Under the pieces are notes generated by a model that saw only the letters and a program-made list of their open reading frames with translations, was not told the DNA's origin and searched no databases. From assembly GCA_022539475.1 (NCBI GenBank), contig VCMS01000019.1:276215-340214 (forward strand): a DNA stretch of 64,000 bases, in the 5' to 3' direction. Each line of letters opens with the position of its first letter. Position 1 is the stretch's first letter. Positions 1 through 64,000 of this stretch are shown here, piece by piece. Position numbers and translations under genes: made by a program. Source of the stretch: Gracilaria domingensis (taxonomy: Eukaryota > Rhodophyta > Florideophyceae > Gracilariales > Gracilariaceae).

Positions 1-150
1 GAGGTCTTTATCTTGTGTGACAAGAGCAAGCCGTTGTTGTTCCAGCACTTGCTCTGCAGAAAGCGCTGCTTCATTTAAACTGCCATAAGCGGATGCACTG
101 GATGCAGGCTTTCGGTCACCAAGGAGTTCTTCGCGTGCTGAGAAGGACAT
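1..150 (-). CDS. partial Qc-type SNARE-like protein (N-terminal fragment)
   Basis: An open frame runs off the left edge of the window. It starts at an ATG (148-150) and gives 50 residues beginning MSFSAREELLGDR. The last 25 residues (LSAEQVLEQQRLALVTQDKD) have the Q-rich, QQ...QD spacing seen at the start of the SNARE helix in syntaxin-6/8-like Qc-SNAREs, which act in endosomal and Golgi membrane fusion. The frame stays open upstream of the ATG for about 20 codons without another Met, so the true start could be in an upstream exon. The membrane anchor and most of the SNARE helix lie outside the window. The identification rests on a short heptad pattern and is tentative. Confidence 0.4.
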   Translation of the reverse strand, partial: MSFSAREELLGDRKPASSASAYGSLNEAALSAEQVLEQQRLALVTQDKDL

Positions 151-871
151 TGCTTTCGTAGAAAGAAAGGACAGCACAGGCTGCGGTTCAGCAAGACTTT
201 TCTTCCTGTAGCTCCGCTCCTAAATAGGATGTAGGTTGATGATGATGATGATTCTCTTCGAAAAATGGGTCTCGTTCGTTTGTCTCAGGCGAACCGTTGG
301 AGGCGGCAGACGGAGTTGATTTATTTATAGCAGGGGCTGCGTACAATATGCTCCAATCGACGCGATGCGGTACGAAACCGTTGTATTCCAGCGCTGGGTT
401 AATGCTTCGTAACAGGTAAGCTACGAGACGTAACGTGCTTCTGAACTTCGCTAGCTCACTCTCGGACGAAAGCTATGCCTGTGGCAATGCCGTCTCGTTC
501 GTATCCCCCTCGCAACGGGTCGCCGTTCCTTTCAGCGGTGCGTTATGCATTCATTGGCAATGCACAGGTGGCAGTGCCACAGCGGCACCTGTCCAACCCG
601 CCAGAGCAAAAAAGATGCGAACCGCGAAAAAAATGAAACAAAAATAACGAAAGAACTTTTCACAATTTTCCCAAAAATCTTGGCGTGACAACTTGTGAAA
701 TCGGAACACGGCCAGTTGAGATGCCGCCCTGCATCGAAGTCATCAAGATCTTTTCGACAGATCTCGCTTCGAGATTCAATATTTCTTCCTTCGTGAACAA
801 CAGTCTAGAATCAAACTAAAAGGTTGGAAAAGAACGTCAAGGCCGAATTCGAGACCTACCTAACACACGAG
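151..871. other. intergenic, no gene recognised
   Basis: Between the partial SNARE-like gene (-) and the CHORD-like gene (+) I see no conserved reading frame. It should hold the divergent promoters of both. A short open frame at 435-647 has no recognisable feature and ends in a lysine-rich tail, so I do not call it. Confidence 0.4.
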
Positions 872-1267
872 ATGAACGAGAGGTGTATATCCCAGCACCC
901 AAGTCTAAGTTTCGCTCACACTATTTTCAGGGGAAAGGCTCTACCATCGTTTGCAAAATCCCAGTCATTGACCTGCCAAAAGTCCAGTGGCTTCGGTATC
1001 CGAGTCAAAACTTGTCAAAGGCGTGAAGTTCAGATGCGTAATGATGTCCACCTATTGAAGGTCTGTCGAATTTGCAAAGAGCGGTTCTACCCAGAAGAAA
1101 ATGGGCCAAGCTCATGCCGAAGACACACTGAGAGGTATTCAGGGCGTCTACTGCGTGTAGAACCAACCGAGACAAGCGACTTGACATTCTTCTATGATTG
1201 CTGCGGAGCCACTGACGTCCATGCGCCCGGTTGCACGTACGGATATCATGAATCCTATGACGATTGA
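872..1267 (+). CDS. CHORD-like zinc-binding protein
   Basis: The C-terminal 65 residues carry a compact Cys/His pattern: CRICKERFYPEENGPSSC, then RRH, a YDCCGA segment, APGCTYGYH and a final YDD. This spacing resembles the zinc-binding CHORD fold and matches a small uncharacterised protein family I recognise from plants and algae that also ends in a CCG...PGC...H...YDD arrangement. The function of that family is not established. The N-terminal part is not conserved-looking. The first ATG in the frame is at 872 and another, closer to the domain, is at 1034. The frame stays open upstream to about 824 without an ATG, so the start is uncertain, and a short intron near 895-930 (ending tttcag) is possible. 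Domain call fair, start weak. Confidence 0.55.
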   Translation: MNERCISQHPSLSFAHTIFRGKALPSFAKSQSLTCQKSSGFGIRVKTCQRREVQMRNDVHLLKVCRICKERFYPEENGPSSCRRHTERYSGRLLRVEPTETSDLTFFYDCCGATDVHAPGCTYGYHESYDD

Positions 1268-1973
1268 CATAGTTTTTAGTATCGATATCGAAGCTTATCC
1301 CGTAGCCCTGTAGTGACAAACGTAGAGAGGTTCTCTACGCCCATTCTTTGCATGCACCTTTGGACATTCAAGTCAACTTGGATTGTGCTTTACGAAGTGG
1401 CGAAGACGAACATAGGTACCGCACATAGAGAATCGTACAGCCTTGCGATAATTCTATCTGTCGAGATGTGTGACACAGGATTTGGAGCAAGGGAGCAAGA
1501 CAATTCCGTGTCGCAAATGATATCATCATTGCATGCCTTGGAGGTGTTTGAGCATACATTTCCCTACTACCGTTGCGATACATTCCCTGTCCCCTCGGAA
1601 GGAGGGGCGTTGGCTTGTATGTACAGAAAAACAAGATACACATGTCCTTCGTGGAGACCTCCAGAAGGAGCGATGCCTAGAGTAACAATATTGCTAAAGC
1701 TATGTTTGCCGTCAAAGTTTTGCAAAGTTGTCATCATGTTTTCCAGTCCTCTTTTGTTCTTTCCCCGTGGGTTTATGCGTTCTTCTTAAAGTATGTGTCC
1801 CTTGCGGAAATGACAGACTTGCTTCCGAAATTAGGCTGTAGTGGTGCGAAAGATGCGCAATTTCTGGTCATTCTTTGAAGAAGTTTACCTCGCAAGACCC
1901 TTCAAGGAAAAACATGTCGATCTGCAGGTATTTAGTGATATAGGGCTATAGACTATAGTCTACAGAGTGTAAG
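1268..1973. other. intergenic between convergent genes
   Basis: This holds the 3' ends of the CHORD-like gene (+) and ValRS (-). Open frames on both strands overlap here, but none has a recognisable motif or signal. I see no repeat or RNA gene. Confidence 0.4.
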
Positions 1974-4900
1974 TTAAAAGTTACTAGCCTGGTCAAGCAG
2001 TTGACGGAATCGATCAGCCAGTTGGTCCAAGTTTGAGCATTCTGCGATATACTTCTCTCTTGTGGCCGAATTCTTCTCACGAACCTTTAGCGGGACACGG
2101 GTTTCATATCCTTCAGTAGACATTTTCTTGTTATAGTCTTCGATCAGAATACGCTTCTGTGCGGCAGAGGCCTCGAGCTTTGCAATTTCTGCCGCAAAAT
2201 CCACCAGCCCGGTGAGAACGACATGGGCTTCGAAATCGTTACTAACGACCTTCACAGCGGTGCCATGTGGGGCGTCTTCCTGGCCACTTACAAGAACCTC
2301 AACAGGACCGCAAGGTACCAGTGTCTGAACATATTCAGGAATAATCTTAGCAGCCAAATCTGCGTTGGATGCCATGATTACAGCACTTGGGTAGCTGGCT
2401 GGCTTCAATCCATACTCAGCCTTCAGAGCTCGAAGAGCCTGCACATTCTTCATTATAGCATCTAATGAAGCCTCGGCGTTCTCGAAGCTGCGTTTCTCGT
2501 TCTCAATCGGATAAGAAGCAAGACAAATAGACTCCGGATTTGTAGGTCCTGGTAAGCGTTGATACAATTCTTCAGTAACGTACGGCATCATTGGGTGAAG
2601 CATTCTAATTCCTGCACTTAGACATTCGTATAACACCATTCTAGCGGCAGTTTTCCGAGTTTCGTTCGCAGCCTTCATCGCAGGTTTCAGGCCTTCAAGA
2701 TAAATCCCGCACAATTCGTTCATCCAAAAGCTGTAGGCAATTGCAACTGCGTCCCCAAGATTAAACGATGTGAATGCTTCGTTGACTTTCGCACAGGCAT
2801 CGTTTAGACGAGACAGAATCCAAAGGTCTAGCACTTCTCCTGCTTGAATGGCTTGATCCAGTCCCTCAGGAGTAAATGCAAATGACTCTCCAAGATTGCT
2901 CAACGCAAACTTGGTAGCGTTCCAGAGTTTGTTGCAAAAGTTCCTGTAGCCAATGACCCTGCTCACGTCCAAATTGATATCACCGCCTTGCGTCATGTAA
3001 GCTAACAACCCGATTCGGAGAGCATCTGCCCCACACTCTGGGATACCTTTAGGATAGTCCTCTTTCTGATCAGCAACCGCACGCTGAACTTCATGTGGAG
3101 GAAGGTTGGAGTTCTTGATTTTGTCTTCGAGACTCTTCAGTGATGCACCATGAATAACCTCAAGAGGGTCTATCACGTTCCCCAAAGACTTGGACATTTT
3201 CCGTCCCTTTTTGTCTCGGACGAGGGAATGAAGCATCACAGTCTTGAAAGGAAGCTTTCCAGTTAGGCCAATGCCCATCATGACCATCCGAGCAACCCAG
3301 AAGAATAAAATATCATGACCAGTCTCCAAAACAGATGTTGGATAGAAAGCTTGCAAGTCTTCTGTTTCCTCCGGCCAGCCAAACACAGAAAATGGGAACA
3401 AGCCAGATGAAAACCAAGTGTCAAGGACATCTTCGTCCTGTGTGAGAGTGATGAAATCTTGTTGGACCCCAAGCTCCCTCGAAGCCCTGTCCATGGCTTC
3501 ATCTTCAGTTCTCCCAACAACCCAAACATTTTTCTTGGGATCTCCTTTAACGGAAGCCTCGTACGCAGGAATTCTATGGCCCCACCATAACTGACGGGAA
3601 ATGCACCAGTCTCGAATATTGTCGAGCCATCTATACCACACGCTTTGAAACTGCTCTGGAACTATTTCGAGCTCCCCCTGTCGAACAGCATCCGCTGCTT
3701 TCTTCGCCAAATCCTTGCAGTTCACCCACCATTGAGGTAACAACATCGGTTCGACAATATCGCCAGATCGGGAGCACACGGGAAGACTCATAGGATTGGC
3801 TTTCTTCCCACGTAACAAACCACGCATTTCGAGGGCCTTCTCAACTTCAACACGAGCGACATACCTCTTCATACCACAAAACTCTCCACCGTTTTCGTTG
3901 ACCTCACCATTCTTGGTGAAGATAGTGACTTCTGGAAGATTGTTGCGTCTACCACATGCGAAGTCATTTGGATCGTGGGCAGGAGTAATTTTCACAACAC
4001 CAGTGCCGAAAGACATGTCGACAAGCTCTCCATCGGCGATGATCGGCAACTTACGATCGACGAAGGGGTGAGATATGAACTTACCGATGAGATGCTTGTA
4101 GCGCTCATCGTCAGGGTGCACAGCGACACCAGTATCCCCGAGCATAGTTTCCAATCGAGTGGTAGCAACCACCAGTTCTTCGTCCGAATCATCCACCTCG
4201 TACGCGAAGTTTGTAAGGACGCCGAATTCAACTTCTTGCTCATGTCCCGGGACTTTCCGCTTTGTAAATGCGTCTATGTCAACGTTTTCGACCTCGATAT
4301 CAGAAATGGCTGTGTTCAGAGCGCTAGACCAGTTAACAAGTCTTGTGTCGCGATATATCAAGCCGTCATCGTAAAATCGGACAAAAGCCTCTTTCACGGC
4401 ATTGCTCAGCCTATCGCTCATGGTAAACTCCTCTCGATCCCAATCCAGTGAGCTGCCAATTCTGCGCAATTGGTGAACGATCTTACCACCATACTCGTTT
4501 TTCCACTTCCAGACCTCATCAACAAAGGCCTCACGACCCAAATCATATCGAGTAAGATTACGAAGCTTCTTCAACTGCTTCTCGACGACGACCTGAGTGG
4601 CAATTCCGGCATGATCCACACCAGGCAGGTACAGAGTAACCTTTCCATGCATACGGTGATATCGAGCCAAGGCATCCTCAACAGCGCACATAAGGGCATG
4701 ACCCAGGTGCAGGCTTCCTGTAACATTTGGTGGGGGAATGACCATGATGAAGGCATCTTCAGGACTTCTTCCTTTCATCTGCTCCGCGGAGGCATGAAAA
4801 AGCCTTTCTTCTCCCACCATTCATACCAAGCGGCTTCGACCGCTCGCGGTTGATATGTGGGTGCCATTGATTTAGATAAGATCTTCTTCTCTCCTGGGGG

Positions 4901-5197
4901 CGTGTTATTAACGAAGGCAGCGGCGGCGTCAGCATCTGCCTGTGCTTTGCTCTTTCGCTTCTTCTTCTCGGAGTTAGCATTTGAAGATTTTTGTGACGGT
5001 TGCGCTTTGGAGGCGGCCGCAGCGGCCTTGGCCTCCTTCTTGCGCTGGGCAAGGAGCAGCTTCTCGAGCTTCTTACGACGCGACTGCGTGAGATTAGCTT
5101 TCTCTGCATCAGTCATCTTGGAGTACTGCTCCAACGTTACAGGGGCTGCAGACCCATTTGGATTTCCATTGCTTTCTGTTGCAGCCGCTCCGTCCAT
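1974..5197 (-). CDS. VARS: valyl-tRNA synthetase (one frame break)
   Basis: Class I aminoacyl-tRNA synthetase that charges tRNA-Val. The start at 5197 gives a Lys/Ala-rich N-terminal extension typical of eukaryotic ValRS, then the conserved [10 protein letters not shown] segment. After a frame change near 4800 follow [15 protein letters not shown] (HIGH box, HLGH), the editing (CP1) domain with [16 protein letters not shown], the WWGHRIPAY region, the KMSKS signature ([14 protein letters not shown], near 3190), an anticodon-binding domain and a C-terminal coiled coil ([20 protein letters not shown]). Total about 1,075 residues, normal for the family. The N-terminal frame (4775-5197) and main frame (1974-4820) overlap and are related by -1. 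The junction sits on a run of five T (sense strand, GGCTTTTTCATG), and a sixth T would join them perfectly. A base missing in the assembly is the simplest explanation. The gene is otherwise intact and its identity is certain. Confidence 0.95.
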
Positions 5198-5865
5198 AAT
5201 GCAAGCCGCTAATAGTGAGATCGAAGAGAGAACTTCACCGCTGGATGGGGATTGTCGAGTGTGAGCGATAATAGAAGGGTCAAAATAGATAGGAGAAAAA
5301 GTGCCGAGTTATTCAGTTCGACACTTCTGCGAGCAAGTGACCGGGAAGCGCAGGAACGCAAGTGAACGAAGGAGAGCAGCGGATATGGCTGAAAGGGAAG
5401 ATCTTTCTCCTTGGCTATAGGCGATATGTCATAGCTTGAGCATGAAAGGGAGAGCTGACGTCACACAGCTGTCGCCGCCGGCGACCGCTCTGATTTTATC
5501 TGCAAAACAAGACTGCTACCCAGCAAGACTCCGTTCGCGCTGTGCCAGCCGCGCAACGGTGGGACTACCCCAATCCAATTTGCTTTGTGTGCATCAAATT
5601 GAATGCGCTTGGCACCAGTCGTGTGGCTCAACGTTTCTGATCAACCAACATACTTTCCACGGCGATCCCCGTCAGCCATGTACGCCAGTGTCGCCACCAG
5701 TCGTTGTCCCTCTTCCTCACCCATGCTCTTCTGCTCCACCACCCGTTTAAGCCACCCCGTCCAGAACAGTACTAACTCGAACTCCATCCTTTCGTTGACT
5801 GCCCGCGGATCGTATTTTCTTCTTCACACTTTTCTTGCATCATCTATCACTAAGAGCTAGTTACC
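5198..5865. promoter_or_regulatory. divergent promoter region, ValRS / apyrase
   Basis: A 668-bp gap separates the start codons of ValRS (-) and the GDA1/CD39 gene (+), so both promoters lie here. The half nearer the apyrase gene is pyrimidine-rich on the + strand. No TATA box or known binding site is convincing. Confidence 0.5.
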
Positions 5866-7365
5866 ATGCCGCAGAACACTGTTCGGCGCAGGCGTGGCAT
5901 CAAGCAGTCTGCGTCTTCACAGAAGACTGTTGAAACCACAGACTCCTCCACTGCCACTCATGAGACCGAAAAACGGCCTAAATCTGTACCAGAACTCTTA
6001 GAAGAAGAGAATGCATCCTTCAAGAACTTCATGGGGCTCGCTGCCCTCGCCTGTCTCCTCTTTATTCACATGCTGCAGAACACAAGACTTCCGTATCCTG
6101 GGCGTGTTTATGCTATCATGATAGATGCTGGCTCTACGGGTACGAGAGCCCAAGTTTTCTCATTTCGATTCAATTCTACCGAGCAGCGCTTGACTTTGCA
6201 GAGTACTACAATGTTTGCTCAGAATCGAAGCATCGACGTGCTGACTTCTGGAACATCGCCAAAGCAATTCTTTAAGCCTTTGCTTGAGAAGCTTAAAAAG
6301 GCTGTGCCGGGGATGAGACGAAGGAAAAGAACCCCGATTGCCCTTCACGCTACAGCAGGGCTACGTTTACTCGGCGAAGAAAAGGCTGAGAGAGCTCTTG
6401 ATATTGCTCGTTCCGCTCTCAATTCCACTGAGTTTTTGTTCAAACAGGATTGGGTCTCCGTATTATCTGAAAGTGACGAAGCCAACTACGCTTGGGTCAC
6501 TACAAACTATCTTCTCGGAAACTTTGACCCAGGAAGAGATGAGAAACAGTTTGTCGGTGCCTTGGAGCTCGGAGGCGCGAGTATGCAAATTGTATTTCAT
6601 GACAACGGAGATATCGAGGACTACATCACAAGTCCTCCTGACCCTGATACTGCATCTGAGGAAGACAGCAAAGAGCAGAAAAGAGAGTTCCCAGCATCAG
6701 AGACCCATGTTGACATCTTCGGTCAGAGATACAAGCTTCATTCTCGCAATCATCTCGGACTTGGTCTGGTCAACTTCAAGAAGAAGCTGTACGGCATTTT
6801 CGATCATGAGGGTGTTCTGGAAGAAGGGAACCCATGCTTCCGGCTTGGGCAGAAATTTAAAAAGAAGAAGCTGAAGATCCAGAATCCGGGCGGAGAAGAA
6901 TCAAAGGTGGTGAACATTGTTGGCGACGGTGATTTTGACAGATGTGTAGCAAGTGCTGAAATCGCGATATCTTCCTACAGTCGTCTAAACGAGAAACGCA
7001 GTCATCTCCCAGACCGCAACAGTTTCTATGCTTTCGCGTACTTCTATGATAAGACAGTGAAGTTAGGACTAAGTTCGAAATTATCAAAGAAGGAAATGAT
7101 AGAGAAAGGGAAGCAACTGTGTGAACAGAAGAAGAAGGACGAACCAGTAGAATTCGATGAATCTTGTGCAGAGTTTTCTTATATTTTTGCTGTCATGAAG
7201 ATTCTAACCGACGACTTCTTGGAATCGAAGTCGGATGTGACCTTTGAACAGTATGTGAATGGACATATGTTGGGATGGGCTTTGGGTGCTGTTCTTGATA
7301 CGCTTCAGCCGGACGTTATTGCAAAGCAAATTGCTGTCGACTCGGAATCACTAATAATGACATAA
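5866..7365 (+). CDS. GDA1/CD39-family nucleoside diphosphatase, type II membrane protein
   Basis: 499 residues. A basic cytosolic N-terminus is followed by one membrane segment (about residues 53-70, GLAALACLLFIHML), which predicts a Golgi or ER lumenal enzyme. Apyrase conserved regions are in order: ACR1 DAGSTGTR (about 86-93), ACR2 HATAGLRLL (about 161), ACR3 SDEANYAWVTTNYLLG (about 204), ACR4 ALELGGASMQI (about 233) and ACR5 YAFAYFYD. A C-terminal LGWALGAVLD also fits the family. Members hydrolyse GDP or UDP left after glycosyl transfer, allowing nucleotide-sugar/NMP exchange, or act as ecto-apyrases. The single N-terminal anchor and length favour the Golgi GDPase/UDPase type. ACR3 has SDEANYAW where many members have a Glu followed by a small residue before YAW, a mild divergence. 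Intronless, with an ATG start after an AT-rich leader. Confidence 0.92.
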   Translation: MPQNTVRRRRGIKQSASSQKTVETTDSSTATHETEKRPKSVPELLEEENASFKNFMGLAALACLLFIHMLQNTRLPYPGRVYAIMIDAGSTGTRAQVFSFRFNSTEQRLTLQSTTMFAQNRSIDVLTSGTSPKQFFKPLLEKLKKAVPGMRRRKRTPIALHATAGLRLLGEEKAERALDIARSALNSTEFLFKQDWVSVLSESDEANYAWVTTNYLLGNFDPGRDEKQFVGALELGGASMQIVFHDNGDIEDYITSPPDPDTASEEDSKEQKREFPASETHVDIFGQRYKLHSRNHLGLGLVNFKKKLYGIFDHEGVLEEGNPCFRLGQKFKKKKLKIQNPGGEESKVVNIVGDGDFDRCVASAEIAISSYSRLNEKRSHLPDRNSFYAFAYFYDKTVKLGLSSKLSKKEMIEKGKQLCEQKKKDEPVEFDESCAEFSYIFAVMKILTDDFLESKSDVTFEQYVNGHMLGWALGAVLDTLQPDVIAKQIAVDSESLIMT

Positions 7366-7589
7366 CTCATCTATAAAACTAAAGACGTAATCTACAGGCG
7401 TTTTACTTGCGCGATGGGCCAGTAACGAATCGCTGTAGTGATCGAGGTAAGTCAATTGGGAACTGAAGAATCTCGCGCCAGCTCCATTGATAAACAAGAC
7501 GGATAACCGACCCTGAACAGTAATCCTGAAGAGACAAATTCCACTTCATGAAACCTATGCATGAATTCCATGATAACGATAGCTCTTGC

Positions 7590-8444
7590 TTAGCTGGCAA
7601 TTGTCTTTGATTCTTCTCCATCCTCGCTGTCGCTGGTCACTGCCGCTGATTCCCCTTCACCCTCGCTGTCACTGGGGATTGTCTTTGAATTGCACTCGTT
7701 CTCACTGTCGTCAGCGATTATCTCTGCTTCCCTCTCATCATCATTGGGCGTTGTCCTGCTGTCAATGTCAATCTTTGAATCTCGTTTGCCTAGGAACTTC
7801 TTTTCGAACTCGGCAAAATCGGATTCAAGATAGACATCTTCTCCCTGCAGAAGAACTGCAATCAGTGCCAAGAATCCAATTGCCGCGAAAACTGCGAGTG
7901 CCACTCCTGCTGCCCACCCAGGGGTGGAACCGGTAGCAGATACTATTGAACCACTTCTCGGTGCAGCGACATTTCTTCCAGAAATAACATCTGCCCCTTC
8001 CGGGATTCCTTCATCAGCGTTTTGAATACAGCGAAGTAATTTACCGCTGCTGAGATACGTATCCAACATCTCGGGAAACTCCAGGGATTGCTTTTCTGAT
8101 ACGATGCAAAAGTACTGAACTTGAACCTGTAAAGGTGTGAATCTGTCGACACCGAAAGCCCCCCAGTTGGATTCTTTGGTGCCTGTGTTCGAAGACATGC
8201 AACGAATTAGAATGTCATTGACTTCTTTAGAAAAGCTGAGACTCTCCAAAATAAGGCTCAGTTCTATTCTCGCAGCTCGATTCGGTTGCTTTGGAAGATT
8301 CACGAGAACACCAGTTTCGTCCTCATAACGTTCCTGTATTCTTGGTAGCAGGTTAACCTCACTCTGGAGCCCAACATGTTCCAATGGATGTGAACAAGGA
8401 ATATAGAGGAGAAAATACAAAGCTACAGTGTAGAGGATTGTCAT
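7590..8444 (-). CDS. type I membrane protein with acidic Ser/Asp/Glu tail, unknown function
   Basis: I do not recognise this family. Starting at the ATG at 8444, the first residues (TILYTVALYFLLYIPC) form a signal peptide. A lumenal or extracellular domain of about 180 residues with few Cys follows, then one strong membrane helix (WAAGVALAVFAAIGFLALIA) and a cytosolic tail of about 85 residues. The tail is dominated by D, E and S and contains an imprecise repeat: SKTIPSDSEGEGES and then SEDGEESKTIAS. Such tails are often casein kinase II substrates, but that is inference. The frame remains open 24 codons upstream, but no upstream start would place the hydrophobic leader at the N-terminus, so 8444 is preferred. 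Convergent with the apyrase gene, 224 bp apart. Confidence 0.6.
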   Translation of the reverse strand: MTILYTVALYFLLYIPCSHPLEHVGLQSEVNLLPRIQERYEDETGVLVNLPKQPNRAARIELSLILESLSFSKEVNDILIRCMSSNTGTKESNWGAFGVDRFTPLQVQVQYFCIVSEKQSLEFPEMLDTYLSSGKLLRCIQNADEGIPEGADVISGRNVAAPRSGSIVSATGSTPGWAAGVALAVFAAIGFLALIAVLLQGEDVYLESDFAEFEKKFLGKRDSKIDIDSRTTPNDDEREAEIIADDSENECNSKTIPSDSEGEGESAAVTSDSEDGEESKTIAS

Positions 8445-8888
8445 TGCAGGATTTCTCGACTGTTTTGCGAATGAAAAAGGACGTCGTTCATGCGATACGA
8501 GTTGCTTTTCACGCAATCCGACTTGGCGCTGATTTTCTTCTCCGTCCTCCGAAAGGTACCGCGCTGAAATGTATGGCTCAGGCTTATCAGAATATCTAGT
8601 AATGCATACGAACCCTTTTTGTCTCTGTCAGTTTCGTTTAAACGTGTTCTACATAGTACTGGTACTTTTCAAGTATGCATCAAGGTCATCGTGCAGGTAA
8701 TCATGTTTCCGCATTCGAAAGGAATGCTCAGACCATACCAGTAAATCAAAAGCAACACGTCGAACTGAGAACTTTTCTTAGGCTGACTCATAATTCTCCC
8801 AAACAGAAACTCCGTAGAGAGCAGGTGGAACTGGGCAGAGAAGAGTTGTGCGTGACACGAAGGACAAACGAGAAACTCAGTCTCCAAT
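8445..8888. other. intergenic, no gene recognised
   Basis: 444 bp between the membrane protein gene and the first secreted paralogue, both on the minus strand. It should contain the promoter of the former and the 3' end of the latter. An open frame at 8675-8920 has no recognisable feature. Confidence 0.4.
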
Positions 8889-9878
8889 TTAAGGAGGCAC
8901 AGGGATTCCATTCAGATTGATGGTGAACGAAGCAGATCCTCCCACACTGAACCCGTTAGCGTCCACCACTCCAGTCATGCCATGCTGCGGTGGATCAGTC
9001 CACAGATATTCGAACTGATACCCAGGGGATTGGAGGTCTATACCATACATCCCGGTCACATTAGAGAATGTAACACGGATCCCATTTCCATTCTTCTCCA
9101 GCGGAGTTACGCACCACCCATCGGAAAGATTATCAACATAACTGTGAGACGCATACAGTGTAGTCGCAGGGCCTCCAAGACATTCTCCAGTATCATCACA
9201 CGCCCTCCATGCTAACAACTGCCCGTTAAGACCCTCAATCTCAACAGAAGTAGAACCAAGTCCAAGACCGTCTGATGGAAGATGATATGCATTGTAAATG
9301 GCACAAAGAAGTGTTTCGCTCGTATTTGCGCTCTCATACACTCGTACATGAATGAATCGATTCCTCAGTCGCAGGTAACCTGGCCACAGTCCATGCATAC
9401 TAACGTCCGGAGAGATGACGCCATTTGTGTCCACGAAGTTCGTTACATTGTACATATGTGTAACTGATGCCGGTCCGAATTGTAGCTGACGGTATTCAAG
9501 AGGTTGCGGTGGCAAATTCTCAACTGGAAGTTCCCCCGTTCTTCTTACACATTGTATGTTTTGACTCACGATGCAGGATACACTGGCACCTAACTCCAAA
9601 GCATTGGCAAGACTTCCATTACTAGCAATGTTGTGGAAGCACGTGTCAATGGTACATAAGTTTGTCCCAGTACAGTCACAAGTCATTCCAGCTTGACTAC
9701 ATGCTTCCACAGAGCATATGCCATCAGAAACCGTACGCAAGCACTTACCCGGCGTTGGAATCTGAGAGCAGGCGCAATGTGTACTGTTGTAAACGCAAGG
9801 AGCAGGACTTTGCGCATTCACGACGATGAACAGTGGGGACAAAAGAGCGAAAGAGACGGCGAGAACAAGGAAGAGCAT
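8889..9878 (-). CDS. secreted Cys-rich glycoprotein, copy A of a local paralogous pair
   Basis: 329 residues. The signal peptide (LFLVLAVSFALLSPLFIVVNA) is followed by a Cys-rich N-terminal module of about 55 residues with the pattern CVYNSTHCACSQ, GKCLR, CSVEACSQAGMTCDC, CTIDTC. A beta-rich domain of about 230 residues with several N-x-S/T glycosylation sites follows, ending in DANGFSVGGSASFTINL. There is no membrane segment or GPI signal, so it is probably exported to the wall or matrix. I do not recognise the family. A close paralogue lies in opposite orientation at 16439-17425, and the last 38 residues match at about 35 positions. The pair suggests a duplication with inversion. ATG start directly before the signal peptide. 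Confidence 0.75.
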   Translation of the reverse strand: MLFLVLAVSFALLSPLFIVVNAQSPAPCVYNSTHCACSQIPTPGKCLRTVSDGICSVEACSQAGMTCDCTGTNLCTIDTCFHNIASNGSLANALELGASVSCIVSQNIQCVRRTGELPVENLPPQPLEYRQLQFGPASVTHMYNVTNFVDTNGVISPDVSMHGLWPGYLRLRNRFIHVRVYESANTSETLLCAIYNAYHLPSDGLGLGSTSVEIEGLNGQLLAWRACDDTGECLGGPATTLYASHSYVDNLSDGWCVTPLEKNGNGIRVTFSNVTGMYGIDLQSPGYQFEYLWTDPPQHGMTGVVDANGFSVGGSASFTINLNGIPVPP

Positions 9879-10473
9879 GGTTGGACGGTGTCAAGGACAC
9901 AATACTTCGTACCTACTTAGGTGGTGCGCTTCCTGAGAAGAGGAGACAAGCGAGGGCTATGAAGAGACCATCTCGTTCTTCTTCATATGTGCTTCTTCGG
10001 CTTTGCTTTCGGCTGATGCAGATTCGTCTTTTGCTGAACTGTGCCGAACTGTCATTGAAATTAAACGACGTGGGTCACTGCCATCAACCTGTTCAGTTAG
10101 ATCGATATGTTCAACGACGGAACGACGTGACCATGACCTTTACCCTCTTGTAATATGTACAAATCCGAATACAGCTCGAAGTCGTACAGTAGGCCTGGGG
10201 TTCCGAAGCTCAAGAGACACGCCGCATTTGCGGTAATGGGTCGTGAGAGAACTCGTTTGCCTGTTGCACGGAGAATAGATAGACAAAAGAAAACGGGAGC
10301 GCTCTAGAACGGAGCTCTGTCGTTAATTACTGTTCATGCTGTGAGAAGACTCGATTCTTTCAAACTTTAACTGAAGCTTGAACGATACTGATATCCGCAG
10401 GAATCATCATTCTAAGTGATCGACAGGGTCTAGATGTTAGCACGTTGATTAGAAAATTGTCTGTAAAGGTTTT
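9879..10473. other. intergenic, no gene recognised
   Basis: This includes the promoter of secreted protein copy A near 9880. The overlapping open frames at 9833-10236 have no recognisable domain. The rest is AT-rich and leads into the first LINE remnant. Confidence 0.35.
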
Positions 10474-10620
10474 GAAATCTTACTCTTCCTGACTTGATTA
10501 GACAACATCCACATACCGTTCAGATTGTTGCCCTTTCTGACGAGGGAAAACTTTCTGTAATGTTACCTTTACTACATCTTAGGAATTAGAGGATGTTGTC
10601 AGCACTAAAGAAGAAGAAGA
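10474..10620 (+). mobile_element. LINE 3' end remnant 1
   Basis: The sequence matches the minus-strand remnant at 26330-26480 over about 140 bp: CTTCCTGACTTGATTAGACA, then a CTTTCTGACGAG block, then ACTACATCTTAGGA and a terminal (AAG)n tract at about 10606-10620. In the other copy the same stretch encodes the end of a reverse-transcriptase polyprotein (LLAFLTRENFL then stop). Here a 7-bp insertion breaks that frame. It is a dead, strongly 5'-truncated copy. Confidence 0.65.
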
Positions 10621-10982
10621 AAAGTTCTTGGCCTTCCCAGTGAGAGAACACTTCTTTCAACAGAAACGTTCTGTACCACGCCGGAATTAAGCTGCTACTC
10701 TCATAAACAGAGAGAGAGAGAATCATCATTGAATGGAAGACGGTCGGGCACGTTCAATAGGCCAAACGACACTTTCCGACGTACGTACAGAAGGCGTCTC
10801 CAAACAAACGCGCTATGTAGTTAGAAGTTTTATACCTACTAAACTACCGCGTAATGCTGTACAGCTTCGAAGGAGTAATCGAACCATTGCACCCAAACAG
10901 ACATGAGAGAGAGAGAGAGAGACGTTTGTTTTGTGCTGGCGAGAGGAGTGCGGTAATCCGAACATGATTCCATACCCTTGGC
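10621..10982. other. spacer with GA microsatellites
   Basis: Spacer between LINE remnants 1 and 2. It contains two short (GA)n runs, near 10710 and 10905-10921. No gene seen. Confidence 0.4.
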
Positions 10983-11000
10983 AATGCCCACTTCTCTGAG

Positions 11001-11557
11001 CGCCAAAAATGAAGTTTGGGTGAACTGGATACCGAGCCACTGCGGAATCTTTGAGAACGAAAGGGTTGACAATCTTGCGAAAAAAGGTCTAAACTTAGCA
11101 ATGTCTGAACAGATTCTTGTTCCGATGGACATGCTCGATGTGAAGATCCTCCTTTCAAGCAGGAAAAAGTCCCTAACGTTGTTGCCAGAGTGCTTTGAGA
11201 TCTTTCGGGAACACGGAGGAGCTCGGAAGGCTGAGGTACTAATGACGCAATTCTTCACAGGACATGTACCATCACTTCACCCTGTGGCTTCTTACCTGAA
11301 CCATCAAACGCTACGATGCACCTGTGGTACGAACGTTAAGAAAGACTGCAGCCATGTAGTCTTACGATGCCCATTATCGAACATGTCTCGACGATTCCTC
11401 CTGGCGGGACAGCCAAACGAAGCTAAATCATCCGTGCAGTACCTGATAAAACATAACTCACAGAACTTCTTGGCCTTTTTAAAGAGAGAGAACCTCCTCT
11501 GAGGCTCTACTGTAGTTTAGGAATAAGAAACTACTGTCCAAAATAAAGAAGAAGAAG
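11001..11557 (+). mobile_element. 5'-truncated LINE (RNase H and C-terminal zinc motif) with target duplication
   Basis: The frame encodes WIPSHCGIFENERVDNLAKKG, the last motif of a retrotransposon RNase H domain. It is followed by the C-terminal Cys/His motif of LINE polyproteins (CTCGTNVKKDCSHVVLRCPL) and the ending NFLAFLKRENLL plus a stop at 11500-11502. After a 3' UTR of about 50 bp comes a (GAA)n tail at 11547-11557. Flanks 10983-11000 and 11558-11575 both read AATGCCCACTTC..TGAG and match at 16 of 18 positions, a good target-site duplication. So this is a 5'-truncated insertion by target-primed reverse transcription. No full reverse transcriptase is present in the window. Confidence 0.8.
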
Positions 11558-11575
11558 AATGCCCACTTCGTTGAG

Positions 11576-11983
11576 GCATGGTCAGGCCCAGCTACGGACT
11601 GGTTCTTGCACCTGGTTTCGCCGATGATATGAGGATCGGGTGGAAAGAACGTCGCTCACGGCTTCTTGAGTGGCCAATGTGGTACATGCGGAGCGCCTTG
11701 TCGTGGTGTGCCCCTCTGCCGACGGTCTCAAGAGGATGAATGAAGAGAGTAGTGGGAGGAAGAAGGCGATAAGCGTCGGTAGCAAAACGCCCACGGTTCG
11801 GAAACACCTAAGATATCTAATATTTCTCATCGTAGTCCAGTAAGTGTAGTACGGCCACTTCGTTGTGGTCGGTGGCTGCGATGTAGAGGTATAATAATAG
11901 GTCGTTGGGTCTTGAGCAAACCCATGCGGAGGAGCGGAGTCAACTCCATCGGTCAACTCCATCGTTTCCGTATCTCACACACA
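11576..11983. other. intergenic, no gene recognised
   Basis: Open frames on the minus strand (11582-11962) carry no recognisable domain. The stretch ends at the solitary Harbinger-like terminus at 11984. Confidence 0.35.
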
Positions 11984-12014
11984 GGCCCTGTCTTAAGAAG
12001 CGTTGAGGAGCAGC
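11984..12014 (+). repeat. solitary Harbinger-type terminal repeat
   Basis: GGCCCTGTCTTAAGAAGCG followed by TTGAGGAG is a close match to the outer part of the terminal repeats at 31123 and 41860 (one mismatch in the first 19 bp, then divergence). Orientation is that of a left end, with the body to the right. I find no matching right end in the window, so this is either a decayed element or a solo end. Confidence 0.55.
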
Positions 12015-12079
12015 CTGACACGGCTTTTTTCGGAAATACTTAGTAAAAGTCATTGTGTGAGCGAAGAGCCCATAGGGAT

Positions 12080-12136
12080 GGTATCCAAGGTGCTCAAAAG
12101 CAGTTGCAAGCAACTGCTTTGGGCACCTTTGATACC
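12080..12136. repeat. near-perfect hairpin
   Basis: Arms of 28 and 27 bp (12080-12107 and 12110-12136) around a 2-nt loop pair with two mismatches and one bulge. The core is AGCAGTTGC / GCAACTGCT. It sits between the Harbinger-like end at 11984 and the transporter gene. It could be a small foldback element, a small-RNA precursor or a transcription end signal, and nothing here decides between them. Confidence 0.8.
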
Positions 12137-12414
12137 AAAAGGCACTCGGTACACTGGAAAAACGGTGGAGTCGCTGCCAGCGCCTGCCGGCTAGCATCTT
12201 TGTAACACTTGAAACTGACCCTGCTCTAAAGGTATGGCTCACATAGCACAACGCGAGAAATGAGAACTGAATGATAAGTTGGAGATTGTGACGACGAGAT
12301 ACCTGCGTACTTGGAACTCGTAACGACGCATGCATGCCGCTGATTCGCATTCTATCGATTTGAAGTCAAGTTTGCTGAAGAAAAGCTCCGCTGGAGCTGG
12401 GATCTGAGTCAAGC

Positions 12415-13773
12415 ATGAAGTTCTGCGTTTCATACATTGCTCCTTTATCATTAGCGCATTCCAGAGGACAAAGCCCATATCCCCGATATTCACTCTCGTA
12501 CAGGAAAAAGCCTGTTCTTTACTTTCCAAGAGTACGCCATATGGTGTTTCACGTTCAAAGTGGGTATTACATTCATAGGGCGGAAGCAGGGAGAATTGTA
12601 TCCAGACCAATCTCGGCTGCAGATCGTTCGTCTCTTTCTCCGAAGATTTCCTCCGTCACTCCTGAACCTGCAGGAGGAAAGGGGCCGCTCAGTGCTGAAT
12701 TCCTTGCGTTATCCGGAACCCTGGCAACATTGGGAGGGCTGACATGCATACTTCCTCTAGTTGCTGGATACTTTTCAAAGATGGTTTTCGGTGGGAAAGT
12801 CTCGAAAGCGATCTTCGTTGCTATATCATCATTTTCTTACGGGACTCTTCTATCCAGGTTTGATTTATCAAAAGCTGGAAGTGTGAAACTGACTCTTGTA
12901 TTCAGTCTTCTTACGCGTTTCATATGTTCTCCAATTCTATCGCATTCCGTTGCAATCGCGGGTTATGCGCTTTTTAAGCTTAGCGGTACGAAGACTGCGG
13001 CAGCAGCCGCTGCCGCGGCAGCCGCCGCCGTCAGCGATCCTGTCACTGTCAAAGCAACAGCAGAAAGTCTTTCACTGCCGGCTGGTGTTCTTTCTTCTCT
13101 GTTCTTGCTTTCAACGACGCCTGTGGGCTTTTCACCTTCAGCGGCAATGCTATCCATGCACATCCATACCACACTATTTGCTATTCTTTCAGCACTCACT
13201 CTGATTTTATTCCCACTTGTGCCATGCATCTCACATGTAGTGAGTGTGTGGGCGCATCGTTCCGCGTTTTTAAACATTGGAGGAATCTTACCACAGGTTG
13301 CTCCTCCTCCGAACGTATTGTTGTTACTGCTCACGACCACACTACCATTTTTAACAGGATTGCTTGTCAACAAGGTGATTTCCAAGCGCTTGGGAGCAGG
13401 ATCCGGTTTGATAGCATTACCACTAGCGTGGATATCCTCTCTTTTGCTGGTGGCCTCTGCCGTGCAAGACGTCATACAAGGTAGCATTACAGGCTTAGTG
13501 GGAAGCATAGGACTAAGTGGTGGAGTCGCGCTAATGATGTGGCTTCTGGGTCGCGGACTAGGTTCGGCGCTGCTTTTGGACGAGCGCGCCAAACGGACAC
13601 TTGTGTTGTATCTATGTACGCAGGGTGCTGCGGTCGGAATAGGTGTTGCCCCCCCAGGTTTTTCTTCCGCTCCGCACGTCGCATCGACACTCGTCGGTCT
13701 TCTCCTCTCCTTTAGTATGGCTCAGATTTGGAGCCACGTGGTCATTCGGAGGAGTAGAGATGTCATTTTGTAG
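12415..13773 (+). CDS. BASS/SBF-like membrane transporter, possibly plastid-targeted
   Basis: 452 residues. The first ~95 are basic and Ser/Arg-rich with no membrane helix, like an organelle transit peptide. Then come about nine to ten hydrophobic segments. The layout resembles the bile acid:sodium symporter (BASS/SBF) family: a STTPVGFSPSAAMLS segment where BASS proteins have their Pro/Gly-rich substrate loop, and near the end TLVLYLCTQGAAVGIGVA followed by AQIWSHVV, which recalls the conserved late helix and end of BASS members. Plastid BASS proteins carry pyruvate, glycolate or related acids with sodium, but the substrate here cannot be read. An 11-Ala run (about residues 196-206) interrupts a loop. 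The family call is moderate because the sequence is divergent. The 3' end overlaps RNASEH2B by 11 bp, tail to tail. Confidence 0.55.
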   Translation: MKFCVSYIAPLSLAHSRGQSPYPRYSLSYRKKPVLYFPRVRHMVFHVQSGYYIHRAEAGRIVSRPISAADRSSLSPKISSVTPEPAGGKGPLSAEFLALSGTLATLGGLTCILPLVAGYFSKMVFGGKVSKAIFVAISSFSYGTLLSRFDLSKAGSVKLTLVFSLLTRFICSPILSHSVAIAGYALFKLSGTKTAAAAAAAAAAAVSDPVTVKATAESLSLPAGVLSSLFLLSTTPVGFSPSAAMLSMHIHTTLFAILSALTLILFPLVPCISHVVSVWAHRSAFLNIGGILPQVAPPPNVLLLLLTTTLPFLTGLLVNKVISKRLGAGSGLIALPLAWISSLLLVASAVQDVIQGSITGLVGSIGLSGGVALMMWLLGRGLGSALLLDERAKRTLVLYLCTQGAAVGIGVAPPGFSSAPHVASTLVGLLLSFSMAQIWSHVVIRRSRDVIL

Positions 13774-14671
13774 CAGTTGATCGCAAGGTTTTCTTCCCTG
13801 AAGACGCTGTTCGATTACTGCGACTGGAACGTTGCGATGCCCACCATTTTGCTGCCCCTTTGTTCACTTCCTGTTTCTTTTTCTTCGAGGGTGCTATGTT
13901 CTTGCCCTGTAGTTGTTTTCGCTTCCCATTGGCCTGTGGCATACATGCTGTAATGTTATTCTCCTTTGCATCGTTCATCATGATGGACATCGCCAAGTCA
14001 GCGGGAGATTGAGTCGCAGAAGACGCTTCTTCGATGGGTGCTTGAGCTTCCAAGGAATTTCGGAAAATAGCAGTCCACCTGTCATTCAGGTATTGAGATA
14101 CAATATCGGATGCATGCTGGGCGTTAACGCGAGGGTGTTGAGCTAGCAAGTGATGTTTGCGCAATATCCAGGAGAGAGCCTTTTCCTCGCTCAGTCGATA
14201 GAACGACTCATCTCCTGCCACCTTTGAATCGCATAAAAGGGATATTTGCTGTTCCGAAGTGAGCGTGCTCAGATTCATGCCGTCTTCAGTTGTGCAGAGA
14301 GCATCCAATGGTTGAAACACGTCCGCCTTTGCAGATTTGCTGTTGCAGTCCATAACGATAAGAATCGCGAAAAGCGGATCTACTTTGGTGACGAAGGTAA
14401 GATTCCCGTTTCTGCAAAACTTTGGTGCAAGCGTTGCATCTTGTGGAACAATGAGCCATGATCCGTGTGTGTGAACGAATTTGACAAGCTCCACTACCAT
14501 AATGGGGTGCTTTTCATCACAAGCAACATGTAATGGGACAATGCCATCCTCTCCTTTTGAGAATAACTTGATTGGTTTGATGACAATTGACGGAGTTGCG
14601 CTCGTCGGTGATATGATTGACAAATCTCTGGGAACAACAACCAACCCCGATTTCAGGAGAGTAGGTCTCAT
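13763..14671 (-). CDS. RNASEH2B: ribonuclease H2 subunit B
   Basis: 302 residues. The core shows the RNase H2B signature order: PLHVACDEKHPIMVVELVKF, WLIVPQ, FVTKVDPLFAILIVM, FQPLDAL, then YRLSEEKALSWILRKHHLLA and a later helix ASDIVSQYLNDRW. The C-terminus is rich in Lys/Arg (SKKKKQEVNKG) and would serve as a nuclear signal. Subunit B is the non-catalytic scaffold of the trimeric RNase H2 that removes ribonucleotides from genomic DNA. Length is close to the human protein. The start at 14671 gives a shorter N-terminus than plant or animal homologues, so an upstream exon is possible. Convergent with the transporter gene; the stop codons lie inside each other's coding sequence. Confidence 0.8.
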   Translation of the reverse strand: MRPTLLKSGLVVVPRDLSIISPTSATPSIVIKPIKLFSKGEDGIVPLHVACDEKHPIMVVELVKFVHTHGSWLIVPQDATLAPKFCRNGNLTFVTKVDPLFAILIVMDCNSKSAKADVFQPLDALCTTEDGMNLSTLTSEQQISLLCDSKVAGDESFYRLSEEKALSWILRKHHLLAQHPRVNAQHASDIVSQYLNDRWTAIFRNSLEAQAPIEEASSATQSPADLAMSIMMNDAKENNITACMPQANGKRKQLQGKNIAPSKKKKQEVNKGAAKWWASQRSSRSNRTASSGKKTLRSTATK

Positions 14672-16438
14672 GGCCAGGGGGACGGTTAGGATGCGTGTAT
14701 GTATAGAAAAGAGGATGGACAGGAGGTACCGATGGTAAAGGCGTGAAGTCTACGTTTTCGACAATGAAAACAACGTTAGCCTCTGGAATCGACGAAAAGA
14801 CAACCCGAGCCAATCTGCAACCGATTCAATTCGTACACGCAAGAGTAGAAGTGAGCGTAACGTTTTTCTTCCGGGCTAACGTGAATAAAAACAACTAAAA
14901 GCTGGAAGGGATGGAACAGGAGGTACCTGTACCTATTGACTGTATTGGGTCGTACAATGCTTCGCAGGGAAAGGTGTGCGCAGGGCTCCCTGCTCCGAGA
15001 TTGAATAAAAAGCAAAGCTACCGTCCGTCGATAGCGGATAGATACTCACAACTCACAACTGGATGCCAATGTTACGCTCGATGCTGCAAGGTGGTGAGAT
15101 ACCTTCGGTACGACAGTGGTCTGTCTGTACCTTTCAGTCTGAAAGTTTCAGAGTCCACAAAGTTGGGACGGTACACGCATACAAGGGTACAAAGGTATAA
15201 GGCCACCTATGTAGTGCATCCGTGGCAAATCATCATTACGCGCTTGGGAGCTGTGGCAAGACATTCTCAGAAACTGAATTTCGGTCTGTTTCCCGCGAAA
15301 TTCCCGCAGCTCTTTTTGTCTTGATGCAGTCCCACCAGAACTGGTAAGGCTATAAGGATAAGGGTTAGCCCTCAGAAGGATACCTTAATACGTGTACTGC
15401 ATCCACGGTGCATGTACGAAGGTTGCACGCCTAGTTAGAAGTTCTAACTTAGAACTATATATAGTAAGAAAGGCCCTCATTCTAAGAGCATCCCTATAAG
15501 AATGTACGTCAGTACCATCATACAGAAAAACTGTAGCTCTGGGATGGAAGGGCTTTCTTACGGACAACCCTCGAGAGCTATAAGGACTGTCATCTGCCTT
15601 GCTTGTTCCAACTGTCGCAATTCTGTTCGTATCTGCTACTGCAACTTCGATTTCATCGAGGAAGACAGATAACAGGTATCTACTCCAAGCGAAGAACAGA
15701 ATGGTTCGAACTAATTTTGAAGTTCAAAGCGTCTCTTTCAAGCGAGTGTCGTGGCGTTTAAGCTGTACGGCGCGGCGTGAAGGTAAACGACACCGTTAAC
15801 CGGGAACAGTGGTCAAGTTGAAATCTTCAGCCGGCCTGTTTTGTGTATGTATCGCAAACAGACCAAAGCCCAATCTTCTGTCTTTCAGCCATGGGGTCGA
15901 ATCGGTCACCAGATATCATTTACTTGATTTGATTCCAGTCATCAGATAATTACAAGACCAAAGACAGACGTTAGTGCTGTTTCTTTCAACTTGCAGTCAA
16001 TCACGGTGCGTCATTCAACGGTTTTTTACCTTATTCAAAGCATAGCTTTGCTGCACGAGGAAGGCAACAAAGAAAAACTTGGAAGAGGTTTGCACTCTTA
16101 GCTTCCACTTTGCAAGGTGTCTATGCTCTTTCAAAAGGTCATATCATTTATCCCGTGTTTTCTATAGCGCCGTTTTCAATCTTGTTCAACAATTACGAAG
16201 GACTGCCTTCATTAGATTACAGAAAGAGCGCAATTTGTCCAAGAGTTTGGACTGCTCAAGATTGTCTTTTCCTCAATCTATGGAACATGCCGACTAATTC
16301 GAAGCTTCTATGTTGTATATAATGACATCATCGGGGAGCGGATGTGGCATCTTGATCCCAGCAGTTCTCCCTCCGGATCCCGGCAGAGTGCCATCTAGTC
16401 AAAGAGAGTTGGCTTCCCGCCTTTGATATAGTTCAACC
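14672..16438. other. intergenic, no gene recognised
   Basis: 1.77 kb between the divergent RNASEH2B (-) and secreted copy B (+). Several open frames of 60-140 codons exist on both strands, but none has a signal, domain or repeat I can support. Short repeated words such as GGAGGTACC (14723, 14917) occur. Promoters for both neighbours are expected at the ends. Confidence 0.4.
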
Positions 16439-17425
16439 ATGCTCTCTCGTGTTTTTGTAGCCTCTTTGGCCCTGTTCTCGCTTTTGTACGTTGTGAAAGC
16501 CCAAAGCCCGTCCCCATGCATTTACAACAGTACGCATTGTGCCTGCAGCCAAGTTGCCGCGCCTGGAAATTGCTTGCGCACAGTATCAGACGGCATGTGT
16601 TCGGTGGAACAATGTAGCCAAGCTGGAATGACTTGTGATTGTAATGGGACAAACATGTGTACTATTGAGACGTGCTCTCATAGTACGGCTGCCAATGGAA
16701 GTCTTCCCAGTGTTCTGCAACTTGGTGCAACCGTACCTTGTATAATGAGTCAAAACAACATGCAGTGTGTGAGGAAGCAGGGCGAACTACCAGTTGGGGA
16801 GTTGCCACCGCAACCTGTGGAGTACCGCCAGCTACAATTCGGACCGGCATCAGTTTCGCACATGTACAATGTAACGAGCTTTGTGGACACAAACGATGTC
16901 ATCTCTCCGGACCGTAGTATGCATGGACGATGGCCAGAGTACCTGCGACTGAGGAATCGATTCATTCATGTACGAGTGTATGAAAATGCTAATGGAAGTG
17001 AAACATTCCTATGTGCGATTTACAATGGATACCATCTCCCTTCAGACGGTCTTGGAAGTGGTTCTACTTCTGTTGAGATTGAGGGTCTCAACGGGCAAGT
17101 TTTATCATGGAGGGCGTGTGATGATATTGGGGAATGTCGGGAAGATCAGGGAACTACTCTGAGGGGGGTTCATGGCTATGTTGATTATCTCTCTGACGGG
17201 TGGTGCGTAACTCCTCTGGAAAGGAACGGAAACGGGGTTCGCGTGACATTCACTGATGTCACCGGAATGTACGGGGTTGAAATTCAGACTCCTCAATCTC
17301 AGTTCGAATATCTTTGGAGCGACCCACCGCAGCATGGTATGACTGGAGTGGTGGACGCCAACGGGTTCAGTGTGGGAGGATCTGCCTCGTTCACCATCAA
17401 CCTGGCTGGAATCGCTGTGCCCTAA
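16439..17425 (+). CDS. secreted Cys-rich glycoprotein, copy B of the paralogous pair
   Basis: 328 residues, the paralogue of the gene at 8889-9878. It has the same layout: a signal peptide (FVASLALFSLLYVVKA), an N-terminal Cys-rich module (CIYNSTHCACSQ, CSVEQCSQAGMTCDCNG, CTIETC), then the beta-rich domain with N-glycosylation sites and the ending DANGFSVGGSASFTINL. The Cys spacing is the same in both copies, and changes are mostly conservative or synonymous-looking at the DNA level, which argues that both copies are under constraint. No membrane anchor. Function unknown; an extracellular matrix or carbohydrate-binding role is a guess from export and glycosylation only. Confidence 0.75.
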   Translation: MLSRVFVASLALFSLLYVVKAQSPSPCIYNSTHCACSQVAAPGNCLRTVSDGMCSVEQCSQAGMTCDCNGTNMCTIETCSHSTAANGSLPSVLQLGATVPCIMSQNNMQCVRKQGELPVGELPPQPVEYRQLQFGPASVSHMYNVTSFVDTNDVISPDRSMHGRWPEYLRLRNRFIHVRVYENANGSETFLCAIYNGYHLPSDGLGSGSTSVEIEGLNGQVLSWRACDDIGECREDQGTTLRGVHGYVDYLSDGWCVTPLERNGNGVRVTFTDVTGMYGVEIQTPQSQFEYLWSDPPQHGMTGVVDANGFSVGGSASFTINLAGIAVP

Positions 17426-18261
17426 GTAGAAGAAACATTATCAAGATGACCTTACCCTAGGCAACCTATCGATTTGTGTTGGACTAAATGACGTAAGCAT
17501 GCAATCCAGAATTCCTGTTCTAAGAAGTATTCCACAAGATGTAGGATCATCATATGATCTTATCTATACTTGTCTCGACATAGCTCATGTGTATTATGAG
17601 CTACGTCGCGACATGAATATGTGTCTTTCAAATGAAGTGAACTCTGGTTCGTCTTTCTTTCACCTCTGTACCCCAAGTAGTCTGTGTTTACCTAACAAAA
17701 ACCAGGTAAACGTCGCATCTGAACAATGCCTTAAATGAAAACATATTTCTCATGAGGGGTCTCAGAAAGCAGGGCTTCTCTCTTCTGGAGTTCTTTAGCG
17801 GGCAGGAGTGAAGCGTATTCTTGTATCTCGTTAAAGGTGATCCTTCGTAAGGCTTTGGCTCATTATCTGCACACATCGGACACCGTCCCGGTGTAGTGTG
17901 GCAAATCAAATGGAACCAGTCAAGTGCATTACAAGAGATACAAGGCCGTCATTGTTAGACTGTTACTCTCACGTCTCTCATAAAATCGCGTTGTAGACTT
18001 TCTCAAAAGCATTGTTTGGAGAAACTCGGTCACCTGAAAAATGCATTCCGCGGGCGATGACGCAGTCTAGAGTTAAACTGCCGCGTTGTTGCACATACCC
18101 TAACATGCAAAAAGGTTACTCAGTTTCCTTTGAGCGTTCGGTAATCAAACTAATTGTCTTTGCTGCATCTTGTTGAACTTCTGAAGGCTATGGGATCATT
18201 AGATTCACAGAGTGCATGACAACATCGTTTTCCCGGCTTGCTTTCCCCTTATAAAGCGTTG
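17426..18261. other. intergenic between convergent genes
   Basis: Downstream of secreted copy B and of the TraB-family gene. A short palindromic stretch near 17565-17610 (CTTGTCGACATAGC-type words around ATGTGTATTATGAGC) is visible. No gene or RNA recognised. Confidence 0.35.
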
Positions 18262-19179
18262 TCACACATGCTCAACATCTTCTGTTTGCAAATCCCACTC
18301 ATCTGCAATACCTTCAACGTGGGCCAAGCCTACAATTCCGACAATTACATTCTTCTTCTCTGGTAAGTTCTTTGATGCCTTGATCAAGTTCTCTGTCATT
18401 ATGACGTCCCGTTCGTAAAGCATTGCTCGAGCTATATTCGGCGTCAACATGCGCATCGGTTCTATTAGTTGATGAACCGTGTTGCGATCGATGAGCTCTG
18501 CTAATTTTTCTTGACCTGATTTAGGATCTCCTGATGCCATAGCCTGGAAAGCTTCTCCGAGTTTGCGCTCTAGTGGCGACTCTGGGGCCTGTGATTTCGA
18601 ACGAGTCATGAGAATCGCCATCATTCGCTGTAAATCAAAGTCACTGCGAAATCCTTCTCCAAGGCGGCGCATCGTTGTTCGCAGGTCCTGATCACCGAGG
18701 ACAATCGGTACTTTGAGATCCTCAGCGGTTTCGATTGCTGCCTTGAAGTCCACTCCGCTAGCGAAGCCTAAGCGGTGCAAAGCACGATAGATACTGCCAA
18801 TCCCCAGCTCCATAAGGCCGGCCAGCGGGTGTTTACGACTGGAAATGATTTTGAGAGCATGTGAAAGAAGTGATTCATCTGGCGTGGAAGCTTCTTTCTT
18901 GATTCTATCAAAGCGTTCTCGATCTAGTTCGAGGAAAACAGCACCCAAAGAGCCCTTCTCGTATTCACGAGTAATAAGATTGCGCGTTGATTCTGCGGAA
19001 GCTTCTGCTATGTGCATTGTGCCTAGGAGGTGTACTGTTGCATGCTTAGATTCAAGAACAGCAGTGCTGCGAGACGGATAAGAGTGTTTCCAACGGGTAA
19101 ATAGACCGCCATCCTGAAGCGTACGATGTCGGTTCACGCTCTGCCGCGATAAAACTATCAAGGTTCGTCTCACGATCAT
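18262..19179 (-). CDS. TraB/PrgY-family protein, probably mitochondrial
   Basis: 305 residues from the ATG at 19179. The N-terminus (MIVRRTLIVLSRQSVNRHR) is basic and hydroxylated with no acids, as in a mitochondrial presequence. The body shows TraB-fold landmarks: HLLGTMHIAEAS (the family's G-T-x-H motif, about residue 51), VFLELDRERFDR, a PIVLGDQDLRTTMRRL segment, YERDVIMTENLI and, close to the end, VGIVGLAHVEGI. These residues surround the proposed metal site in the Tiki/TraB/GumN group. Eukaryotic TraB-domain proteins act at the mitochondrial surface, but their reaction is mostly unproven. I read the short upstream extension as non-coding because it begins with GTG. Confidence 0.82.
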   Translation of the reverse strand: MIVRRTLIVLSRQSVNRHRTLQDGGLFTRWKHSYPSRSTAVLESKHATVHLLGTMHIAEASAESTRNLITREYEKGSLGAVFLELDRERFDRIKKEASTPDESLLSHALKIISSRKHPLAGLMELGIGSIYRALHRLGFASGVDFKAAIETAEDLKVPIVLGDQDLRTTMRRLGEGFRSDFDLQRMMAILMTRSKSQAPESPLERKLGEAFQAMASGDPKSGQEKLAELIDRNTVHQLIEPMRMLTPNIARAMLYERDVIMTENLIKASKNLPEKKNVIVGIVGLAHVEGIADEWDLQTEDVEHV

Positions 19180-20028
19180 GCTCAAGGGCAAAACTTCCAA
19201 ATTCACTAACTTTGAGAGGATAGAGATCCTAGAGGTCTTGCCCAGAAATCAAATTGTGGGTTGAAGAAGAGGATTAGTTGTCCGATCTAAATTCGCCCTT
19301 CACATTCGTCACTAGTGTGGCAGATACCTAGTTAGATTGCAAACGAAATCAAAGCACATTACTGACATCTTCGAAGATGTGGTCATACCTCAAACTTAGG
19401 AACTAGATATTTCGAACCCTTACGCTGCAAGCCTCTCACAGATGAAGCTCTCAATAGACGCAGTTATCGACCTTGAGGATCGGCCCGTCAGTGGCCTCAA
19501 AATTCGGATAGAGACGCTGGCGAGACGACTGTTTCGAAGCAATTAGAAGCGACGCATGTACCTCATCATGGGGTCTTGCATGTAACTAAAGAGGTAGCCA
19601 AAAAATGTTTTTGAAGCGGGATCCATTGGGTTTTTTGTACTGCTGTCTGGACCCTTGAACTATCGGCTACCCCTTCTACCCTCGTACTCTACGATCAGAT
19701 TGCATTCGCCACCAGTACGAACACCAACGCCAACGAGAAAACTACAGTCTCGACCCTTGGAAACGGCTACACAAGTGGAGAAAGGTAATACCGTTGGATT
19801 ATTTTTTTTTCCTCTAGTTCTTGGCAACCCAGGGTTTTCACTTGCCGTGTACTAAACCACAGGTGAGACGCAAAAAACTCTATTGCGGCGAACGTAGTAA
19901 TCATCAGCAGAAACTCGTTAAAAGACGCGAATGGACTTCTGTTCGATTGGAAACGGGGCAAAAAGGATTTGTATCAATACAAACTGTTGAAGACGTTTGC
20001 GGGAGTTCTCAGATCGAGAACAACTCCG
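19180..20028. promoter_or_regulatory. divergent spacer, TraB-family gene / elongin C
   Basis: 849 bp between the divergent starts. It contains an oligo-T run at 19800-19811. The elongin C frame is open upstream of 20029 for about 20 codons without an ATG. No specific site recognised. Confidence 0.4.
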
Positions 20029-20409
20029 ATGAGCCAAGGTGATGATGAAAAGATGGTTCCTGAGGGCCTCATTAGGTTTGTTTCAGGAGATGGATTCGAA
20101 TTCACAGTCGAAGCAGAACTTGCGAAGGTTTCTGCTGTGATTCGGACAATGATGAATAGCTCTTTCAAGGAGTCAAGAACGCGAGTTGTGCATCTACCGC
20201 ATGTGAAAGGAAGAGTGCTTGAACGCGTATGCCAATACTTCTACTACATACCCCGCTTTCGAAGCAGAGGCGGGACAGGTCCTGTGATGCGCGGTACCGA
20301 TGCAGGGAACTCTTCCAAAGAATTTATCGACTCGTTTGTTGAAGTGTTTGAAATTCAACCCGAACTTTCCATTGAAATATACATTTGCGCAAGATATCTC
20401 GAAATGTGA
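20029..20409 (+). CDS. ELOC: elongin C
   Basis: 126 residues from the ATG at 20029. It has a BTB/Skp1 fold: IRFVSGDGFEFTVEAELAKVS matches the elongin C start, then AVIRTMMNSSF, VVHLPHVKGRVLERVCQYFYY and the ending LSIEIYICARYLEM (elongin C ends in a similar helix). Elongin C joins elongin B and SOCS/VHL-box proteins in cullin-RING ubiquitin ligases and also acts in transcription elongation. Oddity: between the YFYY strand and the EIQPELS helix, where animal proteins have about a dozen residues, there is an insert with FRSRGGTGPVMRGTDAGNSS. The reading frame is intact. Confidence 0.88.
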   Translation: MSQGDDEKMVPEGLIRFVSGDGFEFTVEAELAKVSAVIRTMMNSSFKESRTRVVHLPHVKGRVLERVCQYFYYIPRFRSRGGTGPVMRGTDAGNSSKEFIDSFVEVFEIQPELSIEIYICARYLEM

Positions 20410-21111
20410 ACTCCTCCCGTTCATGAAGGAGAAAAAACGAAGCTAAGGTTGCACGAGGTACAAGGTTAGTCTTGCCTGAAATCACACTTCAGTCTTATGG
20501 TTCGTCTTTTGCCCGCACGTATCAGGGTTTCCTATTTCATATTTCTCTGTTCTTCTCCTGCCCAACTTGTTGCTTCTTCTACCAAGGGTATTCTTCGAAA
20601 TTTCAAGGTCGTGGAAGTAGAACCATTAGGCCGCATGTCGGATGTGACCTGACGCAGTCTGTACTCGTGCTAACACGTAAGTATATCAACACCACCATGG
20701 GAACTTACAACAGCAACCTAAAACAGCGGGTTCTGACCATTCACACATCGGAAGGGATGTACCGCCACCTGCATACCGTTCAATGATAGTGTGGCAAAAG
20801 AATCATCATTCATTATCTTACCGCAAATCAAATCAGTCAAGCTTGGATCATAGTCGGTTGGGCTGTTCATGAAAGTACAAACTCCGCTCAGTATCCTTCA
20901 AAAATCCCGGGACAAGTGGTCGCAAGCTTTTCGTACAACAGTCCAAAAAGGAAACTAGACTCGCTGTCCTCATCGCATCAAAGGCTTTGTGAAGGGTCAG
21001 ACAAGTCTTCTGATAAAACACTCACAACAATGGTGTCACGATATGCACTATTATATGCTGAGAGAAGTAATGAACAAAGGACCCACTAATCGTCGACTGA
21101 TTCTGCCTTTC
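20410..21111. other. intergenic between convergent genes
   Basis: 702 bp downstream of elongin C and of the deaminase. An open frame at 20472-20786 has no recognisable features. No repeat or RNA gene seen. Confidence 0.4.
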
Positions 21112-22481
21112 TCAGTTAAGCGGAATATCTTTGATAATTCTCGTTTTCCAGTAGTCAGCTCGACGTAACACGTCATCCAAGTCCAGAGTGCAATGCAACT
21201 TCTCCCTCAAGATGAAATTACCGGCAACCATAACATCTGTGACATCCTCGCGAGAGGCAGCATAAACAACAGCTGAATGAGGGCAATAAACTGGACTATT
21301 CCCCGCATGGGTTTCCACATCAATGCAAATAAGATCAGCTGATTTTCCAATCTCTAAGCTTCCAGTGATTTCCTCGAGCCCGAAAGCACGTGCGCCGTTT
21401 ATTGTCGCCATGCGGAGAGCCATAGGTGCGGGAACAAGAGTAGGATCACCAGCTACACATTTCGCTAGCAATGCCGCCATTTTCACTTCTGCAAGCATAT
21501 CCAAAGAATTGTTACTGCAGGCTGAGTCAGTCCCTATTGCAACATTTACTCCAGCTTTGATTAGCTTGTGGACGGGGCAAAACCCAGACGCAAGCTTGGC
21601 ATTCGAGGTGGGACAGTGGGCGACATGAACTCCTTTCTCCGCACATAATGCAATTTCACTGTCTGTCAAATGAACCATATGGGCACCGATAAAGTTAGAA
21701 TCTAGAATGCCTTTCCGATTGAAATCTTCTATGGGATGACACATTTCTTCACTGGTATGACATGCAGGATTAGTCCTGTCCAATACTCGACTGGCTGTAC
21801 ACTCATCAATAGTTTCATGCAAATGGGTATGGATAGGAATTCCTTTCTCATTGGAAAGATCCTTTAGTCGTATCCAAGTTTTTGACGATACGGTATAAGG
21901 AGCGTGCGGCGCGTAAGTGAAGTGTATCAAAGGTTGATCTTGAAACGCATTATGACTTCCTCCCCTCGAGTTTCATACTCTTCTGAGTTTGATGCGTACC
22001 CAGATGGGAACTGGAGGAAGACGATTCCAATCACAGCCCGTATGCCAGCTCTGAGGGCGGCCTTCACGCCAGCCGCTGGAAAGAAATACATATCGGAAAA
22101 GCAAGTGACACCACCGCGAATCATTTCCGCCGCGGCTAACAGTGCCCCATCTTCACAAAATTCCTCCTCGCACGCCATTGCTTGTTCTATAGGCCAGACA
22201 GTCTCGTGGAGCCATTTCAAAAGCGGCTGATCATCAGCCCGGCCTCTCATTACGGTCATGCCCGAGTGAGTATGGGCATTAATAAGTCCGGGTAGTATTA
22301 TGCTGTTCGGCCGTTCCACGCGCTCGGTTGGGTTGTACTTTTCATCAGCTTCTTGAGACGGAAGAATGTCCAAAATCTTTCCGTGACTTACAATGACAGA
22401 GTGTTGATATAAAGCGACGTTCTCGTCGGGCGCAATAGGAAGCACCCATTTTGCACGGATTTCTGTATCGACTGGTTTCAT
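21112..22481 (-). CDS. S-adenosylhomocysteine / methylthioadenosine deaminase-type amidohydrolase (one frame break)
   Basis: Metal-dependent amidohydrolase of the MtaD/TrzN-AtzB group, which deaminates adenosine-like substrates such as SAH or MTA. Start at the ATG 22481 (KPVDTEIRAKWVLPI). Metal and active-site landmarks: GLINAHTHSGMTVMRG, then HTHLHET, GAHMVHLTDSEI, VAHCPTSNAKLASG and GTDSACSNNSLDMLAE, followed by a C-terminal beta sandwich (GNSPVYCPHSAVVYA). The protein would be about 455 residues. The N-terminal frame ends near 21927 and the C-terminal frame opens at 21930, related by -1. One extra G in AAGATCAACC (sense) would restore RFKDQPLIHFTYAPH across the break. So it is either a sequence error or a recent single-base loss. 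The family is firm; the exact substrate is not. Confidence 0.85.
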
Positions 22482-23621
22482 TAGAATTATGTTTGTTGAG
22501 AAAATCCCAATACGGGCGACGAAGTAGGACTTTGAAGGAGAACACTGCACCCCTGGAAGGAACCCGAACACGTCGCTGTAGTTGCAAGACGAACCCTCGT
22601 ACCCTTGTATCCGGCTCTAGTGCTACCTGGCAGGTATTCAGGTTTGCTCGTGTGAGGGTAGAAGGCTAGCCTTCTTATTATCCACAAGCAGAGTCGGAGC
22701 GAGCGTATCAATCGGAAGTGTGTGAAGTTAACCTCTACGTGAGAGAGGAATGCATGGGCAACACGTTTTAATGCATCCTTGCCTTGGTGAGTCACCAATG
22801 GTGACTATCTTTTCCAGTTCTGCCAATGACCGCCCTCCATACACACATAACTGTTCACATTTCGTTCAGCCGAGTGACATACGTCATGCCTACAGTACCG
22901 ACGGTACCCGTGGTACAATCTGGCACCGGCGCCACACTCGTATTAGGAGGCTCCCAAGTTGTCCCAACCAACCACACGTACAAGGGAAGGCTACTCCAAT
23001 CATTGGAGGAGGTGAGCTTCAAATGCTGGATCAACAGAACAGGGCATGAAAGCGGTGAGTCATCTCCCACAAGCAACCAGCCGTGGGTATCTAGCTCTCT
23101 TCTGTTTCTGGAATGGTCTTACATCGCTAAGCGATGCCAAGCGATGAGAGACCAAAACAGAATGTAGGAGGACTGCCATATCCGAAGCAAATGGTCTCTT
23201 ATCTTTACAGCATACCCTCTACACGGTACTGTACGTGTAGACTTCTTGAAGACGAAGAGATAGGATTTCTGAAGTGCTTGCAAGTGGCTGCACATACCAA
23301 AGGTACGTACGTATATACGCCTGGGCCGGGGCGGCCTACTTTATGAGTCCATACCGGGCATGTAGCGAAGCTGCCATAATCACTGCTCTTCTTATGATGA
23401 CGCAGAGCACCTGCAGTCCATGGCTCGGCGCTGTCTTCAACAAGGGCCGATCTCGCCACTTGAGCACATGCTCACATCGCTGCGAGCAAACCATTGTTGC
23501 AACTGTCAAACTTGGTGAGATCCACCTCCCATGCACTCGTACGATGGAAACCGACGTTTTTCTTGCGACAGATGATGTTCAGTAGCGTGGACATTTATGT
23601 AGACGATTTGAAAGCTTGCAA
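22482..23621. other. intergenic, no gene recognised
   Basis: 1.14 kb upstream of the deaminase and downstream of TIM9. Open frames on both strands lack any recognisable domain. Contains short inverted words around GGTAC (22895-22915, 23225-23310). The deaminase promoter is expected near 22490-22700. Confidence 0.35.
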
Positions 23622-24044
23622 TCACTTGCTTTGCTGCGCCCTAGCCGCTTCTTCCGCCATTTCTTGTTGATGCTCTTGAAAGCGTTGTGTCGCTCTCTGT
23701 GTAAACTTCAAAAACTTTTGACAGCAACGGACGATGCATGCTTCCTGCAACGTTGTAACAAGAATGTGATACAGTGTAAATGTTAGAAACTCTTTTCAGA
23801 TCAATCAGTACCCGGGGAGAGAGAAGAGAAAACTAACCTCTTTACCATCAAGCTTTCTTGATCGAAAGTTTTCAACGCAATGGCCAAAGCATTTCTGAAC
23901 TAGCTCATTGTACATTCGAAGCGAGTCTGCAACCTGCATCTCTTGCATCATTTCCATGAATCGCATTTGTTCGTGCTGTTGTTGCGCCTGAGAGTTCATA
24001 CCCCCAAGGCCACCAAAACCCCCCATTCCACCAAGGCCGGCCAT
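23622..24044 (-). CDS. TIM9: TIM9-type small mitochondrial import chaperone, two exons
   Basis: Exon 1 is 23838-24044 and exon 2 is 23622-23744. The 93-nt intron (23745-23837) begins GTTAGT and ends TTGCAG, in phase 0. The joined protein has 109 residues. It carries the small-Tim twin CX3C motif: C52-FGH-C56 and C72-IVR-C76, in the context LRMYNELVQKCF and, after the junction, CIVRCCQKFLKFTQRA. Tim9 partners Tim10 in the intermembrane space and escorts carrier proteins to the TIM22 complex. SRKLDGKE followed by EACIVRC fits Tim9 better than Tim10. The first 16 residues are a Gly/Met-rich run (GLGGMGGFGGLGG). Without splicing the frame would run into FLFSLPGY and lose the second motif, so the intron is well supported. 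Confidence 0.88.
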
Positions 24045-24512
24045 TTGGTAGTCACAAAACGCCTCACGCGGATCTTCTCTGCTTGAACCAAGCTAAATGC
24101 GCGTTCCCCGCTGACGAATTTCAAAGACTCGCTCTGAAGTCTGCGTGGTAAACTGTGAAAAATGGGATCAGAAGTGTGAGAGGTTATCGTTTTCCGGATA
24201 AATGTCCATGACGCGGATCTGTTTTCTGGTACCGTGTACCTGCTCGCCGGACACGGGTGGCTGCAGCAGCATTTCTTAATATTTAATTTTAAAAAATGCG
24301 TTAAAGTAACGACACCGGGTAAACAACAAAACGTCTAAACTTCGGAGATCAAGAAACGTCTTTCTCGCTAACCTGCAGGGCCCGCGACGAATCGAGGGCG
24401 CTTGTGATAAGGTCGTCGAAGAAGAGTTTCATTGTTTGAGAACACGCCAGTTGAGAATTTGAAGAAGTTTGCGAATGTAAGCGGCCGGACTCAATCTGGT
24501 CAAGTTCTTCAG
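24045..24512. promoter_or_regulatory. divergent promoter region, TIM9 / HAAO
   Basis: 468 bp between two start codons facing apart. It includes a GC-rich patch (24240-24265) and an A/T run (24276-24300). No specific factor site can be named. Confidence 0.5.
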
Positions 24513-25037
24513 ATGGGTCGGTTCCAAGCCTTTAACCTAAACAAGTGGCTCGATGAGAATCGTGACCTGCTGAAACCCCCTGTCGGGAATAAACTACTGT
24601 GTGATGGAGAATTCAAAGTAATGGTGGTAGCGGGACCTAATGCTCGGACAGACTATCATGTGGAAGAAGGAGAAGAATGGTTTTATCAACTAGAGGGAGA
24701 CATGGTTCTTCGGGTAGTAGACAAGGGAAAGTTCTACGATATTCCGATATCGGCTGGAGATGTTTTCTGTCTCCCTCCTAAAGTCCCTCATTCCCCACAA
24801 CGAAAACCTAATTCTATTGGAATCGTTGTTGAAAGAGAGCGACGTGCAGGTGAAATTGATGTACTTCAATGGTACTGCCAGAATGCTTCGTGTAGAAATC
24901 TGCTTTACAGAAAGGAATTCTTCTGTGCCAATCTGGTTAAGGACTTGCCGCCTATCATTTCCGAATACTATGACGATGAAAAGAAGCGCACTTGTGAGAA
25001 ATGCGGTTTCGTAGAACAACCTCCTAGCGTACCGTAA
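24513..25037 (+). CDS. HAAO: 3-hydroxyanthranilate 3,4-dioxygenase
   Basis: 174 residues from the ATG at 24513. A cupin enzyme of the kynurenine pathway: it opens 3-hydroxyanthranilate to the precursor of quinolinate and so feeds de novo NAD synthesis. The iron site is visible: R45, H49, E55 and H93 in RTDYHVEEGEEWFYQLEGDM and PPKVPHSPQR, with the same H-to-E (6) and H-to-H (44) spacing as bacterial enzymes. The C-terminal rubredoxin-like metal site found in bacteria and fungi is present (WYCQNASCRN and CEKCG). The frame is open upstream to about 24432 without an ATG, so 24513 is the likely start. Intact and typical length. Confidence 0.93.
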   Translation: MGRFQAFNLNKWLDENRDLLKPPVGNKLLCDGEFKVMVVAGPNARTDYHVEEGEEWFYQLEGDMVLRVVDKGKFYDIPISAGDVFCLPPKVPHSPQRKPNSIGIVVERERRAGEIDVLQWYCQNASCRNLLYRKEFFCANLVKDLPPIISEYYDDEKKRTCEKCGFVEQPPSVP

Positions 25038-25786
25038 TATCAGTCCAGCGCTTTGTGTTCCATGCTGCTCCTTGCGGTATAATTGGAGGGCAATGCTGCG
25101 ATTTAACGCCTGCCCCGTCTTCGACGCCCACTGTGTGGAGTACATTCGTGTCTGGAAGGAGCAGGGAAATTTTCATTGATGCGTTGTTTTGCGCATGATG
25201 CTGATAACGGCCTCCGTAGATTTGGGGCGATTTGACTGAATCTATGTCATACTATAGAAAGCATGTGACTACAGAGTTGATGGTACGCCGAAGGATATCG
25301 ATGTGATAGCGATACTGGCCGACATAACCGTTGTACAAATAGGTGTCGTCTTTTGCCCATTAATGCCTGTGGAGAGGAACCAATGTAGTTCTGCTATCAC
25401 ATCTCTCAGCAAACATTCGAGAGACAGAAAGCTGATCTCGAACGAGTCTATGCTTTTGCATTCGTTTCTTGTACCTAGGGACGAAGAAGCTTGGGGATAA
25501 GCTCCTAGAATATATTCCTAATAGAGAACAATGTCCAAAAAAAGCAACAACTGGATAAAACGAACATTTTGTATAACTCGGGTCGATACTATTTATGGGG
25601 CCCAAGCAGGAAGAAGCATAGAAATACAGGTGGAGGTCAAGAAGAGCAGCATGTGAGTCTGACAAAATCGTTATTTGCTTTTCTGTCACATTAAATGCGA
25701 TAAGGATTTCTTTGTCAATGTCGGTTCTAGCATTGTTTTCGACAGGTAATAAGGAAAGTTCCTCAGAATATATATCAATGATATAT
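25038..25786. other. intergenic, no gene recognised
   Basis: Follows HAAO and precedes the MITE. Small open frames here have no recognisable motifs. The last part (25755-25786) is AT-rich, a typical MITE target. Confidence 0.4.
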
Positions 25787-26289
25787 CAGGGGTTGGTTCA
25801 ATCAGATTGCAGCCGATTGCAATCTTCCCTTAAGATCCCAATCCCGATTGCAATTATTGACTTTCGTCACAATCACAATTGCAATTTCAGCTGCGTCCTG
25901 CAATCCGATTGCAATTTTAGCTGCGAGCTGAAACCAAACTGCAATCCGCACAAACAGAGAACATCAAGAAACAATCGGCAACACAGTTTATATAATCAGC
26001 TCATGATAATCACTACCATATGAAGCAGAAAGTCTTCATCAGTATGCTTCAACAGATAAACAGTTTTCTAAACTCAGCGTCCCAAAACCTTTCATTGACC
26101 CTTAAGAACAAAATTGCTTGAACAAGTTGAGGTGTAGTCTTCATACGATTTTGTGACTCGTTCAAACGAGCTTTGATTGCAATTGAATTGCAATCTGGTC
26201 GTTACCGAGCAATCTGATTGCAATCAGACGGTCCAAAAGCAATCATTGATTGCAATTCTTTGATTGCAATCAATTGCAACCAACCCCTG
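25787..26289. mobile_element. hAT-like MITE with ATTGCAAT-rich subterminal repeats
   Basis: The left end reads CAGGGGTTGGTT and the right end is its inverse (AACCAACCCCTG), giving a 503-bp non-coding element. CAGGG ends are typical of hAT elements. Inside both ends, the word GATTGCAATC or its half ATTGCA/TGCAAT recurs many times in both orientations (about 25800-25940 and 26170-26280). Flanking octamers TGATATAT and TAATTAAT match at only 5 of 8 positions, so the target duplication is weak. No coding capacity. Confidence 0.65.
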
Positions 26290-26325
26290 TAATTAATAAT
26301 ATAATATCATACATAACAGAAGTGA

Positions 26326-26480
26326 AAAGTTCTTCTTCTTCTTCTTTAATGCGGACACATCCTCTGAATCCTAGGATGTAGTAAAACTTTCGTTACAGAA
26401 AGTTTTCTCTCGTCAGAAAGGCCAACAATCTATGTGGGTGTTGTCTAATCAAGTCGGGAAGAGTAAGGTTTGGACACTCA
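26326..26480 (-). mobile_element. LINE 3' end remnant 3
   Basis: On the minus strand it reads TTACTCTTCCCGACTTGATT onward, encoding DLIRQHPHRLLAFLTRENFL and a stop, then ACTACATCCTAGGATTCAGA and a terminal (AAG)n at 26330-26346. It is the same family as the copies at 10474 and 11001. The C-terminal peptide frame is intact in this copy. The 5' side is lost. Confidence 0.7.
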
Positions 26481-27432
26481 GCTACTGGTGGGATTAGCTG
26501 AGATGAGTCGACGGATGGATCTCCAACGGAGGCAAACAATGGATGCGGAAGTGAAGAGTTATTTTAGTTGAAGGGATTCTTTGGCGAGGGGAGAAGCCAG
26601 CACTGCTGAGCAGTGCAGTGCAGCAATGGGAATAGTACATAAGCTGTCCTCTGTTTCCCGTCCAATTATTCTACGTACACTTTAGCGTCACTTGATTAGA
26701 ATTGCATGATTGTGGCCGCTCCGGAGACTTCATAAAGCATTAGCCGAACTTTTCGCTCGAGACGTTTTGCTTAGCCCGGCACTTGGGCTCTTCTGACAAG
26801 GCGAATGAGATGAACGAGCATGTTTTTGGCTGTACAGCCATACCCGTAATCGTTCTTTCCGTCTCCAGCAGTCCTACTCGTGCGAGATATAATCAGCAGA
26901 AGCTGACTATCATATTGGATGAGTTTCATTCTGTTCACACATGACCCTGGCAATCTCGCATTCCAATGCAACCAATTCTGTAGTTATGTACCTATTCCTA
27001 CTCAAGCTGTAAGAGCACATACCTCAAGTACTAAAAAAGTCCCATCGCAAGCATAGCAACCCATGGAAGAACAAAACCATACTACAACTGCAAACTTTGC
27101 AGTGCAAAGGTAACGAAAACGGCGTTTTTTGTCGATGATCCTAAGCTTGCTTTTGTTTGTGGTTTCATTTGCAATAACTTGTGGCCCAGTACCGTTCTTA
27201 ATCATTGCAGAAATCTTCCCCTTAGATCCTAAGGCGTCCGAAATCCAACCGTTACATACATGATGTCCAGAGTCTGGACTCCAGAGTCTGGGCAGAGTCT
27301 GGGCAGAGTCTTGACTGCATAGTCGGAAGTCCAGATTCCGTTTCTCGACTCCAAACTTCGGAGCTGTAAATGGCGTCACCCACGTCACTGTTACGGAGTC
27401 GGTTACTACAGTAAACGCCCGGCTGTTGGAGT
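26481..27432. other. intergenic, no gene recognised
   Basis: Downstream of PP2C. Contains a small cluster of the word AGAGTCTGG (27270-27310). Open frames at 26771-26971 and 27002-27463 (-) lack recognisable motifs. Confidence 0.35.
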
Positions 27433-28447
27433 CTAGATGACTATCATGCAGGCGATGGTGCAATCGTCGGCTGGGCCTTCCTGGACTCTGGCCATTCTCT
27501 GCAACCGATTACAAACCTGGCGGGGGTTGACACCAAGACCGCCGGTCGCTTCCAGAACAACTGCCTCGTTGTCCAGGCCGGGCACATCCCAAAGTCCGTC
27601 AGAAGCTACGACGAACGCGTAATCCATTCCCTCCAACTTGAAGCTGTGATACGTCGGATCTGGAATGCATCCGTACTGACGCATGTCGCGGTCTCCAATA
27701 GTTCGGCTGACTCCAATTCCCTTCGCACCAGAAAAAAAAACCCGAAAAACGAACAGAAGATGTTCATCAGAGGTTAGAGAATCGGTGTTGTATTCACAGA
27801 GGACTGGGTTGCGGAAGATCACTTACCTGTGTGGCATATTCATCGACGACATATCCGTCTTGGACCCGCCCGCCGCACAGCTTGATACGCTCAGCTTCAG
27901 CAGGATTGGTAGGCCTGTGCATCGGACTGGCGTAATGTACTCGACGACGGCGTGTCCATTTTGTTCGAGACACGCAATAAACTGCCGAATCCCCAACATT
28001 GGCCACCACAACGTCATCGTTCCTCACAACAACCACCGATCCGGTGGTACCACTACCCGCACTACATGGGGCAGAATTCAACGCCGATATGACCTCGTCG
28101 AAGGCTCGTCTTAAGGTATCTTCCAGTGACATATTCTTCTGGTCATCTGAAATGCGACGGAGGGCATATTGCATGCGTTCGGCTGCCAACGCACTAGCTT
28201 CATGTCCCTTCGAACCATGGCCATCGAATACACCAATGGCGAACAGACCGCGCACTCCCCGTACTACCGCTCGATTATTGCGCAGCTTGCGGCGTTGACG
28301 CGGCTCATGATCGGGGGAGTTTAACACGAACGAACTGTCTTGATTCGGAATGGCGTCCGCTTGATGCATTCTACCGGTGACAGTTTTCGCGGCGCTTCTT
28401 GCGAAAGGGTTATGCGCGAAAAGCTGTTCAAAGAAGGTGCCAAACAT
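27433..28447 (-). CDS. PP2C-family Ser/Thr protein phosphatase, two exons
   Basis: Exon 1 is 27827-28447 and exon 2 is 27433-27720. The 106-nt intron starts GTAAGT and ends CGAAG, phase 0, giving 302 residues. PPM motifs in order: NQDSSFV, GVFDGHGSKGHEAS (metal-binding DGHG), TTGSVVVVRNDDVVVANVGDSAVY, then across the junction YATQ-GIGVSRTIGDRDMR, VVASDGLWDV (metal-binding Asp) and DDCTIACMIVI at the very end. It removes phosphate from Ser/Thr in a Mg/Mn-dependent reaction. No targeting signal is clear; the first residues (FGTFFEQLFAHNPFARS) are amphipathic. The spliced frame restores the SRTIGD motif exactly, which supports the intron. Which PP2C clade it belongs to cannot be told. Confidence 0.88.
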
Positions 28448-29610
28448 GTTTCCGGAGGTAGTTGACAAGTTAGGCGGAATGGTTTGGCGGTGGCGATGGA
28501 GTGACACACAGTGTCTGTAAGAGGCAAGTGAAGGTAGAAGCTGAAATAGTACCACGCGCGACTTGTATGTGGGCGCGTGTGTGTATCTAGTCTCGAGCTT
28601 TGCGAGGATGAAAAGAAACTCGAGAGGGAAAGAAGTTCCAATTAGCAAAGAACGAAAACTGGGAGCGGGCAACAGGATTGCGGACAGACAACGAAACGGC
28701 GAAGTGGCGAGCGGTTTGAGCGTGTGACGTTTTTTCGAGAGTATCCGAAGCTTGGAAGAAGAATATGAATAAACGGACGCTTGAGAGCTTTTTGAGAAAG
28801 TAGGGTTTAGAACGGCTGCGTTTAACAACGAACGGATGTTTGGGAGCTGACGAACACGACGACGAACACAAGAAATGCGCTAGAGAAGCGACTATTTGAC
28901 GACCGAGGGCGGTGAAGGAGGGGCGGGGGGGAGAGGAGAGGAGAGAAGCAAGCAACGAGAACGAAGAGGGTGCGCTTAAGCAGGGAAGCGCGCACGAGCG
29001 CAATCAGCGCGGAGGAGAGGAGAGGCTCGCCCGCTCCGCCAGCGGCCTACGTAGCAGCGCATCTGAATTGCGCCTGCCCAAAGTGGAAGCGCCCGAAGAG
29101 GGCTCGCGCAGCCACGCGAACGCGCAGCAGACGCCGCGGCGACCGCCTCGACGCGCACGGCGACTCCGCGCGCGGCGCAGCGCCGCGGCGCGCGCGCGCG
29201 CGCGCGCGCGGCAGCGGACCGCATTGCTGATGAAGGGAAAGCGCAGCATCCATCAGATTGCGCTGCTCCACGTGACGCGCATCGAAAACAGCCAATCGAT
29301 GCGCGCCGGCCAACAATGTCTGTGCGCGCGCGGCGCGCGCGGCGCGCGCTGCCGCTGGCCGCTGCCGCGTTGCCACTCAATCCACAGCGCCCCGAAACGC
29401 GCCCGCGGCGCGTTGCCATTGGAGGGCCGGCGCGCAAAACGATTGATGTGCGTGTCAACAACCTCCCCCGCACGCTGCAACTTCCATTCATATGTACTCC
29501 GCATCCATCCCTTCTGCGCCTACCTCCTACCGCCGTCATTGCCCGCCGCGGCCACGCATCCCGCCCGCCCCGTCCCTTTCCGTCGCCTCTCCCCGACGCC
29601 CGTGGAAAGC
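28448..29610. promoter_or_regulatory. divergent spacer with CpG-dense core
   Basis: 1.16 kb between the PP2C and J-protein starts. From about 28,900 to 29,500 it is very GC- and CpG-rich, including an almost pure GC alternation at 29,193-29,210 and further GCGCGC runs at 29,320-29,350. Long open frames here on both strands are a by-product of composition. It is probably a shared promoter region. The GC block differs sharply from the neighbouring genes. Confidence 0.55.
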
Positions 29611-30186
29611 ATGGCCAGGCTTCATTCACGCGTCGTCAAAATCTTGCTATTGCTTGTAGCAACGGCGTTGCATTCGGCATACGCTGGTCGTGACTACTAC
29701 GACCTTCTGGGCGTTCCGCGCGACGCGTCCACCAGCGTCATAAAAAAGTCGTACCGACAGCTTGCAAAGATGTATCACCCGGACAAGCATCCGGGAAACA
29801 AGAAGTACGAGAAGAAGTTTAAAGACATATCAACTGCGTACGAGGTGCTATCGGACGAGGAACAGCGTCGTCGATACGATCAGTTTGGCGAAGAAGGGCT
29901 GCAAAACGGCGGCGGCGGAGGAGGTCCTGGGGGACGCGGTGGCCACCAGTTCCATCGCGCTTCCTTTGGTGGCGGTTTTGCTGAATTTGATCCCAACATG
30001 TTTGCGGACATGTTTGGCGGCGCCTTTGGAGGCGGTGGTGGTGGCGGTGGTTTCGGGTTCAATACCAACTCGCGTCGTCACCGATATCGACAACAACAAC
30101 AACATCACCACCCGCGCCGCATCTGTTTTCAAAACAAGGTGTGCGAGAATAACCGATGTTTTAGCGTTAAGGAATGTACTTCGTAA
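29611..30186 (+). CDS. ER-lumenal J-domain protein (short, DnaJ-like)
   Basis: 191 residues from the ATG at 29611. Signal peptide [18 protein letters not shown], then a J domain directly after cleavage ([23 protein letters not shown] in YHPDKHPG; ending [14 protein letters not shown]). A long Gly/Phe region follows and then a His/Gln-rich stretch and a Cys-containing tail ([17 protein letters not shown]). J proteins stimulate the ATPase of Hsp70, here presumably BiP. It resembles the first part of ER DnaJB11/ERdj3 or SCJ1 types but lacks their C-terminal substrate-binding beta domains. Either a short class C-like protein or a gene whose later exons are missing. No KDEL-type signal. The start was chosen because it puts the signal peptide first. 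Confidence 0.85.
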
Positions 30187-31119
30187 CCGTAACCACTGCT
30201 CATTTTTGAAACTCGTGTGACATCATCTTGCCGTCCATGTTGCGAGCTAACTAAAACAACAAAAACAAACCCTGTCGCTGTCGGGTAAACACACATGCAC
30301 CAATTCATCATTGTCGAATCTATCGTCGTCACCAAATGAACAGTACCTCGCGAACGCCAGCAACACTGTTTGGAACGAATGAGAGTCAGTACGAAATCTT
30401 GATGCTATTCGTCGTGTTCCTCGTTTGTAGCAATATCATTCCTTCACACATCCGAGGCTGTGGCTGTGGAGAGGGCTAACGCTGGCCTCGCATAACCATG
30501 AGCGATGGCCGTCACAAGGTAAAGCCATTCTACTGTATCATGCAATCCCAGTCAACTTGTAATAGAAATACATCATCAAGTGCTACAGAAGTCCGTCGTT
30601 TCTGGATTTGCATTTTTTGCCCACTCCTTCGAACTGAGCAAGCCCATGACTAGCTCTGTGATGCTTGTTTAACACAGTGTCCCGCATTTTCGGTTGACTT
30701 ATGCACTAGTTGGTGGAAGCCTTCTTCTCCCTCGACCCCCGTAAATAGAGAACCCAAGTCATATTAATAGAAACTCCAGAAACGATGAATGTCAACCCAG
30801 TTCACAGTACGAACTCTTTTGCATATCCTAACTTTGTCCACTTTTGGCGCTCTGTGTACAGCGGAGTCCCAAATCGTCGCAGACCACTGCGTAACTTTAG
30901 CTTTCGAGTATCAATCCATGTGGAAATCTGAGTGCTTGGTCGCCGACGCCCAGTGCTCGCGCGCGCTGAAGTCTAGTGCGCAAACGCGTTTCACGTTAGA
31001 GCTGCGGCCTTTCTTCATGGCAGACGCAGCTCCAACATCGCGCGCTTCTTGAGCGACGTGTCGTGGTGCGGGCTGCAGCAAAGCTGAGTGTCAAACAACA
31101 TTACAGTGAATAGCAGTAC
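30187..31119. other. intergenic up to the Harbinger element; one small possible secreted ORF
   Basis: No recognised gene. An ATG-started frame at 30789-31052 (87 residues) opens with a leader-like segment (LLHILTLSTFGALCTA) and could encode a small secreted peptide, but nothing else supports it. The right edge carries the target duplication TCA at 31120-31122. Confidence 0.3.
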
Positions 31120-31122
31120 TCA

Positions 31123-31160
31123 GGCCCTGCCTTAACAAGCGTTGACCACGCGTTGTCGTT
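31123..31160 (+). repeat. Harbinger left terminal inverted repeat
   Basis: Begins GGCCCTGCCTTAACAAGCG and continues TTGACCACGCGTTGTCGTT. Preceded by TCA. It pairs with 41823-41860. Confidence 0.85.
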
Positions 31161-31178
31161 GTCGTTGACGAGACTTGT

Positions 31179-31978
31179 ACGATGCTAAGTGGCCAGGATA
31201 TGGTCCCGCTTGGGGCCTCTACGCTTTTCCTAAACCGCATCAAACCTAGTTTTTCTGTAAGGAAATCTACGTTCCAGAAGACGCCAAAGACCCTTGGAGC
31301 TTGCTCTGGTCCTCCAAGTTGCAGAGTTGCATAATAGAGCATGCCGCTCTTTTGATCTGGCAGCTTGCACACCCTGCGCTCCACACACGCACCCCGCGCT
31401 TGCGCACCACCTGCGCTATTTTGATTTTGCCCTACCCTATCTCTCCCCATCGTTCGTTGTTGTCTCTGCGGCAACACGGAGTCTTAAGCCTCTCTAATAG
31501 TCGCCACTACGCCACGAACTCTATTTCACATTGCCTCTTTGTAAGCAGAGTAACCGCCGGCGTCTCGTGCCATCGTCCAAAACAGGGCCGCTTTCTCTGT
31601 GTTGCAGCTCACAATACCCTCTCTGACTCTCGACAATTGCCCACAGGTAACTCTCTCTCTGAAATCTGCAATTCAAAACTCGGAAACACCTGAGTCTTCC
31701 CAACAGCGTCTTTCAGAAGTCCCGTTGAGTCGTAGTCCACTGCAAACTGAACAACATCTAGTCTCTATGTCGAAAATTACAAATGCTCCGCCCGTTCGAC
31801 GTAGTCCCCGCAAAACAATCTCTAACGCTCACAATCGCACCGGTATTCCAACCGAGACCAACACTACACAAGACCCAGAGTTTGCATCATGTCAGTTCAA
31901 AGATCGCGAGAAGGCAGTTCACTTTTATTCGTACTTGTGCTAGAGAACTGTGAAAGATCTTCATGATATTTCAAAGCA
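31179..31978. other. element interior upstream of ORF1
   Basis: Open frames of 60-130 codons overlap here without clear domains. The frame at 31599-31943 contains an AT-hook-like RRSPRKT and could be a 5' exon of ORF1, with an intron starting near 31930 (GTACTTG) and ending shortly before 31979. Not demonstrable. Confidence 0.3.
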
Positions 31979-33175
31979 ATGGAAGCTCGTTTAAGTTCCC
32001 GCTCGAAGGGGTCACTGATTGCAAGGTGCATGGTATATGTTTTTGTCCTTACTGAAAAAGGAACAGCGTTTGATGAGCTCATTCGCAAGAATCATGGGTG
32101 CAGAGATTACCAAGCTTGGGTACAAGCTTCAATTCAAGGCTGCAGAACGTGGGACATTCTCCCCGAAGTTCAGACCTTGATCCAGCGGTTGCATCAGTCT
32201 GACAAAAAACCAGAAACCAGTGCAGTGCGAGTCGTTATGAAGGGAGGTATTAATCCGGACATTTGTGTAGGCGAGAAGAAAGCTAACTTTTCGCTCAATG
32301 AGTTTGCGCGTCTTCTTGTCCTACTCAGGGATGACAACTTATGCCGCCATGCGCTGTTGAAAGCATGTGGATTGGAACTGTTAAAGGATGAAATGGGTTG
32401 TCGCATTACACGCGAAGCATTCTGGGGTTGCATCGCACAGAGATTTAAGAATCCCCTCGTTGACTCCAAGGAGAACTTTACAGGGCACCTGGAAGAAGTT
32501 GACTCTAATGCTCGGGCGCTTTGTGAAAGGAAGGCTTCTGTACTTAAGGAACAGTTCTACGACGCAAGGCGCCATTTTACTGATGTTTGTGATAAGTGGT
32601 CCGCCTCCGGGCAGAATGACCCAGACCGAATCGTTTCTTTTCTTGAGCTTACAGGTACTGGACACTACACAATGAAGTCGAAGAGGACGCTGATCATGTT
32701 CTTGGTATGCAGGATGGGTACTCCTCGGGAGGAAACAAACCTACTCCAATTGACATCGAAACTAATCGACAACGGTGCAGGGGGCCTCGATGAAGGTATT
32801 AATCAGAGCACTGCGCGCGAAAGCGGAGACACAAAGTCACAAAAGAGACGCAGCTCCGACATACAGGGAAGTCTAAACGAAATGTCGAAGTCGCTGAGCA
32901 ACTTTACTGGCTACGTGAAGCAGCAGTTGGAGAGTCACCCGGAGCGAAGTGAAAACAGGCCGAAGCGCGTTCGATTCGATGTTGAGATTTCCAAGGAGGA
33001 GAAACGCCTTGCTGGTGATGTACTCACAAGCGTAGAGATGCACAAGCGCGCTATTGAACTTGGAGGAGATAGTGAGGTCCAGGAAATGCTTCTCGGGATT
33101 TTGCACCGCAGCAAGAAACGCCTCAAGGACTTCTGCGAAGACAGGAAAACTGGCGATCGCGACAAGCAGAATTGA
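31979..33175 (+). CDS. Harbinger ORF1-type DNA-binding/accessory protein (tentative)
   Basis: 398 residues with an ATG start. The middle part (residues about 100-210: NFSLNEFARLLVLLRDDNLC, then FWGCIAQRFKNP, LKEQFYDARRHFTDVCDKW, DPDRIVSFLEL) has the helix and aromatic pattern of Myb/SANT-like domains carried by the second protein of Harbinger elements. The C-terminal third is charged and helical (RPKRVRFDVEISKEEKRLAG) with nuclear-type basic patches and possible coiled coil. In characterised Harbinger elements this protein binds the subterminal repeats and brings the transposase to the nucleus and the ends. I infer the role mainly from position next to the left terminal repeat. The frame is intact. 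Confidence 0.5.
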   Translation: MEARLSSRSKGSLIARCMVYVFVLTEKGTAFDELIRKNHGCRDYQAWVQASIQGCRTWDILPEVQTLIQRLHQSDKKPETSAVRVVMKGGINPDICVGEKKANFSLNEFARLLVLLRDDNLCRHALLKACGLELLKDEMGCRITREAFWGCIAQRFKNPLVDSKENFTGHLEEVDSNARALCERKASVLKEQFYDARRHFTDVCDKWSASGQNDPDRIVSFLELTGTGHYTMKSKRTLIMFLVCRMGTPREETNLLQLTSKLIDNGAGGLDEGINQSTARESGDTKSQKRRSSDIQGSLNEMSKSLSNFTGYVKQQLESHPERSENRPKRVRFDVEISKEEKRLAGDVLTSVEMHKRAIELGGDSEVQEMLLGILHRSKKRLKDFCEDRKTGDRDKQN

Positions 33176-33375
33176 TTTCTAACTTGCCATTGTCTCTTCA
33201 GTTTCTTGTTGTCGTAGGTACAGATTCATTGTTGATTAGAAAATGCTAGGGGCTCTATTTCTGTGATCGTGGTGGCGAAAGTGTAGTAGACACTAGCCAC
33301 CGGGTGGTGGTGGGATGCGATCACTGTTATGCTTCGTAAATGAACTACGCTTTGCTTCCATCCTATCTCTTTATC

Positions 33376-33645
33376 TCATATCTTTCGCTCTCTCCCAAAC
33401 GAAAGCACTATCATTTTCTTGTAGATCGCTTCTATCTCGATTTTCAAGGTTCTATATTCCTTGTTGATATCTCTCTGGAGTTCATTGCCAAGTTTCGGAG
33501 CTTCTCCAATGCTTTCCAGGCCCGTGTAAACGAACAGTGAATCACTATCGCCGTATACCTTCGCATTGAACGTATCTCGTGCGACAGGCAAGCCACTGAC
33601 GACATCATGCATTCTCTTCACAGTCGCAGGCTTTACCATGAACAA
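33376..33645 (-). pseudogene. POLA1: DNA polymerase alpha catalytic subunit fragment (captured)
   Basis: About 90 residues. RDTFNAKVYGDSDSLFVYTG contains the family-B polymerase motif C (YGDTDS in functional enzymes), followed by APKLGNELQRDINKEYRTLK and IEIEAIYKKMIVLS, the order and spacing seen in DNA polymerase alpha after motif C (…LGN…VNK.Y…LEIDIDG…). The Ile normally before YGD is missing and Thr is Ser. Both sides are cut: the frame stops just after the IVLS segment, before the conserved lysine-rich KKKY box, and the upstream side joins PA200-derived sequence near 33645. It lies within the Harbinger element, in the same orientation as the transposase. Non-functional. Confidence 0.8.
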
Positions 33646-36600
33646 ATTGGTGAATTAAACACTTGCAAACATCCAGCAATCCCTGAACGTACCTTCCACC
33701 GGTTGTCCTTGGCAGTCACCTCCATTTGAGATACGACTTGATCCACGACCTTCTCCGAAGGAGGTACCTTGCGAAATAAATGACAGGGTCATACGGCATG
33801 AGACACACGCTCTTGATTTGAATCGTTTTAACATGAGAATAAAGATGGAATCAGCTTTGAAACACAACTTTCAAAGCCCTGTACCCGACCATTCCATTGT
33901 GAAGTGGACACAAATCTACACAGCGTCTCTCTTTGTCTCGAGCGACTCCTCTTAACCTGTTCGGCTGCGTGGGCTTTCTCAGCTTCTGTATCCGTCATTT
34001 TAACGTCTTCGTCAACTTCAGCATCAATATCTGCTTCTTCCCCATTGCCACCTTCCATAATACTTAGACTGCTCAAGAGCTCTTCCAAGTTCTCGTCAAA
34101 TTTGGATCTGTAGTCTGCAGGCATATCAATGGCAACTAGGGCAAGGCAACGCGCAACTTCTTCACGCACAGTCTTCAACTCATGATCGAACCCGACTTCT
34201 GCTATAAGTGGTTTGGTGAGTTCTTTCGTGAATCGCACCATACGCGGATCCTCTGGATCTGTTATATCTCAAACGCATGAGTGAAGATAGCGCAATCTTC
34301 TGGCTTGCTGCTGGGCAACTGGGCCCTCTTCCATTCCAACAATGAGTGGCTTGCTCTCAAACAGCCAGTTCTGCAATCCCGTGCGAACCTTGTATCCAAC
34401 TGTTTCTTTCCCGGAAGTACTTATCAATCGAATGATTGTACCGCAATTGATCTTTCCTGTAGGACCAGAAATCTCGTTCAGAAAGCTGACAGCGAGTTGT
34501 TCCACACTGGCTTGCATACATTTATCCTTGCATTCAAGATGATTTAAGCCTCGACATCAGCCAGCCAGCACTTCTCCGGCAACAACCTTGACATCTTTGT
34601 CCTTGACTCCTTCAATGATACACTCGCGTTTCAGCTTGATCGTCTCTACGAGCTCCGTTAACGTTGGATGCGCAGCGTCATAGCAACTTTTCCCCCAAAT
34701 CCTTGCAAACGCCTCGTAGTATCGCACACTAACAAGATTGAGTGTATCTTTTGATCTAGGATGCCATGAAGTAGGCCACTGGCGTCCTCCGTACACAATC
34801 CAGCAGCGCTCACCGTCATTTGTACGAGAAAGAAACGTCAAACCAAGTCCACCCATCACCGCAAGGTCGATAGGGCGTAGGCCGCCGTCCGAAGCGTCAT
34901 CATGGTGTAAAGCAAGAGTATGAATCAGCTTCCGAACATACTCTTTTGAACCTATAACAGATGAGAAGGTCATAAGTGCACTATCTCCCGACGAAGACCA
35001 ATCTATTAATCCAAGGGAAGATCGTCTATCGTTCTTGCCATCTCTTTTCGCCATCTTCTCACTAAGGGCAAGCATGAGAAAAACTGCTCGTGAAGAAACT
35101 TGACGCAAGGCCATGATGTCTGAAACCATACTGCGAGTGAAGAAGTCTGCAACAGCTGCCGAGGGAGGCCGATCGTCCCGAAGCAAAAAGTACAACACCG
35201 TTGTGATCAATATCTCGGTCTTCCAGTGCGTTCCATTACCTTTCGTCTTCGTGACCCCATTCAACTCGGGAACGTCCAAACCTGGAGAGGTCAATAGGCT
35301 CAACAAGTGCTCACTCAGATCAACATAGTGCTTCTGTCTGTTTTGCTGATCTAGCTGTTCAGACGCATTTAAGACATGGCGTGGAATAGTTTCGAGGTCT
35401 TCACCAATCTGTCGCAATTGACGAAGTCGTAGTGGTCTGACGAGATCGGAAAGATTAGCGAATAGGACTGTCTAGGCACCCGCACCGTCTGCACGTTCCG
35501 CCTTCGACAATGCAAACAATATGGTCTTGATCATGAGGGAAAACAGAGACCAGTCACGCATTATCATAGGAGCAAGTGCAGAGCTACGTAGGATAGATGA
35601 TGAGCCAATGATCTGCTCATAAGAGATTTCGCCGTCTTTCCATAAGGGGTTCGTTTTGTTTGAGGCGCCTGAATCTCCCATATCATCTTCAGTCTTGATA
35701 AGAGTATCTGTGTCTTCAGATGATTTCTTGGTCTTCAGACTTTCCTTATTGTACGACCCAGAAGCTGCGCTTCGAAGGCGATCGATGACGGAGAGAACTT
35801 CCCTCTTTCGAATGTGTGGACGAACGATTCTCAGTGCTCTTGTGAGAACTCCACTCGCTTCAGAACGAAAACGAGGGAAGTCGTTAAGAGCCATTTCCGA
35901 GAGTGGACTTACCATAGTTTCGACTGTCCTCAAAGCGCCGGCTCCACCTCTGGCCCTAATACTCAACCGCATTTCATGATGAGCTTCAATTCTAAGCTTA
36001 ATGATAAAACGCGACATTGTTCTTCCAACTACTCCTTCACATCCGAAAGGTCGCTTCACTGAAATGACAGACTTGTACGAAGACTTGTAGCTTCGAGACG
36101 CGTACATAGTTTGCTGACTTCGGTCTCCTTTTCTGAACCGCTCATGAGCAAGTTCAATCGGTTCAAGACAGCGCTACAATAGAGCGCCGTCATCGGGCCG
36201 GCACAGCAACACTTTCTTCATATTAAGCGATACCAAAGAATATAGTCTCTTCCACATACTCGTCACGAACTTGTATCCATTGCTTTCCACTCTTTCACCT
36301 CCAAAACCGACTTGAATTGGCTTCTTCAAAGCCAAACGAGCATCGGACCCGGTTACTGTAGTACTTCCTGCTACGTGTTTGTCGAGAGCCTTGAAATGAT
36401 CTGGCATAGCACCTGCAAGGAAGCATCGACCACCTTTCTGGAGCGCATGCAGCAGGCGCAGCACTCTGAACAAAACATCGCGATCTGTTGTGAGCGACTT
36501 CAGTCCTTTATCTTCGGGAGAGTAGTTGCAAAGCTCCTCTGCCTTGTTCATGAACAGTTCAACCAAATGTTCACCTTGTCTCCATTCTTCTTCTGTTGGA

Positions 36601-38700
36601 ATGTGCCATTCAAAGTAGTAGATTCCTTCGTCTTCTTTTGGCTAATGCTCTGATACTGTTCCTGGACCAAATTTTATTTGAACGGATGTTAGTCCTTCAT
36701 GAACACCTCGAAGCAGTCGACCCCCGTCCTTGTAGGTCAGGTGAGACGATTTGTCCATTGCTAGACGAATAATTAGGGCTATCTCATCAAGATGGTCACC
36801 TATCCCACACCCTACGGCACGGCATGCTTGTGCGAGCATACGAATTCTCCAAACCATTTCCGTTCCACTTACAGTAGCCAAACACTTCTTGGTAGTTTCG
36901 ACAGCAGCACAATCGTCAAGTATGCTCCGGATCAAAGACGGAACGAAAATGGACACTGAAGACGCACCTCTTGAGAGTGTAGTTGCAGCTGCTGCAGCTC
37001 TGACCAGGACCCCATAGTACTTCATACCATTTTGGCAAGCAGACCCAGTTAGTTTCTGGGCAATTCGGTGTGTTGCTGACTCAGCATTCGTTCCAGGAAG
37101 AGCTCCGAACAGGTTCTCTATATCCACAGAAAACATGAAGAAAGAAAGATGGGAATCGCCTGAACTGTACACCGCATTTCTATTCTTCTTCGGAGGTGCT
37201 TCAAGAGATTCAAGTTGTGAGAATGTGCGATCCAAAATCTGTGGCACGTAGTCCTCTAGGAAGTCCTCAAAGCCACTACTGTGATCTTCCTCGAAAATGC
37301 TTTGCAGCCTAGCAGCGGCACCCGCGATAAACTTTAGAGTATACTCGGTCTTTCCCAGATCGTTGGGATCGATTCCCGGCAGTGTTAGCTCAAGCGCTTG
37401 GGTTAGGTAGTCCATCCCATTCAGAAATATGTCTCCATCTACAAATAAAAGGGTCAAAGACGCAAGAAGCTTAAAGGCAGCGAAAGTACGGTGACGGGAA
37501 GAGACGGAACAAAGACCTTCGGCAGCTTCAATAAGCAGGGGTTCGACAACCTTCCCAGGCTGTAGTAATGCTAGCTCTTTTGCTGCAGTTGCCGAATGCA
37601 TGGATAATTTCATGACCTTGGAATGTAATCCGTGATGAATAAGCGGGCGTAAAATGTGAACGAGCTTGTCAATAATATCTGGAGTGAGACGATGTTCACT
37701 TGGAGCTACTCTCTTTGTAGCACGGCCATTCAAAACTCTCGTGAGTACTCTTGCCTTTGTAGCTTTCCGCTCTTCATTCACACCGGATGAAAGATGGGAC
37801 GGGACATGCGACAGAAATGTGCCGGTACAGGAAGACCAAGAACCACTATTACTCTGATGGAAGTAATTGGCCATGAGGGCGAAGAATCGTTCCGAGTATT
37901 CCAAGGCCTCAGAATACTTCGGAGATAATGAATATACAGCAAAGATCGCAAACATTGATATATTCTTTCCATCTATCAAGAAATGCAAGTGCGTTGGACA
38001 GTGTCGGTCAATCTGACCGTGAGAGGCGTACCAACCCAAAGCCAACAGAAAGGCAGACTTCATGCGACTGTGTTATCCAGCGAAAGATACGGCGTCCAGT
38101 CATGCACACATGGCTGGTGTCGAGCCAATCTCGAAAACATGCTCATCCAGATGGTGTTCCAATCACTGGGACAAGATATGGTCTCCCATATCTTCATAAC
38201 TTCTGGTACCCAGCCAGACCACGAGTCGGCTCGGGAGGGCAGGACGTGAGAAAGAAGGAGAAGCGCTCTGAATTTGACATCAATATCAGTAGAATGTAAC
38301 CTGTGCGCAAACTCATTCCATATGTTTTCTGCGCTGTCATCAGGAGTCAGGAAGTTCCTGCTCTTCGTGAGCAGAAAAGCGAGATTTCGGCAATGTGAAT
38401 CTCTGACATCCCTGCCGATATACGGACTGCCGTCAATACATTCATTATGCACTTCAATGATGCGCTTCACGATTGCACGGCACGGGATGCCGTCGGGAAT
38501 CACACAGAGTCTCTTGGTTAAAACACGTGAAGCACAGCGCGCCATCTTGGAACGTAGCCCCATATCGATTGAAGGCGACAGAGCGCCCCTGATCATGATG
38601 TTGATGAAGAACGGAAATTCATGTGGTTCAAAGGCATGCTTGAAGTCAAGGTAATGACCAATGCGCTTTTCCAAAGCGGCAAGATCGCGTTCAAAGGCAC
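33646..38700 (-). pseudogene. PSME4: proteasome activator PA200/PSME4 (BLM10) fragment, captured and decayed
   Basis: About 1,650 codons of HEAT-repeat protein with landmarks known from plant and animal PA200: WNTIWMSMFSRLARHQ, SERFFALMANYFHQSNSGSW, LVHILRPLIHHGLHSKVMKL, LPGIDPNDLGKTEYTLKFIA, then EWHIPTEEEW, RMVRFTKELTKPLIAEVGFD and TAKDNRWKVRSGIAGCLQVF. PA200 caps the 20S proteasome. The first ~100 and last ~150 family residues are absent. From 38063 down to about 33660 one frame is kept, yet it contains in-frame stops at 36642 (TAG), 36174 (TAG), 35472 (TAG), 34557 (TGA) and 34269 (TGA). The first ~600 bp is in a different frame. A retained intron is likely at 33765-33890. It cannot make a full protein. 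It sits inside the Harbinger terminal repeats. Confidence 0.82.
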
Positions 38701-39774
38701 TTCGAGTCTATTCCATACCGTAACAGTTCCATCAACCGACTCAATTAGAATATAATTACCTGACTTGTTCCACTTTAACGAAAGCAGTGGTCCACTATGT
38801 CTCAGAAGGCTTTGCTTAATTCTCCAGTCTCACTGCAAACTTTTGAAACCCCATCATATGTACCGGTTGCAAGCATTGTTCCAGTTGGAATCCAATCTAA
38901 AGAGGTGACAACGTTTGATACATGTTTGCTCAAGGTGCTAGATCGTGTTCGTTCGGCTGCATGAGGCAGTACCAAAGACTGTGCAGCTGCTGCCGCTGAT
39001 ACTGACGCTGACGCTGAAGAGGGGGCTGGAAAAGTGGTAGAAGTAGGCCAGATTCGAGCTGTAGAGTCTCTCGCAAATGCTGCCAGAACGGGCGTAAGCG
39101 GGTTCCATGCTCGGACACACGCCTCTGATGTATATCCTTTGAAGCTGAGAACTTCTGAGTGTGGGACGTCCGTGTTCGATTGGTATATTCCTTTGCTTTG
39201 TCAATGTTCGTCGTGGGTTTCTTGTCGTCTAGGTCCATCATCACGGCGTTATCACTGGTTCCATTGATTACATTGACCTGCTGACGTGGCTTGAAAGTCC
39301 TGATTGCATAGGAAACGATGGACGTCAAGCAAAGAACTGACGCGGTCCATGGCGTGAGTGCCTTCTTTACTTTCGTCCATGAGACTATCTTCGATTGCGA
39401 CAAAGTGTACGCTGCGTTGGATGAAGGAAATCAGAGCACCTGGAGGTATTTGAGAGCCATCGATTTTGGTCCTGCTCACTTGGCTCTCGTAGCCGAAAGC
39501 CAAAAGCGCTCTGAAAGTATCCTATAAAGATAGGATCAAGTAGAAGAAACGAACGAAAATAAGAAAGGAACACACACACACGTAGAGTTAGCGTGGAACA
39601 GTGGTGCACCGCGAGAACAAGTTGAGTACAAATGTACAAAAGTACACAGAGCTGTTGTGCGGTGCATAGGTACACGTTCGATGCGGACCCTGAACGTAAA
39701 GGGAACAGTTTGTTGAACGTACCAGACTGCTGCAAATAACGGAATGCTAGATCATTGATCTCACGTGAGCTCAC
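38701..39774 (-). pseudogene. TBL1/TBLR1 (HOS15-type) LisH-WD40 protein fragment, captured
   Basis: The LisH start INDLAFRYLQQSG (39774 onward) is followed, after what looks like an intron (about 39520-39725), by LLAFGYESQVSRTKIDGSQI and PPGALISFIQRSVHFVAIED, the N-terminal arrangement of TBL1/TBLR1. Further on, in shifting frames, come AWNPL and DSTARIW, then VVTSLDWIPTGTMLATGTYD and SGPLLSLKWNKSGNYILIES with DGTVTVWNRLE, the first WD40 blades. It ends there and joins PA200-derived sequence near 38700, so most WD repeats are missing. Functional proteins are subunits of histone-deacetylase corepressor complexes. Frame breaks make this copy dead. The intron remnant suggests DNA-level rather than cDNA-level capture. 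Confidence 0.78.
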
Positions 39775-40062
39775 AGGAGTGTGAGTCTAAAGCTTGGACG
39801 ACCTGAGTGGATAAATGTTGAGTCCCAGAATTCGCCCCGGTGGACGGGTGTATGTGATCAACTCAGAACGACCTTGACCGCAAGGAAAAACACAACGAAG
39901 CTGCACGCAAAGACGCGAGCGCGTCTTCAAAAACAGAATGCCACACAAGAGCCAAGTAAAAATCGCAGTTAAACCGAGGTGCGAAGTGAAACCGGCGCTG
40001 CTCATAACGAAGAATGAAATGTAAGCGCCGGAAAACCAACCAAGACACGATTTCCATAACTC

Positions 40063-40112
40063 GGTCTCCTCTTCTGAGAGGCTCATGAGCACTGTTGGAA
40101 TGTGCCATTCTT
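40063..40112 (-). pseudogene. sliver of PA200 sequence, internally deleted
   Basis: TGTTGGAATGTGCCATTC (40093-40110) is identical to 36593-36611, the EWHIPT codons of the PA200 fragment. Directly beside it, 40063-40092 matches 36121-36146 (CGGTCTCC.TTTCTGA...CTCATGAGCA). In the larger fragment these two blocks are about 450 bp apart. So this is a second, deleted copy of part of the same PA200 segment, lying between the TBL1 fragment and the transposase. Confidence 0.55.
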
Positions 40113-40321
40113 ATTCAAAGTCTTAGATACCACCATGTGATTGGTAGCAACGCCCGGAGATTCAAAGACTACTTAAGTTACATGGCGCACCACGAGGCAT
40201 GGGACGCTTTAGCCCCTTCTGCGCAATAACTTCCACTAAAGCGTCCCTCTTGGACAGAACAAAAACTCCATCTGCCTCAACCTCTTCTTCCTCAACACAT
40301 ACCCAGTCCGCGTGCCTCTCC

Positions 40322-41440
40322 TTACAACATTGATACCAGGCAAAGCACATCTTGAACGCGTTCACAAACCTCTTCCTCAGTAATTTCCTTGCAGCCAGAT
40401 AATCTGTTCTCGATGCAGAAGTTATGAAGCTTCATGCATACCGAGACAATTTCACAGTTCACACTAACAGAAAACTCCAGAAAGTTCAGAATCCGCCATC
40501 TGGCAACCAGCATACCGAAAGCCTGTTCCACATGAATTCTTAATGAAGACAGATAAAAGTTAAACCCATCCTCCCAGCACGTTCTTATCTGCGAAATAGG
40601 TATGGGACAAATCAGGCTGTTAGTACAGACATAAGCTTCGTCCCCAACAATCCAGTATTCCACCTGAAGATTATTTTCAGCCAAAAAGCGCCCAAGCTTA
40701 GAAACAACATGGGCCAGTTGGTCATGCGTAGAACCCACGCATCGTATGGAGACATCCATGAATCGGTATCGTGAATCCACAAGAGCCTGAACGGGAAGCG
40801 AGTAGCAATTCTTACGACAATAAAATGCAGCAGCATTTGGACACGAAGGCTTCTTCATTTGGACAGCAATTCCATTGATTGCCCCAACACACCCAGTTAG
40901 AGGGCTCAAACGTTTTCGAGAGTGCTTGAACTCCAACGAAAGCTCTTCTAGCCCTTCAACAGAATTAGGAAGACCTGGTAGTTTCAATTCGTTCATCAAC
41001 GCCATTCGAGTGTCATGGAAGACATGGTAGGCAGTTGAGCGCCCTACGTGAAAAGGAAGCATTATGTCAGCATAACTGGAACCCGCCAGCATACGCAAAG
41101 TGATAGCTAAGCGCGTCTTCGGGGTAATTGTGAGGCGTTTTGATCTGTCTCCCATTTCAACGTTCCTCACAAGACGATGACCTACTCTGTCGAAAAGTTC
41201 GTCAAAGTTATCCCGCGTCATACGAAACACGTTTCTGAACGCTCGAGAGTTTAGATTTGCGGAGAGGGTTTCGTAGGTTAGTAATCGTTTGATGATAGTC
41301 GGTTGTCGTTTCTTGACCCTGTGCTTATTGAGTAAGATTTGGACGCCATTGAGACAGGGGGTAAACGCTTCAATAGCAAATGCGCTGCTCATGAGGACAG
41401 CTTTTCGCTTCGCTGTGTGCGATCCAACGAACGCAACCAT
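40322..41440 (-). CDS. PIF/Harbinger transposase (DDE_Tnp_4), first catalytic Asp replaced
   Basis: 372 residues from the ATG at 41440. An N-terminal helix-turn-helix region (FRMTRDNFDELFDRVGHRL, TPKTRLAITLRMLAGSSYAD, VGRSTAYHVFH) precedes the RNase H-like catalytic core: GCVGAINGIAVQMKKP, FMDVSIRCVGSTHDQLAHV, YWIVGDEAYVC and RIHVEQAFGMLVARWRIL. The second Asp (GDEAY) and the final Glu (VEQAFG) of the DDE triad are present. The first position, normally Asp in GAIDG, is Asn here (GAING). The frame is otherwise intact and of normal length, so it is a recently disabled or unusually divergent transposase. It is oriented toward the element centre from the right terminal repeat. Confidence 0.88.
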   Translation of the reverse strand: MVAFVGSHTAKRKAVLMSSAFAIEAFTPCLNGVQILLNKHRVKKRQPTIIKRLLTYETLSANLNSRAFRNVFRMTRDNFDELFDRVGHRLVRNVEMGDRSKRLTITPKTRLAITLRMLAGSSYADIMLPFHVGRSTAYHVFHDTRMALMNELKLPGLPNSVEGLEELSLEFKHSRKRLSPLTGCVGAINGIAVQMKKPSCPNAAAFYCRKNCYSLPVQALVDSRYRFMDVSIRCVGSTHDQLAHVVSKLGRFLAENNLQVEYWIVGDEAYVCTNSLICPIPISQIRTCWEDGFNFYLSSLRIHVEQAFGMLVARWRILNFLEFSVSVNCEIVSVCMKLHNFCIENRLSGCKEITEEEVCERVQDVLCLVSML

Positions 41441-41822
41441 GGTGGTTGAGCCGTGTTCGACTCCAAACAAGAGCGATGATCATTGCGAGAAACGCTTATA
41501 TCACCAGACAACGATTCAAAAGAGTACCTCTCGATTAATGTGAGAGCACAGGAAAAGAGTTTGGTGAGATCATGGAAAAGGAGAGCGGGGATCTACATGA
41601 TCTACGCCGTCGACGAAGAGCAATCTGCTTACCGCAGAATATAGCGTACCGATAAGTACGCGCTACGACCGACAGTGACGCACTTTGACGAGGCACAGAG
41701 GTTTGGCGAGGCACAGAGGTGCATAATAGAATGAGAAGGGTATTGGTCCTTTCAGTGGAACGGGGCAGTAGGTGGTTCAATTTACAGCCAGGCTTTCTTG
41801 AAAAACTCAAGATATCAACCTT

Positions 41823-41860
41823 AACGACAACGCGTCGTCAACGCTTGTTAAGACAGGGCC
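41823..41860 (-). repeat. Harbinger right terminal inverted repeat
   Basis: Inverse of the left repeat with two mismatches. It ends CAGGGCC at 41860, followed by TCA. Confidence 0.85.
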
Positions 41861-41863
41861 TCA

Positions 41864-42238
41864 GTGTTCGCCGACTTCCATAACTTTTTGGCTCCCCGAG
41901 AAAACTTATGACGCCGTGCCGTCCCCTCGCGTTACGTGACAAAGGGGATGACACGTGATATACTTTGCAAGTTGTGGGCAATTCCTGAACGCAGGCGTTC
42001 AAACACCAAATCTGCGCATAATATATGAAGCGTACGGTGTACCTTACAAGGGTCCCCTACGTTTCCAGCCCACCTCTTGTAAGCGTCGGACGGTTTGCGA
42101 AACCATGCCGTTGCACCCGCAGGCGGGCTGCTGTCTGCAGGGCTTGCAGCTGGCCTGCAGACAGCAGTCCTCCTGCTCCTGCTGCTCTCCATTCGAGTCT
42201 AGGGTCCACAATGCATGCTGGAACTAGCTGGAACCGTT
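41864..42238. other. spacer with a perfect 14-bp hairpin
   Basis: Between the Harbinger element and repeat copy A. It contains a perfect inverted repeat, CTGCTGTCTGCAGG (42128-42141) with CCTGCAGACAGCAG (42154-42167) and a 12-nt loop. No gene recognised. Confidence 0.55.
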
Positions 42239-42676
42239 CGTCTGTGTTCTGCAAAGTGGAATATAGTCTGTTCGCTTTGGAAACTAAGCTAGTTTTGGGT
42301 CTATTTGGGGCGCGCGAGGGGGTAGCAGGGGCTGGCACTCAAAAAATCAAGAAATTTTGGAATATTAAATTCCATCTCGCGCAGTTTAGTTCTTGGGTCC
42401 CCTAGTTTTTATAGAGGTTCTACTTCGCCGCATGGTCCCATTCACTCTTTTCCGCGACCCTCTCTCAAAACTGCACTCGTGCTAGTTTGCGTTTCCATTT
42501 TCTACCATGTTGCAATGCCAATCGCAACTCATCCCACCTCAATCATCCCATCACTTCTTCCCAGTCCACACCACCCCCGCTATTTACCCATTTCTCGCCC
42601 ATCACGCGTTCATTTTGTAGAAGTCAGGTGCACAACTCTCCCCCTTCTCGTATACCCGCCTCGCCCCAAAACGGCT
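42239..42676. repeat. dispersed repeat, copy A
   Basis: Starts CGTCTGTGTTCTGCAAAGTG and is closely similar to 62918-63382 in the same orientation, through TGGAATATTAAATTCCAT, TCTTTTCCGCGACCCTCTCT and ending at CGCCTCGCCCCAAAACGG. Differences are mainly single bases plus a few small indels. It ends at the stop codon of the adjoining minus-strand ORF, so it could be the 3' region of an element whose body is that ORF. No terminal inverted repeat or poly-A seen. Confidence 0.75.
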
Positions 42677-43606
42677 TCAAATCCCTCCCATCCTTCTCTC
42701 CTCCTGTCCCCTCAGAATCCCCTTCGCAGTCCTCGCTACCTCCGCCGCACTCCTAAACCCAGTCACCACCGGAGCTCCCACTCCCTCCCGCGGCACCTCC
42801 TCCACCACCTTCTTCATCTCCTTACGCCTCTTCTTCAGACGGCTCTTCCCATCCCCAACCCCACCACCCTTTGTCTTCGGTGTCACAGGAGACCCCTTCT
42901 GCACCGCCACCCTTCCCACACTTCCCTTCTCCGTCTTTCCCTCCACACCTCCTTTCACCGTCTCCTCTTCCACCAATCTTGGCCTCTTGCACAGCTCCTT
43001 CACCTCCTTCTCCAGCACGTCCAACCTCTCGTTCAGAACCCTATTCTCCTCCCGAAACTCTCCAACCTCCCTTCCCGCACACTCCACTATCCCATACACA
43101 TGATTTCTCATCTCCACTCCCAATACCGACAACGAATTCCGCAGGCTCGAAATCGCCTCAACCGAAACACCACTACCACCCCCACTCAGCACCACACCGC
43201 CCATTTCCGTTACAATCTCCACAATTCCATCGTCCAGTTGCTCCTTCATCACCAACCCCAACATCCCCACCCTCGCCTTCATCTCCCCCACAAACCGCAT
43301 CTCTCTGTCACCCTCTCCGCCCCCACTCTCTATCTGGTCTCCAACCTCTAACTGACTCAGATGCACCGCACCCCTTCTCTCCATTGCGACCCCCTCCACC
43401 TCCAATTCTACCCCCTTCTCCACCTCATCACCATCCCCTCTCCTCGCCTCACACTTCTTTCCTTCATCGGCCACTTCCTTCTTCTGCGACATCCGACCAG
43501 CCGCCGTAATCACGTCCTCTTCCCGCTTTGGTGACGGCGTCTGCGGTACCTCCTCCCCCTCCAACAGCGCCAACAGCTCCTCATCCTTCACGTATCCGTT
43601 CGACAT
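42677..43606 (-). CDS. orphan charged coiled-coil protein, probably element-encoded
   Basis: 309 residues from the ATG at 43606 (SNGYVKDEELLALLEGEE). Rich in Glu, Lys, Gly and Val. A helical stretch (GREVGEFREENRVLNERLDV, LEKEVKELCKRPR) looks like a coiled coil, and the C-terminus has basic patches (SRLKKRRKEMKKVVEE). No family recognised. The coding strand is strongly purine-rich over about 1 kb, unlike neighbouring genes. It abuts repeat copy A and so may belong to that element. It could also be a composition-driven false frame: the complementary strand also stays open over long stretches. Confidence 0.35.
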   Translation of the reverse strand: MSNGYVKDEELLALLEGEEVPQTPSPKREEDVITAAGRMSQKKEVADEGKKCEARRGDGDEVEKGVELEVEGVAMERRGAVHLSQLEVGDQIESGGGEGDREMRFVGEMKARVGMLGLVMKEQLDDGIVEIVTEMGGVVLSGGGSGVSVEAISSLRNSLSVLGVEMRNHVYGIVECAGREVGEFREENRVLNERLDVLEKEVKELCKRPRLVEEETVKGGVEGKTEKGSVGRVAVQKGSPVTPKTKGGGVGDGKSRLKKRRKEMKKVVEEVPREGVGAPVVTGFRSAAEVARTAKGILRGQEERRMGGI

Positions 43607-43702
43607 CTTCAGAAAAAGAAGTAGTAGTTGGATCGAAGTTTCCGCTGCGATACAGTGCAATCGAGCTAAACTGTGCTGTCCACCCCCACTGTCCAACCAC
43701 AC

Positions 43703-44239
43703 GGGCTATATCCAGCACCATGATTGTCCCTGTTTCCCTCATCCCATTTCCCGCCAAAACATCTACTGTACACCTCCGCACCTTCCAATATTTAAGCGCC
43801 ATCTCTCTGTCCCCTCTTCACATAGTCCCCACCCACCTCGCCTCGACCGGCGATATTTTTCTCTTCCACCATAACCTCACTCGATGGTTATAGCAAAACA
43901 GGAAGATATTGCCAGTGGAGGCAAGCTAGGGACTAGTGATTGTACTTAGAGTTGCTCACCCTCTGTCTCGACTGGGGGCATGTTCTTCTTCCGTCACATC
44001 CTTTGTGGGTTGTGACAAAAAAAGAATATGTCACCACTCGACACCGGATGGGTAACTATGATAGCACGTAGAGTAGTTCATCCTCCCTCTCAGCGTCCAC
44101 TGGGGATATATTGATGTTCTCTCACATCCTTTCCCGGTTGTGCCACTAGAAAAAAACATCTCCAATAGAGACGGAGAATAGAGTCGTGATAACACGTAAA
44201 GGTAACAATGTAATAAACAATAAATTTATGCTACTATCT
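43703..44239. other. intergenic with imperfect direct repeats
   Basis: Contains two diverged copies of a segment with CCTCTGTCTCGACTGGGG / CCTCTCAGCGTCCACTGGGG followed by a TTCT.TCACATCCTTT..GGTTGTG block (about 43960-44015 and 44083-44140), a tandem pair of about 125 bp. No gene. Confidence 0.5.
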
Positions 44240-44566
44240 CTAACCAACCTTTCGAAAACCAGCTATGACATGAGCTGGGTTACTCGAGCCAAAGATGGCA
44301 GATCCTGCAACTGAAATGTTTGCACCGGCCTTCACTACTCCTTTCACAGTACTCAGTCCAATACCCCCATCCACCTGTATCCCTATTCTTGGGTACAACT
44401 CCCTTGCATGTCGCACCTTGTCAAGAACACCCTCCATAAACGCCTGTCCTCCAAACCCTGGCTCCACCGTCATCAACAATAACATGTCTACAACTCCTTC
44501 GTTCATAAGTGCTTCTACGACCTTTATAGACGTATTCGGGCGCAATCCAACTCCATCCTTTTAATT
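44240..44566 (-). pseudogene. RPE: ribulose-phosphate 3-epimerase, 5'-truncated
   Basis: About 105 residues corresponding to the C-terminal half of RPE: GLRPNTSIKVVEAL, then DMLLLMTVEPGFGGQAFMEG, IGIQVDGGIGLSTVKGVVKA and GANISVAGSAIFGSSNPAHV. The motif with the catalytic-side Asp (QVDGGI) and the phosphate-binding GSAIF are present. The N-terminal half, with the first metal ligands and catalytic Asp, is missing, and I find no matching exon upstream on the minus strand. The enzyme interconverts ribulose-5-P and xylulose-5-P in the Calvin and pentose phosphate cycles. This copy cannot work alone and is probably a fragment left by duplication or transposition. Confidence 0.8.
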
Positions 44567-44956
44567 ATGGCAATCCAAGTGAGCTATAGAACCCGTTCAC
44601 GTCATTTATGAAGCCAAAATGGCTCCTTTCATCCTGTATTCAAGCTCCCCGTAACTCGTACTTTACAACTACTTTACAACTCAGGTTCGAAATCAGTTTC
44701 ATTCATTGTACACTTTCTACTCTTCCACCTACTTTTCATAAAACATCATCACACTTTGTGGCTTGTCGTCTCATACAAGCCCTATCATTCCTTCAGTACA
44801 ATCACATATCATACATTTCGCTCACTTTCACAAAGTGAACCATGTTCCCGTTCTGCGCTTCCCAACCGTTTGTACTTAAGTATCACTCTTTACCCCAGCA
44901 GTTCTCCGCCCCATCTTCCATTTCTATCGTCACACAAAAACATTCGAACACTTGCA

Positions 44957-45859
44957 ATGAACTCCCAGTCCGACATGCCTCCGACTCCGCCTCCGAGTCC
45001 CAGATACTCTGACGTCCCTCAGGCCTCATCTCCCGCCCGAAGGACTCGAGCCGTTATTGTTGGAAGGGGGCGTATAGGTACCATGCTGGCGAACGAAGAA
45101 GATACGGTCATTTCCGCACTCGAATTCTGCAGCATGGCTGCTACCTCTCATCTTTCTGATGTACCGATACTAGTTTGTGGAAGAACGAACACCCTGGAGA
45201 CCGTAATTCAGGCTTGACCTTATTCGCTCAGAGAGAATCTCGTTTTCTTCCAGAATGGAGACATCATACCATTGCTTTCGAAGCTCGGTGTGGACAAATG
45301 TTCAAAAGTTGTCTTATACGTTGCTGTCCCCTCAAGAAACGCAGCTCCGCAGGATGGTGTCACTCCTCAAAGTCCGGATGGTCTCACTGTCGTAACAGGA
45401 AAGTGGGCCTCCAACGTTGCAGACAGGTTTAGGTCTATGGGTCTCACTTGCGGGGTTGTCGACGAAGATACATTTCTCGTAAGCTATTATGAGAAGCTCG
45501 TGTGGGTATCATCGTTCAACATCGTCGAAGTCTCCAGAGGTTTCGTTCCTATGGACGTAGTCGCTACGGAGTGCAGTACGGTTGTGCTCACAATAATGAA
45601 AGAGCTGTTGAAGATAGTTTCGCTTAAGACAGGTACTACTTTCAACCTGGAAGAGACCGTTGGGCGACTTCTTGCATATGGGAAAACTCTCGTTGGCTTC
45701 CCTACTTCTTTCTCCGACTTTCAGTTTAGGAACGCGTACTTCTACGACTTTTCCCGCCAAGAAAGAAACATTGTAGGCGGTGACCCCGCTCCTTTTCATA
45801 CAAACTACGTCAACGTTGTTAAGGAAAAGTTATCCCCCTCCCCATTCCCCCAGCTTTGA
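44957..45859 (+). pseudogene. ketopantoate-reductase-like Rossmann protein with in-frame TGA
   Basis: Starting at the ATG 44957, a Pro-rich leader is followed by the nucleotide-binding loop AVIVGRGRIGTML, then DVPILVCGRTNTLETVIQA and a TGA at 45215-45217. The same frame continues with ENLVFFQNGDIIPLLSKLGV, VVLYVAVPSR, LTVVTGKWASNVADRFRSMG and DEDTFLVSYYEKLVWVSSFN to 45859. The order matches an algal/plant group of ApbA/PanE-like dehydrogenases with unknown substrate. Without the stop the protein would be about 300 residues. The TGA replaces one residue between two well-conserved blocks. Nonsense mutation or assembly error is likelier than selenocysteine, because this position is not a catalytic one. 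Confidence 0.6.
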
Positions 45860-45861
45860 GG

Positions 45862-47037
45862 TTAGAAAACATGACTTTTCGGTGTTGTAAACCTTTTAGA
45901 GATAGTTAAACATAAAAGATACTTTATCGAAATGACCTGTTCCCTAACTTCACGTACAATGGACTGTCGAAGTGAAAACCGGAAGTTATCCACAATTTCG
46001 CAACTTTTATCGCCGGGATAGATAACAAACGCATCCATCTTCTGCAACAGGTCTCCAATAGCAGAATCCACTTCTTCTCTCCACTGCCACAGTTTGTTGT
46101 ACACGAAATTGGAATTGAGGTTCACCTTTGGTACCTTCTGACGAATTTGTCTGTAAGTCTTGCTCCGAGTAGGTGTCCCTTGTGTTCCAGACCGCTCGCC
46201 AGAAACACTTGAACGTGCCATTCTTGCGGACAGAAGCACAACGTCATCGTCCTGCTGCTCCGCAGTTTCTGGTGCAGTTTGGGGTACAGATGGACCAGCT
46301 CCTTGTGCGGATTGCGCATCCGCGTCTGGAAGGGGACCTTTTATGATCTCATCTTCCTCCTCTTGCACAGCCGTCCCCTGCTGAACCGTCTGTTTCGACG
46401 CAGAAGATCCCCTTGTGTCGACGGTTTGATTCATCGCAGGAGAAGCCCTTTTCGACGCAGTGGGCTTCGTAACGGAGGTAGACTTTGTTTGACCTGTCCG
46501 CTTCGTAGCTGGGGATGCTCTCGTCTTCATAGACCGCTTCGTAACAGACGACGGACCTGCCCGTGGAGGTGCTACTGATGCGCTATCTCTCGGTGTTGAT
46601 GAACTTCGAATTGGCTCCGTGCGGCTTGTCGGCGTCATCACCTCACTCATAGCGCTCACCGTTCCTCGCTTGGACGCCGGAATGCTGGCTGCCACCGGTT
46701 ACATCATTTTCCCATCCCAAGGAGCGGCCGTCCGGAGATCCTGGATATATTGTGGAAGATCCAGGCCCTCCGCCCGGTAAGGGTAGAACGTCTGACCGCT
46801 TCGAATGATGAGAATATTATGAACCATCACAAGACCTGGGTCCAATTGCTTCCCGAGCAAATCGCGGCGTAGAACACTTCCAATTCCATGCAAAAACGCT
46901 TACCCTACTATCACCTTTCCTTCATTCTCAATATCCATCTGCAGAGAAACCCGCATTCCACCTTGCAATAATCGAGTGCTCCGCCGAGTGCGAGGAGTCA
47001 CGCTTTGCGTACGCTTTCGAACACGAGTTGGCTTCAT
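45862..47037 (-). CDS. unrecognised basic, Ser/Thr-rich protein(s), possibly spliced
   Basis: The main frame (45862-46695, 277 residues) begins with a low-complexity region rich in Ser, Thr, Pro, Lys and Arg with repeated TKRT/TKPTASKRASPA-like words. An acidic linker follows and then a helical C-terminus (FVYNKLWQWREEVDSAIGDL). The same frame is open just upstream (46699-46893: GLVMVHNILIIRSGQTFYPY) and is separated by a stop. Another start at 47037 gives a basic MKPTRVRKRTQSV that runs into a good donor (GTAAGC, near 46904). It may be one spliced gene, perhaps an accessory gene of the neighbouring Plavaka element. Family and function unknown. Confidence 0.35.
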
Positions 47038-47441
47038 GTTGAACAGCTATTGCAGTGAAAGGTGTATATTAACAATACGTTCGCTCTGGACGATACAAGA
47101 ACGGATGCGAGCCTTTTAAATGGCGACTTACGCTGGGCACCCCCGCTTTCGGCAGCTCCTCCCAGCGCACTGCCAGTCTCGTCCGTGTCCTGTCCGTGGC
47201 CGCTCGCACGCTGATTGTACGCTTTAGAGTCGTGGAGTTCGCGCAATGATGACTCACGCGAGCAATGGTCGCGCTCTCTAATCATGCTCTTCAAATGCTT
47301 TGCATAGTAGTCAAGAGAACACTCATTTACTTCCATGTACAGCCTACTCCCGCGAATACACGTGGACAGCGGCGCCAACGTACCGGCGGCCGGGTGTAGC
47401 GAAATCACTGCGGGGCGGCGTGTCTCGGGAGGTCCCGGGAA

Positions 47442-48142
47442 GGCGCCGAAATGTGGCCAAAACGTGCCCGCGAGCGGGGAGGGGTCGGTCGTGATAGGGT
47501 ACCTACCCTAACACGACCGGACCCCCCCCTAGCGGGGATAAAATCGCACATTTTTCAAAAAATCGTCCAAAACGTGCCCGCGGGCATAAAATCGCACATT
47601 TTTCAAAAAATCGTCCAAAACGTGCCCGCGGCGGGGGGTCCGGTCGTGTTAGGGCACCTAACCGCCCCCCCCGCGGCATAAAATCGCACATTTTCAAAAA
47701 ATCGTCCAAAACGTGCCCGCGCGGGCGGGGGGGTCCGGTCGTGTTAGGGTAGCTACCCTAACACGACCGACCCCCCGCGCCCGCGGGCATAAAATCGCAC
47801 ATTTTTCAAAAAATCATTCAAAACGTGCTCGCGGGCGCGGGGGTCCGGTCCTGTTAGGGTAGCTACCCTAACACGACTGACCCCCCCCGCCCGCGGGCAT
47901 AAAATCGCACATTTTTCAAAAAATCGTCCAAAACGTGCCAGCGGGCGGAGGGGTCCGGTCGTGTTAGGGTAGCTACCCTAACACGACCGACCTCCCTCCG
48001 CCCGCGGGCATAATATCGCACATTTTTCAAAACATCGCCCAAAACGTGCCGGCGGGCGGGGGGTCCGGTCGTGGTAGGGTAGCTACCCTAACACGACCGA
48101 CCCCCTCCGCCCGCGGGAAGGTTCTGGCCACATTTTGGCGCC
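47442..48142. repeat. palindrome-bearing tandem array, 110-bp period, inside an inverted pair
   Basis: Six related units. The four best preserved have the word AGCTACCCTA at 47751, 47861, 47971 and 48081, exactly 110 bp apart. Each unit has two parts: a 32-bp perfect or near-perfect palindrome (GTGTTAGGGTAGCTAC and its inverse) and a direct box ATAAAATCGCACATTTTTC preceded by a Cys-Gly-rich CCCGCGGGC stretch. The array is enclosed by an inverted pair: 47442-47459 and 48125-48142 (GGCGCC.AAATGTGGCCA), 17 of 18 matching. It adjoins the 3' end of the Plavaka transposase frame. Confidence 0.85.
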
Positions 48143-51100
48143 CTCCGGAGACCTTCGAAAGCACTCCTCCCGGCTCTTCTGGCAGTGATTTCGCTGCACA
48201 CGCCGTGCACACATATCAAACTAGAGAAAACTAGCGCTTCACACCCACTTGATCCGCCACTTTTAGCACAATACGCGACCTTTGCAATAGCTCCGAATCG
48301 CGACGTGGCCGACATCAGAGCGACTACTTGGGCAACCCAAGTCTCTGAATCTTCTCCGCTTACCAATACAGTGGAAAACTTTGGCTTTCTACTGGGACCA
48401 AATGCTGGAGAAGCGAAGACACGTTGGATGATGGGGCATTTGGGTCGTCCAAGCTTAAGTGCCTTAGAAGACGAATCGAAGTGTTCAAGAGTCGGAACGA
48501 AACCGCCTTTCACGAGGGCCGAATTCACCAGAGTTATCCTTGTCTTTTCTGGGAAGTATGTAATAGAGTGCTCATCCAGTGTTTCTTTCACGAGACTGAG
48601 GAAAGGAGGAAGGGCCTGTTCACCAATTTGATCAAGAATCGACCTTGTGTCCGTACTTGAGAACATCTCTATAACAGCAGTCCATGTTTTTGAACTGGAC
48701 ATACTTGAAACACAATGTTGAAGAGCTCGTCAAGTGAAAGAACGCCCTCTCATTGCAAACCGAGGAAGCTGTGTGGAAGTTCCTGGTAAACCTGGATTAC
48801 GCTGGTAAAGAGTATTGCCATTCCATTGCTTTCTAACATGTCCGTGCTCAATGGAGCGAATAGTCTCCTCCACAGCCGTTGCTGTTCTTCTGGACGTCTT
48901 TTTGTAGTGTCTCTTAAATAGCAGGTGTGCATGTTCGTATATGCCTGCGTCGTAGTACTTGATACTTCCCAGACGGCGAATATCGTCCACGAGATGATCG
49001 AGAAGATGAAACTTCAGAGTTCCCAGTCTGGAAAGATGAAAATCCGCCAGAGTCTTTGTTGCGGAACGCTTGAGGGCTTCAATCTCCAAACTAAGACACA
49101 GGAGAGAGCTTTCAGTCCAATACGGGTCACGATTGTACCTGAATAAGGTCGAGAGCATGTCCGAGTACTGAGAGGAAATGGTTGTGATTGGGGCAACGTC
49201 CTGTTCTCCACAGCATATGTCAAAGAATGCTCCTATGAAGGGAAAGACCATGTCAAGTGCTTTGTAGTTTTTGGCCTCCAGCATTCCACGGAGACCGTCT
49301 TTCGTGAAGATACCATTCAAAGATTTGCCTTTCTCCTGCGTGGAGAAATCGATATGTAAACCTTTGGCAGGAGAATCGCGTTCTATGGCAGCTAGAATTG
49401 CGTTTGCATGGTTGAGGAGTTGGGTGCGTATCGTTCGAAATGAACGCGATGCAGATGTTCCTATTGTGGTGCACAGGGTGTCTGACTGCAGTCTCTCGAT
49501 TGTGGCCGTTTTTATCAGCTTTGAGATGCCGAGATGCAAGTTGTGTAATGGTTCGAATGAGAACAGACTGTATGGAGACAATCCCGGGATCATTCCAAGG
49601 CTTACGGAAGTTTCGAGGAACGAAGGAATGAGAGATATGGAATTTGAATGCATCAGAGTATCCTTTTGAGATCTCCTCTCCCTCGCACGACGAGGACGTC
49701 TTTCCGCCTCGTCTTTTTGTGCATGTTGCAAGATAGCTTTGTATGTCTTTCGGATGCTTTTCGTGTGCTTTTGAGAACGTCCGATGAATGAGGTGGGAAT
49801 AGGACTGCATAAAGATGAGCGAGGGCCTTTGCATCTATGACACGGGCTTTCCGTTTTGGTCCCATGAAGAATGGACAGAATGTCCTTAGCCTCATGAATA
49901 TCCGCACAATAACTTGCAAGCAGAGGATGGCACACTCGACTTAGTTTGTCTTCCCCGATGAACTGAAAACCTTTCTGCGTGAGATTTAGAATGGGCTCCA
50001 GGACTTGACGAAGAGATTCTTGAAGGATTTGCATCCTGGACTCGCGTAGAGACTTGCTAGAAACAAATGGCATTGCGTCTGCTTCAGATGCGGAAACCTC
50101 GATCAGTGTGGTAGGGAAGTATGCCACTACTGTGAGGTCATCACGGATACACTTATGGCGAAGCTCGTCGGAGAAGTTGAGAAATATGAGGTGAAGAGGA
50201 TAGGCGGTAACCGATGTTTGCTTTAGAGTTGTTGAAGACTTATCGGTGTATACCTGCAGAAGACCTACGAAAGATTCACTGTAACTTATTTCTTGGGAGT
50301 ACCACACTATTCTACTATCCAAAGAGCCCATGACCATTTCCTTAAGTTTTGAGGTGGCGTCTCTTGCGAGAGAGCCGGAAATGGGGTGAGATATTTTCGT
50401 GGAGTGGGTCTGAGGTATAGGGTGGAAGAATGTGTTTTCGTTGTTAGCCAACTGGAGCTGTTTCACAAGTGTCTGAACGGGGTCTCTCGTGTAGAGGGTG
50501 GCGCTGAACTTATATCCTTCTGGCGAGACAGTTCTGCGATTGAAACCGTCCTTTGAGGCGTATCGTTCGAAAATGGCCTTCTTCAGTTCTGTACAGCGCT
50601 TGGAACTTGTTATGGTCTCGTTGAATCGCTTTTGCGAGAATCGCGGGTCCCGAAGTAGCCCAATTAGCTCGTCCGCCTCACGATGACCAAGGTTGGAAGC
50701 TACTGAAGCCACACAAACCGTGAGATAATCCATATGCAAATCACCGAGGGCCTCCTCAGAAGGCACTGGGCGGGAACTGCTTCCGTGTTCTCGCTCTAAT
50801 GACGCGGGACCCGGGGAAGGAGAAACACAATGCGAAGTGTCCGGAATGGGAGGGGCGCACGGAGTGGGGTCGACGATGTCCTCGGACACTGGAGGCTCGG
50901 GAAGGCGACAAAGGGCAGTGACCGTTTCGGAAGATGCGGGCGCGGGCGCGGAAAGCTTGAGACGCTTGCTTCTCCGAATGGCCCGGCTATTGTCGTCTTC
51001 CAGCGCTGCTTTCAGACGAAACGGGAAATGGTTGACATGCTGTTGAAGAGATAAGACTCCTCGGCGAGTAACGAAGGGGCACCCACGCTTCTTATGTGTA

Positions 51101-51210
51101 CAGTAGTAGACCATGGGAAGAAGAAATGAACGAGAAACGACGACAAAGACTGCAAGGGAAGGGCGTCCGAAGGGAGAAGGAGGTCGAGCGACAGTCAAGA
51201 TCGACGTCAT
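48088..51210 (-). pseudogene. Plavaka (CACTA/EnSpm-type) transposase with one in-frame stop
   Basis: The main frame 48730-51210 encodes 826 residues. A C2H2-like start (YYCTHKKRGCPF...LQQHVNHFP) is followed by the transposase core: LQVYTDKSSTTLKQTSVTAY, LIFLNFSDELRHK, VAYFPTTLIEV, the Cys motif SPCHRCKG, then SPYSLFSFEPLHNLHLGISK and KFHLLDHLVDDIRRLGSIKY with DAGIYEHAHLLFKRHYKKT. These are the landmarks of Plavaka-family transposases. A stop (TGA, 48730-48732) follows FAMRGRSFT, but the same frame reopens at once and to 48088 encodes more of the family's C-terminal domain (KFSTVLVSGEDSETWVAQVV). So a single nonsense change probably split the original gene. Other conserved regions look intact. 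I could not identify CACTA-type ends. Confidence 0.8.
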
Positions 51211-51484
51211 GCTGAGAACGGAGAATATATTTTGAGTTTAAATCACGTGCTTTCGTTCAAAAAGGAACGTAGGTACACGTCGACCTCAACACAAGGGTGT
51301 ACTTCTCGTATTATCTACCACTGGTTATAAACCTCTGGTTTCCCAACGTTGTACGCTGTACACTTGTCCAATCTCGCACAGAAAAATAAATCTCTTCCCT
51401 CCGCCGCCGCCGCCGCCCGTCCGACGTCCGATCTTTTGTTACCGTCGTGATCCGTGCCATCCTCGCGTTCTACTCCGCTCCGTC
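51211..51484. other. upstream region of the Plavaka gene
   Basis: Likely promoter side of the transposase gene. It includes a CCGCCGCCGCCGCC run at 51400-51415. No gene. Confidence 0.4.
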
Positions 51485-51538
51485 GTACGTTTTTCCGCCC
51501 TCGCACTCGCTACGAAGTGCGAGGGCGGAAAAAAGTAC
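51485..51538. repeat. near-perfect hairpin
   Basis: Arms 51485-51507 and 51516-51538 (core CCGCCCTCGCACT / AGTGCGAGGGCGG) pair at 22 of 23 positions around an 8-nt loop. Confidence 0.85.
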
Positions 51539-51990
51539 CACGGATTACGAAGTAGCGTGCTGAGAATGGATTCCATTAAGCGGACATGAAGCGTACCTTA
51601 TTCTCTTTCTCCGCCCTCGTCGGACGCCTCCATAAAGCGGACAGCATCCGTATCTCACGGATGTATTCCGTGCAGTCTTTCCGTGCAGTCTTTTCGTACG
51701 TGCTTCCATTTCCTTCTACATATCTTTGTTCTAAACTAACCAATCCTCACCACGTCTCTTCGCGCTCTGCGACATGTAAACGGCAGGAAAAAGGCTTTGG
51801 GTTACTTTTGCGAGTTACTAGGTCCCTCGACTTTTCTAGCGCAACGTTTCTGTTTTGCTTTATCAATGGTACGTTCCATCGCATTTCAAATGTATCCAAC
51901 GGATCATTGACTAACTTATGGATACTTTCCGCTTGCGTATACAGGTAAATGACTTTTGATGCGTACGTAGCTCACGAGTTGCAGGTGCAG
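51539..51990. other. intergenic, no gene recognised
   Basis: Contains another CTCCGCCCTCGTC word related to the preceding hairpin arm (51608-51620) and a short open frame without motifs. Confidence 0.35.
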
Positions 51991-52076
51991 GTTCCTCAAG
52001 TAGGGAACCATGCATCTGGGCATGGTTCCCTACATGAGGAACGGAGAGGATGAGGCGCTTCGCGCCTCATCCTCTC
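51991..52076. repeat. two adjacent near-perfect hairpins
   Basis: Hairpin 1: arms 51991-52013 and 52020-52042 (GTTCCTCAAGTAGGGAACC...), 22 of 23 pairs, 6-nt loop. Hairpin 2, one base further on: arms 52044-52058 and 52062-52076 (GAGAGGATGAGGCGC and its inverse), 15 of 15 pairs, 3-nt loop. They are back to back, with different sequences. Confidence 0.88.
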
Positions 52077-52870
52077 TGAGTGCATATGTGTTCTACCGTT
52101 ACCGCAATTTGGTGCAGGTGCCCTCTGCGGCATCTGCCGCAGATTGCGCCTACACCCGATCCATCATGGGGAAATGGTACATGTAATATAGCGAAGTAGT
52201 GGTTAGCAAAAGCGGTCGATAGAAGAATAGATACGAATAAAACGGTATGATTTCATAATGGGCATCATCTGTACTAGCACTAGTATTCCATGCGTTGCAG
52301 GGTATCATTCCGCAGAAGGTATCGTGTAATGTGCACCTTAATGGAAACTGAACCTAGACTTCGCGAAATACAGTTCAGGTAGCCCTCGACTAAAGAACTA
52401 GCACGAGTGGAAAACCCACCATTATTTACTGCACAGCGATTCTGGACGACCCAAGCAATTATCTGCAGATTTTGAAATAATTGATCTCGATATTTTTTCA
52501 AATAATTTACTGGACGACCCTTGCCAATTTCTGGACGACCCTCGCCAAAAACTAGCATCTGCAAGAGACAGACGTTCCAGCATGCAGTGCAGAGTTTCAG
52601 CCAGTAAAAAAACCCTCGTGGCAGACAAAGCTCGTCAATGCGAAGCTGGCTAAATCAAGCGTTCTATGAGGGAAAAGGAAGTCCTGTCATACCTTCTTTG
52701 TGTATCGTACGCAGACAGAATGTGTTCGCAAGGTTTGGATCGCACCTACCAAGTATGTATCTCTTCTCAACTATGATGCCCATGTATGCGCAGGAACTGC
52801 TGTGACATTTTTGCCCTACCTCGTGCTGCTTTGCTGAAGCTCTCTCTGTCTTCGTCTACTAGCAAATAAC
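52077..52870. other. intergenic before the hAT gene
   Basis: Contains short direct repeats of TGGACGACCC (52441, 52510, 52531). No gene recognised. The left end of the hAT element should lie here, but I could not find a convincing terminal repeat. Confidence 0.35.
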
Positions 52871-55257
52871 ATGCCATCTAGCCATGTTGCGACATCAGCA
52901 TCGCAATCCACAAAATTTTACCAAATTGGTGGCAAAAAAGCGTGGTGGCCTACAGAATGTTTCTCACTACAGACACTTCATGATTCTCAGACATCCGATA
53001 ACAGTGTTTATACTACCTGCAACGGTTGTGGATGGAGATTGCGAGCTTCTACACTTAATTCGACACAACTGGAACACCATCTCTTACGGTGCCCGTTTAC
53101 AACCCCAGAAACTTTACGACTCCTTCTCAAGATACCGTCTCTACTTCGGGCGTATCAAAGAATGGAAAGTTTTACAGAGTGCTTTGGCGTGCCACTAACA
53201 CCGTCAGAAAGAAATTTGACGGAAAATGAGGCTCACGAATCTTCCAGACGGCTTCTTGTTCGGACAGAGGCCTCCATCGTGCGCACAAGCGCAGAGCGTT
53301 CCGCTCTAGGGCATACAAAGAAAGCACTAGATCAGAAGCGGTCTCGATTGAACGAACTAACCACAAGAATGGTGATCAACAACATGCTGCCGTTCAGTAT
53401 GTTAGTGCGAGGCAAACAACAAAACGAATTTCTCGAAATTGTCCGGCTTCCAGATGAGCGATTCGTCAACGACGTACCGACAACAGCACAGATTGGCGGA
53501 AATCGGTTGCAAGCTTACTACCAGAAATTTCTCGCCGCGGTAAAATCTCATATATCCGCCTCTCTACGATAGACGTTTGGAACACTGACGTTCGATGGTT
53601 GGACCGACTCTAACTCGGAAAAACGTAGTCAACGTTTTGCTTACTATAACTGGAGTGTACCGAACGCGACAAACCTTCTTTCTAAGGTCTGTTTATACCG
53701 GCGCTTTGAGCTGCGATATCGATTTGTATGGAACCGTACTTAGCTCTGCATTTTCGCAGTTTGGGGATATGAAGGACATTTGCCCAGTGGTTAGCGATAA
53801 TTCTAGCTCGTGTGTGAAAGCCAAGGAAGAACTATCTAAGACGTTCGACCATATTATTTTAGCTCAGGATCAAGCGCATGTTTCCAACCTATTGATGCAG
53901 GATATCGGAGAATTGTCGTGGATAGCCGATATACTGTCTTCTGTTTCGGCTGTTGTCACAGATCTAAGAAGGCACTCGAAGCTGTATTTTCGCTTCAAAC
54001 AACTCAAAGAGCAACACAATTCTAACCTCCGAAATAGTAGCTACACCACTTCGATCAGGGAAACAGATCAATATGGGCGTTTTAAGCCGTTGAGAACGGC
54101 TGTCTTACCGATGCGAATGGCTCAAACTCGTTTTGCGGGCTCCGAAGGTACTACCTTAGTATGCTCCAGTCATTTTTAAGGGGCCAAAGTGTCTACCAGG
54201 GTTTAGTTAATTGCCCTGACTTCCGTACTTCTCTCTATGGGGGGCGACAGGAGCACAAACGAGATACTTTTGAAGCTAGAGTGAGGGACGAGTCTTTGTT
54301 TGAAAAGTGCTTTGATATATATCATATCTTGCGCCCTGTCAGACAATATCTACGCATCTTTGATGAGGACAGTTCGGTACTGTCAGAAGTGTACCCCGCA
54401 ACGCTACAGCTGGAGCAACAGCTCACTGCGATACCTGTCACTCCATTTTTCACGTCAGAACGTCGAGAAGAAGTCCTAAGCGTTTTTCGCCGACGTCGGG
54501 CTGGGGGAGCCCGTAAGATACCGCTGCTTACATCACTACATACCGTAGCATTTTTATTGGACATAAGGAGCCTCAATGAGAACTGCGCTCCACATATGTC
54601 TGACATTCTGTGCACATGAGGAAGTACGTGAAGTCCTCTATCTTTCCACCTACGCAAAAGCTTCCCAGCGCGGGAGGTGAGGAAGGGGCGATTGACCGTC
54701 TTTTTGAGGCATTCAATTTTACAAGGCTGTCATGGAGATGGCAGGCGGACCGGCCTGAACAGCTACCTGTTTTAATGGCCTTGAAGAACATACCAGTAGT
54801 GTAATGGATTCAGTTTGGGGGCACTTCGACGTTGAAGGATTTTGCTCTACGAGTTTTATGCACGAGTCCGTCCTCGTCGAGTGTCGAACGGAGTCTTAGC
54901 ATCCAGGGGAGTATCAGAACACCGACGCGTAACCGCCTACATCCTATGAAGGTGGAAAAAATGATGTTCTGCGCATTCAATAACGCGCTAACTTCTACAG
55001 GCGGGTCTTCCTCAACGAAGGTTTGTCAGACTTACACCTCAGCCGCTATTACTGGGGGAATCGGAGCGCTCTCTGAAGACTTCGTGTCTTATTTTGGTGC
55101 CCATAACACTACGGAGGAAGATATTGAAGAAGCCCCCAACGAGGATGACATAGCTGGTTGGGATGATGGTGTCGGAGAAAATGCTGTTCCGGAAACACTC
55201 CCAGACGCTGGTATAATGCGTGTTTTATTTGCCGGGGGCGGCAATGACGAAGAGTAA
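52871..55257 (+). pseudogene. hAT-superfamily transposase, frame-broken
   Basis: Pieces in three frames follow one another in family order. 52871-53572 has a BED-type zinc finger (CNGCGW...HHLLRCP). After a stop, TFDGWTDSNSEKRSQ is the start of the catalytic core. 53595-54179 carries VVSDNSSSCVKAKEELSKTF, AQDQAHVSNLLMQDIGEL and a helical linker. 54161-54619 continues with RPVRQYLRIFDEDSSVLSEV. 54832-55257 ends with the dimerisation motif SPSSSSVERSLSIQGSIRTP TRNRL. At least three frame breaks and one stop separate them. The order and spacing are right for one hAT transposase of about 780 residues. It is dead as read. Confidence 0.82.
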
Positions 55258-55311
55258 TCGATACCACTGCGTATCCTTGATAGCGGCGGCAGTTGCTCAG
55301 GACATGCTCGG

Positions 55312-55460
55312 AGATGACGGCGATGACGACGATGGCGGCGATGACGGAGATTTTTTGACGTCTATGACGGCGATGGCGGCGATGACGGTGATGGTGGAGA
55401 TGCTATGACGGCGATCACGGCGATGATGGAGATGCTATGACGGCGATCACGGCGATGACT
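55312..55460. repeat. GATGACGGC-type minisatellite
   Basis: Imperfect tandem array of 9-12-bp units (GATGACGGC, GATGGCGGC, GAGATGCTATGACGGC), with a longer unit GATGGAGATGCTATGACGGC repeated near the right end. Follows directly after the hAT remnant. Confidence 0.85.
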
Positions 55461-55844
55461 CACAACACATGGTTCTGAAAGCGATTGCACTGTATGTGAA
55501 CTTGGAAAGTTGATCCGTCGCGGGAGTTCCAGTACCTCTCTATGCGGCTGTCGAATACATTGTAGTCTGAAGTTCAGACTCTTTACCAGCATGGGTTTGG
55601 AACAGAAGGGTGCGTCTTCAGAGCCTTGATTGGTACCCCTAAACACAAGTCATTGATCTGTGCAAGAAATGTTTGGCCCGTTTCTTCGCTTTGTCGGTTG
55701 TGAAGAAGTTCTAAGAGGCATTTCGACAAGAGTACAGGATATCTTCATTGGTTAATTTTCTTTACCGAACACCGTCTATAGCCTGCTAGGCCTTCTTTCC
55801 TGCACACGTTGGCCGTAGATTTTGTGTAGTATGTAAGCTGCACG
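55461..55844. other. intergenic, no gene recognised
   Basis: Upstream of the NAR1 copy. No motif or repeat recognised. Confidence 0.35.
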
Positions 55845-57391
55845 ATGACGAAGAATGGAGCCCAAATTTCCAATGTACTACGCATTACCGACGTGAACGA
55901 CTTTCTTGCTCCATCTACAGCTTTGTGTGCTACCTTTAGAAGCAGGAGCCCAATCTTCTTCAAATGGGAAAGCAGATGTTATCAAGATTGGAAATGAGCC
56001 TGCGGGTTCAGTCTTAACTCTAATCATACCTACTCAGACTCCCATATCGGGAGTTGCCAAGGCGAAAGTCACCAGAAGCGACTGCCTTGCTTGCTTTGGT
56101 TGTGTCACGTCAGCCGAGACTGTTCTATTGTCCAATTCGAGCCTTGAAACTTTCACGAGTTTTTTCAACTGGCGACGAGTCTCAGCTGGAGAGCTTTTAC
56201 GTCGTTGCCCTTTCGCAGCAATCTGTCGCCTCAGTTGCAGTGCATTTCGGGCTTCAACTGACAGAAACGGCTAGGAAACTAAGAACCTTCTTGAAACAAG
56301 TACTATGTGTTGATGTTGTTCTGGATCTCTCTCTCCCACGTCACATTTCACTCATCGAATCGAGCAAGGAATTCATCGAGAGATTTCGTTCTGGGAAACA
56401 ACTCACAATTACCTCTAGCTGCCCAGGCTGGGTAACTTACGCGGAGAAGACTCAGGGAAACGTAGTTCTGGACTGTGTGTCATCCGTGCGATCCCCGCAA
56501 GGCATGCTTGCATCATTAGCCCCATATCTTCGACCGCCGGGCGAAGAAAGGATAACTTGGGTATGTTCCATCATGCCGTGCCATGTTTAGAAGCTTGAGG
56601 CAAACAGGCCCGAATTTGTTTCAGAGGAAGACGGGGAACGAATTTCGAAGAACATCGACTGCGTCTTGACTACGAGTGAGCTTCTTCAGCTTCATGAAGA
56701 GAATCAGTTTGATTTACCATCAGCACCTGAGACGAACTTGAATTCGAAGTTTTCCGCTTCAAGTACCGGGGAGTTTGGAGTTAACGTAGGAAGTAGTTCG
56801 GGAGGATATGCCGAATTCATTCTCAGAGCAGCATCGAAGGAAATTCTAGGAGTTGACTTACCCGTAGGTAATATTATCACTGAAAGAGCAAGTAGGTCGG
56901 GGGATTTACGCACTGCTACTGTATCTAGCAAAGGGGGAGAAAGTCTTACTTTTGCTACAGCATATGGACTCCGATGTTTGCAAACTATTTTGCGGAAGAT
57001 ACGACAAGGGCAGAGCAAGTACGATTATATCGAACTTATGGCATGCTCCGGAGGGTGTACGAATGGAGAGGGACAAGTATCACTATCTGGGGATGCAAGT
57101 GGTGATCTAAGGAGCTGGAAAAATCAAGCGGATAGCCATTTGAAAAGGGTAAACTCTGCTTTCCATGCTGCCCCGACTGTACCGAATCCACTCACGCTTC
57201 CTGTCGTCCAACAGCTGTACGAAGAAATGGTGGCCAATGAGGGTGATTCAAATGCACAGGATCCTTTCATAATGCAGGTGCAGTCCCGAAAAACAGATAG
57301 TTTGGCTTCCCTGTCATGGTATTCTGTCTATCTCTCTTTCTTTCTTTATGTAAACCGTAGAGCTGATTACGTCTCATATGGGTTTTCTTAA
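55845..57391 (+). pseudogene. NAR1: NAR1/NARFL cytosolic iron-sulfur assembly factor, frame-broken
   Basis: The Fe-hydrogenase-like NAR1 carries two iron-sulfur clusters and works in the CIA pathway. The ATG at 55845 gives VLRITDVNDFLAPSTA, the NAR1 start. The next frame has CVLPLEAG and KVTRSDCLACFGCVTSAETV (N-terminal cluster Cys). Then come FYVVALSQQSVASVAVHFGL, LTITSSCPGWVTYAEKT, SVRSPQGMLASLAPYLRPPG, VCSIMPCH, a TAG (56587-56589) where a Lys is expected, KLEANRPEF, VGSSSGGYAEFILRAASKEI and MACSGGCTNGEGQV. Two frame shifts (near 55925 and 56160) each lie on T runs and would be fixed by removing one T. The TAG is a substitution. The normal terminal Trp is followed by 23 extra residues. Pseudogene is likelier than pure sequencing error. 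Confidence 0.8.
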
Positions 57392-57641
57392 GACCCAACG
57401 ACTTACCTCTACATCGTAACCATCGGATAATATCGTTTACGAGGATTGGGTGGAAGGAGCCGAAGATCACCTCCATACTCGTGCGAGCTCGCCAACGCAC
57501 GCATCAAAAGGAGCACAATAGCAACAAAGAAGTACAGCAAGTCAACATTAAGGACACTAAAATCTGACGTCCTTAACGTTGTCTTTCTGTGTCTGTGTAA
57601 TGTAAATCCCTCGTAGGACAGTTAACTTTGGGGCACACGAG
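57392..57641. other. spacer between convergent NAR1 and CSN5
   Basis: 250 bp between the two tails. Nothing recognised. Confidence 0.4.
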
Positions 57642-58596
57642 TCAATTCTTACTGTGTGATGGACTAAACATCGCGTTCTTGATATACATAGACATGATAG
57701 ATTGAACGTGCTCACTACAGCACTTTTGAGCATCCTTCGCAATCTGGTCGAGCTGACCACCTCCTTTGCCGCTAGCGGATTTCTTTTCTGACAAGTAGTA
57801 ACCACTGCGTCCGTGAGGGTTGCCTTTCTCCAATTTCTTCTCTGCTTGCTTAACCTTGTTTGAGATGTCTTTTAGTTGCTGAAGAACATAATCTTTGCTC
57901 TGGACCAGTGGGGACGTTGACAACGCCCTCGCCCAGTACTTGTTCCACAGAAGATCCAAAAGTGTAGCATCAAGCGTGCTCTTGAAGTAAGACACTTCAA
58001 GTGGGTAGTAGTTGTTGCAGTGAACACCAAAGCCCTCAATCTTATTCAGCGTAATCGTTTGATACTCGTTCACACCCTCTGTATGAGGTCTGTACTGGAG
58101 AGGGTATGTGCGAAACGCGCCCAGATCGACCTTTCCAGCAGAAATCGTTCGGACTGGGTTGACCACTATCGCCAGGAAGGGGTCCTCGAACTGCTGATGG
58201 ATCTTCTGAGTTTCTACGTCTATACCACTAAGCCAGCAACCATATCCGGGATGAGAATGATACCACCGGATAATGTTTTCTCTCGTCGTAGTAATTTGTT
58301 GCGTTTTATGCTAAACTGAACAAGAAACTCAGTTGCTGCTTGTCCTGCCCTCAATCTCGTCTCAGTTACTTCGACCGGAAGCGGGAGAACACCGATTACT
58401 ATAAACGCCCTGTCACTGACCTTTCCCTGTATGAATCCCATCACTTCGATGACATCACCCGAACAAGGGTGCATCTCCATTTTGATTAAAGAAACAGCGG
58501 ATAGGAGCACATCTTTAAACCAGTTTGGATCCTGGCACCACGACTTCTTTTCTCGTAGCAGTGATTGTTCTTCATCATCGTAAAATTATCGGGCAT
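57642..58596 (-). pseudogene. CSN5: COP9 signalosome subunit 5 (JAMM deneddylase), frame-broken
   Basis: CSN5 removes Nedd8 from cullins. Upstream frame: SWCQDPNWFKDVLLSAVSLI, KMEMHPCSGDVIEVMGFIQG, VLPLPVEVTETRLRAGQAAT. After a frame change near 58300 follow [20 protein letters not shown] and [19 protein letters not shown], so the JAMM zinc ligands (HSHP...D) are all present, then [40 protein letters not shown] and [12 protein letters not shown] to the normal C-terminus at 57642. The break is -1 and one more A in an AAAA run would repair it. At the N-terminal side a TAA precedes FYDDEEQ where a Tyr codon is expected, and the first ~20 residues are unclear. It may be a live gene with sequence errors or a young pseudogene. 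Confidence 0.8.
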
Positions 58597-59778
58597 CATC
58601 TTGAGTGCTCGTTTGCAGTGCTCGTTTGCGATATGTTACTCTCGACTTCGAAGACACGACACGACGGGCATCCTGGTCCTAAGCTTTCACTTCTTTCCAT
58701 CGTTGGACAAGATTTCATCCCCTACTTTTATTCACTGCCGTTCATTCTGCAATTCTCCACCAGCGACGCTGTATCTCTGTATCTCATGTCCTCGTCTGTA
58801 GTGCGAAGAGAATCGAAAATCTCATTTGGGTTCTTTCCAGGTTGACAAATTACGTAGACTAAGCTGCCAGAGTCCGATTTAAAGATCTGATTGTAATTTC
58901 GTGACACTTGAGCCTTCGTTAGAGCACACCGTTTCGGCGAATTAAAGTACACTCCGCCGAACTTATCTTAAGTTTTTGGACGTCCTCAAAGTGGGAACGA
59001 TAGGTACAGCAGCCACATGAGATGCGGAATCCGAAGAGAAAGACTTCTGACCACTCGAGTGCGCCGGTATGTCATTCATTTTTCTATTGTCAGGAAATGG
59101 TAGAACTGACTGCTGTGGCTCCTCTACCACAGAAGAACGAAGCGGAGGGTAATCTTCCTCTACGTTTCGGCTTAGGCAACCACCTTTGTCGTGACAAGAT
59201 GACGAAAGTCTTTTTGACGAGCACTGACAACTATGAGTCGCACAAAACCCTCTTCGGTAAAGTGGGCTGTCATTCGGCACACTCGGATTCGTCGTAAAAA
59301 GCAAACGCGTGTTGTAACCACGCGGATGCGATAAGAATGAGAAAGATTTAGTGATTAAAGTTGAGGGGTGCTCTAAAGAGTCATTCATAATTTTTGAGCA
59401 GTACAGACGACGATAATGCGGAGGAATATGTAAACCAAATCAATGACGTTTCCTGAACAAGAATTGCGTTTTCAGGAGATGAGCTACACACGCGTTCGAT
59501 TGTTGAAAGCAACAACTTGTAGAGCTCAATGCAGCAGCAAGTTGCCACCGGCAATGTTCTACCTACAAACACTGACCATTTGGTCAGTGACGCTGACATT
59601 GGTTGTGGACTGCAAGAAGCATAGTAGACGAAAAGTTGAACATGTTTAGAACTTGGTTAAATAAAAGTCTTAAAGTAGATGAAAACCGATACAGAAGGTC
59701 GTCACAGACAAAAGTTTTGTACTTCAACAGGTCACGGTAGGGGTGACGAGAAAATTTTTTAAGGACGTGCAACACTGG
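58597..59778. other. intergenic, no gene recognised
   Basis: Upstream of CSN5. Open frames at 58728-58952 and 58963-59388 (-) and 59443-59649 (+) have no motif I recognise. Confidence 0.35.
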
Positions 59779-59831
59779 GTTGTCGTCGCATGTCGTAAGT
59801 ACTGCCAGTACTTACCACATGCGACGACAAC
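59779..59831. repeat. near-perfect hairpin, 1-nt loop
   Basis: Arms 59779-59804 and 59806-59831 pair at 25 of 26 positions (core GTCGTCGCATGTC / ACATGCGACGAC), separated by one base. Confidence 0.9.
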
Positions 59832-60144
59832 AACGATCAGTTAACCATGAGCCAGTGCACTCGTCTCATCAGTCCGTGAGCATAAAATATATTTGGAAAT
59901 TCGCTTCTCAGAACAATTTTTCTGATTACAGTAAGTCCCGACTTTTGTCTCAAGAACCTGTCCTCATCACCATCCTTGCAACGATTATGAGCCCCCACTT
60001 TCCTTCGCTTCATTGCGCCACGCCGTTACATGACTTCTGACTTTGCGTCCGCCCCTCCGCATGGCCGAAGAGATTGTTCACAAAGTGGCAAACCAATTCA
60101 CTGATTCTTAACACTTCAACCCTTCAGAGTTTTACTCGGCGACA

Positions 60145-63080
60145 ATGACAAACGAAAAAGCAGTAACAGCCGATCCGTGTCCAGTTCCTGGCAACATTCA
60201 ATGTCAAGCCTGCGGTCAAAATAATGCGAAACGTTCAAAACATCCCCTATACACTTTACAACTCGGCAACTTCACCAATGCGCCGCAGTTAATACATTAC
60301 CTCTTTCAAACCCGTTCATAAGCCTTAACTGTACACCTATACGGTTGTGCTCTGATTGCAAGTCAAAAAGTACCGGATGGAAAATTATTTGTGAGCCTCG
60401 TCGATATGGAGCTCGATCCCGTTCAGCTCTCAAATTATGGAAAGCCAGAGCTTCCCAAACATCTCAAAAACTTTTCTCTTGTTTCTTTTGTCATAAGTTG
60501 GAAGATAGTGGAAAAGGACGTTTAATTCCTGAACGACATGAAAACAAAGGCCCCAGTCTTAATCATCGGCTGTTAGAACTTCTTATCTTTGATAGCTCCA
60601 CAAAAGAAAAGTTCTGCAAACAACTCAGCGACCGTTCACGAATCTCAATTTCGGATACAAAAGATCTGTTGCAAGTTCTACATAAAGCTCGCTCTCGTCA
60701 TTTCCATCACAATCAAACTCGTCATGCAATGGATACTGCGCGCAAATTTTCACCAAGTCAGAGGGGCGTAAAGCGAGGATTTTGTGTTTTCAGAGGCAAT
60801 GGATGTCCGGAAACAAGTGTTGTTCTACGACCTATTACAAAGCCAACCACTAATACTTTTGAAGACATTGAGAAGTTCGCAGATTTTAAGGACTCTATCA
60901 AAATTCATTCTGGTTCTACTCTAGAAGCTTCTGATGTCATTGGACTCCAGGCGTGCGGTAGCTGCCGATATATAATTTCCAAAGGATGTAGCGGTATGAA
61001 CCCTCCGGTCGATACAGCTTTTTTGCGGTGTGCAACGGATCGCTGTCTGGTGGATTGTGTTTTATTTGCATTAGAGCCAGTTGAACCACATAACCGTTCT
61101 TCTCTTTTTATACGCGAAAATGAAACTGTTCTGCATCTCGCAAACTCACTAAGAAGTTCTGTAATTGTCCCATGTTTGCAAACACCATCTGCTCGATTTT
61201 TGCCTTTTATCGCGGTTCAAAAACTACGTACAACTCTTCACGCACTTAGCGTTGATGGTACTCGTGATGTCTGTGGCAGGACTGTAGAATCCAGAATCGG
61301 CCCTGTTCTTGCTGCACAAAAAGTGCACATGTACTCACTTTCGAGAAAGTTTCGTTGCTACGCAATGCAGGACTCTCTTTCTGTTGTAGCCAATCTTTGC
61401 CTGTCTCAGAAAGACGAATTGCAGGTAACAGGTAGAGAACGACGGCAAATGATATCGAATGTATGCCAGAGATACGTGAGGAAGAGAGCTGATTATGGGC
61501 GTGGCTTGTGGGTACTCTCTGAAGAAATAATTGCCATTCCGTCAAGACTGTGGGCAACTATGATCATGGATATGGCTAGTGATAAGCAGATCAAGTCTTG
61601 GAAGATTGTCGCTATTTCTAACGCAGTTACCGTGCCTGAGCTGTTTCCCATTTGCAACGAAAAGACTAAGGTTCCTAGTGACGAACTGGATTGCTTTTCA
61701 AATCATATTGCGTCAGAGAAAAGAAAGGAACAGCTTCTACGACCGGACTATTTGCTCTGCGTTCGTGCCTTAAAGGTTGTCGAACAAATAGCCTTCTCAA
61801 GGTCCAGAATGAGTGTCGGGCCATTGACATCGACCCTTTCTATTGCTGGGATCCTTGATTGCACGCAGTCATGGCGCAGTGTGCTGCACTCTTTGGGAAT
61901 TTTGACGTCATTGGACAGCGGTAATGCATTTCGCACACGCTTAATCACTGAGAGAGAGAAAGCAGAAAGAGGTGCCTTTCAGGCTTGCAGTACTTCGAAT
62001 CGCGTTGTAACCGTCCAAATAGATAACTTCAATATCCATCCCTTACACAGCGAAAAAGCTCCAGGAAAGTCCTTACCACTAATCAATGGAACTGCGACGG
62101 AGAGCATTATAAGAAGCAGGAAGCGACGCAGAACTGCAGGCGAACCAATTGGGAATTCAACTGTCTCAGACTCAGCGCAGCGGAAGGACAATTGGCTTGC
62201 TCCTCAAGAGGTTTTCACCAGTCGTGAACTATTTGCGGATTCTTTTAGCACGGAGAGCGATCGCAGTACCCTGGAAGAATTTGGTCAAATACTCTTTGGA
62301 ATAGTGTCCCAGAATCGAAAGCAGCTTTTGGACACAGGTGAAGAACAAAGAACATTTAAGAGAGGTGAAAAAAGTCTTCCATACAAGCATCAGGGTTTAA
62401 GTTTCTGGTCTTTGCTCCTTTCCTGTTTCAAACAACATCGTGGCTTACCGCCAAACCACTCTTCTATCTTTCACCAAGATGTGCTCTTCGTTGATGTCTG
62501 CAGAATGAGTGCGGCCGATATTATGACCATACATCAAAACCTCCTGCTCCTGGTAAAACTTCTTTCGCCCGGAAAGCCTGGGTGTCCAAAGCACGTAGTA
62601 GTTTCTGGGGATCAACCGACTTACAGCATGCTGGTCAAAATTTGGCGTACCTCCTATCTCAAAGCAAGAAGAAGTTCGCGAGATTCAGACGAAGAACTGA
62701 GGCTCCATGAATGGATGATTCCGTTTCCGGGCTTCTTTCATATCGAGAAGCAAAGTTTGTACCCTCTTTGCAAAGAAAGTTTACATGGTCTGGGTTTAAA
62801 AGAGCTTGCCGGATGCTGCGGGCTTTCGGACACCCAAGTTGATAACATATTGAATCACAGCTATGCACGTAATAACCGCGCTCTCATATTCAGTATCTGT
62901 GCTGCATTAATTACGTCTGTGTTCTGCAAAGTGGAATATAGTCTGTTCGCTTTGAAAACTAAGCTAGTTTTTGGGCTTTTTAGGGCGCGCGAGGGGGTGG
63001 CAGTGGCTGGCACTCAAAAAATTAAGAAATTTTGGAATATTAAATTCCATCTCGTGCAGTTTAATTCTTGGGTCTCCTAG
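60145..63080 (+). CDS. DUF6589-family transposon-associated protein, C-terminus replaced by a repeat
   Basis: The main frame is 60345-63080 (911 codons). A likely 5' part, 60145-60321, starts at an ATG and contains a CQAC motif, in another frame, so an intron or shift lies near 60320-60345. N-terminal Cys pairs (CSDCK, CFFC) suggest zinc binding. The hallmark region runs from VVTVQIDNFNIHPLHSEKAP to HVVVSGDQPTYSMLVKIWRT and EWMIPFPGFFHIEKQSLYPL, the DNxN...GDQ.T...P.PG.FH series of DUF6589 proteins, which occur in fungal and algal mobile elements and probably act as their transposases (not proven). From 62918 the frame reads into dispersed repeat copy B (SVFCKVEYSLFALKTKLVFG) and ends in it, so the native C-terminus is lost. 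Confidence 0.7.
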
Positions 63081-63382
63081 TTTTTGTAAAGGTTCTATTT
63101 CGCCGCACCGCCCCATCCACTCTTTTCCGCGACCCTCTCTCTAATCTGCGCTTGTGCTAGTTTGCATTCCATTTTTCCCCGAGTTCAGATGCAAATCGCA
63201 ACGCATCTCACCTCAATTATCCCACCATTCCTTCCCATTCCGCACCGTCCCCACTCTTCACCTATATCTCGCCCATCACGAGTTCGGATCCTCCCTCTCC
63301 GTCTCCCGGAAAGTTATTCTGTAGAGGTACGTGTGAGAACCGTCCCCAATCTCGTGCACCCGCCTCGCCCCAAAACGGCCGC
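62918..63382. repeat. dispersed repeat, copy B
   Basis: Same family as 42239-42676, same orientation. It begins CGTCTGTGTTCTGCAAAGTG inside the DUF6589 frame and ends at CGCCCCAAAACGG, where similarity to copy A stops. It is inserted into, or joined to, the DUF6589 gene. Confidence 0.75.

Positions 63383-64000
<618 letters not shown>

Follow-up and report, generated by a model that had tools for sequence, protein, structure and literature searches.

A PIF/Harbinger-type transposon of the red alga Gracilaria domingensis has very probably taken pieces of host genes into the spacer between its own two genes, ORF1 and the transposase gene, and has multiplied carrying them. The complete element, 10,738 bp long, occupies positions 31123-41860 of the window, the whole 64,000-nucleotide stretch of DNA that was analysed. 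Its parts are the following.

31120..31122, no strand: left target-site duplication, the flanking triplet TCA
31123..31168, plus strand: left terminal inverted repeat, which differs from the right end by 2 mismatches in its first 38 bp and by 5 over 46 bp
31670..33175, plus strand: ORF1-like gene, broken in the window copy (left limit set by position from copy C8)
33404..33584, minus strand: captured POLA (DNA polymerase alpha) fragment, matching host locus C1:726617-726800 at 86%
33588..38701, minus strand: captured PSME4/PA200 fragment of 5.1 kb, matching host locus C11:284061-289182 at 94%
38704..40050, minus strand: captured fragment from the 5' part of a TBL1/HOS15-type gene, matching host locus C25:556302-557622 at 85% and made up of the next four parts
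38704-39521, minus strand: part of TBL1 exon 2
39522-39722, minus strand: TBL1 intron, GT...AG retained
39723-39804, minus strand: TBL1 exon 1
39805-40050, minus strand: sequence upstream of TBL1
40163..41440, minus strand: DDE_Tnp_4 transposase (PF13359, E 1.5e-24)
41815..41860, minus strand: right terminal inverted repeat, from the inverted-repeat comparison
41861..41863, no strand: right target-site duplication, the flanking triplet TCA

An inverted-repeat search pairs 31118-31168 with 41815-41865 at 88%. The original prediction had described 39-bp ends with two mismatches, TCA outside both, an ORF1-like gene inside the left end and a DDE_Tnp_4 transposase inside the right one. All of this was recovered except the exact extent of the repeats: it is the 38 bp inside TCA that hold two mismatches, and the 39th position is a third. 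Short terminal inverted repeats are typical of PIF/Harbinger elements, in which they usually measure 25-50 bp (PMC2572040). The flanking triplets are identical at eight of the nine distinct loci where both ends were seen (five of the window family, the C2 relative and three of a sister family), the exception being copy C8, whose triplets do not match (AGA/TCA). The triplets are TCA, TGA or TCT, whereas TTA/TAA is usual for PIF, being the target site of most PIFs in maize and of about half of those in rice, as described in PMC8903248. Together, the type of transposase, the short end repeats and the 3-bp duplication point to an element of PIF/Harbinger type. Paralogous empty sites with a single TCA were found for one sister-family copy; the other seven of the eight loci tested, the window copy included, gave none. 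The right flank of the window copy is a repeat that begins at the junction.

Both of the element's genes are broken in the window copy. Its ORF1 has an in-frame stop and a frame change near 31940-31990, and its transposase has a shifted C-terminal frame and an Asn (codon 40874-40876) in place of the Asp of the GAIDG block seen in intact copies. Intact transposases have GAIDG, GDEAY and HVEQAFG blocks, which we take to contain the catalytic D, D and E residues. The transposase also matches PF04827 (Plant_tran), below threshold (E 0.0016), and has no PDB relative at E <= 1. A second gene encoding a Myb/SANT-like domain is a feature of PIF/Harbinger elements. Here a second gene is present beside the transposase and under constraint, with no family or domain recognised in the scans that were run and a poor structure model (mean pLDDT 46); it has two database relatives, one of which carries PF02037, presumably a SAP domain. 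In copies C8, C163, C4a and C28 the ORF1 frame runs open for 540 codons from stop to stop, and at two of the five loci, C8 and C163, ORF1 and the transposase are both open.

The full 10.7-kb unit with its cargo is also found at four further loci, 98.4-98.5% identical to the window copy and differing from one another by 9-21 substitutions per ~10.7 kb; two older relatives, at ~88%, carry most of the cargo. The assembly contains the unit at eight places, window included, one of them cut by a contig end. These reduce to five distinct insertion sites, since three pairs of contigs have common flanks. The recurrence of a 10.74-kb unit at five loci, in answer to the search for further copies that had been proposed, means that the two ends belong to one unit. 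The window copy has decayed and is probably now dead, while the family as a whole probably moved by its own transposase.

Pieces of three genes had been predicted between the element's own genes, all on the transposase (minus) strand, and database matches confirm each of them. The POLA piece matches PF00136 (E 7.4e-13), and the best of its 29 PDB sequences are DNA polymerase alpha. The PSME4 cargo matches PF16507 (E 5.6e-40), and four of four PDB sequences are PSME4. For TBL1, the two top PDB matches of the host locus's exon 2 are TBL1XR1. The cargo had been put at about 7 kb; its pieces, which are indeed from three genes, adjoin within 2-3 bp and so form one block of 6.6 kb. The host loci lie elsewhere in the genome and are open over the stretches examined: 1631 codons for POLA on C1, 299 codons read for TBL1, and 1963 codons for PSME4 on C11, so that the PSME4 sequence in the element is not the sole one in the genome. 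An intact PSME4 cargo today is ruled out by five in-frame stops (36642, 36174, 35472, 34557 and 34269) common to all eight assembled main copies; there is also a frame change near 38076. The TBL1 intron measures 201 nt versus 203 nt in the host, with 178 of 199 aligned positions equal and GT...AG in both. Because this intron came along with both splice sites, TBL1 was captured from DNA and not from mRNA, which bears out, for this gene, the suggestion of DNA-level capture.

The two element lineages give some indication of the order of capture. Four frame-disrupting TBL1 indels are common to both. PSME4, in the parts read from the host (most of the 5' 2 kb lies outside them), has no stop or frame-disrupting indel common to both, though the two lineages do share a single 3-bp departure from the host sequence, which is in frame. 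Differences from the host common to both lineages number 67 in 1258 sites for TBL1 and 31 in 2225 for PSME4. TBL1 was thus already frameshifted when the two lineages parted, and PSME4, where readable, was not. Since TBL1 and not the readable PSME4 was disrupted before the split, the best reading is capture in steps, TBL1 first and PSME4 later. The two could have arrived jointly if PSME4 was initially constrained. Between lineages, dN/dS values are 0.061/0.333 and 0.034/0.209 for the transposase, 0.060/0.219 and 0.054/0.229 for ORF1, and 0.099/0.154 and 0.107/0.153 for the PSME4 cargo. ORF1 and the transposase are conserved while the cargo decays near-neutrally. A short spacer stretch diverges by 7.5%, less than the other non-coding parts.

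These figures bear on the possibility that the PSME4 cargo worked for the element or the host for some time after capture, instead of being a passenger from the start. We think this unlikely. It would agree with the absence of any disabling change seen common to the two lineages, with the smaller number of differences than in TBL1, with a dN/dS of about 0.6-0.7 between lineages, and with the count of indels, none across 2,240 nt in the main lineage versus 6 in C67. However, the ratios are not significantly off neutral (p = 0.19, 0.38 and 0.12, the last for 148 non-synonymous to 65 synonymous changes, somewhat under the neutral expectation), the main lineage has indels in other parts of PSME4 besides the five shared stops, and ORF1 and the transposase are two to four times tighter. 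Late capture accounts for the same facts, and the few PSME4 differences probably reflect it more than selection. A broader version, to which we give a similarly small chance, makes the spacer a standing docking site in a self-mobile lineage, where host genes accrete one by one and a nearly full-length gene for the proteasome activator PSME4 stayed open, and possibly worked, before it decayed.

Under the preferred reading, capture into the spacer, the starting element would have had two convergent genes, ORF1 and a DDE transposase, with the spacer between them. Host gene pieces would have entered there as breaks in the element were repaired, for example by gap repair following excision, with template switching or patch joining making the joins, and the element would then have multiplied with the cargo aboard. 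Joining of the repair type is suggested because inner terminal repeats are absent and the joins, old ones assessed by visual inspection, appear blunt or have no more than 1-3 bp in common. That the three pieces adjoin directly in one orientation would suit a TBL1-PSME4-POLA chimera assembled beforehand, whether within another transposon or at a rearranged host locus, and taken up at once. This is quite improbable: genome searches found the TBL1-PSME4 junction only inside elements of the window family, and TBL1 and PSME4 differ in age inside the element.

The sister family, 8.5 kb long (transposase PF13359, E 1.4e-25), has taken different host DNA into its spacer between ORF1 and the transposase, with 1.6 kb matching C64 at 93% and 0.26 kb matching C3 at 82%. 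For the coiled-coil gene of C64, neither a family above cut-off nor a PDB match came up. Judged from its ORFs only, the piece that matches C3 may run the opposite way, and no rule of a shared orientation is claimed. ORF1 and the transposase are single and stand at equal places in the two families.

This last arrangement tells against a composite origin, in which host DNA lay between neighbouring Harbinger copies whose outer ends then moved together. Such an origin is described for plant Pack-TYPE elements, tandem insertion and re-mobilisation being the model proposed for Pack-CACTA and Pack-PIF (PMC8903248). It predicts inner terminal repeats or their relics at the fragment borders; in copy C8 the best match, 19/33, does not rise above the background (maxima of 18-21 in 30 shuffles), and a fusion of nested copies is ruled out by the same result. 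Several such events would also be needed because the fragments match three contigs (C1, C11 and C25), and we consider the idea highly improbable. An assembly artefact, or two unrelated elements with ends facing by chance, can be dismissed, for in spite of three pairs of duplicated contig ends, whose flanks are identical or nearly so, the structure recurs at five sites that differ in flanks and triplets.

Gene capture by PIF/Harbinger elements is little documented. Among the closest likenesses are the grapevine PIFs, which capture genes yet keep a transposase and a second ORF; in Pifvine-3, as described in PMC2528002, captured DNA is found in a family that keeps its own genes. There it sits in a 5' region, whereas the red-alga cargo, 6.6 kb derived from three named genes, sits between the two convergent genes; further differences are the capture order inferred here and the host, a red alga. 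The Pack-PIF elements of maize and rice likewise have PIF ends around host gene fragments and are amplified, but they are non-autonomous by definition, and in an example cluster given in PMC8903248 the Pack members are on average 535 bp long and contain a gene piece of 163 bp. The name Pack-Harbinger, originally predicted, therefore fits the capture of three genes' fragments between the terminal repeats of one element and not the strict, non-autonomous sense of Pack, since this 10.7-kb family keeps ORF1 and the transposase. Turmoil-1 of C. elegans, also of Harbinger type, carries pieces of two host genes, and one piece includes an intron, but the pieces measure 131 and 205 bp and lie within 760-bp terminal repeats, and one full-length copy is described (PMC2572040). 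Pack-MULEs, gene-capturing Helitrons and CACTA elements also carry transduplicated host gene pieces, mostly non-functional, but belong to other transposase superfamilies. Given the grapevine, maize and nematode precedents, the red-alga element belongs to a known kind, of which it is a large variant.

What it adds is a cut-and-paste element that has multiplied with pieces of three unrelated host genes, a phenomenon mainly described in land plants; for red algae, no gene capture by PIF/Harbinger elements was found in searches of open-licence papers. The material is unusually good: the source loci, a number of dated copies and an older sister lineage are at hand, as is a second family that made captures of its own in the corresponding spacer, so that the order and mechanism of capture are testable. 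For annotation there is a warning: PSME4-, POLA- and TBL1-like ORFs in the Gracilaria domingensis genome may be transposon passengers.

The terminal inverted repeats originally noted for this PIF/Harbinger-type element are real: inside the TCA triplets, the two ends of the element (window 31123-41860) agree over 38 bp with 2 mismatches. The genome searched comprises 77.9 Mb in 680 contigs, and a passage of PMC10388701 gives the Gracilaria domingensis genome as 78 Mb. The left end has 37 matches there, some of them pairs of ends spaced one element apart, and 26 stretches around such matches were each compared with the window. The 10.7-kb unit, cargo included, is found whole or nearly so in 7 other assembled copies at 98.0-98.6% identity, the one on contig C28 being cut by the contig end. 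Comparison of flanks indicates that C390/C28, C163/C87 and C4/C336 are three loci each assembled twice, which leaves 5 distinct insertions including that of the window. The C390, C163, C8 and C4 loci lie 9-21 substitutions apart pairwise per ~10.73 kb, and the window copy differs from them at 155-163 positions (~1.5%). Assembly errors may account for some of the small differences between copies, the duplicate C336 being noisier (42 differences from C4, its twin). On C67 and C2 lie two older relatives, ~88% identical to the window element; the first is cut short and the second extends over 22 kb because another transposon lies inside it. Both keep the TBL1-PSME4 junction but have no POLA piece, and parts are missing from their PSME4 end.

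The cargo lies between ORF1 and the transposase. Its pieces were delimited, with sharp borders, by DNA search against the matching host genes outside the elements; they are given here with another gene of the window:

1974-4817, valyl-tRNA synthetase gene, 100% identical to a Gracilaria domingensis protein with 98% of the query covered
33404-33584, minus strand, POLA piece, 86% to host C1:726617-726800
33588-38701, minus strand, PSME4 piece, 94% to host C11:284061-289182
38704-40050, minus strand, TBL1 piece, 85% to host C25:556302-557622

The pieces abut, with gaps of 2-3 bp, and their protein names are backed by Pfam and PDB matches. The host frames are open through 1963 codons (PSME4), 1631 codons (POLA) and, once the intron is removed, 299 codons (TBL1). 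Further POLA-like stretches with stops occur at C301:29993-30190, C147:124516-124710 and C43:64353-64544 (54-56% protein identity to the captured piece); they are less similar to it than the host locus is, and are possibly pseudogenes or other captures.

Capture at the DNA level, originally predicted from intron remnants, is borne out for the TBL1 piece, which reaches from ~246 bp ahead of the start codon position, through exon 1 and the intron, into exon 2. The intron (201 nt in the cargo, 203 in the host) has GTACGTTC at its start and ATAG at its end in cargo and host alike; a copy made from mRNA would lack it. The PSME4 host frame is continuous and needs no intron, so that a DNA and an mRNA source look alike for that piece; a DNA source is thus demonstrated for TBL1 alone, not for PSME4 or POLA.

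The pieces need not have arrived together. Differences from the host common to both lineages are found at 67 of 1258 sites in TBL1 versus 31 of 2225 in PSME4 (Fisher p = 6e-11), though the host branch may account for some of them. The indels give a clearer picture, since the host frames are open. TBL1 exon 2 carries 4 frame-disrupting indels common to all five copies compared (window, C390, C8, C67 and C2), whereas the 2,240 nt of PSME4 comparable among host, main lineage and C67 contain no common indel and no common stop: all 8 main copies share 5 stops, and C67 has 5 different ones. An extra 160 bp of host PSME4 was compared around a frame change near 38076, which is present in the main lineage and not in C67 or C2; the same stretch also has a 3-bp difference from the host that keeps the frame and occurs in 5 of 5 copies. 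This pattern argues that TBL1 was broken before the lineages split, when PSME4 would still have been open, as far as the host gene was read (a minor part of its 5' 2 kb included). The simplest explanation is that PSME4 was captured late; the piece could also have been captured early and been under constraint at first. Only main-lineage elements have the POLA piece, whose absence from the older relatives may be no more than a later loss.

Substitution rates bear on what the cargo does for the element. Between lineages, dN/dS is 0.061/0.333 (C2) and 0.034/0.209 (C67, 184 codons) for the transposase, 0.060/0.219 (C67) and 0.054/0.229 (C2) for ORF1, and 0.099/0.154 (C67) and 0.107/0.153 (C2) for the PSME4 cargo. 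Non-coding stretches beside both element ends have diverged by 14-17%, near the cargo dS; a 175-bp stretch adjoining the cargo has diverged by just 7.5%. The polarised PSME4 changes, non-synonymous to synonymous, are 51:25 on the main branch and 97:40 on the C67 branch, and neither deviates significantly from the neutral expectation of 2.88. Judged from these rates, the cargo is a passenger, or close to being one.

The element's own genes have fared differently among copies. Two assembled copies, C8 and C163, each have both genes open, ORF1 over 540 codons from stop to stop and the transposase over 438; the full transposase is also open in C390, C87 and C336, and the full ORF1 in C4 and C28. 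In the window copy, ORF1 is interrupted by a stop and a frame change, and the transposase has Asn for the Asp of GAIDG and a frame-shifted C-terminus; this copy is thus most likely dead, within a family that moved recently. A Myb-like partner protein is usual in PIF/Harbinger. The C8 ORF1 protein has 2 matches at E <= 0.001 among 7458 candidates, scans of the ORF1 proteins against families gave no match, and the predicted structure is unreliable, so that it neither supports nor opposes such a role.

Both ends are in view at 9 distinct loci: 5 of the main family, C2, and 3 of a sister family of 8.5-kb elements. The flanking triplets are identical on both sides at 8 of them (TCA, TCT or TGA); those of C8 are unequal (AGA and TCA). 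When the flanks of 8 loci were joined with a single triplet and searched in the genome, the sister copy on C216 gave paralogous empty sites on C60, on C151 and at two places on C29, at 78-88% through the junction. Three of the four were read letter by letter: a single TCA stands in C60 and in C151, and a variant of the triplet in C29. The same search found no paralogous empty site for the other seven loci, the window copy included. A ~375-bp repeat (window 41862-42238) starts at the right triplet, and diverged copies with the identical start point occur on C5, C112, C33 and C113.

This repeat separates the Harbinger element from a Plavaka-type transposon of ~10.3 kb (window 42239-52577), which contains:

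44243-44560, C-terminal piece of ribulose-phosphate 3-epimerase (PF00834, E 2.8e-25), in the left 6 kb
48733-51210, minus strand, Plavaka transposase (PF18759)

Scoring of 25 out of 1584 candidates gave at least 24 further places in the genome where the left 6 kb matches across the epimerase piece, at 94-98%. The piece looks like a captured host gene fragment, which would make this a high-copy family of another superfamily with such a capture. Another Plavaka copy (C2:481821-494292) lies within the older Harbinger relative, with both end points as in the window's, and on C252 another Plavaka end lies near a Harbinger transposase. A 783-codon ORF (window 60729-63077) matches DUF6589 weakly, short of the cut-off (E 0.0014), and at its end overlaps sequence similar to the left end of the Plavaka element (window 62914).

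The sister family (8,543 bp; copies C30, C216 and C12, 7-14 substitutions apart) resembles the main family in ORF1 and transposase (~68-72% DNA identity) and in its ends (at least 82%). Within the spacer, 1.6 kb match C64 (a coiled-coil-like gene) at 93% and 0.26 kb match C3 at 82%; there is also ~2.5 kb of low-complexity, G+C-rich sequence with several frames open (4488-7008 of the C30 element stretch, and the equivalent place in C216 and C12). From their position outside elements, in loci read in part, C64 and C3 appear to be sources rather than copies. In both families, the foreign DNA sits between the 3' ends of two convergent genes. The spacer may be where insertions are least harmful to the element, in which case the shared location would reflect selection rather than a capture hotspot.

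As for mechanism, six fragment borders were inspected visually, side by side with host DNA. At the three places where pieces meet, the join seems to be blunt or to have 1-3 bp in common, within the limits set by 6-18% divergence, and no terminal-repeat relic was found inside C8. We favour a break in the element, for instance after excision, whose repair with template switching or patch joining would have taken in host DNA, the enlarged element then moving by ordinary cut-and-paste.

Gene capture by PIF elements has precedents: PMC2528002 reports it for PIF elements of grapevine (Pifvine-3), PMC8903248 describes non-autonomous Pack-PIFs in maize and rice, and PMC2572040 two small gene pieces in Turmoil-1 of C. 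elegans. Enlarged CACTA elements are mentioned in a review for the red alga Chondrus. Compared with the known PIF captures, the present one is larger (6.6 of 10.7 kb, from three named genes), an order of capture can be inferred, one spacer has been used by two families, and the host is a red alga. The new aspects are thus the scale, the inferred capture order, the spacer common to two families and the host group.
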